Assembly (NCBI RefSeq): GCF_029626235.1
Contig: NZ_JARUBO010000005.1
Span: forward strand, 6,544,001 to 6,608,000
Reading direction: 5' to 3'
Length of the DNA stretch: 64,000 nt
Origin: Micromonospora sp. WMMD1120
GTDB taxonomy: Bacteria > Actinomycetota > Actinomycetes > Mycobacteriales > Micromonosporaceae
Part shown: positions 1 to 64,000 of the stretch, in pieces
Layout: every line of letters starts with the position of its first letter
Position numbering within the stretch: position 1 is the stretch's first letter
The notes under the pieces: generated by a model
What the model was told of the DNA's origin: nothing
Seen by the model: only the letters and a program-made list of their open reading frames with translations
Databases searched by the model: none
Translations under genes and position numbers: made by a program

Positions 1-5103
<5,103 letters not shown>

Positions 5104-5134
5104 GCTTTCTCCACTCGGTCGCGTGGTGGCCGGA

Positions 5135-8100
5135 TCAGGTGGCGGGGGCGTCGTCGCGGCGCAGCGCGATGCCGAGGCCGTCGGTGATGAAGTCGAGGAC
5201 CTCGGCGGTGCTGGCGGTGGCGAGGTCGGCGTGGGTCGGGGCGGCGGCGCCGTCCGAGCCCCGGGGGTCGGTCATGGCGCGCAGCGTCGCGGTCACCCCG
5301 GCCCGCTCCTCGGCGGACAGCTCCATCCCGGCGAGCACGTCGCGCAGCCGGTGCAGCTCCCCCAGCACCTGCTGGTAGTCCGGGACGGCGGGAGGTGGCG
5401 CGAGCCGCTGGTGCAGGTGGACGGCCAGCGACCGCGGGTCCGGGTAGTCGAAGATCGCGGTGGCCGGGAGCCGGATGCCGGTACGCTCGGCGAGCCGGTT
5501 ACGCATCTCCACGGCGGTCAGCGAGTCGAACCCGAGGTCGCGGAAGGGCAGTCCGAGAGCGATCTCACCGGGGTCGGTGTGCCCGAGCACCTGCCCGGCG
5601 ACGGCACGGACGAGGTCGAGCAGGAGCGCGTGCTGCTCCTGCTCGGACCGGCCGGCCAGCCGCTCGGCCAGCGACTCGGCCGGGGCCGGACCGGGGGCCG
5701 CCGGTCGTGCCGGCCCGCCGGCCAGGTCGGCGAGCAGCGGAGGGGTGCCGGCCAGCGCCCGGAGCGCGGCCCGGTCGAGCCGCAGCGGAACGACCACCGG
5801 GTCGACGGCCCAGAGCGCGCTGTCGAACGCCGCCAGTCCCTCCTCGACGGTGGTCGGCCGCAGGCCGAACCGGGTGATCCGGCGGCGGTCGGCGTCGCCC
5901 ATCCCGGCCGTCATCGCGCTGGTCTCGGCCCACAAGCCCCAGGCGATGGAGACCCCGGGCCGCCCGGCCGCGCGCCGCCGGGCGGCCAGCGCGTCCAGAT
6001 ACGCGTTGGCCGCCGCGTAGTTCGCCTGTCCGGCCGTGCCGAACAGGCCCGCCGCCGAGGAGAACAGCACGAAGGCGACCAGGTCGGCGTCCGAGGTCAG
6101 TTCGTCCAGATGGCGGGCGGCGTCCGCCTTGGGCTTGAGTACGGCTGCCAGCCGCTGCGGGGTGAGTGCCTCGACCACGCCGTCGTCCAGCACGCCGGCG
6201 GTGTGCACCACAGCGGTGAGCGGGTGCGCGGCGGGAACCTGGGCCAGCGCCTCGACCAACTGCTCGCGGTCGGCCACGTCGCAGGCCAGCGACCGGACCC
6301 GCACCTGCGGCGGCAGTCCGTCGACGACGGCCGGACGGCGGCTGAGCAACAGCAGGTGCCGGACGCCGTGCTCGGCGACCAGGCGTCGGACCACCAGCGC
6401 GGCCAGGGTGCCGCTGGCGCCGGTGACCAGGACGGTGCCGTTCGGGTCGAGCCGTCGACCCGGCGCGTCGGCGGTGGGGGTGGCGACGGCGCGGGTGAGC
6501 CGGGGCGCGTACGCCGTACCGGCGCGGACGGCGACCTGCGGCTCCTCGGCGGCGACGGCTACCGCGAGCGCCGCGTCGGTCGACTCGTCGAGGTCGGCCA
6601 GCAGCAACCGGCCGGGGTGCTCGCTCTGGGCGGAGCGGACCAGGCCCCAGACCGCGGCGGTGACCGGGTCGGGCACCTCCATGAGCGTGCCCCTGGTGAC
6701 CACGGCCAGCCGGCGGCCGGCGGGCTCGGTGTCGGCCAGGAAACTCTGCACCCGCGCGAGCAGCCCGCTGAGCGTGGGGAGCAGCTCGCCGCCGGGTTCG
6801 ACGTGGACCACGTCCGGCAGCTGGGCCGCGACGTCGGCGGGGGCCGGCCGCCGGACGTCGGCGGGGACCGGCCGCCAGCGCAGCCGCAGACCGTCGGCCG
6901 CGCCGGCCGGGGCGCCGACGGACAGGGGCCGGACGCTCAGCGACTCGGCGCGCAGCACGGGTCGCCCGGCGGGGTCCACGGCGGTGATCGAGTACGTGTG
7001 CTCGCCCACCGGGCTGAGTCGCACGCGCAACGCGGTGGCCCGGGTGGCGCTCAGGGTCACCCCGGTCCAGGAGAACGGCACACCGACGTCGGCGCCCTGC
7101 GCGTCGGCCCGCAGGTGCAGGGCGTGCAGCGCCGCGTCCAGCAGGGCGGGGTGGATGCCGAAGGTCTCCGCCTCGACGGGAAGCACGACCTCGGCGTAGA
7201 GGTCGTCGCCGTCGCGCCAGGCCGCGTTGAGCCCCCGGAACGCCGGCCCGTAGCCGTAACCGCGGCCGGTGAGGTCGTCGTACAGGCCGGTCACCGGCAG
7301 GGCTTCCGCGCCGGGCGGGGGCCACTCGTCGAGCCGCACCCCGGTGTTGCCGGCCGCCGGGCTGAGGGTGCCGGTGGCATGCCGGACCGCGTCTCCGCCA
7401 CCCGGCGTGGCCGACGCGTAGACGTCCACGCTGCGGGCGCCGGCCTCGTCCGCCTGCCCCACGACGACCTGCACGTACACCGGTTCCCCGTCGGTGAGCG
7501 CGAGCGGCGCGGCCAGGGTCAGCTCGGCCACCGTCGGGCAGCCCACCTCGACGCCGGCGCGCAGCGCCAGATCGAGCAGCGCGGTTCCGGGCAGCAGCGC
7601 CGAGTCGCCCACCGCGTGATCGGCGAGCCAGGACCGGGTGCCGGGCACGATCCGTCCGGTGAGGACCGCGCCGCCACGCTCGCCGCCCACCGCGACGGCG
7701 GCGCCGAGCACCGGGTGCCCGGCGTCGTTCAGCCCGGCGGACCGCAGGTCGGTCCTGCTCCCGGTGGCGTCGAGCCAGTACCACTGCCGCTGGAACGGGT
7801 AGCCGGGCAGTTCGACGCGACGGGCGCCGGGCAGACCTCGCTCCCACGGCACCGGGACGCCGTGCGCGTGCAGTCGCGCCAGGGCGACCGGCACGGCCAG
7901 CGCCTCGGGTCGCCCACGGGTCAGGGTGGCGGTGGCGAGGACGGCGTCGTCGTCCAGGGTCTCGTGCACCATCGGGGTGAGCACGGCATCGGGGCCGAGC
8001 TCCAGGAACGTGGTGACACCGAGGTCGTGCAGGGCCCGCACACCGTCGGCGAAGCGTACGGGCCGGCGCACGTGCTCGGTCCAGTACGCGGCGGTGCGGA

Positions 8101-10420
8101 TGTGGTCCGGGTCGGCCGGGGCGCCCGTCACGTTGGAGATCACCGGGATCGACGGCGGGCGCAACGACAACCCCGCCACCTCGGCGGCGAACTCGGCGAG
8201 CATCGGCTCGACGTGCGGCGAGTGGAAGGCGTGCGAGACGGTGAGCCGCCGGGTGCGGTGCCCGGCCACGCGCAACCGCTCGCCCAGCGCGAGCACCCCG
8301 GGCTCGTCCCCGGAGACCACCACCGACCGCGGGCCGTTGACGGCGGCGATCTCGACGCCCGGCAGGCCGGTGGACGCCAACTCGGCGCGGACCTCGTCCT
8401 CGCTGGCGGAGATCGCCACCATCGCGCCGCCGGTCGGTAGTGCCTGCATCAGCCGACCGCGCGCGGCGACCAGGGCACAGGCGTCCGCGAGCGTGAAGAC
8501 TCCGGCGGCGTACGCGGCGGTGATCTCCCCGAGGGAGTGTCCGATCAGGTGGTCGGGGCGCACCCCGGCCGCGCCGACCATCTCCAGCAGCCCCACCTCG
8601 ACCGCGAACAGCGCGGCCTGGGCGTACCTGCTCTCGGCCAGCAGGGCCGCGGCGGGGCTGCCCTCGGCGGCGAGGACGACCTCCCGCAGCGGGCACCCGG
8701 CGTCCCCGGCCAGCCGCGCGTCCACGGCCGCGCACACCTCGTCGAAGGCGGCGGCGAAGACGGGGCTGCGGTCGTAGAGGTCCCGTCCCATGCCGGGCCG
8801 CTGCGCCCCCTGCCCGGGGAAGACGAACGCCAGCGCGCCGCCGCCGGGCCGGTCGGCGCCGGTGATGACGGTGTCCGACTCCCGGCCCTCGACCAGCGCC
8901 GCGAGCCCGGCGCGGAGTTCGTCGCGGTCGACGCCGAGGATCACCGCCCGGTGGGCGAGGGCCGGACGGCCCGCCGCGAGGGTGAGGGCGACGTCGTGCG
9001 GTTCCGGCGCGTCATCCGCGCCGACCCGGGCGAGCAGCCGCGCCGCCTGGTCGCGCAGACCCGCTGGCGTACGGGCGGACAGCACCCAGGGCAGCACGGT
9101 CTCGCCGGATGTCGGGGTGGGGGTGTCCGCGGCGGGCGCCTCTTCGATGATGACGTGCGCGTTGGTGCCGCTGATGCCGAAGGAGGACACCCCGGCACGG
9201 CGCGGTCGGCCGGTCTCCGGCCAGGGCTGCGCCGCGTCGAGCAGGGCGACAGCGCCGGCCGCCCAGTCGACGTGCGGCGACGGGGTGTCGGCGTGCAGGG
9301 TGCGGGGCAGGTGCCCGTGCCGCAGCGCGAGGATCATCTTGATCACGCCGGCGACCCCGGCGGCGGCCTGGGTGTGGCCGATGTTCGACTTCAACGACCC
9401 CAGCCACAGCGGCCACCCCTCGGGACGATCCTGCCCGTACGTCGCCACCAACGCCTGCGCCTCGATCGGATCACCCAACGTCGTCCCCGTACCGTGACCC
9501 TCCACCACGTCCACATCCGCGGCCGTCAACCCCGCGGCCGCCAACGCCTGCCGAATCACCCGCTGCTGCGACGGACCATTCGGCGCCGTCAACCCGTTCG
9601 ACGCGCCGTCCTGATTCACCGCGCTGCCGCGGACCACGGCGAGCACGGGGTGCCCGTTGCGACGCGCCTCGGACAGTCGCTCGACCACCAGCATGCCGAC
9701 GCCCTCGGACCAGCCGGCCCCGTCGGCGTCCGCGGAGAACGCCTTGCACCGGCCGTCCGGGGACATGGCCCGCTGTCGGGAGAACTCGACGAACGTGGTC
9801 GGGGTGCCCATCACCGTGGCGCCACCGGCGAGCGCCAGGGTGCACTCGCCGTTGCGGATCGCCTGTGCGGCCAGGTGCAGTGCGACAAGCGAGGACGAGC
9901 AGGCGGTGTCGACGGTCAGAGCGGGGCCCTCCAGCCCCAGCACGTACGCGACACGTCCGGACGCGACGCTCCCCGCGCTGCCGGTGATCCGGAATCCCTC
10001 CAGGTCGGCCATCGGCTCGTGCATCGGCGGGCCGTAGTCGAGCGCCATGGCGCCGACGAACACTCCGACCCGCTCGCCGCGCAGCCGGGCCGGGTCGATG
10101 CCGGCGCTCTCGACGGCGTGCCAGGACGCCTCCAGGACGAGGCGTTGCTGCGGGTGCATCGCGGTGGCCTCGCGCGGGCTGATGCCGAAGAATCCGGCGT
10201 CGAAGTCGCCGGCCCCGCTCAGGAAGCCGCCCCGGCGGGCGTAGCTGGTGCCGATGTGGTCCGGGTCCGGGTCGTACAGCGAGGCGAGATCCCAGCCACG
10301 GTCGGCGGGGAACTCGCTCGTGGCGTCGACGCCGTCGCTCAGCATCCGCCACAGGTCGCCCGGTGACTCGACCCCGCCGGGCAGCCGGCACGCCATCCCG
10401 ACCACGACGATCGGGTCGTC
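5135..10420 (-). other. PKS module 6: KS-AT-DH-KR-ACP (malonyl), DH and KR motifs atypical
   Basis: AT has GHSLGE and HAFHS. The DH catalytic His is present, but the conserved Gly of HxxxGxxxxP is Asp ([10 protein letters not shown]); the second DH motif [10 protein letters not shown] is intact. The KR has LDD, FSSAAG and YAAAN but GASGTLAAL in the nucleotide loop. If both work, the module adds a disubstituted double bond; if the DH is dead, a hydroxyl remains. Confidence 0.82.
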
Positions 10421-13400
10421 GTCGGCGGCGGCCGGGGCGGGTGCCGCGCCGGCGACGGCCGGCGTGCCCAGCACCAGCGTCCGGAGGTGATCGACCACCG
10501 TGTCCGGGGCCGGATAGTCGAAGATCAGCGTACCGGGCAGCCGCAGGCCGGTGGCCTGTTGCAGGCGTTGCCGCAGCTCCAGTCCCGTCAGCGAGTCGAA
10601 GCCCAGCTCCTTGAACGGCCGTCGGGCGTCCACCGTCCCGGCGCCGGCGTGGCCGAGCACCAGCGCGACCTGCTCGGTGACCACGTCACGCAGCGCGGCG
10701 TCGCGGCGGGACTCGTCGAGGGCGGCGATCCGCCGCAACCACGCCGTACCCGCGTCGGCGGCGACGGAGGAGGTACGGTTCGCCGGGCTTCGCACCAGCC
10801 CGGCGAAGATCGGTGGCAGGTCGCTCAGGGCGGCGCGGGCCCGCAGGGCGGGCAGGTCGAGCCGGGCCGGGACCGCCACCGGCGGGTCCACGGCCAGCGC
10901 CTTGTCCAGCAGCGCGAGGCCCTGTTCCGGGGACATGACGGCCATGCCCAGGCGGGACAGCCGGGCCAGGTCGGCGCGGCTCAGGTGTGCGGTCATCGCG
11001 CTGGCCGTGGCCCACAGACCCCAGGCCAGTGAGATGCCCGGCAGGCCCTGTGCCCGGCGGGTCTGGGCCAGTCCGTCGAGGTATCCGTTCGCCGCCGCGT
11101 ACGCCGCCTGCCCCGGGGAGCCCAGCAGCCCGGCCGCGGACGAGAACACCACGAAGGCGTCCAGGTCGCGGTCGCGGGTCAGCTCGTCCAGCCAGCGGGC
11201 GCCGTCCACCTTCGGACGTAGCACAGCGTCCAGCCGCTCGGGGGTGAGCGCGGTGACCACGCCGTCGTCCAGCACCCCGGCGGCGTGGAAGACTGCCGTC
11301 ACCGGGTGCTCGGCGAGAACCGACGCCAGCGCGTCCCGGTCGCCGACGTCGCACGCCACCCGGATCACCTCCGCGTCCAGGTCGCCCACCTCGGCCTCGC
11401 CGCTGCGGCTGAGCAACACCAGCTTGCCCACCCCGTACGCGGAGACCAGGTGCCGGGCGAGCAGACCGCCGAGCGCGCCCGACGCGCCGGTGATCAGCAC
11501 GCTCCCGGCGGTGCTCCAGCGGTCCCCGCCGGCGTCGGTGGGCACGAGCCGCGGCGTCAGCAGCTCACCGCCGGCCACCGCGCTCTGCGGCAGCCCGGAG
11601 TCCACCGCCCGGACCACCTCGTCGTCGCCGTCCGCGTCCACCAGCACGAAGCGGTCGGGGTGCTCGGCCTGGGCGGAGCGCACCAGGCCCCACACCGCGC
11701 AGGCGAGCCCGTCGCCGTCCCGGACACCGGTGGTGACGACCGTCAACGGCCGGTCCTCGGCGATGGCGCGCTGCACGGCGGCCAGCACCTCGCCCACTGC
11801 GGCGCGCACGTCCACGCCGGGCGGCACGCGCAGCACCTCCGCGTCGGTGGGGACCGTGACCGACGTGGGCCGGGTCGGCGACCACCGCACCTCGTACAGG
11901 GGGTCGCCGCCGGCAGCGGCGTGCAGCGCCGCCTCCAGGCGGGAACGGTCGACCGGGCGGGAGGTCAACGCCGCGACCGACACCACCGGCTCGCCGTGGC
12001 TGTCGACGGCGTCCACGCGCAGGGCCGAACCGGCGGTCGGGCTCATTCGGACCCGTACCGGCGAGCCGCCGCCCCCGCCGAGACCGACACCGGCGAAGGT
12101 GAACGGGAGGTCGACCGGGGCGCCCTCGTCCCGGCCGAGCAGGCCGCCGTGCAGCAGGGCGTCGAACAGTGCCGGGTGGATGGCGTACCCGCCCTGGTCG
12201 TCCTCGACGGTGACCTCGGTCCACAGATGGTCGGCGTCCCGCCAGGCGGCGGTGACACCCTGGAAAAGGGGGCCGTAGTCGTAGCCCAGGTCGGCCAGCC
12301 GGCGGTAGAGATCGGCGATCGGCACCGGCTGGGCGCCGGGCGGTGGCCACGCGGCCGGGAACGGATCGGCGGGCTCCGCGCCGGTGGCCATCCGACCCCG
12401 GGCGTGGCAGGTCACGCCGTCGTCCCCGCCCGTAACGGAGTAGACGGCGACGTCACGGCGGCCGTCCTCGCCGGCGGGGCCGACGGTGAGCTGGATCCGT
12501 CTGGTGGCGGCATCGGCCAGCACGAGCGGCGCCTCCAGGACGAGTTCGTCCACCACCGGGCACCCGACCCGCTCCCCGGCGCTGAGCGCCAGCTCGACGA
12601 GCGCCGCGCCGGGCACCGTGACGACGCCGAAGACCGCGTGGTCGGACGTCCACGGTTGGGCGTCCGCCGCGACGCGGCCGGTGAACAGCCACTCGTCCCG
12701 GTCACCGAGCCGCACGACGCCGGTCAGCACCGGGTGGGTGATCCGGGTCAGCCCGGCCGCGGCCAGGTCGCCGGCCGCCGCGCCGGGCAGCAGCCAGTAG
12801 CGTTCGCGTTGGAACGCGTACGTCGGCAGCGGCGCGCGCCGTGCGGGGGTGCCCGCGTAGTAGGCGGCCCAGTCGAGCGACGCCCCGGCGACGTGCGCCT
12901 CGGCGAGCGACCGGGCGAAGCGTTCCGGTCCGCCCTCGTCGCGGCGTAGCGAGCCGACGACGGACACCCGGTCCTCCGCGCCGGCTGCCGCCGCGGTCTC
13001 CTGCACCGCCACGGCCAGCACCGGGTGCGGGGACACCTCCACGAAGCACGTGGCGCCGTTGTCGACGAGAGCCCGGATGGCGGGCCCGAAGCCGACCTGG
13101 CCACGTAGGTTGCGGTACCAGTAGCCGGCGTCGAGGTGGGCGGTGTCGGTGAACCCGCCGGTCGTCGTGGAGTAGAACGGGATCTCCCCGGCGCGCGGCG
13201 CGAGCTGAGCCAGGTCGCGCAGCAGGTCCGCCTCGATGGCCTCCACGGCCGCCGAGTGCGAGGCGTAGTCGACCGGGATCCGCCGAACCCGGACGCCGTC
13301 GCGTTCGCAGTCGGCCACCAACTCGTCCAGGGCGTCCGCGGCGCCGGCCAGCACCGTCGTCGTGGGGCTGTTCACCGCCGCCACGGACACCCGCCCGGCG

Positions 13401-15547
13401 TACGTTCCGAGGCGCGCCTCGGCCTGCTGCGCGCCGAGGGCCACGGAGACCATGCCGCCGTGGCCGGCCAGCCTGTCCCGGATCGCGCGGCTGCGCAGCG
13501 CCACCACCCGGACCGCGTCGTCGAGGGTGAGGCCACCGGAGACGTACGCGGCGGCGATCTCACCCTGGGAGTGGCCGACCACGGCGACCGGACGGACTCC
13601 GTACGACTGCCACAACCGGGCCAGCGACACCAGCACCGCGAACAGCGCCGGCTGTACCACGTCGACGCGGTCCAGCGACGGCGCGCCGGGCCGCCCCCGC
13701 AACACGTCCTCCAGGTTCCAGTCGACGTATCGGGACAGGGCAGCGCCGCACGCCTCGATCTCGGCGGCGAAGACCGGGGCGGAGTCGAGCAGGCCGACGG
13801 CCATCCGTTCCCACTGGGCCCCCTGACCGGGAAAGACCAGCACGACGCGGTCGCCGCCGGCGGCGCCCTCGACCACGGAGCCGGCGGAGTGTCCGGCGGC
13901 GAGGTCGGCGAGAGCGTCCAGCAGCTCCGCGCGGCTGCCGGCGAGGATCGCTGCCCGGCGGGTCAGGTGGGCACGGCCGGTCGCCAACGCGTACCCGGTG
14001 TTCAGCAGGCTCAGGTCGGGGCGCGCGACGAGGTGCGCGCGCAGCCGGGCCGCCTGCTCGCGCAGCGCCGCGTCACCACGACCCGAGACCAGGATCGGTA
14101 CGACGGCCGGCGCGCGACCGTCGGCGCGGGCCGGCTCGACCGCCGGGGGTTCCTCGACGATGACGTGGGCGTTGGTGCCGCTGACGCCGAACGACGACAC
14201 CCCCGCGCGTCGGGGCTGGTCGCCGGGCGGCCAGGGCTCGGCCTCGGTGAGCACCCGGACGGCGTCGCCGTTCCAGCCGACGTGTGACGAGGGGGTGTCG
14301 ACGTGCAGGGTGCGGGGCATCAGGTCGTGCCGCATCGCCTGGACCATCTTGATGAGGCCGGCAACCCCGGCGGCCGCCTGGGAATGGCCGATGTTGGACT
14401 TGATCGAGCCGAGCCGCAGCGGGCCGCGCTCGCGCTCGCGCCCGTACGTGGCCAGCAACGCCCGTGCCTCGATCGGGTCGCCGAGTCGGGTGCCGGTGCC
14501 GTGGCCCTCCACCAGGTCCACGTCGGACGGGCCGAGGCCCCCGTCGGTGAGGGCCTGCCTGATGACGCGCTCCTGCGACGGACCGTTGGGCGCGGTGAGA
14601 CCGTTGCTGGCGCCGTCCTGGTTGACGGCGCTGCCTCGGATGAGCCCGAGCACCTGGTGGCCGTTGCGGCGGGCGTCGGAGAGCCGTTCGAGGACCAGCA
14701 GGCCGGCTCCCTCGGACCAGCCGGTGCCGTCGGCGGCCTCCGCGTACGACTTGCACAGCCCGTCCGCGGAGAGTCCGCGCTGGCGGCTGAACTCCACGAA
14801 GATGTTCGGCCGGGCGAGAACCGTGACGCCTCCGGCCAGGGCCAGCGAGCACTCCTGCGCGCGCAGCGCCCGGGTGGCGAGGTGGATCGCGACGAGGGAG
14901 GACGAGCAGGCGGTGTCGACGCTGACCGCCGGGCCCTCGAAGCCGAAGGTGTAGCTGACCCGCCCGGAGGCGACGCTGCCGGCCGAGCCGATGCCGAGGT
15001 AGCCCTCGATCTCGGGGCGACGGTCGCTCTGCCCGGCCACGTAGCCGTAGTCGGAGTAGATCACTCCGCAGAACACGCCGGTGCGCGAACCGCGCAGGGC
15101 GGTGAGGTCGAGCCCGGCGTCCTCGAACGCCTCCCAACCCAGTTCGAGCAGCAGGCGTTGTTGCGGATCGATCGCCTGGGCCTCGCGGGGGCTGATGCCG
15201 AAGAACTCGGCGTCGAACTCCCCCGCCCGGTCAAGGAAGCCACCGTTGCGGGTGTACGTGGTGCCCGTGTGGTCCGGGTCCGGGTGGTACAGGTTCTCCA
15301 GGTCCCAGCCACGGTCGGTGGGAAACGGTGAGATGCCGGAGCGCTCCTCGGCGACGATGCGCCAGAGGTCGTCGGGTGAGCTGACACCGCCGGGGTAGCG
15401 GCAGCTCATGCCCACGATGGCGATGGGCTCGCCGGCCTGGTCCTCGAGTTCGCGCAGCCGCGCGCGGGTCTCGGCGAGGTCGGCGGCGACCTTCTTCAGG
15501 TAGCGGACCAGCTTCTCCTGCTGCGGGTCCGTGACGTCGGCGCTCAT
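5135..15547 (-). CDS. Modular type I polyketide synthase, modules 5 and 6
   Basis: Protein of 3470 residues starting at ATG 15547, with an N-terminal coiled-coil docking segment (residues about 8-40) before the first KS. Order: KS-AT-DH-KR-ACP, then KS-AT-DH-KR-ACP, then a C-terminal docking tail. Module 5 AT has GHSQGE/YASHS (methylmalonyl); module 6 AT has GHSLGE/HAFHS (malonyl). Both KS domains keep DTACSSS, both KRs keep LDD and YAAAN, and both ACPs keep GFDSL. Module 6 has two deviations: the DH motif reads [10 protein letters not shown], with Asp where HxxxGxxxxP has Gly, and the KR nucleotide motif reads GASGTLAAL with Ala for the last Gly. The gene follows the module 2-4 gene by 22 bp and precedes the module 7 gene by 31 bp, so all three are very likely co-transcribed. 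Confidence 0.95.
9361..9627. repeat. KS-segment repeat, copy in module 6
   Basis: Partner of the block at 3993-4259 in the neighbouring PKS gene. The flanking KS sequence of modules 6 and 7 is clearly more divergent than this block. Confidence 0.8.
10421..15547 (-). other. PKS module 5: KS-AT-DH-KR-ACP (methylmalonyl)
   Basis: AT has GHSQGE and YASHS. The DH motif [10 protein letters not shown] fits HxxxGxxxxP. There is no ER. The KR has GASGALG, LDD and YAAAN. A trisubstituted (alpha-methyl) double bond is predicted. Confidence 0.87.
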
Positions 15548-15569
15548 GGAACCGTCTCCCCCCGGGTGG

Positions 15570-18500
15570 TCACAGATCGCCGGAGTCGGCGTCGATCAGG
15601 TCGAGCAGTTCGTCGACGGTGGTGGCCGCGACGATGCGGTCGCTGGTCCGCTCCTGGTCCGCGCTGATGGTGGCGAGCAGGGTGCGCAGCAGCTTCGTCG
15701 CGCGCTGCCGCTCCGCAGCGTCGGCATCGGTGAGTCGCTTCTCCCACCGCTTGACGTCGTCGTCGAGCGAGGGCTCCCGCGTGGCCGGTACACCGAGTTC
15801 GGTGAGCAGCAGCTCGGCCACCGAGGCCAGCGTGGGGTGGTCGAACACCAGCGTGGACGGCATCCGGATGCCGGTGGCGCGGGTGAGCCGGTTGCGCAGC
15901 TCGATCGCGCCGAGAGAGTCGAACCCGAGGTCCTTGAAGGTGCGGGCCGGGTCGATGGCGCCGGCGTCCGTATCACCGAGGACGGCGGCGACCTCGGTCT
16001 GGACGACCTGGAGCAGCAGCTGCTCACGCTCGGCCGGGCTGGCGGTCGCGACGCGCTGGGCGAGGTCGCCGCTCGACTCTGGACGGCGGGCGGCCGGCCG
16101 GGTGGCCAGACCACGCAGCAGACCCTCCGCCTTGACGGTCCTCCTGTTGAGGCGTACGGGGGCGAGCAGCGCGGCACCGGTGCGGATGGCGCGGTCGAAC
16201 AGGGCCACACCCAGGTCGGGAGAGAGCGGCTCCACACCGGTACGCCGGATGCGGGCCAGGTCGCTGGCGCTGAGGTGACCGCCCATTCCGCCGGTGTCGG
16301 TCCACAGCCCCCAGGCCAGTGCGGTGGCCGGCAGGCCGGCGGCTCTGCGGTGGGCGGCGAGGGCGTCGAGATACGTGTTGGCGGCGGCGTAGTTGGCCTG
16401 CCCGGGGCCGCCGAGCAGCCCGGCGACGGACGAGAAGAGCACGAACATGGCGAGGTCGTGCTGCCGGGTGAGGTCGTGCAGGTGTAGGGCGGCGTCGACC
16501 TTGGGGCGGATGACCCGCCGCAGCTGCTCGGCGGTGAGCTTCTCCACCGGCGCGTCGTCGAGTACGCCGGCGGCGTGGATGACGCCGGTCAACCGCCGCC
16601 CGTCCAACACCCCGGCCAGCTGATCACGGTCCGCCACGTCACACGCCGCGACCTCGACCGCGCACCCCTGCGCGGCCAACTCGTCAACCAACCCGGCAGG
16701 CGCTCGACCCGTGCGGCTGACCAGCAACAACCGCCGCACACCATGCGCTTTGGCCAGGTGCCGGGCGAACACCGCACCCAACCCACCCGTGCCACCAGTG
16801 ATCAGCACCGTGCCATCCGGGTCGAGGGGAGCAGGGACGGTCAACACCACCTTGCCCGTGTTACGACCCTCCCGCAGGAACCGGAACGCCTCCCGACCCT
16901 CACGCACATCCCACGCCCGGACTGGGGCATGCGACAACACACCCCGCTCGAACAGACCCACAACCTCCCGCAACATCTCCTGCAAACGATCCGGACCCGC
17001 ATCGAAAAGGTCGAAAGCCTGATACCGCACACCCGCACGCACACCCGCATCACGAATGTCGGCCTTACCCATCTCCACGAACCGCCCGCCCGGTGGGAGC
17101 AGGTCCAACGACGCGTCCACGAACTCACCCGCCAACGCGTTCAACACCACATCAACCCGACCGAACACCTCCCGGAACCCCAGATCCCGCGACGACGCCA
17201 CCTCACCCACACCCAACGCGCGAACCGCAGCCCACTTCGCCGGACTCGCCGTCGCACACACCCGCGCCCCGAGATGCCGGGCGATCTGCACCGCCGCCAT
17301 CCCCACACCACCCGCGGCGGCATGGATCAACACCCGCTCCCCCGCCGACAGACCCGCGAGATCCACCAGACCCCGATAGGCCGTCAGATACACCACCGGG
17401 ATCGCCGCCGCCTGCGCGAAACTGAACCCCGCCGGCATCGGCACCACCAACCGCCGATCCACCACCGCCACCGGACCAAACGACTCCGGCACCAAACCCA
17501 TCACCCGATCACCCGGCAACAGATCCACAACCGAGGAACCGACCTCCACCACCACACCCGCCGCCTCGCTACCCAACGGCGCCACACCCGGATACTCACC
17601 CAACGCGATCAACACATCCCGGAAATTCAACCCCGCCGCACGCACCCCGACACGCACCTCATGCGCCGCCAACGGCCGATCCGCACCCGAGGCAAGAACC
17701 CGCAGATCCTCCAACGAACCCGCACGCTCAATACCGAGCCGCCACGCATCACCGCTGGGCGGTGCCGGCGCACGTACCAGCCGTGGCACGAGAAGCTTCC
17801 CGTCGCGGACGGCGAACTGCGGCTCGTCCAGGGTGGTCAGACTCGCCCAGTCCGGCTCGTCGCCGTCGATGTCCACCAGCACGAACCGGCCGGGGTGCTC
17901 CGACTGGGCGCTGCGGACGAGCCCCCACACCGGCGCGTACGCCAGATCGGGCGCCTCGTCGCCGACGCTGACCGCTCGTCGGGTCACCACGACGAGCCGG
18001 GCGGCGGCAAGCTCGTCGGCCTCCAACCAGCGCTGGATCATCAGCAGGGTCTGCTCGGTGACGGCGTGCGGTCCGGGCGCCGCGAGGATGACGACATCGG
18101 GGGCCGGGCTGCCCTCGACGACCGCGTTGCGGATCGTGTCGATGTTCCGGTGGTCCACGCGGGGCGGCGGGCCGCCGTTGGTTGCCGGAAGCGGTACCGC
18201 CTGCCAGGCGACGGTGAACAGGGCGTCGGCGCCGGAGGCCGGGTGGGCACGGAGTTGTGTGGTGTCGATCGCGCGGAGGATGAGGGTGTCGACGCTGGCG
18301 ACGGGTTGTCCGTGTTCGTCGCTGATCTCGACGCGCAGCGCGGACGGGCCGGCCGGGCTGATCCGGACCCGTAGGCTCGTCGCTCCGGTGCGGTGCACGC
18401 GTACCCCGGTCCAGGTGAACGGGACGCCCTGGGCGTCGGACTGGCCGAACGCGGCGTGCAGGGCGGCGTCGAACAGCGCCGGGTGCATTGTGAAGCCACT

Positions 18501-21500
18501 ACCGGTGGCCTGAGCCGGCTGCACGACCTCGGCGTAGATGTCGGCACCCGAGCGCCAGGCCGCCCGCACCCCCTGAAACGCCGGCCCGTACGCATACCCC
18601 GCCTCGGCGAGCTGGTCGTAGCGCACCTCGACCGGCTCGGCATCCACCGGCCGCCACGCCAGCGCACCCGGAACATCCCCACCCGCGGACAGGACCCCCC
18701 GAGCGTGACACCGCAACTCGTCGCCACCCGACCAGACCCCGATCGGACGACGACCATCACCATCCGGCTCACCAACGGTGACCTGCACCCGCACCGACCC
18801 GGACTCCGGCAGCACCAACGGCGCCTCCAGCGTCAACTCGGCCAGGTCCGGGGTGCCGGCGTGCCGACCAGCCGTGACCGCCAGGTCGACCAGAGCCGTA
18901 CCGGGCAGCAGGACGGTGCCGGCGATGGCGTGGTCGTCGAGCCAGGGCGCGGTTTCCCGGGAGATGCGGCCGGTGAGGATCCACTCGTCCCGGTCACCGA
19001 CGCGGGTGGCGCCAGCGAGCAGCGGATGCTCGATCGGTGTGAGCCCGGTGGCCTCCGGGTCGCCGGCACTGCTGGGGGTGAGCCAGTACCGCTGGTGCTG
19101 GAACGCGTACGTCGGCAGCTCGACCCGCCGCGCCCCCGGCAGCAGGGCGGCCCAGTCCAGGTCGATACCCGCGATGTGCGCCCGGCCGAGGAACGCCGCG
19201 AACGTGTGCGGCTCGTCGTGTTGCGCCCGCAGGGCCGGAATGAACACCGAGCCCTCGTCATCGACGGTCTGCTGGGCCATCGCGGTCAACACCGTGTCCG
19301 GGCCCAACTCCAGGAACCGGCTGACGCCCTGCTCGCGCAGACGGCGTACCCCGTCGGCGAACCGGACCGCCTCCCGCACGTGCCGCACCCAATACTCCGG
19401 GTCCGTCACGTCACCCGCCGCCACGATCGGAATACGCGGCTCGTCGAACCGCAACCCCGCCACCACCCGCCGGAAATCGTCCAGCATCGGATCCATCAAA
19501 TGCGAATGGAACGCGTGGCTGACCGCCAACCGCGTCGTCTTACGGTGCTGCCACCGCGGCAACCACTCCTCGATCGCGGCGAGCTCACCAGAAACCACCA
19601 CCGCGCTCGGACCGTTCACCGCCGCGATGCACAACCCGTCCACCAGGGTCGGCGTGACCTCGTCCTCACCAGCCTGGACCGCGACCATCCCACCACCGGC
19701 CGGCAAAGCGCCCATCAGCCGACCACGCGCCTGCACCAGGGCGCACGCGTCGGCCAGCGACAACACCCCAGCGACATGCGCGGCCGCGATCTCCCCGACC
19801 GAATGCCCGATCAGAAAGTCCGGCCGCACACCCAACGACTCCATCAGCCGATACAGGGCCACCTCGACCGCGAACAACGCCGGCTGCGCATCCGCCGTAT
19901 CGTCCACGTCACCATCGAACGACCGACCGAACTGCGCCCACACCTCATCCAACGCCGCCTTGAACACCGGATACACGGCAGCCAATCCGCTACCCATACC
20001 CGCGCGCTGCGCACCCTGACCGGTGAACATCACCGCCGTCTTCCCCACCACCGGGCGACCCTCGACCACCTCCGTACCGACAATGGCCGCCCGAAACTCC
20101 AACCGCGCCCGACTCATCGCCGCCGAAAACGCCACATCCCGTAGCTCGTGGCCGCCACCCAGATGCGCGCGCAACCGCTGCACCTGCGCCGGCAACGCCG
20201 CCTCCGTACGCGCCGACACCACCACCGGCACCGGCCGTACTGGCGCGGAACCACGCGCCTCGACCACCACCGCAGGCGCTTCCTCAATGATCACGTGCGC
20301 GTTCGTGCCACTGATCCCGAACGACGACACACCCGCCCTGCGAGGCCGGTCACCACCAGCAGGCCACCGCCGCGCCTCGGTCAACAACCGCACACCACCG
20401 GAGGACCAGTCCACGTGCGGCGACGGCTCATCCACATGCAACGTCGCCGGCAACACCCCATACCGCAACGCCAACACCATCTTGATCACACCAGCCACAC
20501 CCGCCGCCGCCGACGTATGACCGATGTTCGACTTCACCGACCCCAACCACAGCGGCCGATCATCCGACCGCCCCTGCCCATAGGTCGCGAGCAGGGCCTG
20601 CGCCTCGATCGGATCACCAAGCTTCGTCCCCGTGCCGTGCCCCTCGACGGCATCGACATCGGCACCGGTCAGCCGGGCGGACGTCAGCGCCTGGCGGATC
20701 ACCCGCTCCTGCGACGGACCATTCGGCGCCGTCAAACCATTCGACGCGCCGTCCTGATTCACCGCGCTACCCCGCACCACGGCCAGAACCCGATGCCCGT
20801 TACGCCGCGCGTCGGACAACCGCTCCACCACGAGCATCCCCACACCATCGGAGAACCCGGTCCCGTCAGCACCAGCCGCGTAGGACTTGCACCGCCCGTC
20901 CGGGGCCAGACCCCGCTGCCGCGAGAACTCCACCAGGAAGAAGGGGTCGGCGATGAGCGTCGCCCCACCGACCAGGGCGAGCGAGCAGTCGCCGTTGCGC
21001 AACGCCTGCCCGGCCAGGTGCATCGCCACGAGCGACGACGAGCACGCGGTGTCCAGCGACACCGCCGGACCCTCCAACCCGAAGGTGTACGCGATACGCC
21101 CGGACACGACACTGGTGGTCGTACCGGTCAGCCGGAAGCCCTCCAGCTCCGTGGAGCGGGACCCGCCGTACTCCGAGGCGCTTGCCCCGCAGAACACTCC
21201 GGTGTCGGTGCCCCGCAGCGATGTCGGGTCGATGCCGGCGTCCTCCAGCGCCTCCCAGGATGTTTCGAGGAGCAGCCGTTGCTGCGGGTCCATCGCCAGC
21301 GCCTCGTGCGGGCTGATGCCGAAGAAACCGGCGTCGAAGTCACCGACGTCACTCAGGTAGCCGCCACCCCGCGTGTAGACGGTGCCGGGGGTGTCCGGGT
21401 CCGGGTCGTAGAGCCGCTCCAGATTCCAGCCCCGGTCGTCCGGCAGGCCGGTGGTGGCGTCCCGGCCTTCGGCGACGAGTCGCCACAGCCCTTCCGGGCT

Positions 21501-24500
21501 GTCCGCGCCGCCCGGGTAGCGGCAGCCCATGCCCACGATGGCCAACGGTTCGTCGACGCGGATCTCGACCGTGTCGACCGCCCGGGGCGCCGCTTCGTCA
21601 CCGGAGATCTGGGACAACAGGAAATTGGCGACCGCGTCCGCGGTGGGGTGATCGAACACCAGCGTGGACGGCAGCCGTACGTCACTGGCCGCGGTGAGAC
21701 GGTTGCGCAGATCGACGGCCGCGAGGGAGTCGAAGCCCAGGTCCTTGAAGGCGCGGTCCGGCGCTACCGCGTCCGCCGAGGCGCGGCCCAGCACCGCGGC
21801 GACCTCGGTTCGGACGAGGTCGAGGGCGATCCGCTCACGCTCGGTGTCGTCGACACCGGCCAGGCGTCGCGCGAGTGAGCCGCCCGAAGCGGTACGCCGG
21901 ATCGTCGTCCGCACCAGGCCGCGCAACAGCGCCGGAAGCGTTCCGGTACGGGCCTGGGCGCGCAACGCTCCCGCGGCGAGCCGCACCGGGGCGAGGAGCG
22001 CGGCGTCGGTACGGATGGCGCGGTCGAACAGGTCCAGCCCGACGTCGGTGGACAGCGGCTGCACGCCGGTGCGTTCGATCCGGGCGAGGTCGGCGTCGCC
22101 GAGCCGGCCGGCCATGCCGCCGGAGTCTCCCCACAGCCCCCAGGCCAGTGACACAGCGGGGAGGCCGGCCGCACGTCGGTGCAGCGCGAGCGCGTCGAGG
22201 AACGCGTTGGCGCTGGCGTAGTTGCCCTGGCCGGCGTTGCCCAGCAGCCCGGCCACCGAGGAGAAGAGCACGAACAGTGCCAGGTCGTGCCCGCTGCTGA
22301 GGTCGTGCAGGTGCAGGGCGGCATCCATCTTGGGACGCAGCACCCGGCGCAACTGCTCGGCGGTGAGCCGCTCCACCGGGGCGTCGTCGAGAACCCCGGC
22401 CGCGTGGACGACGCCGGTGAGCTTCCGGCCGTCGAGCAGCGCGGTGATCTGCGCGCGGTCGGCGACGTCGCAGGCAGCCACCTCGACGGTGCAGCCGCGC
22501 TCACGCAACTCGGTGAGCAGGGCGTCGTCCGCGGCCCCGCGCCGGCTGACCAGCAGCAGTCGCTTGACACCGTGTCGGGTCACCAGGTGCCGGGCGAACA
22601 GCGCGCCCAGACCCCCGGTGCCGCCGGTGACCAGGACGGTGCCCTCCGGGTCCAGCGCGGCCGGCACCACCGAGGGTGCGGCGGCCGGTCGTAGCCGGGG
22701 CGCGAAGATATTCCCGCCCCGGACCGCGAGTTGCGGTTCGTCGAGCGCGGCGAGCGCCGACCAGTCCGGCTCGTCCCCGTCGAGGTCGACGAGCATGAAT
22801 CGCCCAGGGTGTTCGGCCTGCGCGCTGCGCACCAGTCCCCACACCGGCGCGGATACCGGGTCGGGCGCCTCGTCGCCGATGCCGATGGCCCGCCGGGTCA
22901 CGACGACCAGCCGGGCATCGGCGGTGTGGTCGTCGGCGAGCCAGTCCTGTAGCTGGTCGAGCGTCCGCTGGGCCATCGTCAGGGCAGCCGAGGCGGTGTC
23001 GTCGGTATCCGGCCGCTCGACGGGCGCGACGACCAGCTCCGCCTGGTCGACACTGCTCGGCGGGGCGATGGGCGTCCAGTCGACGGTGTAGAGAGAGTCC
23101 GCCGGGGCGTCGGTCCGACCGATCGGTCGGAAGGTGAGCATGTCGATGGTGGCGACCGGTCGGCTGCTCTCGTCGGTCAGGTCGAGGCGCAGCGCGGACG
23201 GGCCGGCCGGGCTGATCCGGACGCGTAGGCTGGTCGCCCCGGTGCGGTGTACGCGCACCCCGGTCCAGGTGAACGGGACACCCTCGGCGTCGGACTGGCC
23301 GAACGCGGCATGCAGGGCGGCGTCGAACAGCGCCGGGTGCAGGGTGAAGCCGCTGCCGGTGGCCTGCGCCGGCAGGACCACCTCGGCGTAGATGTCGGCA
23401 CCGGCGCGCCAGGCCGCCCGCACCCCCTGAAAGGCCGGCCCGTACGCGTACCCCGCCTCGGCCAGGCGCTCGTACAGGTCGCCGATCGGGTCGGCTGCGG
23501 CGGGCGGCCACTGCATGTCGGCGGGTGGGGCGGTGTCGGTGGTGAGGGTGCCCCGGGCGTGGCAGTGGACGTCGTCCTGCCCGGACCAGATGGCGAGTGC
23601 GCGCCGGCCGTCGTCGTCCGGCTCACCGACGGTGACCTGCACCCGCACCAACCCGGACTCCGGCAGCACCAGCGGCGCCTCCAGGGTCAGCTCGGCCAGG
23701 TCCGGGGTGCCGGCGTGCCGACCAGCGGTCACCGCCAGGTCGACCAGGGCGGTGCCCGGCAGCAGCACGGTGCCGGCGATGCGGTGATCAGCGAGCCAAG
23801 GTTGCGCGTCACGGGACACCGTGCCGGTGAACAACCACTCGTCGCGGTCACCCACCCGGGCGACAGAACTCAACAACGGATGATCGATGCCATCGGCCGC
23901 GCCGCGTGGCACGATCCAGTACCGCTGACGCTGGAACGCATACGTCGGCAGCTCAACCCGCCGCGCCCCCGGCAACAACGCCGCCCAGTCCAGATCGATA
24001 CCCGCGATGTGCGCCCGGCCAAGGAACGCCGCGAACGTGTGCGGCTCATCATTCCCCGCCCGCAGGGCCGGAATCACGACGGCGTCCTCGCCGTCGAGAC
24101 TCTGCTGAGCCATCGCGGTCAACACCGCGTCCGGGCCCAACTCCAGGAACCGGCTGACGCCCTGCTCGCGCAGACGGCGTACCCCGTCGGCGAACCGGAC
24201 CGCCTCCCGCACGTGCCGCACCCAATACTCCGGGTCCGTCACGTCCGCTCCAACGATCGGAATACGCGGCTCGTCGAACCGCAACCCCGCCACCACCCGC
24301 CGGAAATCGTCCAGCATCGGATCCATCAAATGCGAATGGAACGCGTGGCTGACCGCCAACCGCGTCGTCTTACGGTGCTGCCACCGCGGCAACCACGCCT
24401 CGATCGCGGCGAGCTCACCAGAAACCACCACCGCGCTCGGACCATTCACCGCCGCGATGCACAACCCGTCCACCAGAGTCGGCGTGACCTCGTCCTCACC

Positions 24501-27500
24501 GGCCTGGACCGCGACCATCCCACCACCGCCCGGCAGGGCGCCCATCAGCCGACCACGCGCCTGCACCAGGGCGCACGCGTCCGCCAACGACAACACCCCA
24601 GCGACATGCGCGGCCGCGATCTCCCCGACCGAATGCCCGATCAGAAAGTCCGGCCGCACACCCAACGACTCCATCAGCCGATACAGGGCCACCTCGACCG
24701 CGAACAACGCCGGCTGCGCATCCGCCGTATCGTCCAGGTCACCATCGAACGACCGACCGAACTGCGCCCACACATCCGAGAGCGCCGCCTTGAACACCGG
24801 ATACACGGCAGCCAGCCCCGCGCCCATACCCGCGCGCTGCGCACCCTGACCGGTGAACATCACCGCCGTCTTCCCCACCACCGGGCGACCCTCGACCACC
24901 TCCGCCCCAACAAGCGCCGCCCGAAACTCCAACCGCGCCCGACTCATAGCCGCCGAGAACGCCACATCCCGCAACTCAAAGCGACCATCCAGGCAGGAAC
25001 GGATCCGCTGCACCTGCGCCGGCAACGCCGCCTCCGTACGCGCCGACACCACCACCGGCACCGGACGCACGACCTCCGCGACCCGGCCCTCAACGCTGAC
25101 CGGCGGCGCCTCCTCAATGATCACGTGCGCGTTCGTGCCACTGATCCCGAACGACGACACACCCGCCCTGCGAGGCCGGCCACCACCAGCAGGCCACCGC
25201 CGCGCCTCGGTCAACAACCGCACGTCACCCGAGGACCAGTCCACATGCGGCGACGGCTCATCCACATGCAACGTCGCCGGCAACACCCCATACCGCAACG
25301 CCAACACCATCTTGATCACACCAGCCACACCCGCCGCCGCCTGGGTGTGGCCGATGTTGGACTTCAGGGAGCCGAGCCAGAGCGGCCGGTCGTCCGGCCG
25401 GTCCTGGCCGTAGGTCGCGAGCAACGCCTGCGCCTCGATCGGATCGCCGAGGGCCGTCCCCGTGCCGTGCCCCTCCACCGCGTCGACGTCGGCACCCGTC
25501 AACCCCGCCGACGCCAACGCCTGCCGGATCACCCGCTCCTGCGACGGACCATTCGGCGCCGTCAAACCATTCGACGCGCCATCCTGATTCACCGCGCTAC
25601 CCCGCACCACGGCCAGAACCCGATGCCCGTTACGCCGCGCGTCGGAGAGCCGTTCCAGGACCACCAGGCCGAGTCCGTCCGAGAAGCCGGTCCCGTCGGC
25701 GGCCGCGGCGTACGGCTTGCATCGCCCGTCCTCCGACAGCCCGCGCTGGCGGGAGAACTCGACGAGTAGGAACGGGTCCGCGAGCACGCTGACGCCACCC
25801 GCCAGGGCCAGGGTGCATTCCCCGTTGCGGAGCGCCTGGGCGGCCAGGTGGATCGCGACCAACGACGACGAGCAGGCCGTGTCGACGGACACCGCCGGCC
25901 CTTCCAGACCCAACGTGTACGCGACCCGGCCGGAAACGACACTCGTGGTCGTGCCGGTCAGCCGGAAGCCCTCCAGCTCGGGTGACATGGCACCGCCGTA
26001 GGCCGAGGCGACCGTGCCGCAGAAGACGCCGGTGTCCGTGCCGCGTACCGAGGTGGGGTCGATCCCGGCGTCCTCCAGCGCCTCCCACGACGCTTCGAGC
26101 AGGAGTCGTTGCTGTGGGTCCATCGCGAGCGCCTCGCGCGGTGCGATGCCGAAGAAGTCGGCGTCGAAGTCGCCAGCGCCGGTGAGGTAGCCGCCACCGC
26201 GGGTGTAGACGGTGCCGAGGTTGTCGGGGTCCGGGTCGTAGAGGCGGTCCAGGTCCCAGCCACGGTCGTCGGGCAACCCGGTCACCGCGTCGCGGCCCTC
26301 CGCGACGAGTTCCCACAACCGCTCCGGCGAGCCGACCTCGCCCGGGTAGCGGCAGCTCATGCCGACGATGGCCAACGGTTCGTCGGTGTGGGTCCGGGCC
26401 GCGATGGCCGTGGTCGGGGCGGACTCCCCGTCGGCGACTTCGGACACCAGGAACGCGGCGACCGCCTCCGCGGTGGGGTGGTCGAACACCAGCGTGGACG
26501 GCAGTCGTACGCCTGTCACCGAGGTCACCCGGTTGCGGAGCTCGACGGCCGCGAGGGAGTCGAAGCCGAGATCCTTGAAGGGACGGTCGGGCGCGACCGC
26601 GTCCGGCGACGCGTGACCGAGAACCACCGCGACCTGGGCACGGACCACGTCGAGGGCGATCTGCCGGCGGTCGACCTCGGGCACGTCGGCAAGCCGCCGG
26701 GCCAGCGAACCGGTCTGCTGGGTACGCCGTACCGCCGTCCGCACGAGCCCGCGCAGCAGTGGCGGCAGCGCCCCGGCCCGCGCCTGCGCGCGGAGAATGC
26801 CCTGGTCGAGGTGCAGTGGCACGAGAGCGGCCGGGCCGAGACGTCGCGCGGTGTCGAACAGGGCCTGGCCGGCCCGGGGCGGGATCGCCTCGATGCCCAT
26901 TCGCGACCAGCGGGCCAGCGCGGCATCGTCGAGCGTGCCCGCCATGCCGCTGTCTCCGCCCCACCTGCCCCAGGCCAGTGCGGTGGCCGGCAGGCCGGCG
27001 GCTCTGCGGTGGGCGGCGAGGACGTCGAGATACGTGTTGGCGGCGGCGTAGTTGGCCTGCCCCGGGCCGCCGAGCAGCCCGGCGACGGACGAGAAGAGCA
27101 CGAACATGGCGAGGTCGTGCTGCCGGGTGAGATGGTGCAGGTGCAGTGCGCCGTCCAGTTTCGGTCGCAGCACGCGGTCGATCTGCTCCGGGGTGAGTGT
27201 GTCCAGCGTGCCGTCGTCGAGTACGCCGGCGGCGTGGATGACGCCGGTCAACCGCCGCCCGTCCAACACCCCGGCCAGCTGATCACGGTCCGCCACGTCA
27301 CACGCCGCCACCTCGACCGCGCACCCCTGCGCGGCCAACTCGTCAACCAACCCGGCAGGCGCCCGACCCGTGCGGCTGAGCAACAACAACCGCCGCACAC
27401 CATGCGCTTTGGCCAGGTGCCGGGCGAACACCGCACCCAACCCACCCGTGCCACCAGTGATCAGCACCGTGCCATCCGGATCGAGGGGAGCAGGGACGGT

Positions 27501-30500
27501 CAACACCACCTTGCCCGTGTTACGACCCTCCCGCAGGAACCGGAACGCCTCCCGACCCTCACGCACATCCCACGCCCGGACTGGGGCATGCGACAACACA
27601 CCCCGCTCGAACAGACCCACAACCTCCCGCAACATCTCCTGCAAACGATCCGGACCCGCATCGAAAAGGTCGAAAGCCTGATACCGCACACCCGCACGCA
27701 CACCCGCATCACGAATGTCGGCCTTACCCATCTCCACGAACCGCCCGCCCGGTGGGAGCAGGTCCAACGACGCGTCCACGAACTCACCCGCCAACGCGTT
27801 CAACACCACATCAACCCGACCGAACACCTCCCGGAACCCCAGATCCCGCGACGACGCCACCTCACCCACACCCAACGCGCGAACCGCAGCCCACTTCGCC
27901 GGACTCGCCGTCGCACACACCCGCGCCCCGAGATGCCGGGCGATCTGCACCGCCGCCATCCCCACACCACCCGCGGCGGCATGGATCAACACCCGCTCCC
28001 CCGCCGACAGACCCGCGAGATCCACCAGACCCCGATAGGCCGTCAGATACACCACCGGGATCGCCGCCGCCTGCGCGAAACTGAACCCCGCCGGCATCGG
28101 CACCACCAACCGCCGATCCACCACCGCCACCGGACCAAACGACTCCGGCACCAAACCCATCACCCGATCACCCGGCAACAGATCCACAACCGAGGAACCG
28201 ACCTCCACCACCACACCCGCCGCCTCGCTACCCAACGGCGCGACACCCGGATACTGACCCAACGCGATCAACACATCCCGGAAATTCAACCCCGCCGCAC
28301 GCACCCCGACACGCACCTCATGCGCCGCCAACGGCCGATCCGCACCCGAGGCAAGAACCCGCAGATCCTCCAACGAACCCGCACGCTCAATACCGAGCCG
28401 CCACGCATCACCGCTGGGCGGTGCCGGCGCACGTACCAGCCGTGGCACGAGAAGCTTCCCGTCGCGCACCGCGAACTGCGGCTCGTCCAGGGCAGCCAAC
28501 GCCGCCCAATCCGGCTCGTCGCCGTCAACGTCCACCAACACGAACCGACCCGGATGCTCCGACTGCGCCGTCCGCACCAACCCCCACGCCGGCGACACCG
28601 CCAGGTCGATCTCCCGGTCCCCGACCGCGACAGCACCCCTGGTGACGACGACGAGTCGGGAATTCGCCGTACGGTCGTCGGCGAGCCATTCCCGCACGAC
28701 CCGGAGCGTGTGGTCGATCGCCTCGCGGGCGGCCACGGGTTCGTCACCGCCGGCCGGCTGGTCGATGGCTGCCACGACGACATCGGGCACCGTCGGGCTG
28801 TCGTTCAGCGACTCCCATCGGCCGACCTGCACGGAGCCGCGCTCCGGCAGCGGTATCGGTGTCCACTCCACGGCGTAGATCGCGCCGGTGTCCTCCACTC
28901 CGCTCAGGGGCCGCAGCACGAGTGAGTCGACCGAGGCGACGGGTTGTCCGTGTTCGTCACTGATCTCGACCCGCAGCGCGGACGGGCCGGCCGGGCTGAT
29001 CCGGGCTCGGACGTGGGTGGCCCCGGTCTGGTGAATGCGTACCCCGGTCCAGGTGAACGGGACGCCGTCCGCGTCGAATCCGGCGTGCAGGGCGGCGTCG
29101 AACAGCGCCGGGTGCAGGGCGAAGCCGCTACCGGTGGCCTGCGCCGGCAGGACCACCTCGGCGTAGATGTCGTCACCCGAGCGCCAGGCCGCCCGCACCC
29201 CCTGAAACGCCGGCCCGTACGCATACCCGGCCTCGGCGAGTTGGTCGTAGCGCACCTCGACCGGCTCGGCATCCACCGGCCGCCACGCCAGCGCACCCGG
29301 AACATCCCCACCGGCAGACAGGACCCCCCGAGCGTGACACCGCAACTCGTCTCCACCCGACCAGACCCCGACCGGACGACGACCATCACCATCCGGCTCA
29401 CCGACGGTCACCTGCACCCGCACCGACCCAGACTCCGGCAGCACCAGCGGCGCCTCCAGGGTCAACTCGGCCAGGTCCGGGGTGCCGGCGTGCCGACCAG
29501 CGGTCACCGCCAGGTCGACCAGAGCCGTACCGGGCAGCAGCACGGTGCCGGCGATGCGGTGATCAGCGAGCCAGGGTTGCGCGTCACGGGACACCGTGCC
29601 GGTGAACAACCACTCGTCGCGGTCACCCACCCGGGCGACAGAACTCAACAACGGATGATCGATGCCATCGGCCGCGTCGCGCGGCACGATCCAGTACCGC
29701 TGACGCTGGAACGCGTACGTCGGCAGCTCGACCCGCCGCGCCCCCGGCAACAGGGCGGCCCAGTCCAGGTCGATACCCGCGATGTGCGCCCGGCCGAGGA
29801 ACGCCGCGAACGCCTGCGGCTCGTCGTGTTGCGCCCGCAAGGCCGGAATCACGACGGCGTCCTCGCCGTCGAGACTCTGCTGAGCCATCGCGGTCAACAC
29901 CGCGTCCGGGCCCAACTCCAGGAACCGGGTCACGCCCTGCTCGCGCAGACGGCGTACCCCGTCGGCGAACCGGACCGCCTCCCGCACGTGCCGCACCCAA
30001 TACTCCGGGTCCGTCACCTCACCCGCCGCCACGATCGGAATACGCGGCTGATCAAACCGCAACCCCGCCACCACCCGCCGGAAATCGTCCAGCATCGGAT
30101 CCATCAAATGCGAATGGAACGCGTGGCTCACCGCCAACCGCGACGTCTTACGATGCCCCCACCCCGGCAACCACGCCTCGATCGCGGCGAGCTCACCGGA
30201 GACCACCACCGCGCTCGGACCGTTCACCGCCGCGATGCACAACCCGTCCACCAGGGTCGGCGCGACCTCATCCTCACCAGCCTGGACCGCGACCATCCCA
30301 CCACCGCCCGGCAGAGCACCCATCAGCCGACCACGCGCCCGCACCAGAGCGCACGCATCAGCCAACGACAACACCCCCGCCACATGCGCCGCCGCGACCT
30401 CCCCCACCGAATGCCCGATCAGAAAGTCCGGCCGCACACCCAACGACTCCACCAGCCGATACAGGGCCACCTCGACCGCGAACAACGCCGGCTGCGCATC

Positions 30501-32291
30501 CGCCGTATCGTCCACGCCACCATCGAACGACCGACCGAACTGCGCCCACACCTCATCCAACGCCGCCTTGAACACCGGATACACCGCAGCCAGCTCTAAC
30601 CCCATGCCAGAACGCTGCGCACCCTGACCGGTGAACATCACCGCCGTCTTCCCCACCACCGGGCGACCCTCGAACACCTCCGCCCCAACAAGCGCCGCCC
30701 GAAACTCCAACCGCGCCCGCGTCATCGCCGCCGAAAACGCCACATCCCGCAACTCAAAGCGACCATCAAGGCAGGACCGCATCCGCTGCACCTGCGCCGG
30801 CAACGCCGCCTCCGTACGCGCCGACACCACCACCGGCACCGGACGCACGACCTCCGCGACCCGGCCCTCAACGCTGGCCGGCGGCGCCTCCTCAATGATC
30901 ACGTGCGCGTTCGTGCCACTGATCCCGAACGACGACACACCCGCCCGCCGAGACCGGTCACCACCAGCAGGCCACCGCCGCGCCTCGGTCAACAACCGGA
31001 CGTCACCCGAGGACCAGTCCACGTGCGGCGACGGCTCATCCACATGCAACGTCGCCGGCAACACCCCATACCGCAACGCCAACACCATCTTGATCACACC
31101 AGCCACACCCGCCGCCGCCGACGTATGACCGATGTTCGACTTCACCGACCCCAACCACAGCGGCCGATCACCCGACCGCCCCTGCCCATAAGTCGCGAGC
31201 AGGGCCTGCGCCTCGATCGGATCACCAAGCTTCGTCCCCGTGCCATGCCCCTCCACGGCATCGACGTCAGCACCCGTCAACCCCGCCGACGCCAACGCCT
31301 GCCGGATCACCCGCTCCTGCGACGGACCATTCGGCGCCGTCAAACCATTCGACGCGCCATCCTGATTCACCGCGCTACCCCGCACCACGGCCAGAACCCG
31401 ATGCCCGTTACGCCGCGCGTCGGACAACCGCTCCACCACCAGCATCCCCACACCATCGGAGAACCCGGTCCCGTCAGCACCAGCCGCATAGGGCTTACAC
31501 CGCCCGTCCGGGGCCAGACCCCGCTGCCGGGAGAACTCCACGAGCAGGAACGGGTCGGCCAGGACCGTCACACCACCGACCAGGGCGAGCGAGCACTCCC
31601 CGTTGCGCAACGCCTGGGCGGCCAGGTGGATCGCGACCAACGACGACGAGCAGGCCGTGTCGACGGACACCGCCGGCCCCTCCAGACCCAACGTGTACGC
31701 GACCCGCCCGGACACCACGCTGCTTGTCGTACCGGCCAGCCGGAAGCCCTCCAACTCGGCCGGGGTGGTGCTGCCGTAGGCGGTGGGGATGGTGCCGACG
31801 AAGACGCTGGTGCGGGATCCACGAAGGCTCAGTGGATCGATTCCGGCGTCCTCCAACGCCTCCCACGATGCTTCCAGGGTGAGCCGCTGCTGCGGATCGA
31901 TGGCGAGGGCCTCACGTGGGCTGATGCCGAAGAACTCCGCGTCGAAGTCACCGACGCCGCTGACGAATCCGCCCCCGGAGGTGTACACGTGGCCGGTCCG
32001 GTCCGGGTCCGGGTCGTACAGTCGCTGCACGTCCCAGCCGCGGTCGTCGGGCAGCCCGGTCACCGCGTCGCGGCCCTCGGCGACGAGTTCCCACAACCGC
32101 TCGGGTGACGTGGCGCCGCCGGGGTAGCGGCAGCTCATGCCCACGATGGCCAACGGCTCGTCGGCCCGTTGCTCCAGCTCGCGGACCCGGCGGTTGGCGG
32201 TCAGCAGTTCGCCGGTGACCTTACGCAGATACGCGCGCAGTTGCTCCTCGGAGCCGGGGCCGGTGCGAGGGTTGTGAGTGCCCTGGGTCAT
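15570..32291 (-). CDS. Modular type I polyketide synthase, modules 2, 3 and 4
   Basis: Protein of 5573 residues starting at ATG 32291 (GGAGCT ribosome site about 9 nt upstream). An N-terminal docking helix ([16 protein letters not shown] region) precedes three modules: KS-AT-DH-ER-KR-ACP, KS-AT-DH-KR-ACP and KS-AT-DH-ER-KR-ACP, then a C-terminal docking tail. All KS domains have DTACSSS; all three ATs have GHSVGE and HAFHS (malonyl-CoA). All DHs keep HxxxGxxxxP ([10 protein letters not shown] or [10 protein letters not shown]). Both ERs carry [13 protein letters not shown], and all KRs carry LDD (B type) and an active-site Tyr (YAAAN or YASAN). Predicted additions are an ethylene unit, a trans double bond and another ethylene unit. 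The three AT segments and the two ER-KR segments are almost identical at DNA level and use TTG, GTG and GGT codons unlike the rest of the gene. Confidence 0.95.
16560..17795. repeat. ER-KR homogenised block, copy in module 4
   Basis: About 1.24 kb covering the ER and the first part of the KR. It aligns without gaps to 27219-28454 (constant offset 10659); I could find only about eight mismatches, most of them near the two ends. The coding strand is rich in TTG, GTG, GGT and TTT codons, unlike the C-ending codons of the surrounding gene. Confidence 0.88.
19277..20512. repeat. AT homogenised block, copy in module 4
   Basis: About 1.2 kb covering most of the malonyl-specific AT and the KS-AT linker. 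It is nearly identical to about 24110-25341 (module 3) and 29887-31122 (module 2). Similarity to the module 2 copy continues into the KS to about 20930. Codon use is G/T-ending as in the ER-KR block. Confidence 0.82.
21555..26384 (-). other. PKS module 3: KS-AT-DH-KR-ACP (malonyl)
   Basis: AT has HAFHS; DH has [10 protein letters not shown]; no ER is present between the DH and the KR pseudo-half; the KR has LDD and YASAN. An isolated E double bond is predicted. The AT is a near copy of those of modules 2 and 4, but the KR-ACP half is more divergent. Confidence 0.88.
24110..25341. repeat. AT homogenised block, copy in module 3
   Basis: Copy of the module 4 AT block with a small in-frame difference near 24240 (codons for Ala-Ala-Gly replaced). 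Identity ends sharply near 25341, where the KS sequence of module 3 returns to C-ending codons. Confidence 0.8.
27219..28454. repeat. ER-KR homogenised block, copy in module 2
   Basis: Second copy of the block at 16560-17795, same orientation and no indels. It shares additional upstream bases (from about 27192) with the copy in module 1. Confidence 0.88.
29887..31122. repeat. AT homogenised block, copy in module 2
   Basis: Third copy of the AT block. Identity with the module 4 copy extends beyond 31122 through the C-terminal half of the KS to about 31540. Confidence 0.8.
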
Positions 32292-32425
32292 ACGGATCCG
32301 AGCTCCTTCTTCGTGAGGCCGGAGGTGTCACCGGAGCCGGACGTTACGCATCGGCGGTCGCCGTACCCACCGATCTGCCGCAAGCTGCCACGAGTGAACG
32401 GTCCGGTCGGGGCCGGGACGGGGCG

Positions 32426-32454
32426 GTGACAGGAAGTTGCGTGCTGCCTGTCAC
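32426..32454. terminator. Inverted repeat at the 3' end of the first PKS gene
   Basis: GTGACAGG (32426-32433) and CCTGTCAC (32447-32454) form an 8-bp perfect stem with a 13-nt loop that overlaps the stop codon of the loading/module 1 gene. There is no T-tract. It could be an attenuator or weak terminator in the 159-bp gap between the first two PKS genes. The rest of that gap shows no gene. Confidence 0.35.
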
Positions 32455-35400
32455 GCCGTTCCCAACTCCTTGTCGATGAGGGCGAACATGTCCTCGTCGG
32501 ACACGTCGCCGAAGGTGTCGCCCATCTCCGGGACGATGTCCTCGCCGGGGACATCGGCGCCGTTCAGGACGTGCCGGAGCCGGGTGCTGAGTCCGCGCAG
32601 CCGAGGTTCGGCGGCGGCGAGCAGTTGCGGGTCGGCGCTGAGCTGGGTCAGGAGCGTCTCGATCCGCCGCAGCTCGGCCTCCAGCGGCGGTTCCTCGGCC
32701 TCGCTGGTCAGGCCGGCCGCGGTGATGAGGAAGGTGGTGACGTCGGCGGGGGTGGGCCGGTCGTAGACGAGCGTGGCGGGCAGGCGCAGCCCGGTGACGC
32801 GGCCCAGTCGGTTGCGCAGTTCCACGGCGGCGAGCGAGTCGAAGCCGAAGTCCTTGAACGCCCGGTCCGCCTGCACCGCGTCCGGTGCGTCGTGGCCCAG
32901 GACGGTGGCGACCTGAGCCCGTACGACGTCCAGGACGACGTGGTGCCGGTCGGCGGGCGCCACACCGGCCAGTCGTTCGGTGAGAGTGCCGGTCGGCTTG
33001 TTGATCAGTTTCTCGGGCACCCGGACCAGGCCCCGCAGCAGCGGCAGCAGGGCGCCGGCGCGGGCATTCGCGCGTAGCGTCATCAGGTCGAGCCGGACCG
33101 GTGCCAGCAGCGCCTCGGGGCGCCCGACGCTCTGGTCGAACAGACGTAGTCCGAGGTCGGTCGCCAGCACCGGAATGCCGGCGCGTGCCCAGCGGGCCCG
33201 GTCGGTGTCCTCCAGTTGACCGGTCATGCCGGTGGCGTCCGCCCACAGCCCCCAGGCCAGTGCGGTGGCCGGCAGGCCGGCGGCCCTGCGGTGGGCGGCG
33301 AGGGCGTCGAGATACGTGTTGGCGGCGGCGTAGTTGCCCTGCCCCGCGTTCCCGACCAGCCCGGCGACCGAGGAGAACAGCACGAACATGGCCAGGTCCT
33401 GACCCGCCGTCAACTCGTGCAGATGGTTGGCCGCGTCGATCTTCGGTCGCAGCACGCGGTGGAGCCGCTCCGGGGTGAGTGTGTCCAGCGTGCCGTCGTC
33501 GAGTACGCCGGCGGCGTGGATGACGCCGGTCAACCGCCGCCCGTCCAGCACCCCGGCGAGCTGATCACGGTCCGCCACGTCACACGCCGCGACCTCGACC
33601 GCGCACCCCTGCGCGGCCAACTCGTCAACCAACCCGGCAGGCGCCCGACCCGTGCGGCTGAGCAACAACAACCGCCGCACACCATGCGCTTTGGCCAGGT
33701 GCCGGGCGAACACCGCACCCAACCCACCCGTGCCACCAGTGATCAGCACCGTGCCATCCGGGTCGAGGGGAGCCGGGACGGTCAACACCACCTTGCCGGT
33801 GTTCCGACCCTCCCGCAGGAACCGGAACGCCTCCCGACCCTCACGCACATCCCACGCCCGGATTGGGGCATGCGACAACACACCCCGCTCGAACAGACCC
33901 ACAACCTCCCGCAACATCTCCTGCAAACGATCCGGACCCGCATCGAAAAGGTCGAAAGCCTGATACCGCACACCCGCACGCACATCCGCATCACGGATGT
34001 CGGCCTTACCCATCTCCACGAACCGCCCGCCCGGTGGGAGCAGGTCCAACGACGCGTCCACGAAGTCACCCGCGAGCGCGTTCAACACCACATCAACCCG
34101 ACCGAACGCCTCCCGGAACCCCAGATCCCGCGACGACGCCACCTCACCCACACCCAACGCGCGAACCGCGTCCCACTTCGCCGGACTCGCCGTCGCACAC
34201 ACCCGCGCCCCGAGATGCCGGGCGATCTGCACCGCCGCCATCCCCACACCACCCGCGGCGGCATGGATCAACACCCGCTCCCCCGACCGCAACCCCGCCA
34301 GATCCACCAACGCATGCCACGCGGTCACGAACGCCACCGGGATCGCCGCCGCCTGCGCGAAACTGAACCCCGCCGGCATCGGCACCACCAACCGCCGATC
34401 CACCACCGCCACCGGACCAAACGACTCCGGCACCAAACCCATCACCCGATCACCAGGCAACAGATCCACAACCGCCGAACCGACCTCCACCACCACACCC
34501 GCCGCCTCGCTACCCAACGGCGCCACACCCGGATACTGACCCAACGCGATCAACACATCCCGGAAATTCAACCCCGCCGCACGCACCCCGACACGCACCT
34601 CATGCGGCTCCAGCTCCCGAGCAGGACCGGTCGCGACGACCCGCAGATCCTCCAACGAACCCGCACGCTCGATCGACAGCCGCCACTCGTCACCCGCCGG
34701 CAACGACTCCACAGGCCGCAACCGGGGCACCAGCAGCCGGCCATCCCGCACCGCGAACTGCGGCTCGTCGACCGCCGCCAACGCCGCCCAATCCGGCTCG
34801 TCACCATCGACATCCACCAACACGAACCGACCCGGATGCTCCGACTGCGCCGTCCGCACCAACCCCCACACCGGCGACACCGCCAGATCGACGTCCCGAT
34901 CCCCGACCGCGACAGCACCCCTGGTGACGACGAAAAGTCGGGCCTCGGTCAGCCACTCGGAGGCCAACCAGCGCTGCACCATGGCCAGCGCCGCCGACGG
35001 GTCGACGGGCGCGTCCACGACGACGATGTCCGGAACGGCCGCGCCCTCGGCCACGGCGGCCTCGAGCGCGACCAGGTCGGCCCCGGCCGCGATCCGGAGC
35101 GGCAGGGCAGCCTCGGACGGGCTGTCGGTCAGCGGATGCCAGACTAGGTGGAACACTGTCTCGTCCGGTACACCGGCCAACTGCGCGGGGTCGACCGGCC
35201 GGAACGCCAACCCGGCCACGGATGCGATCGGTTCCCCGGTCCGGCTGACCACGTCGACACGCAGACCGCCCTCGCCGCCCGGGGCGATCCGTACGCGGGC
35301 GCTGTTGCCGGAGCTGCCCGAGAGGCGGACTCCGGCCCAGGAGAACGGAAGATCCGGAGCGGCGGTCGCCGGTCGGTCCAGCAGTGCCCCGTGCAGCGCG

Positions 35401-38400
35401 GCGTCCAACAGGGCCGGGTGGACGTGGAATCCGGGTACGCCCTCCGGCAGTGCCACCTCGGTGTAGACGGTGTCCCCACCACGCCACGCCGCCCGTACGG
35501 CCTGGAAGCCGGGCCCGTAGTCGTAGCCGGCCTCGGACAGGCGCTCGTACAGGTCCTCGACCGGCACCGGGACCGCGTCCACCGGTGGCCACCCGACCGG
35601 GAAGTCCTCGACAGCGGGCGCGGCCACCGCCAGTCTGCCCCGGGCGTGGCAGACCGCCGGCGATCCGGGGTCCGCCGGGCGGGAGTACACCGCCACCTCG
35701 CGCCCGCCGTCCGGGCCGGCCTCGCCGACACGGACCTGTATCTGCCGGCCGCCGGTCTCGGGCAGTGTCAGCGGCGCCTGGAGAACGAGTTCCTCGACAG
35801 CCGGGGTGTCCAGTCGGGTCCCGGCCGCGACGACCATCTCGACCAGCGCGGCACCGGGGAGCACCACGGTGCCGGACACCGCGTGGTCGGCGAGCCACTG
35901 ATGTGTCTGCCGCGACAGTCGGCCGGTGAACAGCCATTCGTCCCGGTCGCCGACCGGCACCGCAGCGGCCAGGATGGGATGCTCCACGCCGGCCAGGCCC
36001 GCCGCCGTGACGTCCCCCGGTTCGGTCCCGGGGGCGAGCCAGTACCGGCGGTGCTGGAACGCGTACGGCGGCAGGTCGACGCGGTTACCTCCGGGAAACG
36101 CCGCAGACCAGTCCACCGCCACACCTGCGGCGTGCGCCTCGGCGACCGACAGCAGGAACCGCCGCCAGCCACCCTCATGACGGCGCAGCGTGCCTACCGC
36201 CGGGACATCCGCGACGGCGGTCACCAGAACCGGGTGCGCCGACACCTCCACGAAGCAGTCAGCGGTGTCGCCGGCCAGCGTCCGCACCGCCGGCTCGAAC
36301 CCCACCGGCTGTCGGATGTTCGCGTACCAGTACGACGCGTCGAGCCCCGCCGTATCGACGAACTCGCCGTACACGGTCGAGTAGAACGGCACCTCCCCGG
36401 TGCGCGGGCTGATCGGTGCCAGCTCCCGGACCAGGTCCGCGCGAATGGCCTCCATGTGCGCCGAATGCGACGGGTAGTCCACCGCCACGCGCCGCACCAC
36501 CACGTCTCTGGCCTCGCAGGCGGCCAGCAGCAGGTTCAGCGCGTCGTCGTCGCCGGCCACCACGACCGCCGCCGGGCCGTTCAGCGCCGCGACCGAGACC
36601 CGGTCGCCGTACGGCGCGATCAGCTCCCGCACCTCCGCCACCGGCAACCCGATCGACGCCATGCCTCCGGTGCCGGCCAGGCGATCCCGGATCAGGCGGC
36701 TGCGCAGCACCACGACCCGCGCCGCGTCGTCCAACGACAGCGCCCCGCACACGTACGCGGCGGCGATCTCACCCTGTGAGTGCCCGAGCACCGCTGCCGG
36801 ACGGACGCCGAACGACTGCCACATCCGGGCCAGGGCGACGTTCACCGCGAACAGGACCGGCTGGAGCACGTCCACCGGCAACGCCGCGGACCCGGCGCGC
36901 AGCACGTCCTCCAGACGCCAGTCGACGAACGCCGCGAAGGCCCGTCCGCACGCCGCGATCTCCGCCGCGAAGACCGGCGACGACTCCAGCAGTCGCACGG
37001 CCATGCCGTCCCACTGAGAGCCCTGACCGGGGAACACGAACACCACCCGGCCGCCTTCGGCGACGCCCTGCACCACCGAGGCACCGGCCTCGCCCACCAC
37101 AACGTCGGCCAAGGCGTCCAGCAACTCGCCACGGTCGGCGGCCACGACCACGGCCCGCGAGTCCAGTTGCGCCCGCGTCATCGCGGCCGAGAACCCCACG
37201 TCGACCGGGTCGAGTTCGGGGCGGGCCAGCAGCCAGGCCCGCAACCGGTCCGCCTGCGCCCGCAACGCCGCGTCGCCGTGCCCGGACAGCAGGATGGGCA
37301 CCACCTCCGGCGGTGGGCCCGCGTCCACGGCAGTCACCGCGGGCGGCTCTTCCACGATGACGTGCGCGTTGGTGCCGCTGACCCCGAACGACGACACCCC
37401 CGCCCGCCGCGGTCGCCCGGTCGCCGGCCAGGGGTGCGGTTCGGTCAGGAGTCGCACCCGGCCCGCGTCCCAGTCCACGTGTGGCGACGGCGCGTCGACG
37501 TGCAGTGTGCGCGGCAGTTCGCCGTGTCGCATCGCGAGCACCATCTTGATGACGCCGGCGATGCCCGCCGCGGCCTGGGTGTGACCGATGTTGGACTTGA
37601 CCGAGCCGAGCCAGAGCGGTTCGCCGTCGGCGCGCTCACCGCCATAGGTGGCCAGCAGCGCACCGGCCTCGATCGGGTCGCCGAGCCGGGTTCCGGTGCC
37701 GTGCCCCTCCACCGCGTCGACCTGCGCCGCGGTCAGCCCCGCGTTCGCCAGGGCCTGCCGGATCACCCGTTCCTGGGCGGACCCGTTCGGCGCGGTCAAT
37801 CCGTTCGACGCGCCGTCCTGGTTGACAGCGCTGCCACGCAGCAGGCCCCAGATGCGCCGGCCGTGGCGCTGTGCGTCCGACAGCCGCTCCAGCACCAGCA
37901 CGCCCAGACCGTCGGAGAAGCCGGTCCCGTCCGCCGCCGCCGCGTACGCCTTGCACCGCCCGTCGGCGGCGAGACCGCGCTGGCGACTGAACTCGACAAG
38001 CAGGAACGGTGTGGCCAGCACGGTGACGCCGGCGGCGAGCGCCAGTGAACAGTCGCCGTTGCGCAGCGCCTGTGCCGCCAGGTGCACCGCCACCAGGGAG
38101 GACGAACAGGCGGTGTCGACCGACACCGCCGGGCCCTCCAGCCCGAGGGTGTACGCGACCCGGCCGGAGACGACGCTGTTCGTCGTCCCGGTCAGCCGGA
38201 AGCCCTCCAACTCGGCCGGGTACGCCGTGCCGTAGTCATCGGAGGACATGACGCCGCAGAAGACGCCGGTGTCGGTGCCGCGCAGGGTGGTGGGGTCGAT
38301 GCCCGCGTCCTCGAACGCCTGCCACGACGCCTCCAACATGAGCCGCTGCTGCGGGTCGGTGGCGAGCGCCTCGCGCGGGCTGATGCCGAAGAAGTCGGCG

Positions 38401-38621
38401 TCGAACTCGCCGGCGTCGCGCAGGAATCCGCCGCCGCGCGTGTACAGCGTGCCGGCCCGGTCCGGGTCCGGGTCGTACAGTCGGGGCAGGTCCCAGCCCC
38501 GGTCATCCGGCAGTTCCGAGACCGCGTCGCGCCCCTCCGCCAGCAGGGTCCAGAACTCGTCGGGGCTGGTCACCCCGCCCGGGTAGTGGCAGCTGATGCC
38601 GACGATGGCCAGCGGCTCGTC
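32451..38621 (-). other. PKS module 1: KS-AT-DH-ER-KR-ACP (methylmalonyl)
   Basis: Begins at DEPLAIVG. The full reductive loop has intact motifs, giving a saturated alpha-methyl unit. The ER has ALGQYPG, so the residue aligned with the stereo-diagnostic Tyr52 of quinone oxidoreductase is Tyr, which usually accompanies a 2S methyl; that alignment was done by eye. The ER-KR DNA is shared with modules 2 and 4 except for a short segment (around 34284-34345) reading [12 protein letters not shown] here and [12 protein letters not shown] in the others. Confidence 0.85.
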
Positions 38622-41585
38622 GGTCCCGTCGCGCCGGGCGGGCGGCGCGGCGGCGCCCGTCTCCTGCTCGCCGCCGGCCGCGAGACGGCCCAGCAGGGCG
38701 GCGGCGGACGCCGGGGTCGGGTGAGCGTAGACCAGTGTGGTCGGCAGGGTGAGGCCGGTGGCCCGGTTGAGCCGGTTCCGTAGCTCGACGGCGCCCTGCG
38801 AGTCCAGCCGGAGGTCGGTGAAGGTGCGACGCACGTCGATCGCATCCGGTGAGCGGTGTCCCAGGACCGCGGCGACGTGTGCCCGTACGGTGTCCAGCAG
38901 GAACCGGTCGCGCTCGGCGGCCGGCGTACCGCTGAGGCGCTGGGCCCACAGTCCAGCCGTGTCGGCGGGTCGCGCCGGCTGGTGTCCGGCGGGCGGCGGT
39001 GGCGCGGCGGTCGCCACGTCGCCCGGCGCGCTCGCCGAGGGCAGCGGGAACCGCTGGCGCTGGAAGGCGTACGTCGGCAGGTCCACGCGGCGGCCTCCGG
39101 CCAGCGCTGTGGGCCAGTCCACGACCACGCCTGCGACGTGCGCCTCGGCCAGTGAGTGCAGGAATCGCCGCAACCCACCCGCACCTCGGCGGAGCGTGCC
39201 GATCGAGGGAACATCGGGCACCGCCGTCACCAGGACCGGGTGCGCCGACACCTCGACGAAACAGTCGATTCCGTCGTCGACAAGCGCCCGCACCGCGGAC
39301 GCGAACCCCACGGGCTGCCTGATGTTCGCGAACCAGTAACCCGGGTCCAGGCCGGTGGTGTCCACGAACCCACCGGTCACCGTGGAGTAGAACGGCACCT
39401 CGGCCGGGCGGGGCGCGATCGGCGCCAGGACCCGCAACAGGTCGTCCCGGATGGCATCCATGTGCGCGGAGTGCGACGGGTAGTCGACCGCCACCCGACG
39501 CGCCGGCACATCCGCACGGGCGCACGCGGCCGTCACGGCATCCAGGACGTCGCCGTCCCCGGCCACCACCACCGCCGCCGGGCCGTTCACCGCCGCGACC
39601 GAAACCCTCTCGCCGTACGGCTCCAGCATCGTGCGCACCGCCTCCTCCGGCGACGCGATCGACACCATGCCTCCGGCTCCGGCCAGTCGTTCCCGCACCA
39701 GCCGGCTGCGCAACGCCACGATCCGGGCCGCGTCGTCAAGCGACAGGGTCCCGCACACGTACGCCGCCGCGATCTCACCCTGCGAGTGCCCGACGACAGC
39801 GCTGGGACGCACCCCGTGCGACATCCACAACCGGGCCAGCGCGACGTTCACCGCGAACAGCACCGGCTGCACCACGTCCACCGGCAGCACCGACCACGAC
39901 GATCGCAGCACGTCCTCGAGATGCCAGTCGACGAACGCCGACAGGGCGCGTCCACACGCCGCTATCTCCGCGGCGAAGACCGGCGAGGAGTCCAGCAACT
40001 CCACCGCCATGCCCTCCCACTGGGACCCCTGGCCCGGGAAGACAAAGGCCACCCGGCCGCCGGTGGCAGCACCCGCCGGCACCACCGACGGCTCCGGCTC
40101 CCCCGCCGCCAGGGCCGACAGGCCGGCCAGCAACTCGTCCCGGCCGTCGGCCACCAGCGCGGCGCGCCACCGCAGGTGCGCGCGGGTCGTCGCCGCCGAG
40201 AACGCCACGTCCAGAACACCCCGGTCCGGGTGCGACAGCAACGACTCCCGCAGCCGCTCCGCCTGGTCGTAGAGCGCCATCTCGGTCGCCGCCGACAGGA
40301 CCACCGGCACCGGCCGCTCGGGTGCCGGTGGCGTCGGCGTGGCCGGTGGGGCCGCGCTGATCAGCAGGTGGCAGCACGAGCCGCCGATGCCGAGCGACGT
40401 CACGCCGGCCACGACGCTGCCGTCCGTCGCGACCGGCCATCGCTCACGCCCGGTGGCCACGCGCAGACCCAGATCGTCCAGGGCGATACGAGGGTTGGGC
40501 CGGCTGAAGTTGAGGTGTGGCACGATTTCGCGCCGATGCACGCAGAGCGCGGCCTTGAGGAGCCCGGCGATGCCGGCCGCGCCCTCCAGATGCCCGATGT
40601 TCGTCTTGACCGAGCCGACGACCAGCGGGGCGGACCGCCCTGGACCGTATGCCGCGCCGAGAGCCTCGGCCTCGATCGGGTCGCCGACCGGGGTTCCGGT
40701 GCCGTGCAGTTCGACGTACTGGACCTGCTCCGGTCGGAGTCCGGCGTCGTCGAGGGCGGCTCCGATGGTCCGGGCCTGCACGGTGGCGCTGGGCACTGTC
40801 AGCCCGCCGTCGCCGCTGCCGGTGCGCACCGCGCCGCCCTCGATGACCGCGTAGATCCGGTCGCCGTCCTCCAGGGCCCGGTCGAGCGGCTTCAGCACGA
40901 CGACGCCGCCGCCCTCGCCGCGGACGTACCCGTTGGCCCGTTCGTCGAAGACGAAACACCGCCCGTCCGGCGACAACGCCCCGGCCTCCTGGACCACGGC
41001 GGTGCTCAGCGGAGACACGTTGAGGTGCACGCCGCCGGCCAGGGCGACCTGCGCCTCGCCCCGGCGCAGGCTCTCGCAGGCGAGGTGGACGGCGACGAGG
41101 GACGACGACTGACCGGTGTCGACGGTCATGCTGGGGCCGTCGTACCCCAACGCCCACGAGACGCGGTTCGCGATGAGGGAACGCGCGGCCCCGGTCAGGG
41201 TGTGCCGGGTGGCGCGGCCGGAGGCGGCGACAAGGTCGGCGTAGTCCGCGGACATCACGCCGAGGAAAACCCCCACCGACGCCGGGGCGGTGCTGACGAC
41301 GCCGGCATCCTCGGTCGCCTGCCAGGCCAGTTCGAGGACCAGCCGCTGTTGCGGGTCGGCCTCCGCGGCCTCGCGTGGTGACATGCCGAAGAAGTCGGGG
41401 TCGAAATCTTCGATGCCGTCGGCGAAGCCGCCCCGGTCGGGGCCGGTGCGCCGGTCCGGGTCCCGCTCACGCACGGCATCGACGCCGGCGCTGAGTAGCT
41501 GCCAGTACTCGTCTGGGGCCGATACGTGCGGCAGGCGTGCCGCCATGCCCACGATTGCGATCCGCCGCCTGTTCGTGCCCATCAT
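32451..41585 (-). CDS. Modular type I polyketide synthase, KSQ loading module and module 1
   Basis: Protein of 3044 residues. The start is ATG 41585 or the next ATG at 41582; GGGGG lies 4 or 7 nt upstream respectively. There is no docking helix before the first KS, as expected for the first protein of the line. Loading module: KS with VDTGQSSS (Gln159 for the catalytic Cys, a decarboxylating KSQ), AT with GHSQGE/YPSHS (methylmalonyl-like) and an ACP whose serine motif is the unusual [10 protein letters not shown]. Module 1: KS (DTACSSS), AT (GHSQGE/YPSHS), DH ([10 protein letters not shown]), ER (HAAAGGVGM), KR (LDD, YAAAN) and ACP (GFDSL), then a C-terminal docking tail. Prediction: propionyl starter, then one fully reduced methyl-branched extension. 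The gene lies divergently from the regulator at 41885, so its promoter is in the 299-bp gap. Confidence 0.95.
33501..34607. repeat. ER-KR homogenised block, copy in module 1
   Basis: Third, slightly more divergent copy in the first PKS gene. It matches the other two closely except for an interior segment near 34284-34345, which has a different sequence, and ends earlier, around 34607, where the ER N-terminal region diverges. Confidence 0.83.
38622..41585 (-). other. PKS loading module KSQ-AT-ACP
   Basis: First part of the first PKS protein. The KS keeps the fold motifs HGTGT and NIGH, but its nucleophile codon (41109-41111) is CAG (Gln), the hallmark of KSQ domains that decarboxylate the AT-loaded extender to make the starter. 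The AT carries YPSHS, closest to the methylmalonyl motif YASHS, so propionyl is the expected starter. KSQ function is established for other macrolide synthases; starter identity here is inferred. Confidence 0.88.
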
Positions 41586-41884
41586 GGTGCCCCCGTCAAG
41601 GGCCGGGAATCAGGTGTCCTCGGGACCTTAAGCAGCCCTGTGGACATGGCAGAAGCGCATGACCGGAAGCTGTCACGCGGCGCTGGGGCACTCCGGTCGG
41701 GCACGGCTTGCGGCAGCTTCCTCGGTCGAAAGTGCCACGCCGACCCACAGGTTTCGCCGACTGACATCGGCCCATTCCGAGCGGTAGCATCATCCATTGC
41801 CGAAGATCGCGTTGTGGTTAGCGTCGATGGCGCCGCCCCGACCGCACTTCCGCTTCCTGCCATTATCGAACCACGGGGGGTTTG
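41586..41884. promoter_or_regulatory. Divergent control region between PKS operon and regulator
   Basis: 299 bp without a convincing gene, separating the leftward PKS operon from the rightward regulator, so it must contain at least the regulator promoter and probably that of the PKS genes. I see no clear TTGACA/TATAAT pair. It holds the inverted repeats listed separately and a TAGCAT hexamer near 41786 that could be a -10 element. Confidence 0.6.
41661..41727. promoter_or_regulatory. Inverted-repeat cluster, possible operator
   Basis: GGAAGCTG (41665-41672) pairs with CAGCTTCC (41714-41721). The flanks GACC and GGTC extend the match with a two-base bulge. GACCGGA (41661-41667) also pairs with TCCGGTC (41692-41698). 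Overlapping half-sites between divergent genes are a plausible binding site for the adjacent LuxR-type regulator, but no motif for such a protein is known to me. Confidence 0.35.
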
Positions 41885-42658
41885 ATGCAGTTACCGGACA
41901 CGAATGGCCGCCCGCCTTCCGCCGGGCTTCAGGAAATCGAATACGACGTGGATGTCACCCTGCTCCAGGCGCAGGAACTCATCGAGAAGGCCATGTCCAG
42001 CCACCGCCGGGAAAGCCGGCAGGTACGCCATCTGCCGGGCGACGAGACCTTCTTCGACACGGCCGCCGGGGATCTGATCACCGCGGCGCGACGTGAGGTG
42101 CTGTGCGTGCTGTCCGTGCGCACCATGTCCACCGACCGCCGGTCCCGCATGATCCCGCTGCTTCAGGAGGCTCACCAGCGCGGTGTCGACGTGCGAGCCC
42201 TGGTGCCGTCCCAGATCGCCAGCACCGAGGTCGCGGTCGAGCTGACCCGCGGCGGCCAGTTCGGCTACCGGACGCGGGAACTGCCGGACCAGAGCCTGCT
42301 CATCGTCGACGGGCAGCACGCCGCTCTGGGCACACCGCAACGCCCGGGCGAACCGGCGCACGCCCTGCTGGTCTCGGTGGTGTCGCTGGTCCAGGTGCTG
42401 CGGTCCATGTTCGGCTTCACCTGGAGCTACGGCGTTCCGCTGACCGAACTGCTGAGCATGAACGACAAGCTCAACGAGGAGCCCGCCCGCTCGGTCCTGG
42501 CCAATCTCGGCGCCGGCACCAAGGACGAGGTGGCGGCACGACGGCTGGGCATCTCCGTCCGCACGTACCGTCGGCACGTCGCGGAGATCATGCGCGGCTT
42601 CGAGGCGAATTCCCGCTTCCAGGCCGGGGTGCGGGCGGCCCGACTCGGCGTCGCCTAG
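41885..42658 (+). CDS. LuxR-type helix-turn-helix regulator with TrmB/PLD-like sensor region
   Basis: 257 residues from ATG 41885, preceded by a G-rich ribosome site; an in-frame TTG at 41882 is the alternative start. The C-terminal 60 residues (EEVAARRLGISVRTYRRHV region and following) form a LuxR/NarL-type HTH, but no response-regulator receiver domain precedes it. Instead residues about 55-165 resemble the TrmB/phospholipase-D-like fold of a family of actinomycete cluster-situated regulators. Codon 3 (41891-41893) is TTA, the rare leucine codon read by the bldA tRNA in streptomycetes, so synthesis may depend on that tRNA. Its position divergent from the loading-module gene suggests it controls the PKS operon; whether it activates is not shown by sequence. 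Confidence 0.88.
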   Translation: MQLPDTNGRPPSAGLQEIEYDVDVTLLQAQELIEKAMSSHRRESRQVRHLPGDETFFDTAAGDLITAARREVLCVLSVRTMSTDRRSRMIPLLQEAHQRGVDVRALVPSQIASTEVAVELTRGGQFGYRTRELPDQSLLIVDGQHAALGTPQRPGEPAHALLVSVVSLVQVLRSMFGFTWSYGVPLTELLSMNDKLNEEPARSVLANLGAGTKDEVAARRLGISVRTYRRHVAEIMRGFEANSRFQAGVRAARLGVA

Positions 42659-42728
42659 ACCCGCGCTCCCGACCTGGGCCGCCGCGTCGGGTCAGGGCTG
42701 GCAGGGATTCCCGCAGCGTGGCGGGGGT

Positions 42729-42753
42729 CCCGCGCCGCGGTGCGTGGCGCGGG
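42729..42753. terminator. Hairpin between convergent regulator and dehydrogenase genes
   Basis: CCCGCGCC (42729-42736) and GGCGCGGG (42746-42753) form an 8-bp perfect stem with a 9-nt loop in the 109-bp gap between two converging genes. No T-tract follows, as is common in actinomycetes. Confidence 0.5.
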
Positions 42754-42767
42754 GTGGCCCGGTGTGC

Positions 42768-43703
42768 TCACACCGCGGCCGGGAAGACGTAGTGCACTCC
42801 CGTCGCCTTCTCGGAGATCTCCCAGAGACGGCGACCGTTCTCCGCGTCGGTCGCGGCCGCGGAGGGCTGCACCAACGTGGGGTGACCGCGCATCTCGTTC
42901 CGGCCGTCCGGGCCGACGAAGTCTCCGCCCCGGACGGCCGGATCGGTCGCCGCATAGAGCTGGGACCAAGCGCCGCTCTCCACCGGTTGGGCGAGCAGCG
43001 GGTTCCCGAGCCGGCCGAGGAGGAACTTCCACAGCCCGGTGGTGGCGGCGAACTGCAGGTTGGTGGCCGTATAGCCGGGATGGGCCAGGACGCTGCGGAC
43101 CGGGCTGCCCGCGTCGGTCAGCCGCCGGTGCAACTCGTAGCCGAAGATGGCGTTGGCCAACTTCGACATGTTGTAGAAGGCCATCGGCGCGTAGCCGCGT
43201 TCCCCGGTCAGATCGTCGAAGCGCATCGTCGCCTGACGGTGGTTGAGCGAGCTGATCGTGACGACCCGTGGGTCGTCGGCCTTCGTCAGCAGATCGAGCA
43301 GCAGGCCGGTGAGCGCGAAGTGGCCGAGGTGGTTGGCGGCGAACTGGACCTCGTGCCCGGTGGCGGTCAGCGTCCGGGGCGGAGCCATCGTGCCCGCGTT
43401 GTTGATCAGAACGTCGACCCGCTCGTGACCATCGTGCAGGCGCTGGGCGAACCGACGTACCGAATCGACGTCGGCGAGGTCGACCGTCTCCACGTCGAGT
43501 TGGGCATCCGGCACGCTCGCCAGGACCTCGGAGGCGGCCCGACGACCCTTCGCCTCGTCCCGGACGGCCATGACGACGCGGCCGCCGTGCGCCGCCACCG
43601 CACGGGTCGTGGCGAGCCCGAGACCGCTACTGGCCCCGGTGACCACGAAAACCCGCTGCCGCAGGGGAGGGATCTCATCCGACGTCCAACCTCGACTCGA
43701 CAT
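42768..43703 (-). CDS. Short-chain dehydrogenase/reductase (retinol-dehydrogenase-like)
   Basis: 311 residues from ATG 43703; an in-frame ATG at 43766 would add 21 residues that look non-conserved, so the shorter form is preferred. Classical SDR features are visible: the Rossmann motif TGASSGLG near the N-terminus, NNAG, a catalytic Ser in TISSLNH, and YNMSK giving the catalytic Tyr and Lys. The size and the long C-terminal region fit the retinol dehydrogenase/WWOX-like SDR branch, which uses NAD(P)H on alcohols and ketones. It is transcribed against the regulator and divergently from the P450 at 44019. A tailoring redox step on the polyketide is possible, but the substrate cannot be read from the sequence. 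Confidence 0.88.
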   Translation of the reverse strand: MSSRGWTSDEIPPLRQRVFVVTGASSGLGLATTRAVAAHGGRVVMAVRDEAKGRRAASEVLASVPDAQLDVETVDLADVDSVRRFAQRLHDGHERVDVLINNAGTMAPPRTLTATGHEVQFAANHLGHFALTGLLLDLLTKADDPRVVTISSLNHRQATMRFDDLTGERGYAPMAFYNMSKLANAIFGYELHRRLTDAGSPVRSVLAHPGYTATNLQFAATTGLWKFLLGRLGNPLLAQPVESGAWSQLYAATDPAVRGGDFVGPDGRNEMRGHPTLVQPSAAATDAENGRRLWEISEKATGVHYVFPAAV

Positions 43704-44018
43704 AGCGGCGACTATTTCAACGGCGGGATTGGGCGTCAAGTCGACTCGATCGACAATGACCGTCATCGAAAGGCATCGTCAGCTTGTTGCCAACTGTCAG
43801 TTCGGGCGTTCCGCCGTTACATCGGCTCATTGGGACACCACCGGACCACCATCGGTGATCTGGCAGTCCGCGGCCGGACCAGCCCGTCGTCTCGACCTGA
43901 TCGGGCAACCTCCCCCTGCGACATCAACCTGCCAATCGGTTCCGCCGGGTCACCGGGCGGACGAAATCTTTGTAGCGTGACAGCGCCAGTTCACCCGAAG
44001 CATTGACGAGGTGTTGTC
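43704..44018. promoter_or_regulatory. Divergent intergenic region between dehydrogenase and P450
   Basis: 315 bp, visibly less GC-rich than the genes, with no convincing coding frame. It must carry promoters for both flanking genes. A TAGCGT hexamer near 43973 and a GAGGTG ribosome site (44008-44013) precede the P450 start. Confidence 0.5.
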
Positions 44019-45239
44019 ATGGCCGATGTCGACGTCGCCGAACTTCCGGCCTTCCCATTCGTGAGCCCACCGTCCCAACCGTTCGTGCCGGTCGGAGAGG
44101 ACGACCTGGCCCGCCTGGACGCGCCGGTGACCCGGGTGCGCCTGCCGCTGGGCGGCTGGGCCTGGTTGGTCACCCGGCACGCCGACGTCCGCGCCGTGCT
44201 GCGGGCGGCGCCGACGATGAGTTCCAGCCCCTGGACGCCCGGCTTTCCGCTCATCAACCCGGTTCCGCCGACGCCCGAACAGGCCGCGGGCGCCTTCATC
44301 TACATGGACGGCATCGACCACGTCCGGCTGCGCAAGATGCTGTTGCCGGAGTTCATGCTGCGTAACGTCAAGCGGGTCGAGCCCCTGATCGAGCAGAGCG
44401 TGATCGAGTGCCTCGACGACATCGAGGCGACCGGGGCACCCGCCGACATGATCAGGTCGTTCGCCCTGCCGGTGCCGTCGATGACGATCTGCCACCTGCT
44501 CGGAGTGCCCTACGAGGAGCACGACTACTTCCAGAAGCTCAGCCTGGCCTACATGGACCGCGCCTCGACCGAGGACGAGATCAACGCGGTCGGCGAGGGG
44601 CTCACCGCCCTGATGGTCAAGGTGATCGAGCAGAAGTTCGTCAACCCCGGCGACGACCTGATCAGTCGCCTGCTGACCGAGCAGATCGGGCCCGGCAACA
44701 TCACCCCGCAGGAGGCCATGGGCCTGGGCATGATGGTGCTGATCGCGGGCCACGAGACCAGCGCGAACATGATCGGCCTGTCCATCCTGAAGCTGCTCGA
44801 GCACCCTGAGCACTACGCGGCGCTGCGGGAGACCCCGGAGCGGGCGCCGGCGATCGTCGAGGAGCTGCTCCGCTACCTGACAGTGGTACGCGGGGGCATC
44901 CCGCGGGTCGCGATGGAGGACATGGAGATCGGCGGCCAGAAGATCAAGGCCGGCGAGGGGGTGCTGGCGATGATCTCGCTCGCCAACCGCGACCCCGAAC
45001 TCTTCCCGGACAGCGCCGGGTTCGATCCGGACCGCGAGCAGCTGCACCAGCACCTCGCCTTCGGTTTCGGCGTGCACCAGTGCATCGGCCAACCGCTGGC
45101 CCGCTCCGAACTCCGGATCGCCCTGGTGGAACTGTCCCGCCGCTTCCCCGATTTGAAACTGGCCCGCTCCGTCAGCGAGATGCCGCTGCGACCCAACACG
45201 GTGACCCTCGGGCTCGCCGAACTGCCGGTCACCTGGTGA
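44019..45239 (+). CDS. Cytochrome P450 (bacterial class I, CYP105/107-like)
   Basis: 406 residues, a normal length for actinomycete P450s. ATG 44019 has GAGGTG six bases upstream. The I-helix shows AGHETS (oxygen activation), the K-helix region contains EELLR, and the haem loop FGFGVHQCIG places the ligand at Cys355. There is no signal or membrane segment, so it is a soluble enzyme needing a ferredoxin and reductase encoded elsewhere; none is visible here. It is a single-gene unit: divergent from the dehydrogenase and stopped by the strong hairpin at 45246-45281. Likely role is hydroxylation or epoxidation of the released or carrier-bound product, by analogy with P450s in macrolide clusters. 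Confidence 0.93.
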   Translation: MADVDVAELPAFPFVSPPSQPFVPVGEDDLARLDAPVTRVRLPLGGWAWLVTRHADVRAVLRAAPTMSSSPWTPGFPLINPVPPTPEQAAGAFIYMDGIDHVRLRKMLLPEFMLRNVKRVEPLIEQSVIECLDDIEATGAPADMIRSFALPVPSMTICHLLGVPYEEHDYFQKLSLAYMDRASTEDEINAVGEGLTALMVKVIEQKFVNPGDDLISRLLTEQIGPGNITPQEAMGLGMMVLIAGHETSANMIGLSILKLLEHPEHYAALRETPERAPAIVEELLRYLTVVRGGIPRVAMEDMEIGGQKIKAGEGVLAMISLANRDPELFPDSAGFDPDREQLHQHLAFGFGVHQCIGQPLARSELRIALVELSRRFPDLKLARSVSEMPLRPNTVTLGLAELPVTW

Positions 45240-45245
45240 CGCGTA

Positions 45246-45281
45246 CCCGCTGAGGACCGACAGGCGTCGGTCCTCAGCGGG
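45246..45281. terminator. Bidirectional terminator, 16-bp perfect hairpin
   Basis: CCCGCTGAGGACCGAC (45246-45261), loop AGGC, GTCGGTCCTCAGCGGG (45266-45281). The 16-bp stem has no mismatch and fills the 48-bp gap between the stops of the converging P450 and NRPS genes, so it can serve both strands. Confidence 0.88.
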
Positions 45282-45287
45282 CGTTGC

Positions 45288-47657
45288 TCACCGTCGCCTC
45301 CGCTCCGCCAGCAGCCGCTCCGCGACGCGTTCCAGCTCACCGGCGTCGACCTTGCCGTTCGCCGTCAGCGGGATCCGCTCCACGAACGCCCAGAGCGCGG
45401 GCACCGCGTACCTCGGCAGGGAGCGGGCGAGGTGCGCGCGAAGCGTGACCTCCAGTCGCGGCTCGCTGTCGGCGACCACGCCGGCCAGGAGCCGCCGGGA
45501 CGACGCGCCGTCACCCACCGCCACCACCACGGCGTCGCGCACCGAGGGGTGCTCCAGCAGCCGGGCCACGATCTCCTCGGTCTCGATCCGGTAGCCGCGG
45601 ACCTTGACCTGGTGATCCGTCCGGCCCAGGAAGCGCAGCACGCCCTGGGCGTCCAGGCGCACCAGGTCGCCGGTCCGGTACATGCGCTCACCGGTGTCCG
45701 GGGCGGGCAACCCGAACGCGGCCCGGGTCTGCTCCGGCGCGCCCAGGTAGTCGATGGCCAGGCCCGCCCCGGTCACGTACAGCTCGCCGATCCCGCCCGG
45801 TGGCACCTCGCCGCCCGCCTGGTCCAGGATCAGCAGGCCGGTGCCGGCGATGGCCCGTCCGATCGGCAGCGGTGACTGCACCGCGTCCGGATCGTCGAGG
45901 TGGTGGACCGTACTGAACGTCGTGTTCTCGGTCGGCCCGTAGCCGCAGGTCACGCGGATACCGGGGAAACGCTCCAGCAGCCGCCGCGCCTGCTCGGGCG
46001 GCACCACGTCGCCTCCGGTCAACACCTGCCGGACACCGGCGAAGGCGTGCGGGGCGAGGTCGACCATCAACCGGAACAAGCCGGCGGTCAGCCAGAGCAC
46101 TGTGACGCCCCGCTCCTCGATGAACGTCGCCAGTTCGCTCGACGACGGCAGCTCGTGCGGAATCACCTCGACGGCGCCTCCGTTGGCCAGCGGCGCGAAC
46201 AGCTCCAGCGTCGAGGCGTCGAACGCCAACGGCGCGAACCGGAGCATCCGCTCGCCCGGACCGCAGCGCACATGGGAGGGATCGCGGACGAGCCGGACCA
46301 CGGCCCGGTGGGGTATCCGGACGGCCTTGGGGGTGCCGGTGGAGCCCGACGTGAACGTGATGTAGGCCGGCCGGTCCGGATCCACCGGCGGCAGCGGAGG
46401 CACCGTGCGGCCCACGTCGTCGGATGCGAGCGGGTCCGGCGCGATCACCGTGGCGCACGGCGAGGGGCACAGCCGGCCGACCCGGTCCACCAGGGTCGGA
46501 TCGCCGACGATCGCACGGGGATCCACCGCGGAGAACATCCGTCGGAGCCGATCGTCGGGCGCCTCGTTGTCGAAGGCCACGTACGTGCCGCCGCAGCGCA
46601 GGACGGCCAGGACCGACACCAGTTCCCGGGCCGACCGGGAGTGGGCGATGAGCACGTTGACGCCCGGACCGACGCCGGCCTGCGCCAACCTGGCCGCCAG
46701 GCGCTCCACGGCGGACACCAGGTCCGCGTAGCTCAGCGGCCGGGTCAGTTCCGGGCCGTCCACGGCCTCGGTGTCGCCGTGGCGCAGGGCGACCGCCGCC
46801 ACCATCCGCCACACGTCGTCGGACGAGTCGGAGAGCGGCCCGTTGCGGACGGCCGCGATCCGCGCGCGTTGCGTGCGCGAGATGGTCCGCACCGCATCCA
46901 GGGGCTCGTTCACCGAGTCGAGGAGTTCGACGAGCGTGGCGTCGAGCGAGTCCGCCAGGGCGCCGGCCTCCGCGGGCAGGAGCGCGGCTGTCGCGTACTC
47001 CAGCGCCAGCTCCGCCCGGGGTCCCCAGCGCCGCAGGACCAGCGCGGCGTCGAGCGGGAAATCACCGGTGGGGTGGCTGTCGTGGTCGACCACCTCGACC
47101 GGCCCGGCGGAGAACCGTTCCGGCCCGTCCTCGGCCCGCGCGTCGACCACGAACTGGAGCAACGCGGCCCGCCGGGGGTCGTCGGGTACGTCCAGCCGGG
47201 CCCGCAGCTCGTCCACCGGCACACCGGCGGTCTCGGCCGCGGCCAGCTCGGACGCGATCCCGCCGAGGTACGCGCGGACGGACGTCCCCTCCGCCAGCGC
47301 GCAGCGGACCGGAACCACACGCCCGTCGGCGAGGGTGTGGCCGAGGAGGAGATCCCGCACCCCGGCGCGCCGGGCGAGCACCAGGCTCCACGCCGCCAGC
47401 AGGACCGTCGTACGACTGACCGCGCGGTCCGCCGCCAACCGGGCGCAGGCGGACGCGGCGGGGTCGGACAGGGCGAACGCCAGCCGTGCTCCGGCGTGGT
47501 CCCGGGTGGCGGGACGGGTCAGGTCGGACGGGAGTTCGAGCACCGTCGGAGCGCCGGTGAGCTGGGCGACCCGGGCCGCGACAAGCGCCTCCGACGGCTC
47601 CCGGGTGACCGGGTCCGGGGTCCCCTCGCCGGGTGGGGTTCTAGTCGGAACTGTCAC
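45288..47657 (-). CDS. NRPS half-condensation-adenylation protein lacking a carrier domain
   Basis: 789 residues from GTG 47657, which has GGGGGAG about 8 nt upstream and overlaps the end of the preceding gene by 17 bp; the longer frame to 47732 lies inside that gene. Residues about 1-280 match only the C-terminal lobe of a condensation domain: the N-terminal lobe with HHxxxDG is missing. The A domain follows, with TFTSGSTGTPKA, FDASTLELF, GYGPTEN, YRTGDL and a terminal NGK lysine. Aligning to GrsA by eye gives the specificity code D-A-L-W-L-G-G-T-F-K, of the valine/branched-aliphatic type. The protein ends after the A domain with no PCP. It is the last gene of the operon and must load a carrier in trans, the PCP-C protein at 53999-55597 being the obvious candidate. 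Confidence 0.9.
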   Translation of the reverse strand: MTVPTRTPPGEGTPDPVTREPSEALVAARVAQLTGAPTVLELPSDLTRPATRDHAGARLAFALSDPAASACARLAADRAVSRTTVLLAAWSLVLARRAGVRDLLLGHTLADGRVVPVRCALAEGTSVRAYLGGIASELAAAETAGVPVDELRARLDVPDDPRRAALLQFVVDARAEDGPERFSAGPVEVVDHDSHPTGDFPLDAALVLRRWGPRAELALEYATAALLPAEAGALADSLDATLVELLDSVNEPLDAVRTISRTQRARIAAVRNGPLSDSSDDVWRMVAAVALRHGDTEAVDGPELTRPLSYADLVSAVERLAARLAQAGVGPGVNVLIAHSRSARELVSVLAVLRCGGTYVAFDNEAPDDRLRRMFSAVDPRAIVGDPTLVDRVGRLCPSPCATVIAPDPLASDDVGRTVPPLPPVDPDRPAYITFTSGSTGTPKAVRIPHRAVVRLVRDPSHVRCGPGERMLRFAPLAFDASTLELFAPLANGGAVEVIPHELPSSSELATFIEERGVTVLWLTAGLFRLMVDLAPHAFAGVRQVLTGGDVVPPEQARRLLERFPGIRVTCGYGPTENTTFSTVHHLDDPDAVQSPLPIGRAIAGTGLLILDQAGGEVPPGGIGELYVTGAGLAIDYLGAPEQTRAAFGLPAPDTGERMYRTGDLVRLDAQGVLRFLGRTDHQVKVRGYRIETEEIVARLLEHPSVRDAVVVAVGDGASSRRLLAGVVADSEPRLEVTLRAHLARSLPRYAVPALWAFVERIPLTANGKVDAGELERVAERLLAERRRR

Positions 47658-50600
47658 CGGAGCGCTCCCCCGTCGATCCACCGTCGGTCTCCGTCTCGGC
47701 CAGCACGGCCGCGAGCCGTTGCGCGAGGACACCCACCTGCGGCGGCGCCATCATCGTGTGGTGGTCGCCGGGCACCTGCTCGACCCGAATCCCCGCCCCG
47801 TAGATCTGGTCCCAGCCCAGCGTCTCGCCCGGGTTGTCCCGTACCGCCTCGTCCATCGCCAGGAAGAGCGTGACCGGGTGGTCCGCCGAGGGTGTGCTCG
47901 GCGGGCGCGCGTCCCGGATGTACCTCATGGCCGCGCTGACGTTCGTCCGGTAGACGGTGAGCATCTGCCGCAGCTCGGCCTGGCCCGCGTCGGCGGGCAG
48001 CAGGTCCCTGGCGCGTACCAGCCGGACCAGGTGGTCCAGTCGGGCCTCCGCGTCCAGCGACTCGAGTTCACCGGCGGGGATGTCCAGTTGGTAGTGCCAG
48101 GCGAAGCGCTGGATAAGTTCGACGTCGCTGACGTCGGCGTGCGGGTCGGCGTCCGGCGTCTCGTCCGCGACGAGTTCGTCGAGCTGGGCGTCGACCGGCG
48201 CGTCACTGTCGAAGAGGACGAGCTGCGCCACCTCGTCGCCGGCGAGCCGCAACTGCCGCGCGACCTCGTGCGCGATGATCCCGCCGAGGCACCAGCCACC
48301 GATCCAGTACGGCCCCCGCGGCTGGTGGGCCTTGATCTCCCGCACGTACCCGGCGGCCATCTCGGTCAGTTCGGTAGGGCTGCTGCCGCCGGGGTAGAGC
48401 CCCGGCGACTGGAGGCCGATGAACGGGCGGTCGGTCCCGGCGGCACGCGCCAACGGCAGGTAGCTCAGCACGCCACCACCACCGGCGTGGACGCAGAAGA
48501 ACGGCGCCAGCGACCCGGCGCCCTGTAGCGGCACGGCGGAGCGGAACTGGCGCTCCCGCCCCTCGGCCCGCAGCAGTCGGGCCATCGCCTCGATCGAGCT
48601 GGCGTTGACCATCGCCGACACGGGCAGTTTGACGCCGGTCGCCTTGCGGATGTCAGCGATGAGGCGGATCGCCTTCAGCGAGTTCCCGCCGACCTCGAAG
48701 AAGTCCTCGGTGACACCGACGGTCCTGCCCAGGGACCGCGTCCAGAGGTGGGAGAGCAGCAGTTCGGTGCCGTCCCGGGGTGGGGTCTCGCCGCGCTGGC
48801 CGAGTTGCCGGACGTCGGCGGCGGCCCGGACCAGGGCCGACCGGTCCAGCTTGCCGTTGCCGCTCAACGGGAACGCGTCGAGGGCGACGAAGGCCGCCGG
48901 CCGCATGTGCTGCGGCAGGCGCGCCGCGGCGAACTGGTGCAGCTCGCTGTCGTGCAGGTCGCCGGCGCCGGCGACGAACGCGATCAACCGCTGCTGTCCG
49001 GCGTCGTCGGGAGTCACCACCGCGACGCAGTCCTTCACGTCCGGATGCGTGCGCACCACCGACTCGATCTCGCGCAACTCGACCCGGTAGCCGGCGATCT
49101 TCACCTGGTCGTCGTCGCGCCCGACGAATTCGAGGTCGCCGTTGGGCAGCCTGCGCACCAGGTCGCCCGTCCGGTAGCGGCGAGCGCCGTGCTCCGGCGA
49201 CAGCGGGTCCGGGATGAACCGCTCGGCGGTGAGGTCCGGCAGGCCGAGGTAGCCCGCCGCGACGCCCGGTCCGCCGATCACCAGCTCGCCGGGCACCCAG
49301 TGCGGAACCTCGCCCAACGCCCGGTCCACGACCTGGACGGTCGCCGCGCCCAGCGGGCTGCCGATCGGCACCGAGCCCGACCTCGGGTCCAGCTCCGCCA
49401 GCCGGACCCGGTACGCGGTGGCGCCCACGGTCGTCTCGGTCGGGCCGTAGTGGTTGACGATCTCGCAGCCGTCGGCCAGTTCGCCGAGCCGGGCGGCCAG
49501 GTCGCGGCGCAGCAGCTCGCCACCGATGACGAGGGTCCGCCTGGGGATCAGGCCGGCGGGCGTCGCGGTCGACTGCAGCAGCGCCGTCAGGTGCGACGGG
49601 GTGATCTTGACGACGTCGACCGCCTCGCGCTGGAGGTAGTCCGCCAGCTCGTCACCGCTGCGCAGCACGTCGTCGTCCACCAGGTGCAGCGTCCCGCCGG
49701 TGCACAACGCCGCGAAGAGGGCCGTGTATCCCAGGTCCGCGCTGAGGCTCGACACGTGGGCGTACCGGAGGCCGGGCGGCAGGTCGAGACGCTCGGTGAT
49801 CGCGTCGACGTAACCGGCGAGCTGCCGGTGCCCCACCAGCACGCCCTTCGGCCGGCCCGTCGTTCCCGACGTGTACAGCACGTAGGCCAGGCCGGCGGGG
49901 TCGGGTCCGGCGTCCCGGGTCGCCACCGGGGCGTCGCCGTCTCGCACCTCGTCGACGACGATCGGCGCCGCGCGCAGGGACCCGGTCAGGGAGGCGTGCT
50001 CGGGCTCGGTCACGATGATCTCGACACCGCTGTCGTCGAGCATCAGCCGCAGGCGCTCGGATGGCACCGTCGGGTCCAGCGGCACGTACGCCGCACCGGT
50101 CTCCAGCACCGCAAGCATCGCGGCCAGGGCCTCCGTGCGGCGTCCGAAGAGGACACCGACCGGGCGGCCCGGTCCGGCGCCGCGGGCGACCAGCTCGTCG
50201 GCGAGCGTCCGGGCGGTCGCGTGCAGCGCGCCGTAGCTGTGCCGGCCCCGGCTGTCGACCACCGCGATGCTCGACGGTTGCGCGCGCGCGTGCCGGGCGA
50301 ACCGTTCGTGCACCGGGATCGGCGCGGTGTCGGCGGGCGGCGGGGCGGCGGTGACCTTCGGCTGGCCCGCGGGGAGCAGGGGCACCTCCTCGACGGGCGT
50401 CTCCGGGGCGGACATCCAGGTCCGCAGCACCGACGCGAGACCGCTGGCGAGGTCGGCCACGTCGGCCCTGTCGAAGCTGTCCGTCCGGTAGCGCAGCACC
50501 GCCCGCGGTGCCGCGTCGTCCTGCTCGACAGCCAGTTCGAGATCGGTCTCCAGCACGCCGTCGACACGGCTCAGCACGAACTCGACCCCGTCGGCGGCGA

Positions 50601-51639
50601 CGGCCGGTGGCCGTACCCGGTGGCTGAAGCCGATCAACGTCCGCTCCTGCGCGGTGGCGTCGTCGGCGAACCAGACCTCGGGCGAGATCGCGTACTGCAA
50701 CTCCTCGGCCGCGTCGTCCCGGGCCGTGACGTGGCCGACCAGCGACCGCAGGGACCCCGACGGGTCGTCGTCGAGGCGTACCGGCGCGAACCTGGCCAGC
50801 GGGCCGATCGCGTCCGCCAGGCCGTCCTCCTGCCGCCCGGACCGCGACGTCAGCACCACCAGCGGTCGGCCGGGCACGTACCGACCGAGCAGCGCCGCCC
50901 AGGCCGCGAGCAACAGCCCGCGCAGCGTACGGCCGTCGCGCCCGACAGTCTCGCGCAGGCCGTCGGGCAGCGGCACCGCCACCGCGTCCTGGCCGGCGGG
51001 CCGGGACGCGCGGTCGGCGCGCGGGTGCTGGAACGGCAGCCACGGCAGCTCGCCGAGAATGTCGGTGAGCGACTGCCAGTGCCGCCTGGCCTCGGCGTCC
51101 GCGTCACCGAGCTGCTGGTTGAACCACTCCGCCAGGTCGGCGTACTGCAACGGCTCCTCGTCGGACGGTGCCGCGCCGCGATAGAGCCCGGCCAGGCGCT
51201 CGGCGAGCAGCGCGACGCTCTCCGCGTCGGCGTTCAGGGTCGGCAGCCGCAGGAGGATGGTGTGCCGCCCGTCGTCCCGGTTGACGAGCCCGACCCGCAG
51301 CGGCGGACCGGCGCTGTCCATCGGCTCCGCGGCACGCGCGCGCCAGTCGTCCTCGGTGACCTCCTCGACGGCGACCGGGGCCGCCGCCCGGATCCGTTGC
51401 AGCGGCACGTCGAGGCCGGCGACCCGCTGGTAGTCGGTGCGCAGGATCTCGTACCGCTCGACCAGGGCCTCCACCGCCGCGCGCAGGCGGTCCCGGTCGA
51501 GCCGGCCGCGAACGGTGATCTCGCCCCGGATCGACGGGCAGCGGTCGCCCGCGCCGGTCCGCACGACCTGGGTGAGCCAGGCGTGCCGCTGCTGCGGCGA
51601 CAGCGGAAACAGTTCCGTGGCCGCTTCCGTGCTGGTCAT
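47641..51639 (-). CDS. NRPS C*-A(Asp)-PCP-TE with degenerate C domain and Cys thioesterase
   Basis: 1332 residues from ATG 51639, with GGAGGGGG upstream and an ATGA overlap with the dioxygenase gene. Residues 10-440 are a full-length condensation-like domain, but at 132-141 LPTLNADAES stands where HHxxxDG should be, so it cannot catalyse condensation in the usual way. The A domain (about 460-960; YTSGTTGRPKG, NHYGPTET, YRTGDL, NGK) gives the code D-L-T-K-V-G-H-V-G-K by eye alignment to GrsA, which matches the aspartate codes known from surfactin-type synthetases. The PCP has VGGNSLKAI. The thioesterase (about 1050-1332) has GGWCLGG, so its nucleophile is Cys1117 (codon 48289-48291), and a C-terminal catalytic His (DHHTMM). 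Likely role: load Asp, present it for hydroxylation, and release the final product. Confidence 0.93.
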   Translation of the reverse strand: MTSTEAATELFPLSPQQRHAWLTQVVRTGAGDRCPSIRGEITVRGRLDRDRLRAAVEALVERYEILRTDYQRVAGLDVPLQRIRAAAPVAVEEVTEDDWRARAAEPMDSAGPPLRVGLVNRDDGRHTILLRLPTLNADAESVALLAERLAGLYRGAAPSDEEPLQYADLAEWFNQQLGDADAEARRHWQSLTDILGELPWLPFQHPRADRASRPAGQDAVAVPLPDGLRETVGRDGRTLRGLLLAAWAALLGRYVPGRPLVVLTSRSGRQEDGLADAIGPLARFAPVRLDDDPSGSLRSLVGHVTARDDAAEELQYAISPEVWFADDATAQERTLIGFSHRVRPPAVAADGVEFVLSRVDGVLETDLELAVEQDDAAPRAVLRYRTDSFDRADVADLASGLASVLRTWMSAPETPVEEVPLLPAGQPKVTAAPPPADTAPIPVHERFARHARAQPSSIAVVDSRGRHSYGALHATARTLADELVARGAGPGRPVGVLFGRRTEALAAMLAVLETGAAYVPLDPTVPSERLRLMLDDSGVEIIVTEPEHASLTGSLRAAPIVVDEVRDGDAPVATRDAGPDPAGLAYVLYTSGTTGRPKGVLVGHRQLAGYVDAITERLDLPPGLRYAHVSSLSADLGYTALFAALCTGGTLHLVDDDVLRSGDELADYLQREAVDVVKITPSHLTALLQSTATPAGLIPRRTLVIGGELLRRDLAARLGELADGCEIVNHYGPTETTVGATAYRVRLAELDPRSGSVPIGSPLGAATVQVVDRALGEVPHWVPGELVIGGPGVAAGYLGLPDLTAERFIPDPLSPEHGARRYRTGDLVRRLPNGDLEFVGRDDDQVKIAGYRVELREIESVVRTHPDVKDCVAVVTPDDAGQQRLIAFVAGAGDLHDSELHQFAAARLPQHMRPAAFVALDAFPLSGNGKLDRSALVRAAADVRQLGQRGETPPRDGTELLLSHLWTRSLGRTVGVTEDFFEVGGNSLKAIRLIADIRKATGVKLPVSAMVNASSIEAMARLLRAEGRERQFRSAVPLQGAGSLAPFFCVHAGGGGVLSYLPLARAAGTDRPFIGLQSPGLYPGGSSPTELTEMAAGYVREIKAHQPRGPYWIGGWCLGGIIAHEVARQLRLAGDEVAQLVLFDSDAPVDAQLDELVADETPDADPHADVSDVELIQRFAWHYQLDIPAGELESLDAEARLDHLVRLVRARDLLPADAGQAELRQMLTVYRTNVSAAMRYIRDARPPSTPSADHPVTLFLAMDEAVRDNPGETLGWDQIYGAGIRVEQVPGDHHTMMAPPQVGVLAQRLAAVLAETETDGGSTGERSGDSSD

Positions 51640-52685
51640 CGGGCCCCCTCCAGGGCGCTCCACGCGCCGGACATGGCGACGAGCACCTTCCGGGGACCCT
51701 GGTACGGGTTCCGGCCATGGCTCATCAGCATGTTGTCCACGAGCATCACGTCACCGGTCTGCCACGGGGTCGCCACGGTCTCCGCCGCGAACGCGGCCCG
51801 GATCTCGGTGAACGCCTCGTCCTCGATCACGCTGCCGTCGCCGTACAGGGCGTTGCGCGGGAGCTGGTCGGGGGCGAAGGAGGCCAGCAGGTCCTCCCGG
51901 ACGGCGGCGGGCAGGCTGGAGGTGTGGAAGAGGTGGGCCTGGTTGAACCAGGCCACCTCGTGGGTACGGGGATGCTCGGCGACCACCTGGCAGACCTGCC
52001 GGGTACGCAGGCCGCCGTTCGGCAGCCACTCCAGGTCGATCTCGTTGGTGGCGCAGAACCGCTCCACCGTCGCCCGGTCGTCGGTCTCGAACACCTGCTG
52101 CCACGGCAGGTCGACGCCGCCGCCGTAGTTGCGCACGTACATGATCCCGGCGCGCTCGAACCGCTCGCGCACCGCGGACGGGATGCGGGCCAGCACCCGT
52201 CGGCTGTCCGCCAGCGGCGTCTCCCCGCCACTGGTGGCGTTGAGCTGGCAGAAGAACCACAGTCGCAGCGGCCAGTCGCGGGCGTAGGCCATCTCGTTGT
52301 GCTGCGGGATCGTCGCCTCCGGCGGGTACTCGCTGGAGGTGTAGACGCCCTTCGACTCCTTGGTGCGCGGGGTGGACCCGTACAGGTAGTCGAGCAGCCG
52401 CTCGTCGCCGCCCTGCCCCGCCACGTTGGCGAAGTCGGCCGCCGTGGCGACCTGGAACCTCCGGAAGATCACCGCTCCGGCGGCGAGCAGGTGACCGTCG
52501 ACGGTCTCCTGGCTCTCCCGCAGCCATGCGGCCAGGTCGAGGCCGGCCGCCCGGGCCTCGATGACGACGGGCGCGCCGGGCCGGTCCGCACTCGTGATGC
52601 GGACCAGGCCGTCGGCGCCGGGTTCGACGCTCCGGCGGCGGATGGACCGCACCGAGCGTCCCTGCGCTGGAGTCGAAGCTCCCAT
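51636..52685 (-). CDS. SyrP/TauD-type Fe(II)/2-oxoglutarate dioxygenase, probable aspartyl beta-hydroxylase
   Basis: 349 residues from ATG 52685, with GGAG 9 nt upstream. TauD/clavaminate-synthase fold: iron ligands His129 and Glu131 in QHNEMAYARDWP (HxE/D), distal His323 and the 2-oxoglutarate-binding Arg332 in SHGRNPYQGPRK. The HNE signature and overall layout resemble SyrP, which hydroxylates aspartate bound to the carrier domain of syringomycin synthetase. It overlaps by ATGA with the Asp-specific NRPS gene downstream, which supports the same reaction: Asp-S-PCP to beta-hydroxy-Asp-S-PCP. The family assignment is seen; the substrate is inferred from code and context. Soluble, cytoplasmic. 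Confidence 0.9.
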   Translation of the reverse strand: MGASTPAQGRSVRSIRRRSVEPGADGLVRITSADRPGAPVVIEARAAGLDLAAWLRESQETVDGHLLAAGAVIFRRFQVATAADFANVAGQGGDERLLDYLYGSTPRTKESKGVYTSSEYPPEATIPQHNEMAYARDWPLRLWFFCQLNATSGGETPLADSRRVLARIPSAVRERFERAGIMYVRNYGGGVDLPWQQVFETDDRATVERFCATNEIDLEWLPNGGLRTRQVCQVVAEHPRTHEVAWFNQAHLFHTSSLPAAVREDLLASFAPDQLPRNALYGDGSVIEDEAFTEIRAAFAAETVATPWQTGDVMLVDNMLMSHGRNPYQGPRKVLVAMSGAWSALEGAR

Positions 52686-52697
52686 TGGTCGTCTCCT

Positions 52698-54002
52698 TCA
52701 GCGTTCTGTGTGCAGTGCGTGGTCGTCGTCGGGTTGGTCCTGGTCCTCGGTGATGCGCAGACCGCGGATCGGGGACAGCGCCAGCAGGATGGTCGGTACC
52801 AGCAGCGCGGCGCCCGAGAGCAGGACGACAGCCCGCGAGCTCGTCGCCTCGGCGGCGACCCCGCCGATCAGCGATCCCAGCGGGATGGCGCCCCAGATCA
52901 GGAAGCGCATCGTGGCGTTCGTACGGCCGAGCAGCGGGGCGGGGGTCACCGCCTGCCGGATGGTCACCGCCGCCACGTTGAAGATCGGGATGCCGCTCAC
53001 GAACAGCAGGTAACCGCCGCCGGCCAGGACCAGACCGAGCCCCATCCCGGCCGGCGCCACCCCCACCAGGAGGACGCCGGCCGCCATCGTGACGCTGCCG
53101 GCGAGGAAGCCACCGCCGATGCCGGTGCGGTTCGATATCCAGTCGGCGGCGAGTGACCCCAGCACCCCGCCGACGCCGCCCAGGCTCAGCAGCACACCGA
53201 CGAACACGGCGCCCAGCCGCAGGTCGTCGACGATGTAGAGGTACTGGATCGCCAGGAACGCGTAGACGCAGAGGTTGGTGAGGGCGGCGACCCCGGCGTT
53301 CCACCGCAGCACGTCCGACCGCCAGACGAAGGCGACACCCTCCTTGATCTCCTGCCAGGCGGACCGCGTCCCGCCCTCTGTGGTCTCCTGTCCGCTCCCG
53401 TCCTTCGGCAGCCCGGACAGCATGGCCCCGGAGACGAGAAACGACAGCGCGTCCACGACCAGGGCGTAGGGCGCCGTGATGAGCTGGACCAGCGCCCCAC
53501 CCAGGCTGGGCCCCACCACCTCGCTGCCGGCGCGCGTCGCTTCGAGCTTGGCGTTCGCCTCGGTCAACTGCTCGCGGGGCACCAACGCGGGCATGATCGA
53601 CAGCGCGGCCACGTCGGACAGGACGGTCAACGTGCCGAGCAGGAACGCCACCACGTAGAGCTGCGTCACCGTCATCCAGTCCAGCGCGGCCGCGATCGGG
53701 ATGGTCAGCACGAGCGGCGCGCGCAGGACGGAGGCGACAATCAGCAGCCGCCGGCGGGACCAGCGGTCGACGAGGACGCCCGCCATCAGGGCGAAGAGCA
53801 GGAACGGCACCCGCTCGGCCGCGACGAGCAGACCCAGTTGGACGGGTGAGGCGTCCAGCACGAGCACGGCGGTGAGCGGGATGGCGACCATGCTGACCTG
53901 GAAGCCGGTCTGCGCCACGGCCTGCGAGCCGACGTAGGTGGCATAGCCACGACGTCGCCAGAGCGACGGCCGCGACGGTGTGGCCGTGCCGCTCCCGGTC
54001 AT
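52698..54002 (-). CDS. MFS efflux transporter, EntS-like (MFS_3)
   Basis: 434 residues from ATG 54002, overlapping the PCP-C gene by ATGA; the longer open frame upstream is inside that gene. Hydrophobic segments fit 10-12 membrane spans, with a basic loop DRWSRRR after span 2 (MFS motif A region) and a charged central loop around residues 200-225. It resembles the enterobactin-exporter EntS group and macrolide-efflux MFS proteins. In the middle of the NRPS operon it is most likely the exporter, and possibly self-resistance, for the product. The C-terminus is a charged tail (EDQDQPDDD). It is followed 12 bp later by the dioxygenase gene. Confidence 0.9.
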   Translation of the reverse strand: MTGSGTATPSRPSLWRRRGYATYVGSQAVAQTGFQVSMVAIPLTAVLVLDASPVQLGLLVAAERVPFLLFALMAGVLVDRWSRRRLLIVASVLRAPLVLTIPIAAALDWMTVTQLYVVAFLLGTLTVLSDVAALSIMPALVPREQLTEANAKLEATRAGSEVVGPSLGGALVQLITAPYALVVDALSFLVSGAMLSGLPKDGSGQETTEGGTRSAWQEIKEGVAFVWRSDVLRWNAGVAALTNLCVYAFLAIQYLYIVDDLRLGAVFVGVLLSLGGVGGVLGSLAADWISNRTGIGGGFLAGSVTMAAGVLLVGVAPAGMGLGLVLAGGGYLLFVSGIPIFNVAAVTIRQAVTPAPLLGRTNATMRFLIWGAIPLGSLIGGVAAEATSSRAVVLLSGAALLVPTILLALSPIRGLRITEDQDQPDDDHALHTER

Positions 54003-55597
54003 CGTGCGCGATCTCCCTCGATCGGCGTCGCCCGCTCGTCCGGGTGGTGCACCAGCCGGTCGAGCGCGCCGACCATCCACTCGGCCAGCTCGGTGGCCCG
54101 CCGCCGCGGATGCCGCACGGTGTCGACGGTCACGTCGAGCTGGAGCCCGAAGGCGCGGGGAGCGTAGATGCCCTCGACGCGGATCGGCACGCTGGTGCTG
54201 TCCCGCCAGTCCTCCTCCGCCTCGATGAGCCCCTCGGCGAGCAGCTCGTCGATGTTGTGGAAGTTCACGAAGTTCAGCGCCACGTCGAAGGGTCGCCGGC
54301 CGAGCAACTCGATGACCTCGGAGTACGGGAACCGCCGTTGGGGCAACAGTTCGCGCTCCGCCTCGAACGCCTGCCGCGCGAGGTCCCGCCAGGTGGCCCC
54401 GGTCGAGGTCAGGCGCACCGGCAGGTGGTTGAGGAACAGCCCGAGAGTCAGGTCCGCTCCCGGTTGCTCGGGCCGTCCGCTCATCGACAACCCGGCCACC
54501 TGCGCGGTTCCGAACGCGGCCTCGACCGCGGTGTAGTAGGCCGCCACCACCAGGCTCTTGATCGGCAGGCCCCACGCCGTCGAGCGCTCGGCCAGAGCGT
54601 CGACCACGGGCCGGGGCGCGAGCAGGGAGACCTTGTGGGGTACCGGCGGAGCGGCCCGGCGGGTCTGCCGCCGCGCGCCGGGCGGCCCCTCCCGGAACCG
54701 GGCGAAGAACTGCCGCTGCCCCTCGTCGGCGAGCGCCTCGCGCTCCAGCCGGACGAACTCGGAGAACGGTGCCGGCGACGCCAGCTCGATCCGCTCGCCC
54801 CGCAGCAGCGCCCGGTAGGTCTTGATCAGCTCAAGCGCCAGGACGGACTCGCTCCACCCGTCGAGGATCGCGTGGTGGAACGCGTACGTGAGGCGGAAGC
54901 GTTCCGGCCCGGTCGGCGCGGCGTGGGCGCGGAGCAGCGGAACACCGTCGAGGTCGAAGGGGCGGGCGAGCTTCTCCATCGTCGCGGCACGACGGGCCGC
55001 CACCTCCTCGTCGGGCAGCCCACGGAGGTCGTCCAACTCCAGCTCGACGGTCGCCTGCTCCTCGACGAGCTGCAACGGCTCGCTGTAGCCGTCCAGGTCG
55101 AACCGGGTGCGCAGGATCGGGTGGCGGCGCACCACCTCGTCCAGCGCCTGGCGGAGCACCTCGACGTCGAGGCGCAGCAGGACCTCGCGGGAGACCACGT
55201 CGACGTAGAGAGCGCCTCCGCTGGCCGCGTTCTCGTAGATCAGCCCGAGCTGTAGCCGCGTCATCGGGTAGGCAGCGCTCACCCCGGCGGGGAGTTGCTC
55301 CCGATCGGCCTGGTCGAGCAGGGCCGCTGTCGGCGCGGCGTCGCCGCCGACGTCCGCCGTCAGGTTGCGGCAGGAGCCGCGCAGGTCAGGTCGTTGGAAC
55401 AGGTCGACGAGTTTCAACGGCAGCCCGCGCTGCTCGGCCGCCGAGATGATCTCGATGGCGAGCAACGAGTCACCGCCGAGCGCGAAGAAGTCGTCGTCCG
55501 GCCCCACGTCACTGACGTGCAGCACCGACTCCCAGATCTCGGCCATCACCGACTCGACGGCGTTCAACGTCTTCCCGGTGTCCGTCGGCGTGCTCAT
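53999..55597 (-). CDS. NRPS PCP-C didomain protein
   Basis: 532 residues from ATG 55597, ATGA-coupled to the P450 upstream and the MFS gene downstream. A carrier domain occupies residues about 10-85, with phosphopantetheine Ser44 in FFALGGDSLLAI. A condensation domain follows from about 108, with intact HHAILDG at 241-247 and the N-terminal motif YPMTRLQLGLIYE. There is no A domain, so the carrier must be loaded by another protein; the half-C-A protein of the same operon lacks a PCP and fits. The C domain would then pass the chain to the Asp carrier of the C*-A-PCP-TE protein, whose own C domain lacks the catalytic His. This partner scheme is inferred from domain accounting. Confidence 0.92.
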   Translation of the reverse strand: MSTPTDTGKTLNAVESVMAEIWESVLHVSDVGPDDDFFALGGDSLLAIEIISAAEQRGLPLKLVDLFQRPDLRGSCRNLTADVGGDAAPTAALLDQADREQLPAGVSAAYPMTRLQLGLIYENAASGGALYVDVVSREVLLRLDVEVLRQALDEVVRRHPILRTRFDLDGYSEPLQLVEEQATVELELDDLRGLPDEEVAARRAATMEKLARPFDLDGVPLLRAHAAPTGPERFRLTYAFHHAILDGWSESVLALELIKTYRALLRGERIELASPAPFSEFVRLEREALADEGQRQFFARFREGPPGARRQTRRAAPPVPHKVSLLAPRPVVDALAERSTAWGLPIKSLVVAAYYTAVEAAFGTAQVAGLSMSGRPEQPGADLTLGLFLNHLPVRLTSTGATWRDLARQAFEAERELLPQRRFPYSEVIELLGRRPFDVALNFVNFHNIDELLAEGLIEAEEDWRDSTSVPIRVEGIYAPRAFGLQLDVTVDTVRHPRRRATELAEWMVGALDRLVHHPDERATPIEGDRAR

Positions 55598-56892
55598 CGC
55601 ACCTCACCCTCCTCAGCCGGATGGGGCGGCCGGGTGTCCCGCGCCGCCGTGAACCGCACCGGCAGCCTGTTGAAGCCGCTCAGAAAATTGGAGTAGAGCC
55701 GCTTCGGCTCGCCGATCAGCTCCATCGCGTCGGTCGTCCGCACCAGGGCGGCGACCAGCGCGCCCAGCTCGATCCGTGCCAGCTGGGCGCCCAGACAGAA
55801 GTGAGGGCCGATCGCGAACGTCAGGTGGCGGTTGGGGGCGCGGGAGAGCCGCAACCGGGTGGGCTCGTCGAACTGCCGAGGGTCGAAGTTGGCCGAGGAG
55901 TTCCAGACGGTGACGATGTCGTCCCGGCCGATGCGCCGGCCGCCGAGGACGGTGTCCTCCGTGGCGACCCGCCCGGCGTGCAACGTGGGAGTGGTCCAGC
56001 GCAGGAACTCCTCGACAGCGGTCTCGACCGACACCTCGCCGGCGCGCAGCCGGGCCCACTCGTCGGGCCACCGGGTCAGGGCGTGCACCGTCCCGATCAT
56101 CGACAGCCGGGTCGTCTCGTCCCCGCCGAGCAGCAGGCTGTAGGCGTTGTAGAGCAACTCCTGGTCGGTCAGCGCGATGGGCGACCTCGTCATCTGGATC
56201 AACAGGCCGAGGATGTCGTCGCCCGGGGTGTCCCGCCGCGATCGGGCCAACCTGGCGAAGTAGAGCAGGATCTCGTTGCGCGCCAGCCGCGCCTCGATCT
56301 CGGTGCCGCCCGGCCCCTCGGAGGCGAGCGCCAGCTTGCTCTGCGTGAGCAGCAACTCGCGGTCCTGCTCGGGAACCATGAGCAGGTCGCAGATCACCGC
56401 GAGCGGGATGTGCGGCGCCACCTCGTGACCCAGGTCGCAGTCCCCGCGCCGCACCGCCTCGCGCACCAGGCGCAGTGTGGCGCCGCGTACCTGCTCGGCC
56501 AGGCCGGCCAGGGCGCGAGGGGTCAGCGCGCGCAGCAGCACCCGCCTGATCTGCTGGTGCCGGGGGCCGTCGGAGACCGGCAGCATCTTGCCCCCGGCCG
56601 GGTCGCCACCGGTCAGGAGCGTGGCCAGGACGTTGCCGCGCGCGGACGTGTAGACGTCGCTGTTGCGGTAGACCTCGACCGCCGCGGCGTAGCTGCTGAC
56701 CACCCAGAAACCACCATCGGCGGTGGGGTGCCAGGCCACCGGCTGCTCCTCCCGCAGCAGGCCCCACACCTCGCCCAGGTCACGCTCGGCATGGACCTCG
56801 GGTCGGGTCAGGTCGATGTCCGCGAGTGGCCCCGAGCCGAACTCCAGCGGCGGACGTCCGGTACGCGTCTCGCCGGCGACCTCGTTGGTCAT
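55594..56892 (-). CDS. Cytochrome P450, possibly acting on carrier-bound amino acid
   Basis: 432 residues from ATG 56892, with ATGA overlaps on both sides. Haem loop FAIGPHFCLG gives Cys366, the I-helix has GGDETTR in place of the common AGxxTT, and the K-helix has EEFLR. The gene lies between the stand-alone C domain and the PCP-C didomain. P450s embedded in NRPS operons often hydroxylate PCP-bound amino acids, so it may act on the residue loaded onto the PCP-C protein, but the sequence alone cannot separate this from tailoring of the polyketide. No ferredoxin gene is adjacent. Confidence 0.92.
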   Translation of the reverse strand: MTNEVAGETRTGRPPLEFGSGPLADIDLTRPEVHAERDLGEVWGLLREEQPVAWHPTADGGFWVVSSYAAAVEVYRNSDVYTSARGNVLATLLTGGDPAGGKMLPVSDGPRHQQIRRVLLRALTPRALAGLAEQVRGATLRLVREAVRRGDCDLGHEVAPHIPLAVICDLLMVPEQDRELLLTQSKLALASEGPGGTEIEARLARNEILLYFARLARSRRDTPGDDILGLLIQMTRSPIALTDQELLYNAYSLLLGGDETTRLSMIGTVHALTRWPDEWARLRAGEVSVETAVEEFLRWTTPTLHAGRVATEDTVLGGRRIGRDDIVTVWNSSANFDPRQFDEPTRLRLSRAPNRHLTFAIGPHFCLGAQLARIELGALVAALVRTTDAMELIGEPKRLYSNFLSGFNRLPVRFTAARDTRPPHPAEEGEVR

Positions 56893-58250
56893 CCTCGCCC
56901 CGTCCCGGAGAGCGCCGCGTCACCGTCGCCGGCCCGGCCGGGCTCGACCCCCGGCGCCTCGATCCCCTCGTCTCGCGTCACACCGGCGTCGATGGTGGCC
57001 GTGAACTGCTCGCTCAGGCGCCTGATCGTGGCCGGGGTGAACAGCTCGACCCGATAGTTGATCTGAATCTCGAGACCGTCGTCCTCGAAGACGGAGAACG
57101 TCAGGTCGAGCGGCGCGGCGGTCTGCGGCGGCGCCACCGGCCGTACCGCGAGGTCCCCGATGCGGTATTCGAAGATCGACTCGGGTTGGTGGACGAAGGC
57201 CGTCTGGAGGAATGCCGTCTGGTGCGGCCGGCGCGGAGGCCGCACCGCCGACAGCAACATGTCGAAGGGCAGGTCCTGGTGGTCCTGCGCGTCGAGCACG
57301 GTCCGCCGCACCCGCCGCACGACCGCCCGGAAGCCCGGCCCGCCGCTCAACTCCGTCCGCAGCACCAGGTTGTTGACGAAGAAGCCGATCAGCCCGTCCA
57401 CACCCGGCTCGCTGCGATCGGCGACCGACGTCGTCACCACGATGTCCGTCGCACCGGTCTCCCTCGACAACAGCACCTTGTACGCCGCCAGCAGCACCAT
57501 GAACACCGTGGCGTTCTGTTCCCGCGCCACCGCCCGTACGCCGTCCAGCACCGTGCGGTCGAGGGAGAAGCCGAACGTGCTGCCGTCGCGGGACGCCACG
57601 CCCGACGGATCCCTGTCGTACGGCAACGTCAGGTAGGCCGGCGCCCCGGACAGCCGCTCGCGCCAGTAGCCCTCCAGCTCCGACCGTCGCTCCTGGGTCA
57701 GCGACTCGCGCTGCCGGACCGCGAAGTCCGCGTACTGCATGGGCAACGCGCCCAGCGGTGGCGGATCTCCCGCCGCCAGCGCCGGGTACAACGCCACCAG
57801 CTCGTCCTGGAGCACCATGCCGGACCAGCCGTCCGTCACGATGTGGTGCGCGTTGAGGAGCAACAGGCCGCTGTCGTCGGCCTCCAGGATCAGCCGAGCA
57901 CGGAACAACGGCCCCCGGACCAGATCGAACGGGCGCTCCAGCTCCGCCCGGACGGCCTGGTCGACAGCGCCGGCGCCGGCGCCACTGCAGTCCACCACCG
58001 TTAGGTCGACGCCGCTCGGCTCGTTCACCACCTGCGTCGGCACCCCGCGGTCGGTCACGAACGTCGTGCGCAACACCTCGTGCCGCTCGACCACGGCGTC
58101 CAGGCACGCCCGCAGCACGTCCGCCCGCATCGCGCCACGCCACCGCAGCAACAACGGGGTGCTGTACGCGAGGCTCGGCGCGACCTGCTCCGCGAGCCAC
58201 AACCGTCGTTGCCCGAACGACAGCGGCATCCGTCGCTGGGCGGGGCTCAT
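56889..58250 (-). CDS. Stand-alone NRPS condensation domain
   Basis: 453 residues, one complete C domain and nothing else. Start at ATG 58250 is set by the ATGA overlap with the A-PCP gene; the longer frame lies inside that gene. N-terminal motif PLSFGQRRLWL is typical of LCL-type C domains. The active site HHIVTDG at 135-141 is intact, and FFVNNLVLR and DLPFDMLL are present. As a free domain it could join the polyketide acyl chain, or the first aminoacyl unit, to the amino acid held by the A-PCP protein encoded just upstream. No docking segment is obvious at either end; a charged tail (GVEPGRAGDGD) follows the domain. Confidence 0.92.
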   Translation of the reverse strand: MSPAQRRMPLSFGQRRLWLAEQVAPSLAYSTPLLLRWRGAMRADVLRACLDAVVERHEVLRTTFVTDRGVPTQVVNEPSGVDLTVVDCSGAGAGAVDQAVRAELERPFDLVRGPLFRARLILEADDSGLLLLNAHHIVTDGWSGMVLQDELVALYPALAAGDPPPLGALPMQYADFAVRQRESLTQERRSELEGYWRERLSGAPAYLTLPYDRDPSGVASRDGSTFGFSLDRTVLDGVRAVAREQNATVFMVLLAAYKVLLSRETGATDIVVTTSVADRSEPGVDGLIGFFVNNLVLRTELSGGPGFRAVVRRVRRTVLDAQDHQDLPFDMLLSAVRPPRRPHQTAFLQTAFVHQPESIFEYRIGDLAVRPVAPPQTAAPLDLTFSVFEDDGLEIQINYRVELFTPATIRRLSEQFTATIDAGVTRDEGIEAPGVEPGRAGDGDAALSGTGRG

Positions 58251-60064
58251 GACGTGCTCCGCAGGCGTTCGACGTACTGGACCAGGGCGGCCGGGGTGCG
58301 GTTCTCCAGCACGTCCCGGAACCGGATGGTGACCCCGAAGTGCTCGCTCACCCGGGCGGCTATCCGCATGCCGGACAGCGAGTTGCCGCCGAGTTCGAGG
58401 AGGTCGGCGTTCGGCCCGCACTCGTCGATCCCGAGGGCCTGGCACCAGATCTTGGTCATCTCGGCCGCGTGCCCGTCGTCGGCGGGCTCGCCGGTGACGA
58501 CGCCACCGGCGGCCGCGGCACGGGTCGTCAGGGCGTCCACGTCGATCTTGCCCGAGGAGAGCAGTGGCATCGCGTCGAGGACGACGACGCTCGCCGGCAT
58601 CATGAACGCGGGAACCCGCCCGGCCAGATGCTCCCTGACCTGCTCGACGTCGTACGAAGCATCGGCCAGCTCCAGGAAGGCGACGAGGCCGGCGTGACCC
58701 GAGGCCTCCCGCCGGGACACGACACAGGCCCGATGGACGGCCGGGTGCGCGGTGAGGACGCCCTCGATCTCGCTGGGGTTGACCCGGAAGCCATTGATCT
58801 TGACCTGGCGGTCGACGCGTCCCACGAAGTGCAGCCGCCCGGCCTCGTCGACCATGCCGAGGTCCCCGGTGCGGTACCGCCGGGCCCCGGACCGGTCCGG
58901 TATGAACGCCGCGGCGGTGCCGTCCGGGTCGTTCCAGTAGCCGGCGCCCACCCCGGGACCGCCGATGACCAGCTCACCCACCGACCCCGTGGGGACCGGC
59001 CGCAGCTCGTCGTCGAGCACCTGCGTGGTCACCGTCGGACACGGGCCACCCAGGGGCATCGACGGGAACCGGTCCGCCGGCACACTCCGGTCGTCGCGGT
59101 AGATCGTCGAGGTCACACAGGTCTCGGTCAGGCCGTAGCAGTTCCACAGGTCCACCTCGGCGGGCACCGCGTCGCGCCACACCGCCAGGTCGTCCGCCGA
59201 CGCCCGCTCCCCGCCGATCAGCACGCTCCGTACGCAGCCCGGCAGCCGCTCCGAGCCGCCCCGGAACTCCAGGCACAGCTCCCGCCAGTACGCGGTGGGC
59301 AGGTAGAGGTGCGAGATCGACTGCTCGGCGAGTTCGCGCAGGAAGTGCGGAACCCCGTAGTCGGCCTCGTCGGTGCAGATCGTCAACGGTGTGCCGCAGA
59401 ACAGCGGAAGGATCATCTCCTCGATGCTCGAATCCCAACCCAGCGCGCCGAAGTGCAGGGCGTGGTGCTCCGGGCCCGGGGCGTAGGGAGACGCGACGGC
59501 GGCGACGAGGTTGTAGAGCGACGCGTGCTCGATCATGACGCCCTTGGGTTGGCCGCTCGACCCGCTGGTGTAGACGAGACAGGCGAGGTCGTGCGGCGCC
59601 GGCCGACCCGGCGTCGCGGCGCTCGCGGGCTCGGACCGGTCGGCGGCGGCCTGTTCGACGTCGAGCACCGGGCAGTCGGGCCACGCCGCGCGCAGGCTCG
59701 CGGCGTTGCGACTGTCGGTCAGGATGGCGCCGGGCCGCACCTGCTCCAGGATGGTGCGCAGGCGTTGCTCCGAGATCGCCTCGTTCAGCGGCACGTACAC
59801 GCCGCCGGCACGCCACACCCCGAGCATCGCCACCACCGCCCACTCGCTGCGGGACGTGACGACGACGACGGACGGGCGGTCGCCCGGCACGGCGACCGCG
59901 GTCAACGCGCGCTGCGTGTTGCGCACCAGCTCGTCGAGTTGCCGATGGGTCAACCAGCGCCGCCGTGACCTGACCGCCAGGGCGTCGGGCGTCGCCGCCG
60001 CGCGCGCGGCTATCGCCTCGTGGACGAGGCTGTCCGACAGGTCGGCGTGCACAGCGTCGGGCAT
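58247..60064 (-). CDS. NRPS A-PCP didomain protein, unusual specificity code
   Basis: 605 residues from ATG 60064 with GGAGGCGA upstream. The A domain shows YTSGSSGQPKG, NCYGLTET (Leu replaces the usual Pro), YRTGDL and a terminal SSGK lysine. The PCP has Ser562 in LELGGNSLSGM. The GrsA-aligned code by eye is D-S-E-Y-L-G-C-V-T-K, which I cannot match to a known substrate; the Glu at the 239 position would suit a basic or guanidino side chain. The preceding amidinotransferase and GNAT genes make a guanidino-bearing amino acid a reasonable guess. There is no C domain of its own; the stand-alone C domain gene overlaps its stop by ATGA. Confidence 0.92.
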   Translation of the reverse strand: MPDAVHADLSDSLVHEAIAARAAATPDALAVRSRRRWLTHRQLDELVRNTQRALTAVAVPGDRPSVVVVTSRSEWAVVAMLGVWRAGGVYVPLNEAISEQRLRTILEQVRPGAILTDSRNAASLRAAWPDCPVLDVEQAAADRSEPASAATPGRPAPHDLACLVYTSGSSGQPKGVMIEHASLYNLVAAVASPYAPGPEHHALHFGALGWDSSIEEMILPLFCGTPLTICTDEADYGVPHFLRELAEQSISHLYLPTAYWRELCLEFRGGSERLPGCVRSVLIGGERASADDLAVWRDAVPAEVDLWNCYGLTETCVTSTIYRDDRSVPADRFPSMPLGGPCPTVTTQVLDDELRPVPTGSVGELVIGGPGVGAGYWNDPDGTAAAFIPDRSGARRYRTGDLGMVDEAGRLHFVGRVDRQVKINGFRVNPSEIEGVLTAHPAVHRACVVSRREASGHAGLVAFLELADASYDVEQVREHLAGRVPAFMMPASVVVLDAMPLLSSGKIDVDALTTRAAAAGGVVTGEPADDGHAAEMTKIWCQALGIDECGPNADLLELGGNSLSGMRIAARVSEHFGVTIRFRDVLENRTPAALVQYVERLRSTS

Positions 60065-60090
60065 CGAAGTCGCCTCCGCGGGAGAAGGGG

Positions 60091-60849
60091 TCAGGACAGT
60101 GGCTGGTGCACCCAGACGTTGGGTTCGACGTACGCGGCCGAGTCGTGGGTGAGATCGCAGTGCACCGGCACCATCGCGCCGGGAACGATGACCGGGCCGT
60201 CGGTGTCGAACGGCAACCCCGTCCAGCGTCGCCACTGGGCGAGCGAGCCGACCACGACCATCGACGCCGGGGCGATACCGACGATCGACGCGCCGAGCCT
60301 GGCGTGCGCGCGCAGCAGCGGGTCCGCCGGCAGGCCCTCGGGTGTCAGCCGGGCCACGTACTCGGCGAGCGTCATCTCCGGGACCGCCGTCTTGCCGGGC
60401 GGCCGTACCGGGGCGACGAAGTGACGCATCCCCTTGGCGCGGGCGATGGCGTGGAACCGGCGCAGGATCTCGGCGCCCAGTCCGGAGCTGCGCATGTCGG
60501 GGCGGATGTTGACCTCCAGGCCGCAGAGCGCGTCGCCGCCGTAGCCGGCGAAACGGGCGATGCGGCCCAGGATGATCGCCGCGTCCCAGCCGGTGTCGGG
60601 CAGCCCGGCCGGCGGCTCCTCGGCGAGCCCGATCGGCACCGAGTAACCCCGCGCGATCACCTCGTCGGGGCTGTCGGCCGGCGTGGCGATCACCGTGTAG
60701 TCGGTGTAGTGCTCGGCCGCGTCCAGGTAGAAGCCCTGCCCGACCTGGTCGTGCCGCATGAACTCCGGCCAGCCGCCGTCGAGCGTGTCCACCTTCTGCG
60801 CGAGGTGGGGCCGTTCGGTGAGCGTGGTGATCTCGATGCCCTCGATCAC
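60091..60849 (-). CDS. GNAT-family N-acyltransferase-like protein
   Basis: 252 residues from GTG 60849. No strong ribosome site is visible, so the start is uncertain; the next ATG lies about 30 residues in. The central segment NIRPDMRSSGLGAEIL matches GNAT motif A, with the pyrophosphate-binding R-x-x-G-x-G pattern of acyl-CoA binding. The C-terminal half (HARLGASIVGIAPASM, then GSLAQWRRWTGLPF) resembles a subgroup of actinomycete GNAT proteins of unknown substrate. It lies between the amidinotransferase (88 bp upstream) and the A-PCP gene (26 bp downstream), so it may acylate or otherwise modify the same small-molecule building block. Function beyond the fold is not established. Confidence 0.8.
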   Translation of the reverse strand: MIEGIEITTLTERPHLAQKVDTLDGGWPEFMRHDQVGQGFYLDAAEHYTDYTVIATPADSPDEVIARGYSVPIGLAEEPPAGLPDTGWDAAIILGRIARFAGYGGDALCGLEVNIRPDMRSSGLGAEILRRFHAIARAKGMRHFVAPVRPPGKTAVPEMTLAEYVARLTPEGLPADPLLRAHARLGASIVGIAPASMVVVGSLAQWRRWTGLPFDTDGPVIVPGAMVPVHCDLTHDSAAYVEPNVWVHQPLS

Positions 60850-60937
60850 GACGCCACCAACTGACGACTCTGGCAGTCGGCGGCGTGATCGAGCGGTTGC
60901 GCGTGGGCCATCGTCTCTCTCTCGGTGTCTGGTCCGG

Positions 60938-62038
60938 TCAGTCCAGGTAGGACTGGAGGGCGCCCGAGCGACGGACGTCCAGGGTGGCGCAGTGGAACGA
61001 GCCGCCGAAGCTGTTGAAGTTGCGGAAGTTGCAGGGAATCGGGGTGAAACCCCAGCTCCGCAGCGCCGCGATCATCGGCTCGTCCTGGGCCTCGACGACG
61101 ACGCGGTTCTCGTCGATCGAGAACAGGTTCATGTTGATCCACTTGCTCGTCATGTAGAGCGGGTGGGAGTCCGGCAGCGCCGGCGTCGGCGCGGGCAGCA
61201 GGTCCCAGGCCTTGAACATCTGCGGGACCTTCGTCACCCGCTCCGGGTTGACCAGCAGCTTGCCGGGCGCGAGCGGGGTGATGGTCGCGTCGATGTGCAT
61301 CGGGTGGTCGTCGTCGAACTCGAGCAGCCGTACCCGGTACTGGTCGCCGAGGTGGCGGGCCAGCCAGGCGACGCCGAACTCGTTCGTGACGTTGCTCTTC
61401 TGCCCGACGATGTCGCGGCCGAAGCGCATGAAGTCCGCCGCGTCGAATGTGGGCTCGAACTCGGTCACCACCAACCGGGTCGGGTCACCCGGGGCGGGTT
61501 CCGACCATTCCAGGTCGTAGAGCTCGTCGAGCAGCTCCGGCTTCGGACCAGCGCTCCACCGGGCGCCACCGTGGAAGTATTCCTTCAGCAGCGGGCGGTA
61601 GGCCAGGCTCTCGTAGTAGCGCGACCGCCACGCCATCGGGCACTCGATGATCTCCTCGCCCACCACCAGCAGCGCGTCACGCGGCATGGCCGCGTACATC
61701 CCGGTGCTCGTCCAGGCGCCGGTCGAGTACTCGCGGCGCTGCGGGATCGGCTCCGGCCGGCGCACCGTGACGCCCTCGGCCTCCAGCAGGCTGACGAACT
61801 CGTCGAGCTCCCGCTTCGCGGCCCTGACGATCTCGGGCGGGAACGGCCGCCCCTGCTCGCGTCGGAACGTCTCGTGCTGGCCGGCCGGGATGACCGGCTC
61901 CAGCGCGGGGTGCCAGGGCGGGAACGTCGCGTCGTCGACGATGCCGACGACGACCTCCTCCAGTGGATCCCATTCGGTGTACGAGCGGACCGGACTGTTG
62001 GTCACCTCCGGCGAGATGACCGCCTCTTCTAGGAACAT
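60938..62038 (-). CDS. L-arginine:glycine-type amidinotransferase
   Basis: 366 residues from ATG 62038; first gene of the ten-gene operon. It closely follows the AGAT/StrB1 fold: the FEPTFDAADFMRFGRD segment (catalytic Asp region of vertebrate AGAT), MHIDAT (catalytic His) and SFHCATLDVRR with nucleophile Cys350. The family moves an amidino group from arginine to an amine, giving guanidinoacetate (AGAT, CyrA), scyllo-guanidino sugars (StrB1) or homoarginine (AmtA). Which acceptor is used here is unknown. Placed immediately before the GNAT and A-PCP genes, it probably supplies a guanidino group to the amino acid those proteins handle. Somewhat shorter than the mitochondrial enzyme because no transit peptide is present. 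Confidence 0.93.
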   Translation of the reverse strand: MFLEEAVISPEVTNSPVRSYTEWDPLEEVVVGIVDDATFPPWHPALEPVIPAGQHETFRREQGRPFPPEIVRAAKRELDEFVSLLEAEGVTVRRPEPIPQRREYSTGAWTSTGMYAAMPRDALLVVGEEIIECPMAWRSRYYESLAYRPLLKEYFHGGARWSAGPKPELLDELYDLEWSEPAPGDPTRLVVTEFEPTFDAADFMRFGRDIVGQKSNVTNEFGVAWLARHLGDQYRVRLLEFDDDHPMHIDATITPLAPGKLLVNPERVTKVPQMFKAWDLLPAPTPALPDSHPLYMTSKWINMNLFSIDENRVVVEAQDEPMIAALRSWGFTPIPCNFRNFNSFGGSFHCATLDVRRSGALQSYLD

Positions 62039-63284
62039 GACCCGCCTTCGCTGGTGGTTGGTCGGTTATCGATCCCTGCCCATGGACAGCAGCATCCTCG
62101 CTGCGGGGGCGCCGATCGTCGGCACATCAAGGAAGTTGAGGTGAACGAAGCGGACCGGCTCGGCTGCCGGCGCGCCGCACGGTCGTCAGCACGGCGAGGG
62201 TGCTGTCGTCGAGGTGGTGGCGAGCGTCGACCCCGGCCCCGTCGGCTGCTCGGAACGCTCGGGCCAGCTCAGTTCGGGACGCTCGACGGAGTGCCGCGCG
62301 CGGAGGCCCGTCGCCTCCTCGCGCCGGCGGCGGGCGGCGGGACGGACGCCCACTCGGCGCCCCCGCGACGGACCGGAATGTCGAAACAAGAATGCGCCAC
62401 GAACCCTGCCCGGCACGAGGGGGCGAGGGTTTCCGGCGTCGCCATCACATTTTTGGATATGGACCGGTGGATGCTCTGCATCAATTGTTCAACCCCGTTA
62501 TTGTCGGATGAGTAAACCGACCGACGCCGATGCTAACCCACGCTTCACTGATCTTCAACGATGCCGCTCCCCGATGGCCCATTTTGTCGCCCTGACCAGG
62601 AGAGATGCGCCAAAAACTACGCGCCGTGACGTTGCCCGGAGCAACGGTTGGGTCGGCCCGTCACGAGCCCGCGGCGCTGTCGATCGGCGAGCGGGCGACG
62701 CGGCCGACCACACGGGCAGCGCGACACCCGGCCTTCGCCCCGGACGCGGCAGGCCACCCCGGCGCCGATCCGGCAACACCACCCGACGTCCCGCGCCGAG
62801 CCGCGACCGGCGAATGAGAGCCCGGCAATTGCCGGGAAAACCATCGTTAATGTACGGTCACACAGCGCTGCCCGTTACCCGCGCGCACTCATCCCAGCGC
62901 AGTCGCAGACGGTGACGACGGCGGAATAAAGGGTCGGAATGTGTCGCCTCCCACGGCGCGGAGACGGTCACCAACACGCTCTGTCGGTATTAGTTTTTTT
63001 GTAGCGGGAGCGCCCCTTGACGGCGCGGAGCACCAACGGCAAACATTGCTCCGTGGCGATACTGGGAGGCACCCTCGGTGGCGCCGTCGCCGTCCCGGCG
63101 GTGCTCGCCGCCGCCACCACGCCGACCACGCCGCCGGCCGCGCGCCCACCGGACCGCACCGGGCCCGGCGGCACCGGCCGGGTGCCGGGCGGCTCTCCCG
63201 CGCCGACGGCAGCCGGATGACCGCCTCCGGGTGAGCGCCCCCACGGCGGGTGGCCGGCCGGAACCCCGCAGAGGAAGTGACACC
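62039..63284. promoter_or_regulatory. 1.2-kb divergent region without a convincing gene
   Basis: Separates the leftward NRPS operon from the rightward cupin-type oxygenase. Several AT-richer stretches (around 62446-62520 and 62985-63000, the latter with seven T in a row) are likely promoter sequence. Open frames in it have poor codon bias and no recognisable motif. A perfect palindrome at 62821-62836 is the only strong structural element I can see. Confidence 0.6.
62821..62836. promoter_or_regulatory. Perfect 16-bp palindrome, possible operator
   Basis: CCCGGCAATTGCCGGG reads the same on both strands and is followed by AAAA. It could be a dimeric repressor site between the divergent units, or a 6-bp stem with an AATT loop. 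No matching regulator gene is within the window apart from the LuxR-type protein at 41885. Confidence 0.4.
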
Positions 63285-64000
63285 ATGACACTCGACTCAA
63301 GCCTCGGTGACGGCCCCTCGACCGACCTCGACGAACTACCCGAGCGCCTGCGCGCCGCCGGCCTGCGAATCCAGGCCGTGCCGGAGGTCGTCGACGCCAC
63401 CCCCGCGGATCTGGAGCAGGCGCTCCGGCAGCGCCGCGGGCCGGCGCTGTTCCGCGGGTTGGCGGACGACTGGCCGGCCCGCTCGGCGTGGACACTCCCC
63501 CGGCTCCGGTCCGATCACGGCGACCGGCAGGTCACCGCGCTGATGGACCTGCCCGCCAACGGCGTGCTCTTCCCCACCGACCAGAAGAACTACGAGCAGA
63601 GCATGCCCTTCGCGCAGTTCGTCGACCGGATGCAGGTCGCGACTGCGGCGTCGCCGTGCTACCTGGCCTACACCCGGGTCGGGGACCTGTTCCCGGACGA
63701 GGACTACGACTTCCGCCAGTACACGAGCGGCTACGGCGACGACACCGACACCCGGGTCTGGATCGGCTCGGCCGGCACCCGCTCGATGCTGCACTCGGAC
63801 CTCAAGGACAACCTGTTCTGCCAGGTCGTCGGCGAGAAGAGCATCTTCCTGGTGCCGTGGTCGGACACCACGGCGGTCTATCCCTTCCCGGACAACCTGG
63901 TCAACAGCCGGGTCGATCTGGCGGCGGTCGACCTCGGCCAGTTCCCCCGTCTGCGGCAGGCCACCGTCTACGCCGGCACGGTCCGCCCCGGCGACATCCT
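63285..64000 (+). CDS. Cupin-8/JmjC-like Fe(II)/2-oxoglutarate oxygenase, 3' end outside window
   Basis: Partial: ATG 63285 with GAGGAAG seven bases upstream, open to the window end (238 residues visible). The N-terminal region (PALFRGLADDWPA) and the HxD iron-binding pair His170/Asp172 in MLHSDLKDNLFCQV followed by GEKSIFLVP fit the cupin-8/FIH-like JmjC family of small-molecule and protein hydroxylases. The distal His would lie beyond the window. It is transcribed away from the amidinotransferase operon. A second hydroxylation of an amino-acid unit is plausible, but neither substrate nor membership of the cluster is proven. Confidence 0.85.
   Translation, partial: MTLDSSLGDGPSTDLDELPERLRAAGLRIQAVPEVVDATPADLEQALRQRRGPALFRGLADDWPARSAWTLPRLRSDHGDRQVTALMDLPANGVLFPTDQKNYEQSMPFAQFVDRMQVATAASPCYLAYTRVGDLFPDEDYDFRQYTSGYGDDTDTRVWIGSAGTRSMLHSDLKDNLFCQVVGEKSIFLVPWSDTTAVYPFPDNLVNSRVDLAAVDLGQFPRLRQATVYAGTVRPGDI

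What the first reader, a model, noticed from the sequence alone, without database searches (positions are those of the whole stretch)
47641..52685. Aspartate module with SyrP-like hydroxylase, degenerate C domain and Cys thioesterase: possible beta-lactone-forming terminus
Seen: an A domain with an Asp-type code, an adjacent coupled SyrP-like dioxygenase, a C-like domain without HHxxxDG, and a thioesterase with GGWCLGG. Known: SyrP beta-hydroxylates carrier-bound Asp; condensation-like interface domains lacking the active site recruit Asp hydroxylases in siderophore synthetases; Cys thioesterases close four-membered rings in obafluorin (beta-lactone) and sulfazecin (beta-lactam). Inference: beta-hydroxy-Asp is formed on this module and the Cys thioesterase may release it as a beta-lactone, which would be unusual on a polyketide-peptide hybrid.
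Basis: partly seen in the sequence, partly recalled or inferred. Interest (0 to 1): 0.9.

Follow-up and report, generated by a model that had tools for sequence, protein, structure and literature searches.

The report
Aspartate-hydroxylating peptide module with cysteine thioesterase
This is the last station of a small bacterial peptide assembly line that probably adds a hydroxyl group to aspartate and then releases the peptide with an unusual cysteine enzyme; whether the release closes a strained four-atom ring is still open.

Summary
In detail: 47641-52685 (- strand) encodes a TauD/SyrP-like dioxygenase coupled by an ATGA overlap to a C*-A-PCP-TE protein with A code DLTKVGHVGK (Asp), a C-like domain without HHxxxDG, and a Cys TE nucleophile. 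It is a real family: the window and the 15 next-best TE homologues all have the Cys and an Asp-type code, and 15 of 15 assessable lack HHxxxDG. Such inactive C-like domains fall on one side of one tree branch, apart from 42 active ones, as expected of hydroxylase-recruiting interface domains.

Best reading: a split NRPS making a small, probably tripeptide, product with C-terminal beta-hydroxy-Asp. A beta-lactone remains possible (about 0.3), not shown.

The parts
51636..52685 (-). TauD/SyrP-like Fe(II)/2-oxoglutarate dioxygenase (349 aa), proposed Asp beta-hydroxylase; iron ligands H129, E131, H323
   Evidence: Pfam TauD 9.7e-41; H129, E131, H323, R332 invariant in the window plus 25 homologues (26 of 26; 25 of the 120 listed were aligned); 91% identical in A. 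aureus; dN/dS about 0.18
47641..51639 (-). C*-A(Asp)-PCP-TE terminal NRPS module (1332 aa)
   Evidence: Pfam domains; start by ATGA overlap; 78% identical orthologue in A. aureus
50368..51609 (-). C* domain: condensation-like, no HHxxxDG (PTLNADA), interface-like
   Evidence: inactive domains on one side of one branch, support 100/98
48850..50301 (-). A domain, code DLTKVGHVGK (Asp)
   Evidence: PMC12283262 and PMC10391617
48571..48747 (-). PCP domain
   Evidence: Pfam PF00550
47734..48504 (-). Thioesterase: Cys codon 48289-48291, position-I Asp 48208-48210, His 47761-47763
45288..47732 (-). Half-C (C-lobe only)-A protein, code DALWLGGTFK (Val-like, recalled), no PCP; ORF limits, true start uncertain
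   Evidence: Pfam C profile positions 201-455 only, A domain; same code in A. aureus
53999..55597 (-). PCP-C protein with intact HHAILDG; proposed donor of the Val-loaded PCP and of the condensation onto Asp-PCP in trans
   Evidence: Pfam; motif; 84% in A. aureus; close homologues on same-length contigs as the TE homologues P0005, P0007, P0008
55594..56892 (-). Cytochrome P450, proposed to act on a PCP-bound residue
   Evidence: NCBIfam P450 models, all below their cut-offs; 84% in A. aureus
56889..58250 (-). Stand-alone C domain, intact HHIVTDG
   Evidence: Pfam 6.4e-90; motif; ATGA start
58247..60235 (-). A-PCP protein, code DSEYLGCVTK (substrate unknown); ORF limits, true start uncertain
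   Evidence: Pfam; code conserved in A. aureus
52698..54002 (-). MFS exporter
   Evidence: Pfam MFS_3/MFS_1; TIGR00900 below its cut-off; 85% in A. aureus
60091..60849 (-). GNAT-like protein (weak match to CurA GNAT-like domain)
   Evidence: 2ree E 2.7e-5 over residues 110-194; no Pfam or NCBIfam hit; 87% in A. aureus
60938..62038 (-). L-Arg:X amidinotransferase (AGAT family)
   Evidence: SxtG E 1.9e-123, HsvA 1.9e-121, L-arginine:glycine amidinotransferase 1.3e-113; 92% in A. aureus

Best explanation
A ten-gene split NRPS pathway (62038 to 45288, - strand) makes a small peptide, most simply a tripeptide X-Val-(beta-OH-Asp). SHOWN by sequence: three A domains, three PCPs, two C domains with the catalytic motif, one TE, an amidinotransferase, a P450, a GNAT-like protein and an MFS pump; five neighbouring gene pairs overlap as ATGA. 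INFERRED: A-PCP loads X (possibly a guanidino or basic residue); half-C-A loads Val onto the PCP of the PCP-C protein; the free C joins X to Val; the C domain of PCP-C joins X-Val to the Asp on the last PCP in trans, because that module's own C* is dead; C* instead docks the dioxygenase, which beta-hydroxylates Asp on that PCP. The Cys-TE then takes the chain as a thioester and releases it. Release mode: beta-lactone closure about 0.3; hydrolysis, capture by an amine, or another ring together about 0.7.
For: Block conserved gene for gene, 73-92% identical, in A. aureus, with unrelated genes on both sides. Domain census 3 A, 3 PCP, 2 active C, 1 TE. ATGA overlaps. Asp code, 10 of 16 DLTKVGHVGK and 6 of 16 the near variant DLSKIGHVGK. 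Dioxygenase shares a contig with the module in 10 of 16 members, the window counted: 2 read directly, 8 by same organism name and contig length, distance unknown. Inactive C-like domains, 15 of 15, lie on one side of a branch (100/98) against 42 active ones, with purifying selection. TE triad Cys, position-I Asp and His 16 of 16 each; AB3403 nearest by sequence and structure.
Against: No product is known and no enzyme was assayed. The dioxygenase was not seen for 6 of 16 members (P0003-P0007, P0009) in the 120 rows listed; 90% clustering may hide it. Related dioxygenases also sit beside NRPSs whose C domains have intact HHxxxDG (L073, L074) and beside a module with a non-Asp-type A motif (L072), so neither C* nor Asp is obligatory for this enzyme family. 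X is unassigned, and the Val call rests on a recalled code. PCP-C homologues on contigs of P0009-P0016 are not among the 120 rows, so the upstream line probably differs there.
Confidence: 0.62

Rival explanations
1. One reading: the Cys-TE closes the beta-hydroxyl of beta-OH-Asp onto its own thioester and releases a beta-lactone (an oxetanone carrying a carboxylate), as ObiF does with another residue.
For: Cys is invariant in 16 of 16 members that also carry an Asp-type A code, and the dioxygenase shares the contig in 10 of 16. ObiF1 C1146S shows dominant hydrolysis, so Cys can favour ring closure (PMC6668435 passage). The predicted product is small, like sulfazecin and obafluorin (PMC11298585 passage).
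Against: The position-I Asp is retained in 16 of 16 and position II is D/E/K/R; in ObiF1 relocating the Asp to position I failed to restore activity (PMC11298585 passage). No ObiF1/SulM sequence match at E up to 10, while a type II TE control matches both. AB3403, a Cys-TE of the ordinary triad type, is the nearest relative.
Confidence: 0.3
2. Hydrolytic release of a linear peptide with a C-terminal beta-OH-Asp (possibly metal-binding).
For: The ordinary position-I triad and a place near ordinary Ser type I TEs in the tree, weakly supported. Hydrolysis, with macrocyclisation, is the usual outcome of such TEs (PMC11298585 passage).
Against: A Cys nucleophile fixed in 16 of 16 members is unexpected if hydrolysis suffices. 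No siderophore uptake gene was found among the 17 flank proteins of the window and A. aureus blocks scanned with Pfam.
Confidence: 0.35
3. Aminolytic or macrocyclic release: the Cys thioester is captured by an amine, for example a guanidinylated amine made by the amidinotransferase, or by a side chain of X.
For: Cys thioesters favour amine capture (general chemistry, recalled). The amidinotransferase is close to HsvA, which acts on polyamines (recalled).
Against: No direct evidence of the acceptor; the amidino group may instead be on X.
Confidence: 0.3
4. The module is the terminus of a polyketide-peptide hybrid made with the PKS at 41585 to 1 and beyond.
For: The PKS lies next to it on the same strand.
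Against: The PKS starts with a KSQ-type domain (DTGQSSSL; name recalled); the NRPS has its own TE; A. aureus has the block without a PKS within the flanks read; a + strand P450 and a + strand regulator lie between.
Confidence: 0.05

Closest known systems
AB3403 (4zxh) C-A-PCP-TE of Acinetobacter baumannii
   Different: The TE tree puts AB3403 with L096 (99/99) and apart from this family (89/82), but a single origin of the Cys is not ruled out. No coupled dioxygenase or Asp code is known for it (recalled: Gly); described as uncharacterized in PMC11298585 (passage)
ObiF1 (obafluorin beta-lactone TE, 6n8e)
   Same: Cys nucleophile; beta-hydroxy-alpha-amino acid as the final residue
SulM TE (sulfazecin beta-lactam, 8w2c/8w2d)
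   Same: Cys nucleophile; small tripeptide line
   Different: SulM has Gln-Cys-Asn and position-II Asp; here Trp-Cys-Leu and position-I Asp
Interface domain plus IbetaH_Asp hydroxylase pairs of siderophore NRPSs (Reitz et al. 2019, not held; recalled and cited through other papers)
   Same: An inactive C-superfamily domain beside an Asp module and a TauD-type beta-hydroxylase
Tistrellabactin MobH/MobD
   Same: Identical A code DLTKVGHVGK, Asp hydroxylated by a stand-alone hydroxylase (PMC10391617 passages)
   Different: A TbetaH_Asp system in a siderophore line; the passages seen do not mention an inactive C domain

Membership tests
ObiF/SulM strained-ring-forming TEs | Cys nucleophile | tested here: met
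   GGWCLGG; 16 of 16, the window counted
ObiF/SulM strained-ring-forming TEs | Catalytic Asp at position II after beta7, none at position I | tested here: not met
   Asp at position I, right after strand 104-110 of the model, 16 of 16; position II D/E/K/R
ObiF/SulM strained-ring-forming TEs | Sequence kinship with ObiF1/SulM and type II TEs | tested here: not met
   6n8e, 8w2c, 8w2d absent among 40 chains at E up to 10, though the type II TE RifR appears at 2e-4; type II TE control finds 6n8e at 9.9e-8, 8w2d at 0.019 and 8w2c at 0.020. Single-sequence searches only; no joint tree
ObiF/SulM strained-ring-forming TEs | SulM Gln-Cys-Asn motif (beta-lactam criterion) | tested here: not met
   Trp-Cys-Leu
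ObiF/SulM strained-ring-forming TEs | Forms a four-membered ring in vitro | not testable with these tools
   needs enzyme assay
NRPS interface domains of beta-hydroxylase modules | Condensation superfamily fold | tested here: met
   PF00668 2.6e-30
NRPS interface domains of beta-hydroxylase modules | Lacks HHxxxDG | tested here: met
   15 of 15 assessable family members, the window counted; P0005 lacks that region
NRPS interface domains of beta-hydroxylase modules | Clade separate from catalytic C domains | tested here: met
   15 inactive versus 42 with HHxxx(D/E)G, one branch 100/98, midpoint root
NRPS interface domains of beta-hydroxylase modules | Falls with the published interface domains | not tested
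   reference sequences not available; Reitz et al. not held
SyrP/AspH-type NRPS Asp beta-hydroxylases | TauD fold with HxD/E...H iron site | tested here: met
   PF02668; H129-x-E131...H323 invariant in 26 of 26 aligned
SyrP/AspH-type NRPS Asp beta-hydroxylases | Partner module activates Asp | tested here: met
   by code only, DLTKVGHVGK
SyrP/AspH-type NRPS Asp beta-hydroxylases | Groups with SyrP or the siderophore Asp hydroxylases in a tree | not tested
   no reference sequences at hand; nearest solved structures are At3g21360 (3.7e-39) and 9yut
SyrP/AspH-type NRPS Asp beta-hydroxylases | Hydroxylates Asp-S-PCP | not testable with these tools
   needs assay
PKS-NRPS hybrid assembly line | PKS and NRPS exchange one chain | tested here: not met
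   KSQ-type PKS start, NRPS block with own TE, block without PKS in A. aureus flanks; judged from sequence only

The most novel reading that the evidence does not exclude
A rare actinobacterial TE family has become beta-lactone-forming independently of ObiF/SulM, keeping the ordinary position-I triad, and releases peptides ending in a beta-hydroxy-Asp beta-lactone, a warhead for which these searches found no paper. Hydroxylation by a dioxygenase docked on an inactive C domain and ring closure by the Cys-TE would be one built-in unit.
Probability: 0.27. Interest if true: 0.82.

Novelty: new variant of a known kind. Interest (0 to 1): 0.55.

Why it matters
The two ring-closing TEs compared in PMC11298585 (ObiF1 and SulM) combine a Cys nucleophile with a relocated triad Asp, so it is unclear which feature matters. 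This family has the Cys, and probably a beta-hydroxylated Asp, without the relocation, so one assay would separate the two. It also links an inactive C domain group to a dioxygenase in a split NRPS line without siderophore genes seen nearby, and points to a compact ten-gene pathway, practical to express, for an unknown, probably guanidine-bearing peptide.

Tried and rejected
Plasmid search: matches below 60% identity only, no cluster pursued. Genome-contig scan: 21 loci; 18 were checked for TE motifs (L024, L027, L029 were not), and only L009 has GGWCLGG. TE searches in genomes: 2 of 394 at 1e-30 (the window, and G659 at 35%), 16 of 300 at 1e-30, with the window 667, A. aureus 533, G208 173.5 and the rest 109-144 bits, 0 of 249 in G368's unnamed family at 1e-40, which by its own note shows nothing, 1 of 392 at 1e-42 (G1237, 38%). 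Literature: of the 16 papers found, the 14 listed hold no 'hydroxyaspartate'; searches listed no paper that by title or abstract start treats this cluster or a beta-OH-Asp beta-lactone (open-licence library, listings only). PMC8698034 and PMC13126170 were looked into by passages without use. Siderophore reading set aside: no uptake gene among the flank proteins scanned. TE tree: 47 rows; the rest of 126 inputs gave no TE stretch over 150 aa. Its script misread the nucleophile of P0010, P0054 and L097; with these corrected, the Cys label needs 3 changes on the best tree but strongly supported branches force only 1, so my first reading that Cys arose at least twice is withdrawn. C tree: 8 of the 15 family C* domains with that region, the 48 best other matches over 290 positions, and the C of PCP-C; L040, L042, L049 and L072 were not in it. 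SulM does not appear among the 50 entries shown; no weight is put on that.
Full report
What is there. The reported region (47641-52685, - strand) encodes a TauD-family dioxygenase and a C-A-PCP-TE NRPS protein. Their reading frames overlap as ATGA, so the two are probably translationally coupled and the NRPS starts at 51639. The dioxygenase keeps H129-x-E131...H323 and R332 in the window plus the 25 best of 120 listed homologues, 26 of 26. The A domain reads DLTKVGHVGK. That code is listed for Asp/Asn (PMC12283262, passages seen) and belongs to the module that yields L-erythro-beta-OH-Asp in tistrellabactin (PMC10391617, passages and Table 1 seen). The C-like domain reads PTLNADA where HHxxxDG should be. 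The TE reads GGWCLGG.

It is a family. The TE search found 328 proteins and listed 120. The 16 best, counting the window's own protein (P0001), come from Actinoplanes, Saccharothrix, Lentzea, Streptomyces, Nonomuraea, Sphaerisporangium and unnamed sources; all carry GGWCLGG, while the next ones mostly have Ser (80 rows looked at). In these 16, the A code is DLTKVGHVGK in 10 and the near variant DLSKIGHVGK in 6; the catalytic His of HHxxxDG is missing in 15 of 15 (P0005 lacks that region); Cys, position-I Asp and His are each 16 of 16. A dioxygenase lies on the same contig in 10 of 16: two read directly (window, A. aureus) and eight by equal organism name and contig length between the two searches (P0008/P0122, P0010/P0143, P0011/P0166, P0012/P0138, P0013/P0135, P0014/P0141, P0015/P0129, P0016/P0126), with the distance unknown. 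It was not seen for P0003-P0007 and P0009. The family is rare: in 300 genomes of the window's family only the window and A. aureus score high, with G208 a distant third (667, 533 and 173.5 bits).

The inactive C domain. A tree of 57 C-like domains puts all 15 inactive ones on one side of a single branch (100/98) against 42 with HHxxx(D/E)G. The 15 include domains from loci fetched through the dioxygenase only (L070, L075, and five same-genus loci with tandem dioxygenases). Co-location with the dioxygenase is therefore partly by construction; L073 and L074 have such a dioxygenase beside active C domains. Between the window and A. aureus dN and dS are 0.149 and 0.397 for C*, 0.110 and 0.335 for A, 0.098 and 0.381 for TE. 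So C* is kept by selection although it lacks the usual catalytic His. The published interface domain set (Reitz et al. 2019) was not held, so membership of that exact clade is untested.

The surroundings: not a hybrid. In Actinoplanes aureus the ten genes from the amidinotransferase to the half-C-A gene occur in the same order at 73-92% identity. About 13.4 kb upstream and 9.1 kb downstream of that block were read. None of the window's PKS proteins finds a match there or in L009 (tblastn, 1e-8), and the flank proteins scanned are ordinary: regulators, a sigma factor, an AMP-binding enzyme, a methyltransferase, lectin- and carbohydrate-binding proteins and others. In the window the PKS is adjacent, but its first protein begins with a KSQ-type domain (DTGQSSSL), so it should prime itself, and a + strand P450 and a + strand regulator lie between. 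My motif scan did not find the loading carrier domain of that protein. The block holds three A domains, three PCPs, two C domains with intact motifs and one TE. The simplest count is a tripeptide: X (A-PCP, code DSEYLGCVTK, unassigned) - Val (half-C-A, code DALWLGGTFK, Val by recall) - Asp. Because the Asp module's own C domain looks dead, the C domain of the PCP-C protein should serve it in trans. This is inference. The amidinotransferase is closest to SxtG and HsvA, so a guanidine is likely somewhere in the product.

What follows. Beta-hydroxylation of Asp on this module is the best reading, with the caveat that related dioxygenases serve other modules. The Cys-TE is not a member of the ObiF/SulM kind by its defining triad or by kinship. 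That lowers the claim that it is one of them; it does not show that it cannot work like one. The Cys is fixed in a family whose members share an Asp-type code and, where seen, a hydroxylase, and an ObiF1 Cys-to-Ser mutant shows dominant hydrolysis (PMC6668435 passage). I put beta-lactone release at about 0.3, hydrolysis at 0.35, and amine capture or another ring at about 0.3. These are judgements, not measurements.

Novelty. The parts are known kinds; the combination (dead C domain, coupled hydroxylase, ordinary-triad Cys-TE, split tripeptide line with an amidinotransferase) was not found in print (search listings only, open-licence library). PMC12971057 (passages) notes several unexplored clades of NRPS amino-acid beta-hydroxylases, so unstudied relatives are to be expected. 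I rate it a new variant of a known kind.

Noticed in passing
L070 (G208; contig length as Actinoplanes oblitus) 5912-9811: A C*-A(Asp)-PCP-TE relative, 38% identical, has Gly instead of Ser/Cys in the TE (GWGLGG), with the dioxygenase next to it and aminotransferase-, Trp-dioxygenase- and TauD-like genes around it; a TE-dead sister of this module.
   Followed up: partly
L072 6911-14300; also L036, L044-L047: Several genomes of the window's genus carry two related dioxygenase genes in tandem beside an NRPS with an inactive C-like domain; in L072 the A domain motif is not of the Asp type.
   Followed up: partly
L096 (G1237) 4921-14471: A locus in a genome of the L013 (Streptomyces) genus has a C-A-PCP-TE with GGWCFGG grouping with AB3403 (99/99), with an acyl-CoA dehydrogenase, a small carrier protein (by eye) and an MMPL transporter beside it: an actinobacterial counterpart of the AB3403 module.
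   Followed up: partly
45288-47732: A half condensation domain (C-lobe only) fused to a Val-type A domain without PCP, kept in A. aureus (72% identical over the half C); its role is unclear.
   Followed up: partly
60091-60849: Small GNAT-like protein with only a weak match to the CurA GNAT-like domain and no Pfam hit; it could acylate the peptide, load a starter, or give self-protection.
   Followed up: no
-5148 to 41585 (window coordinates; runs into L005): KSQ-type type I PKS of four large proteins, followed by a protein read by eye as carrier plus thioester reductase; apparently a separate pathway next to the NRPS block.
   Followed up: partly
63078-64283, + strand: Cupin_8-type (JmjC-like) protein divergent from the amidinotransferase gene; no match in the A. 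aureus flanks read (tblastn 1e-8).
   Followed up: partly
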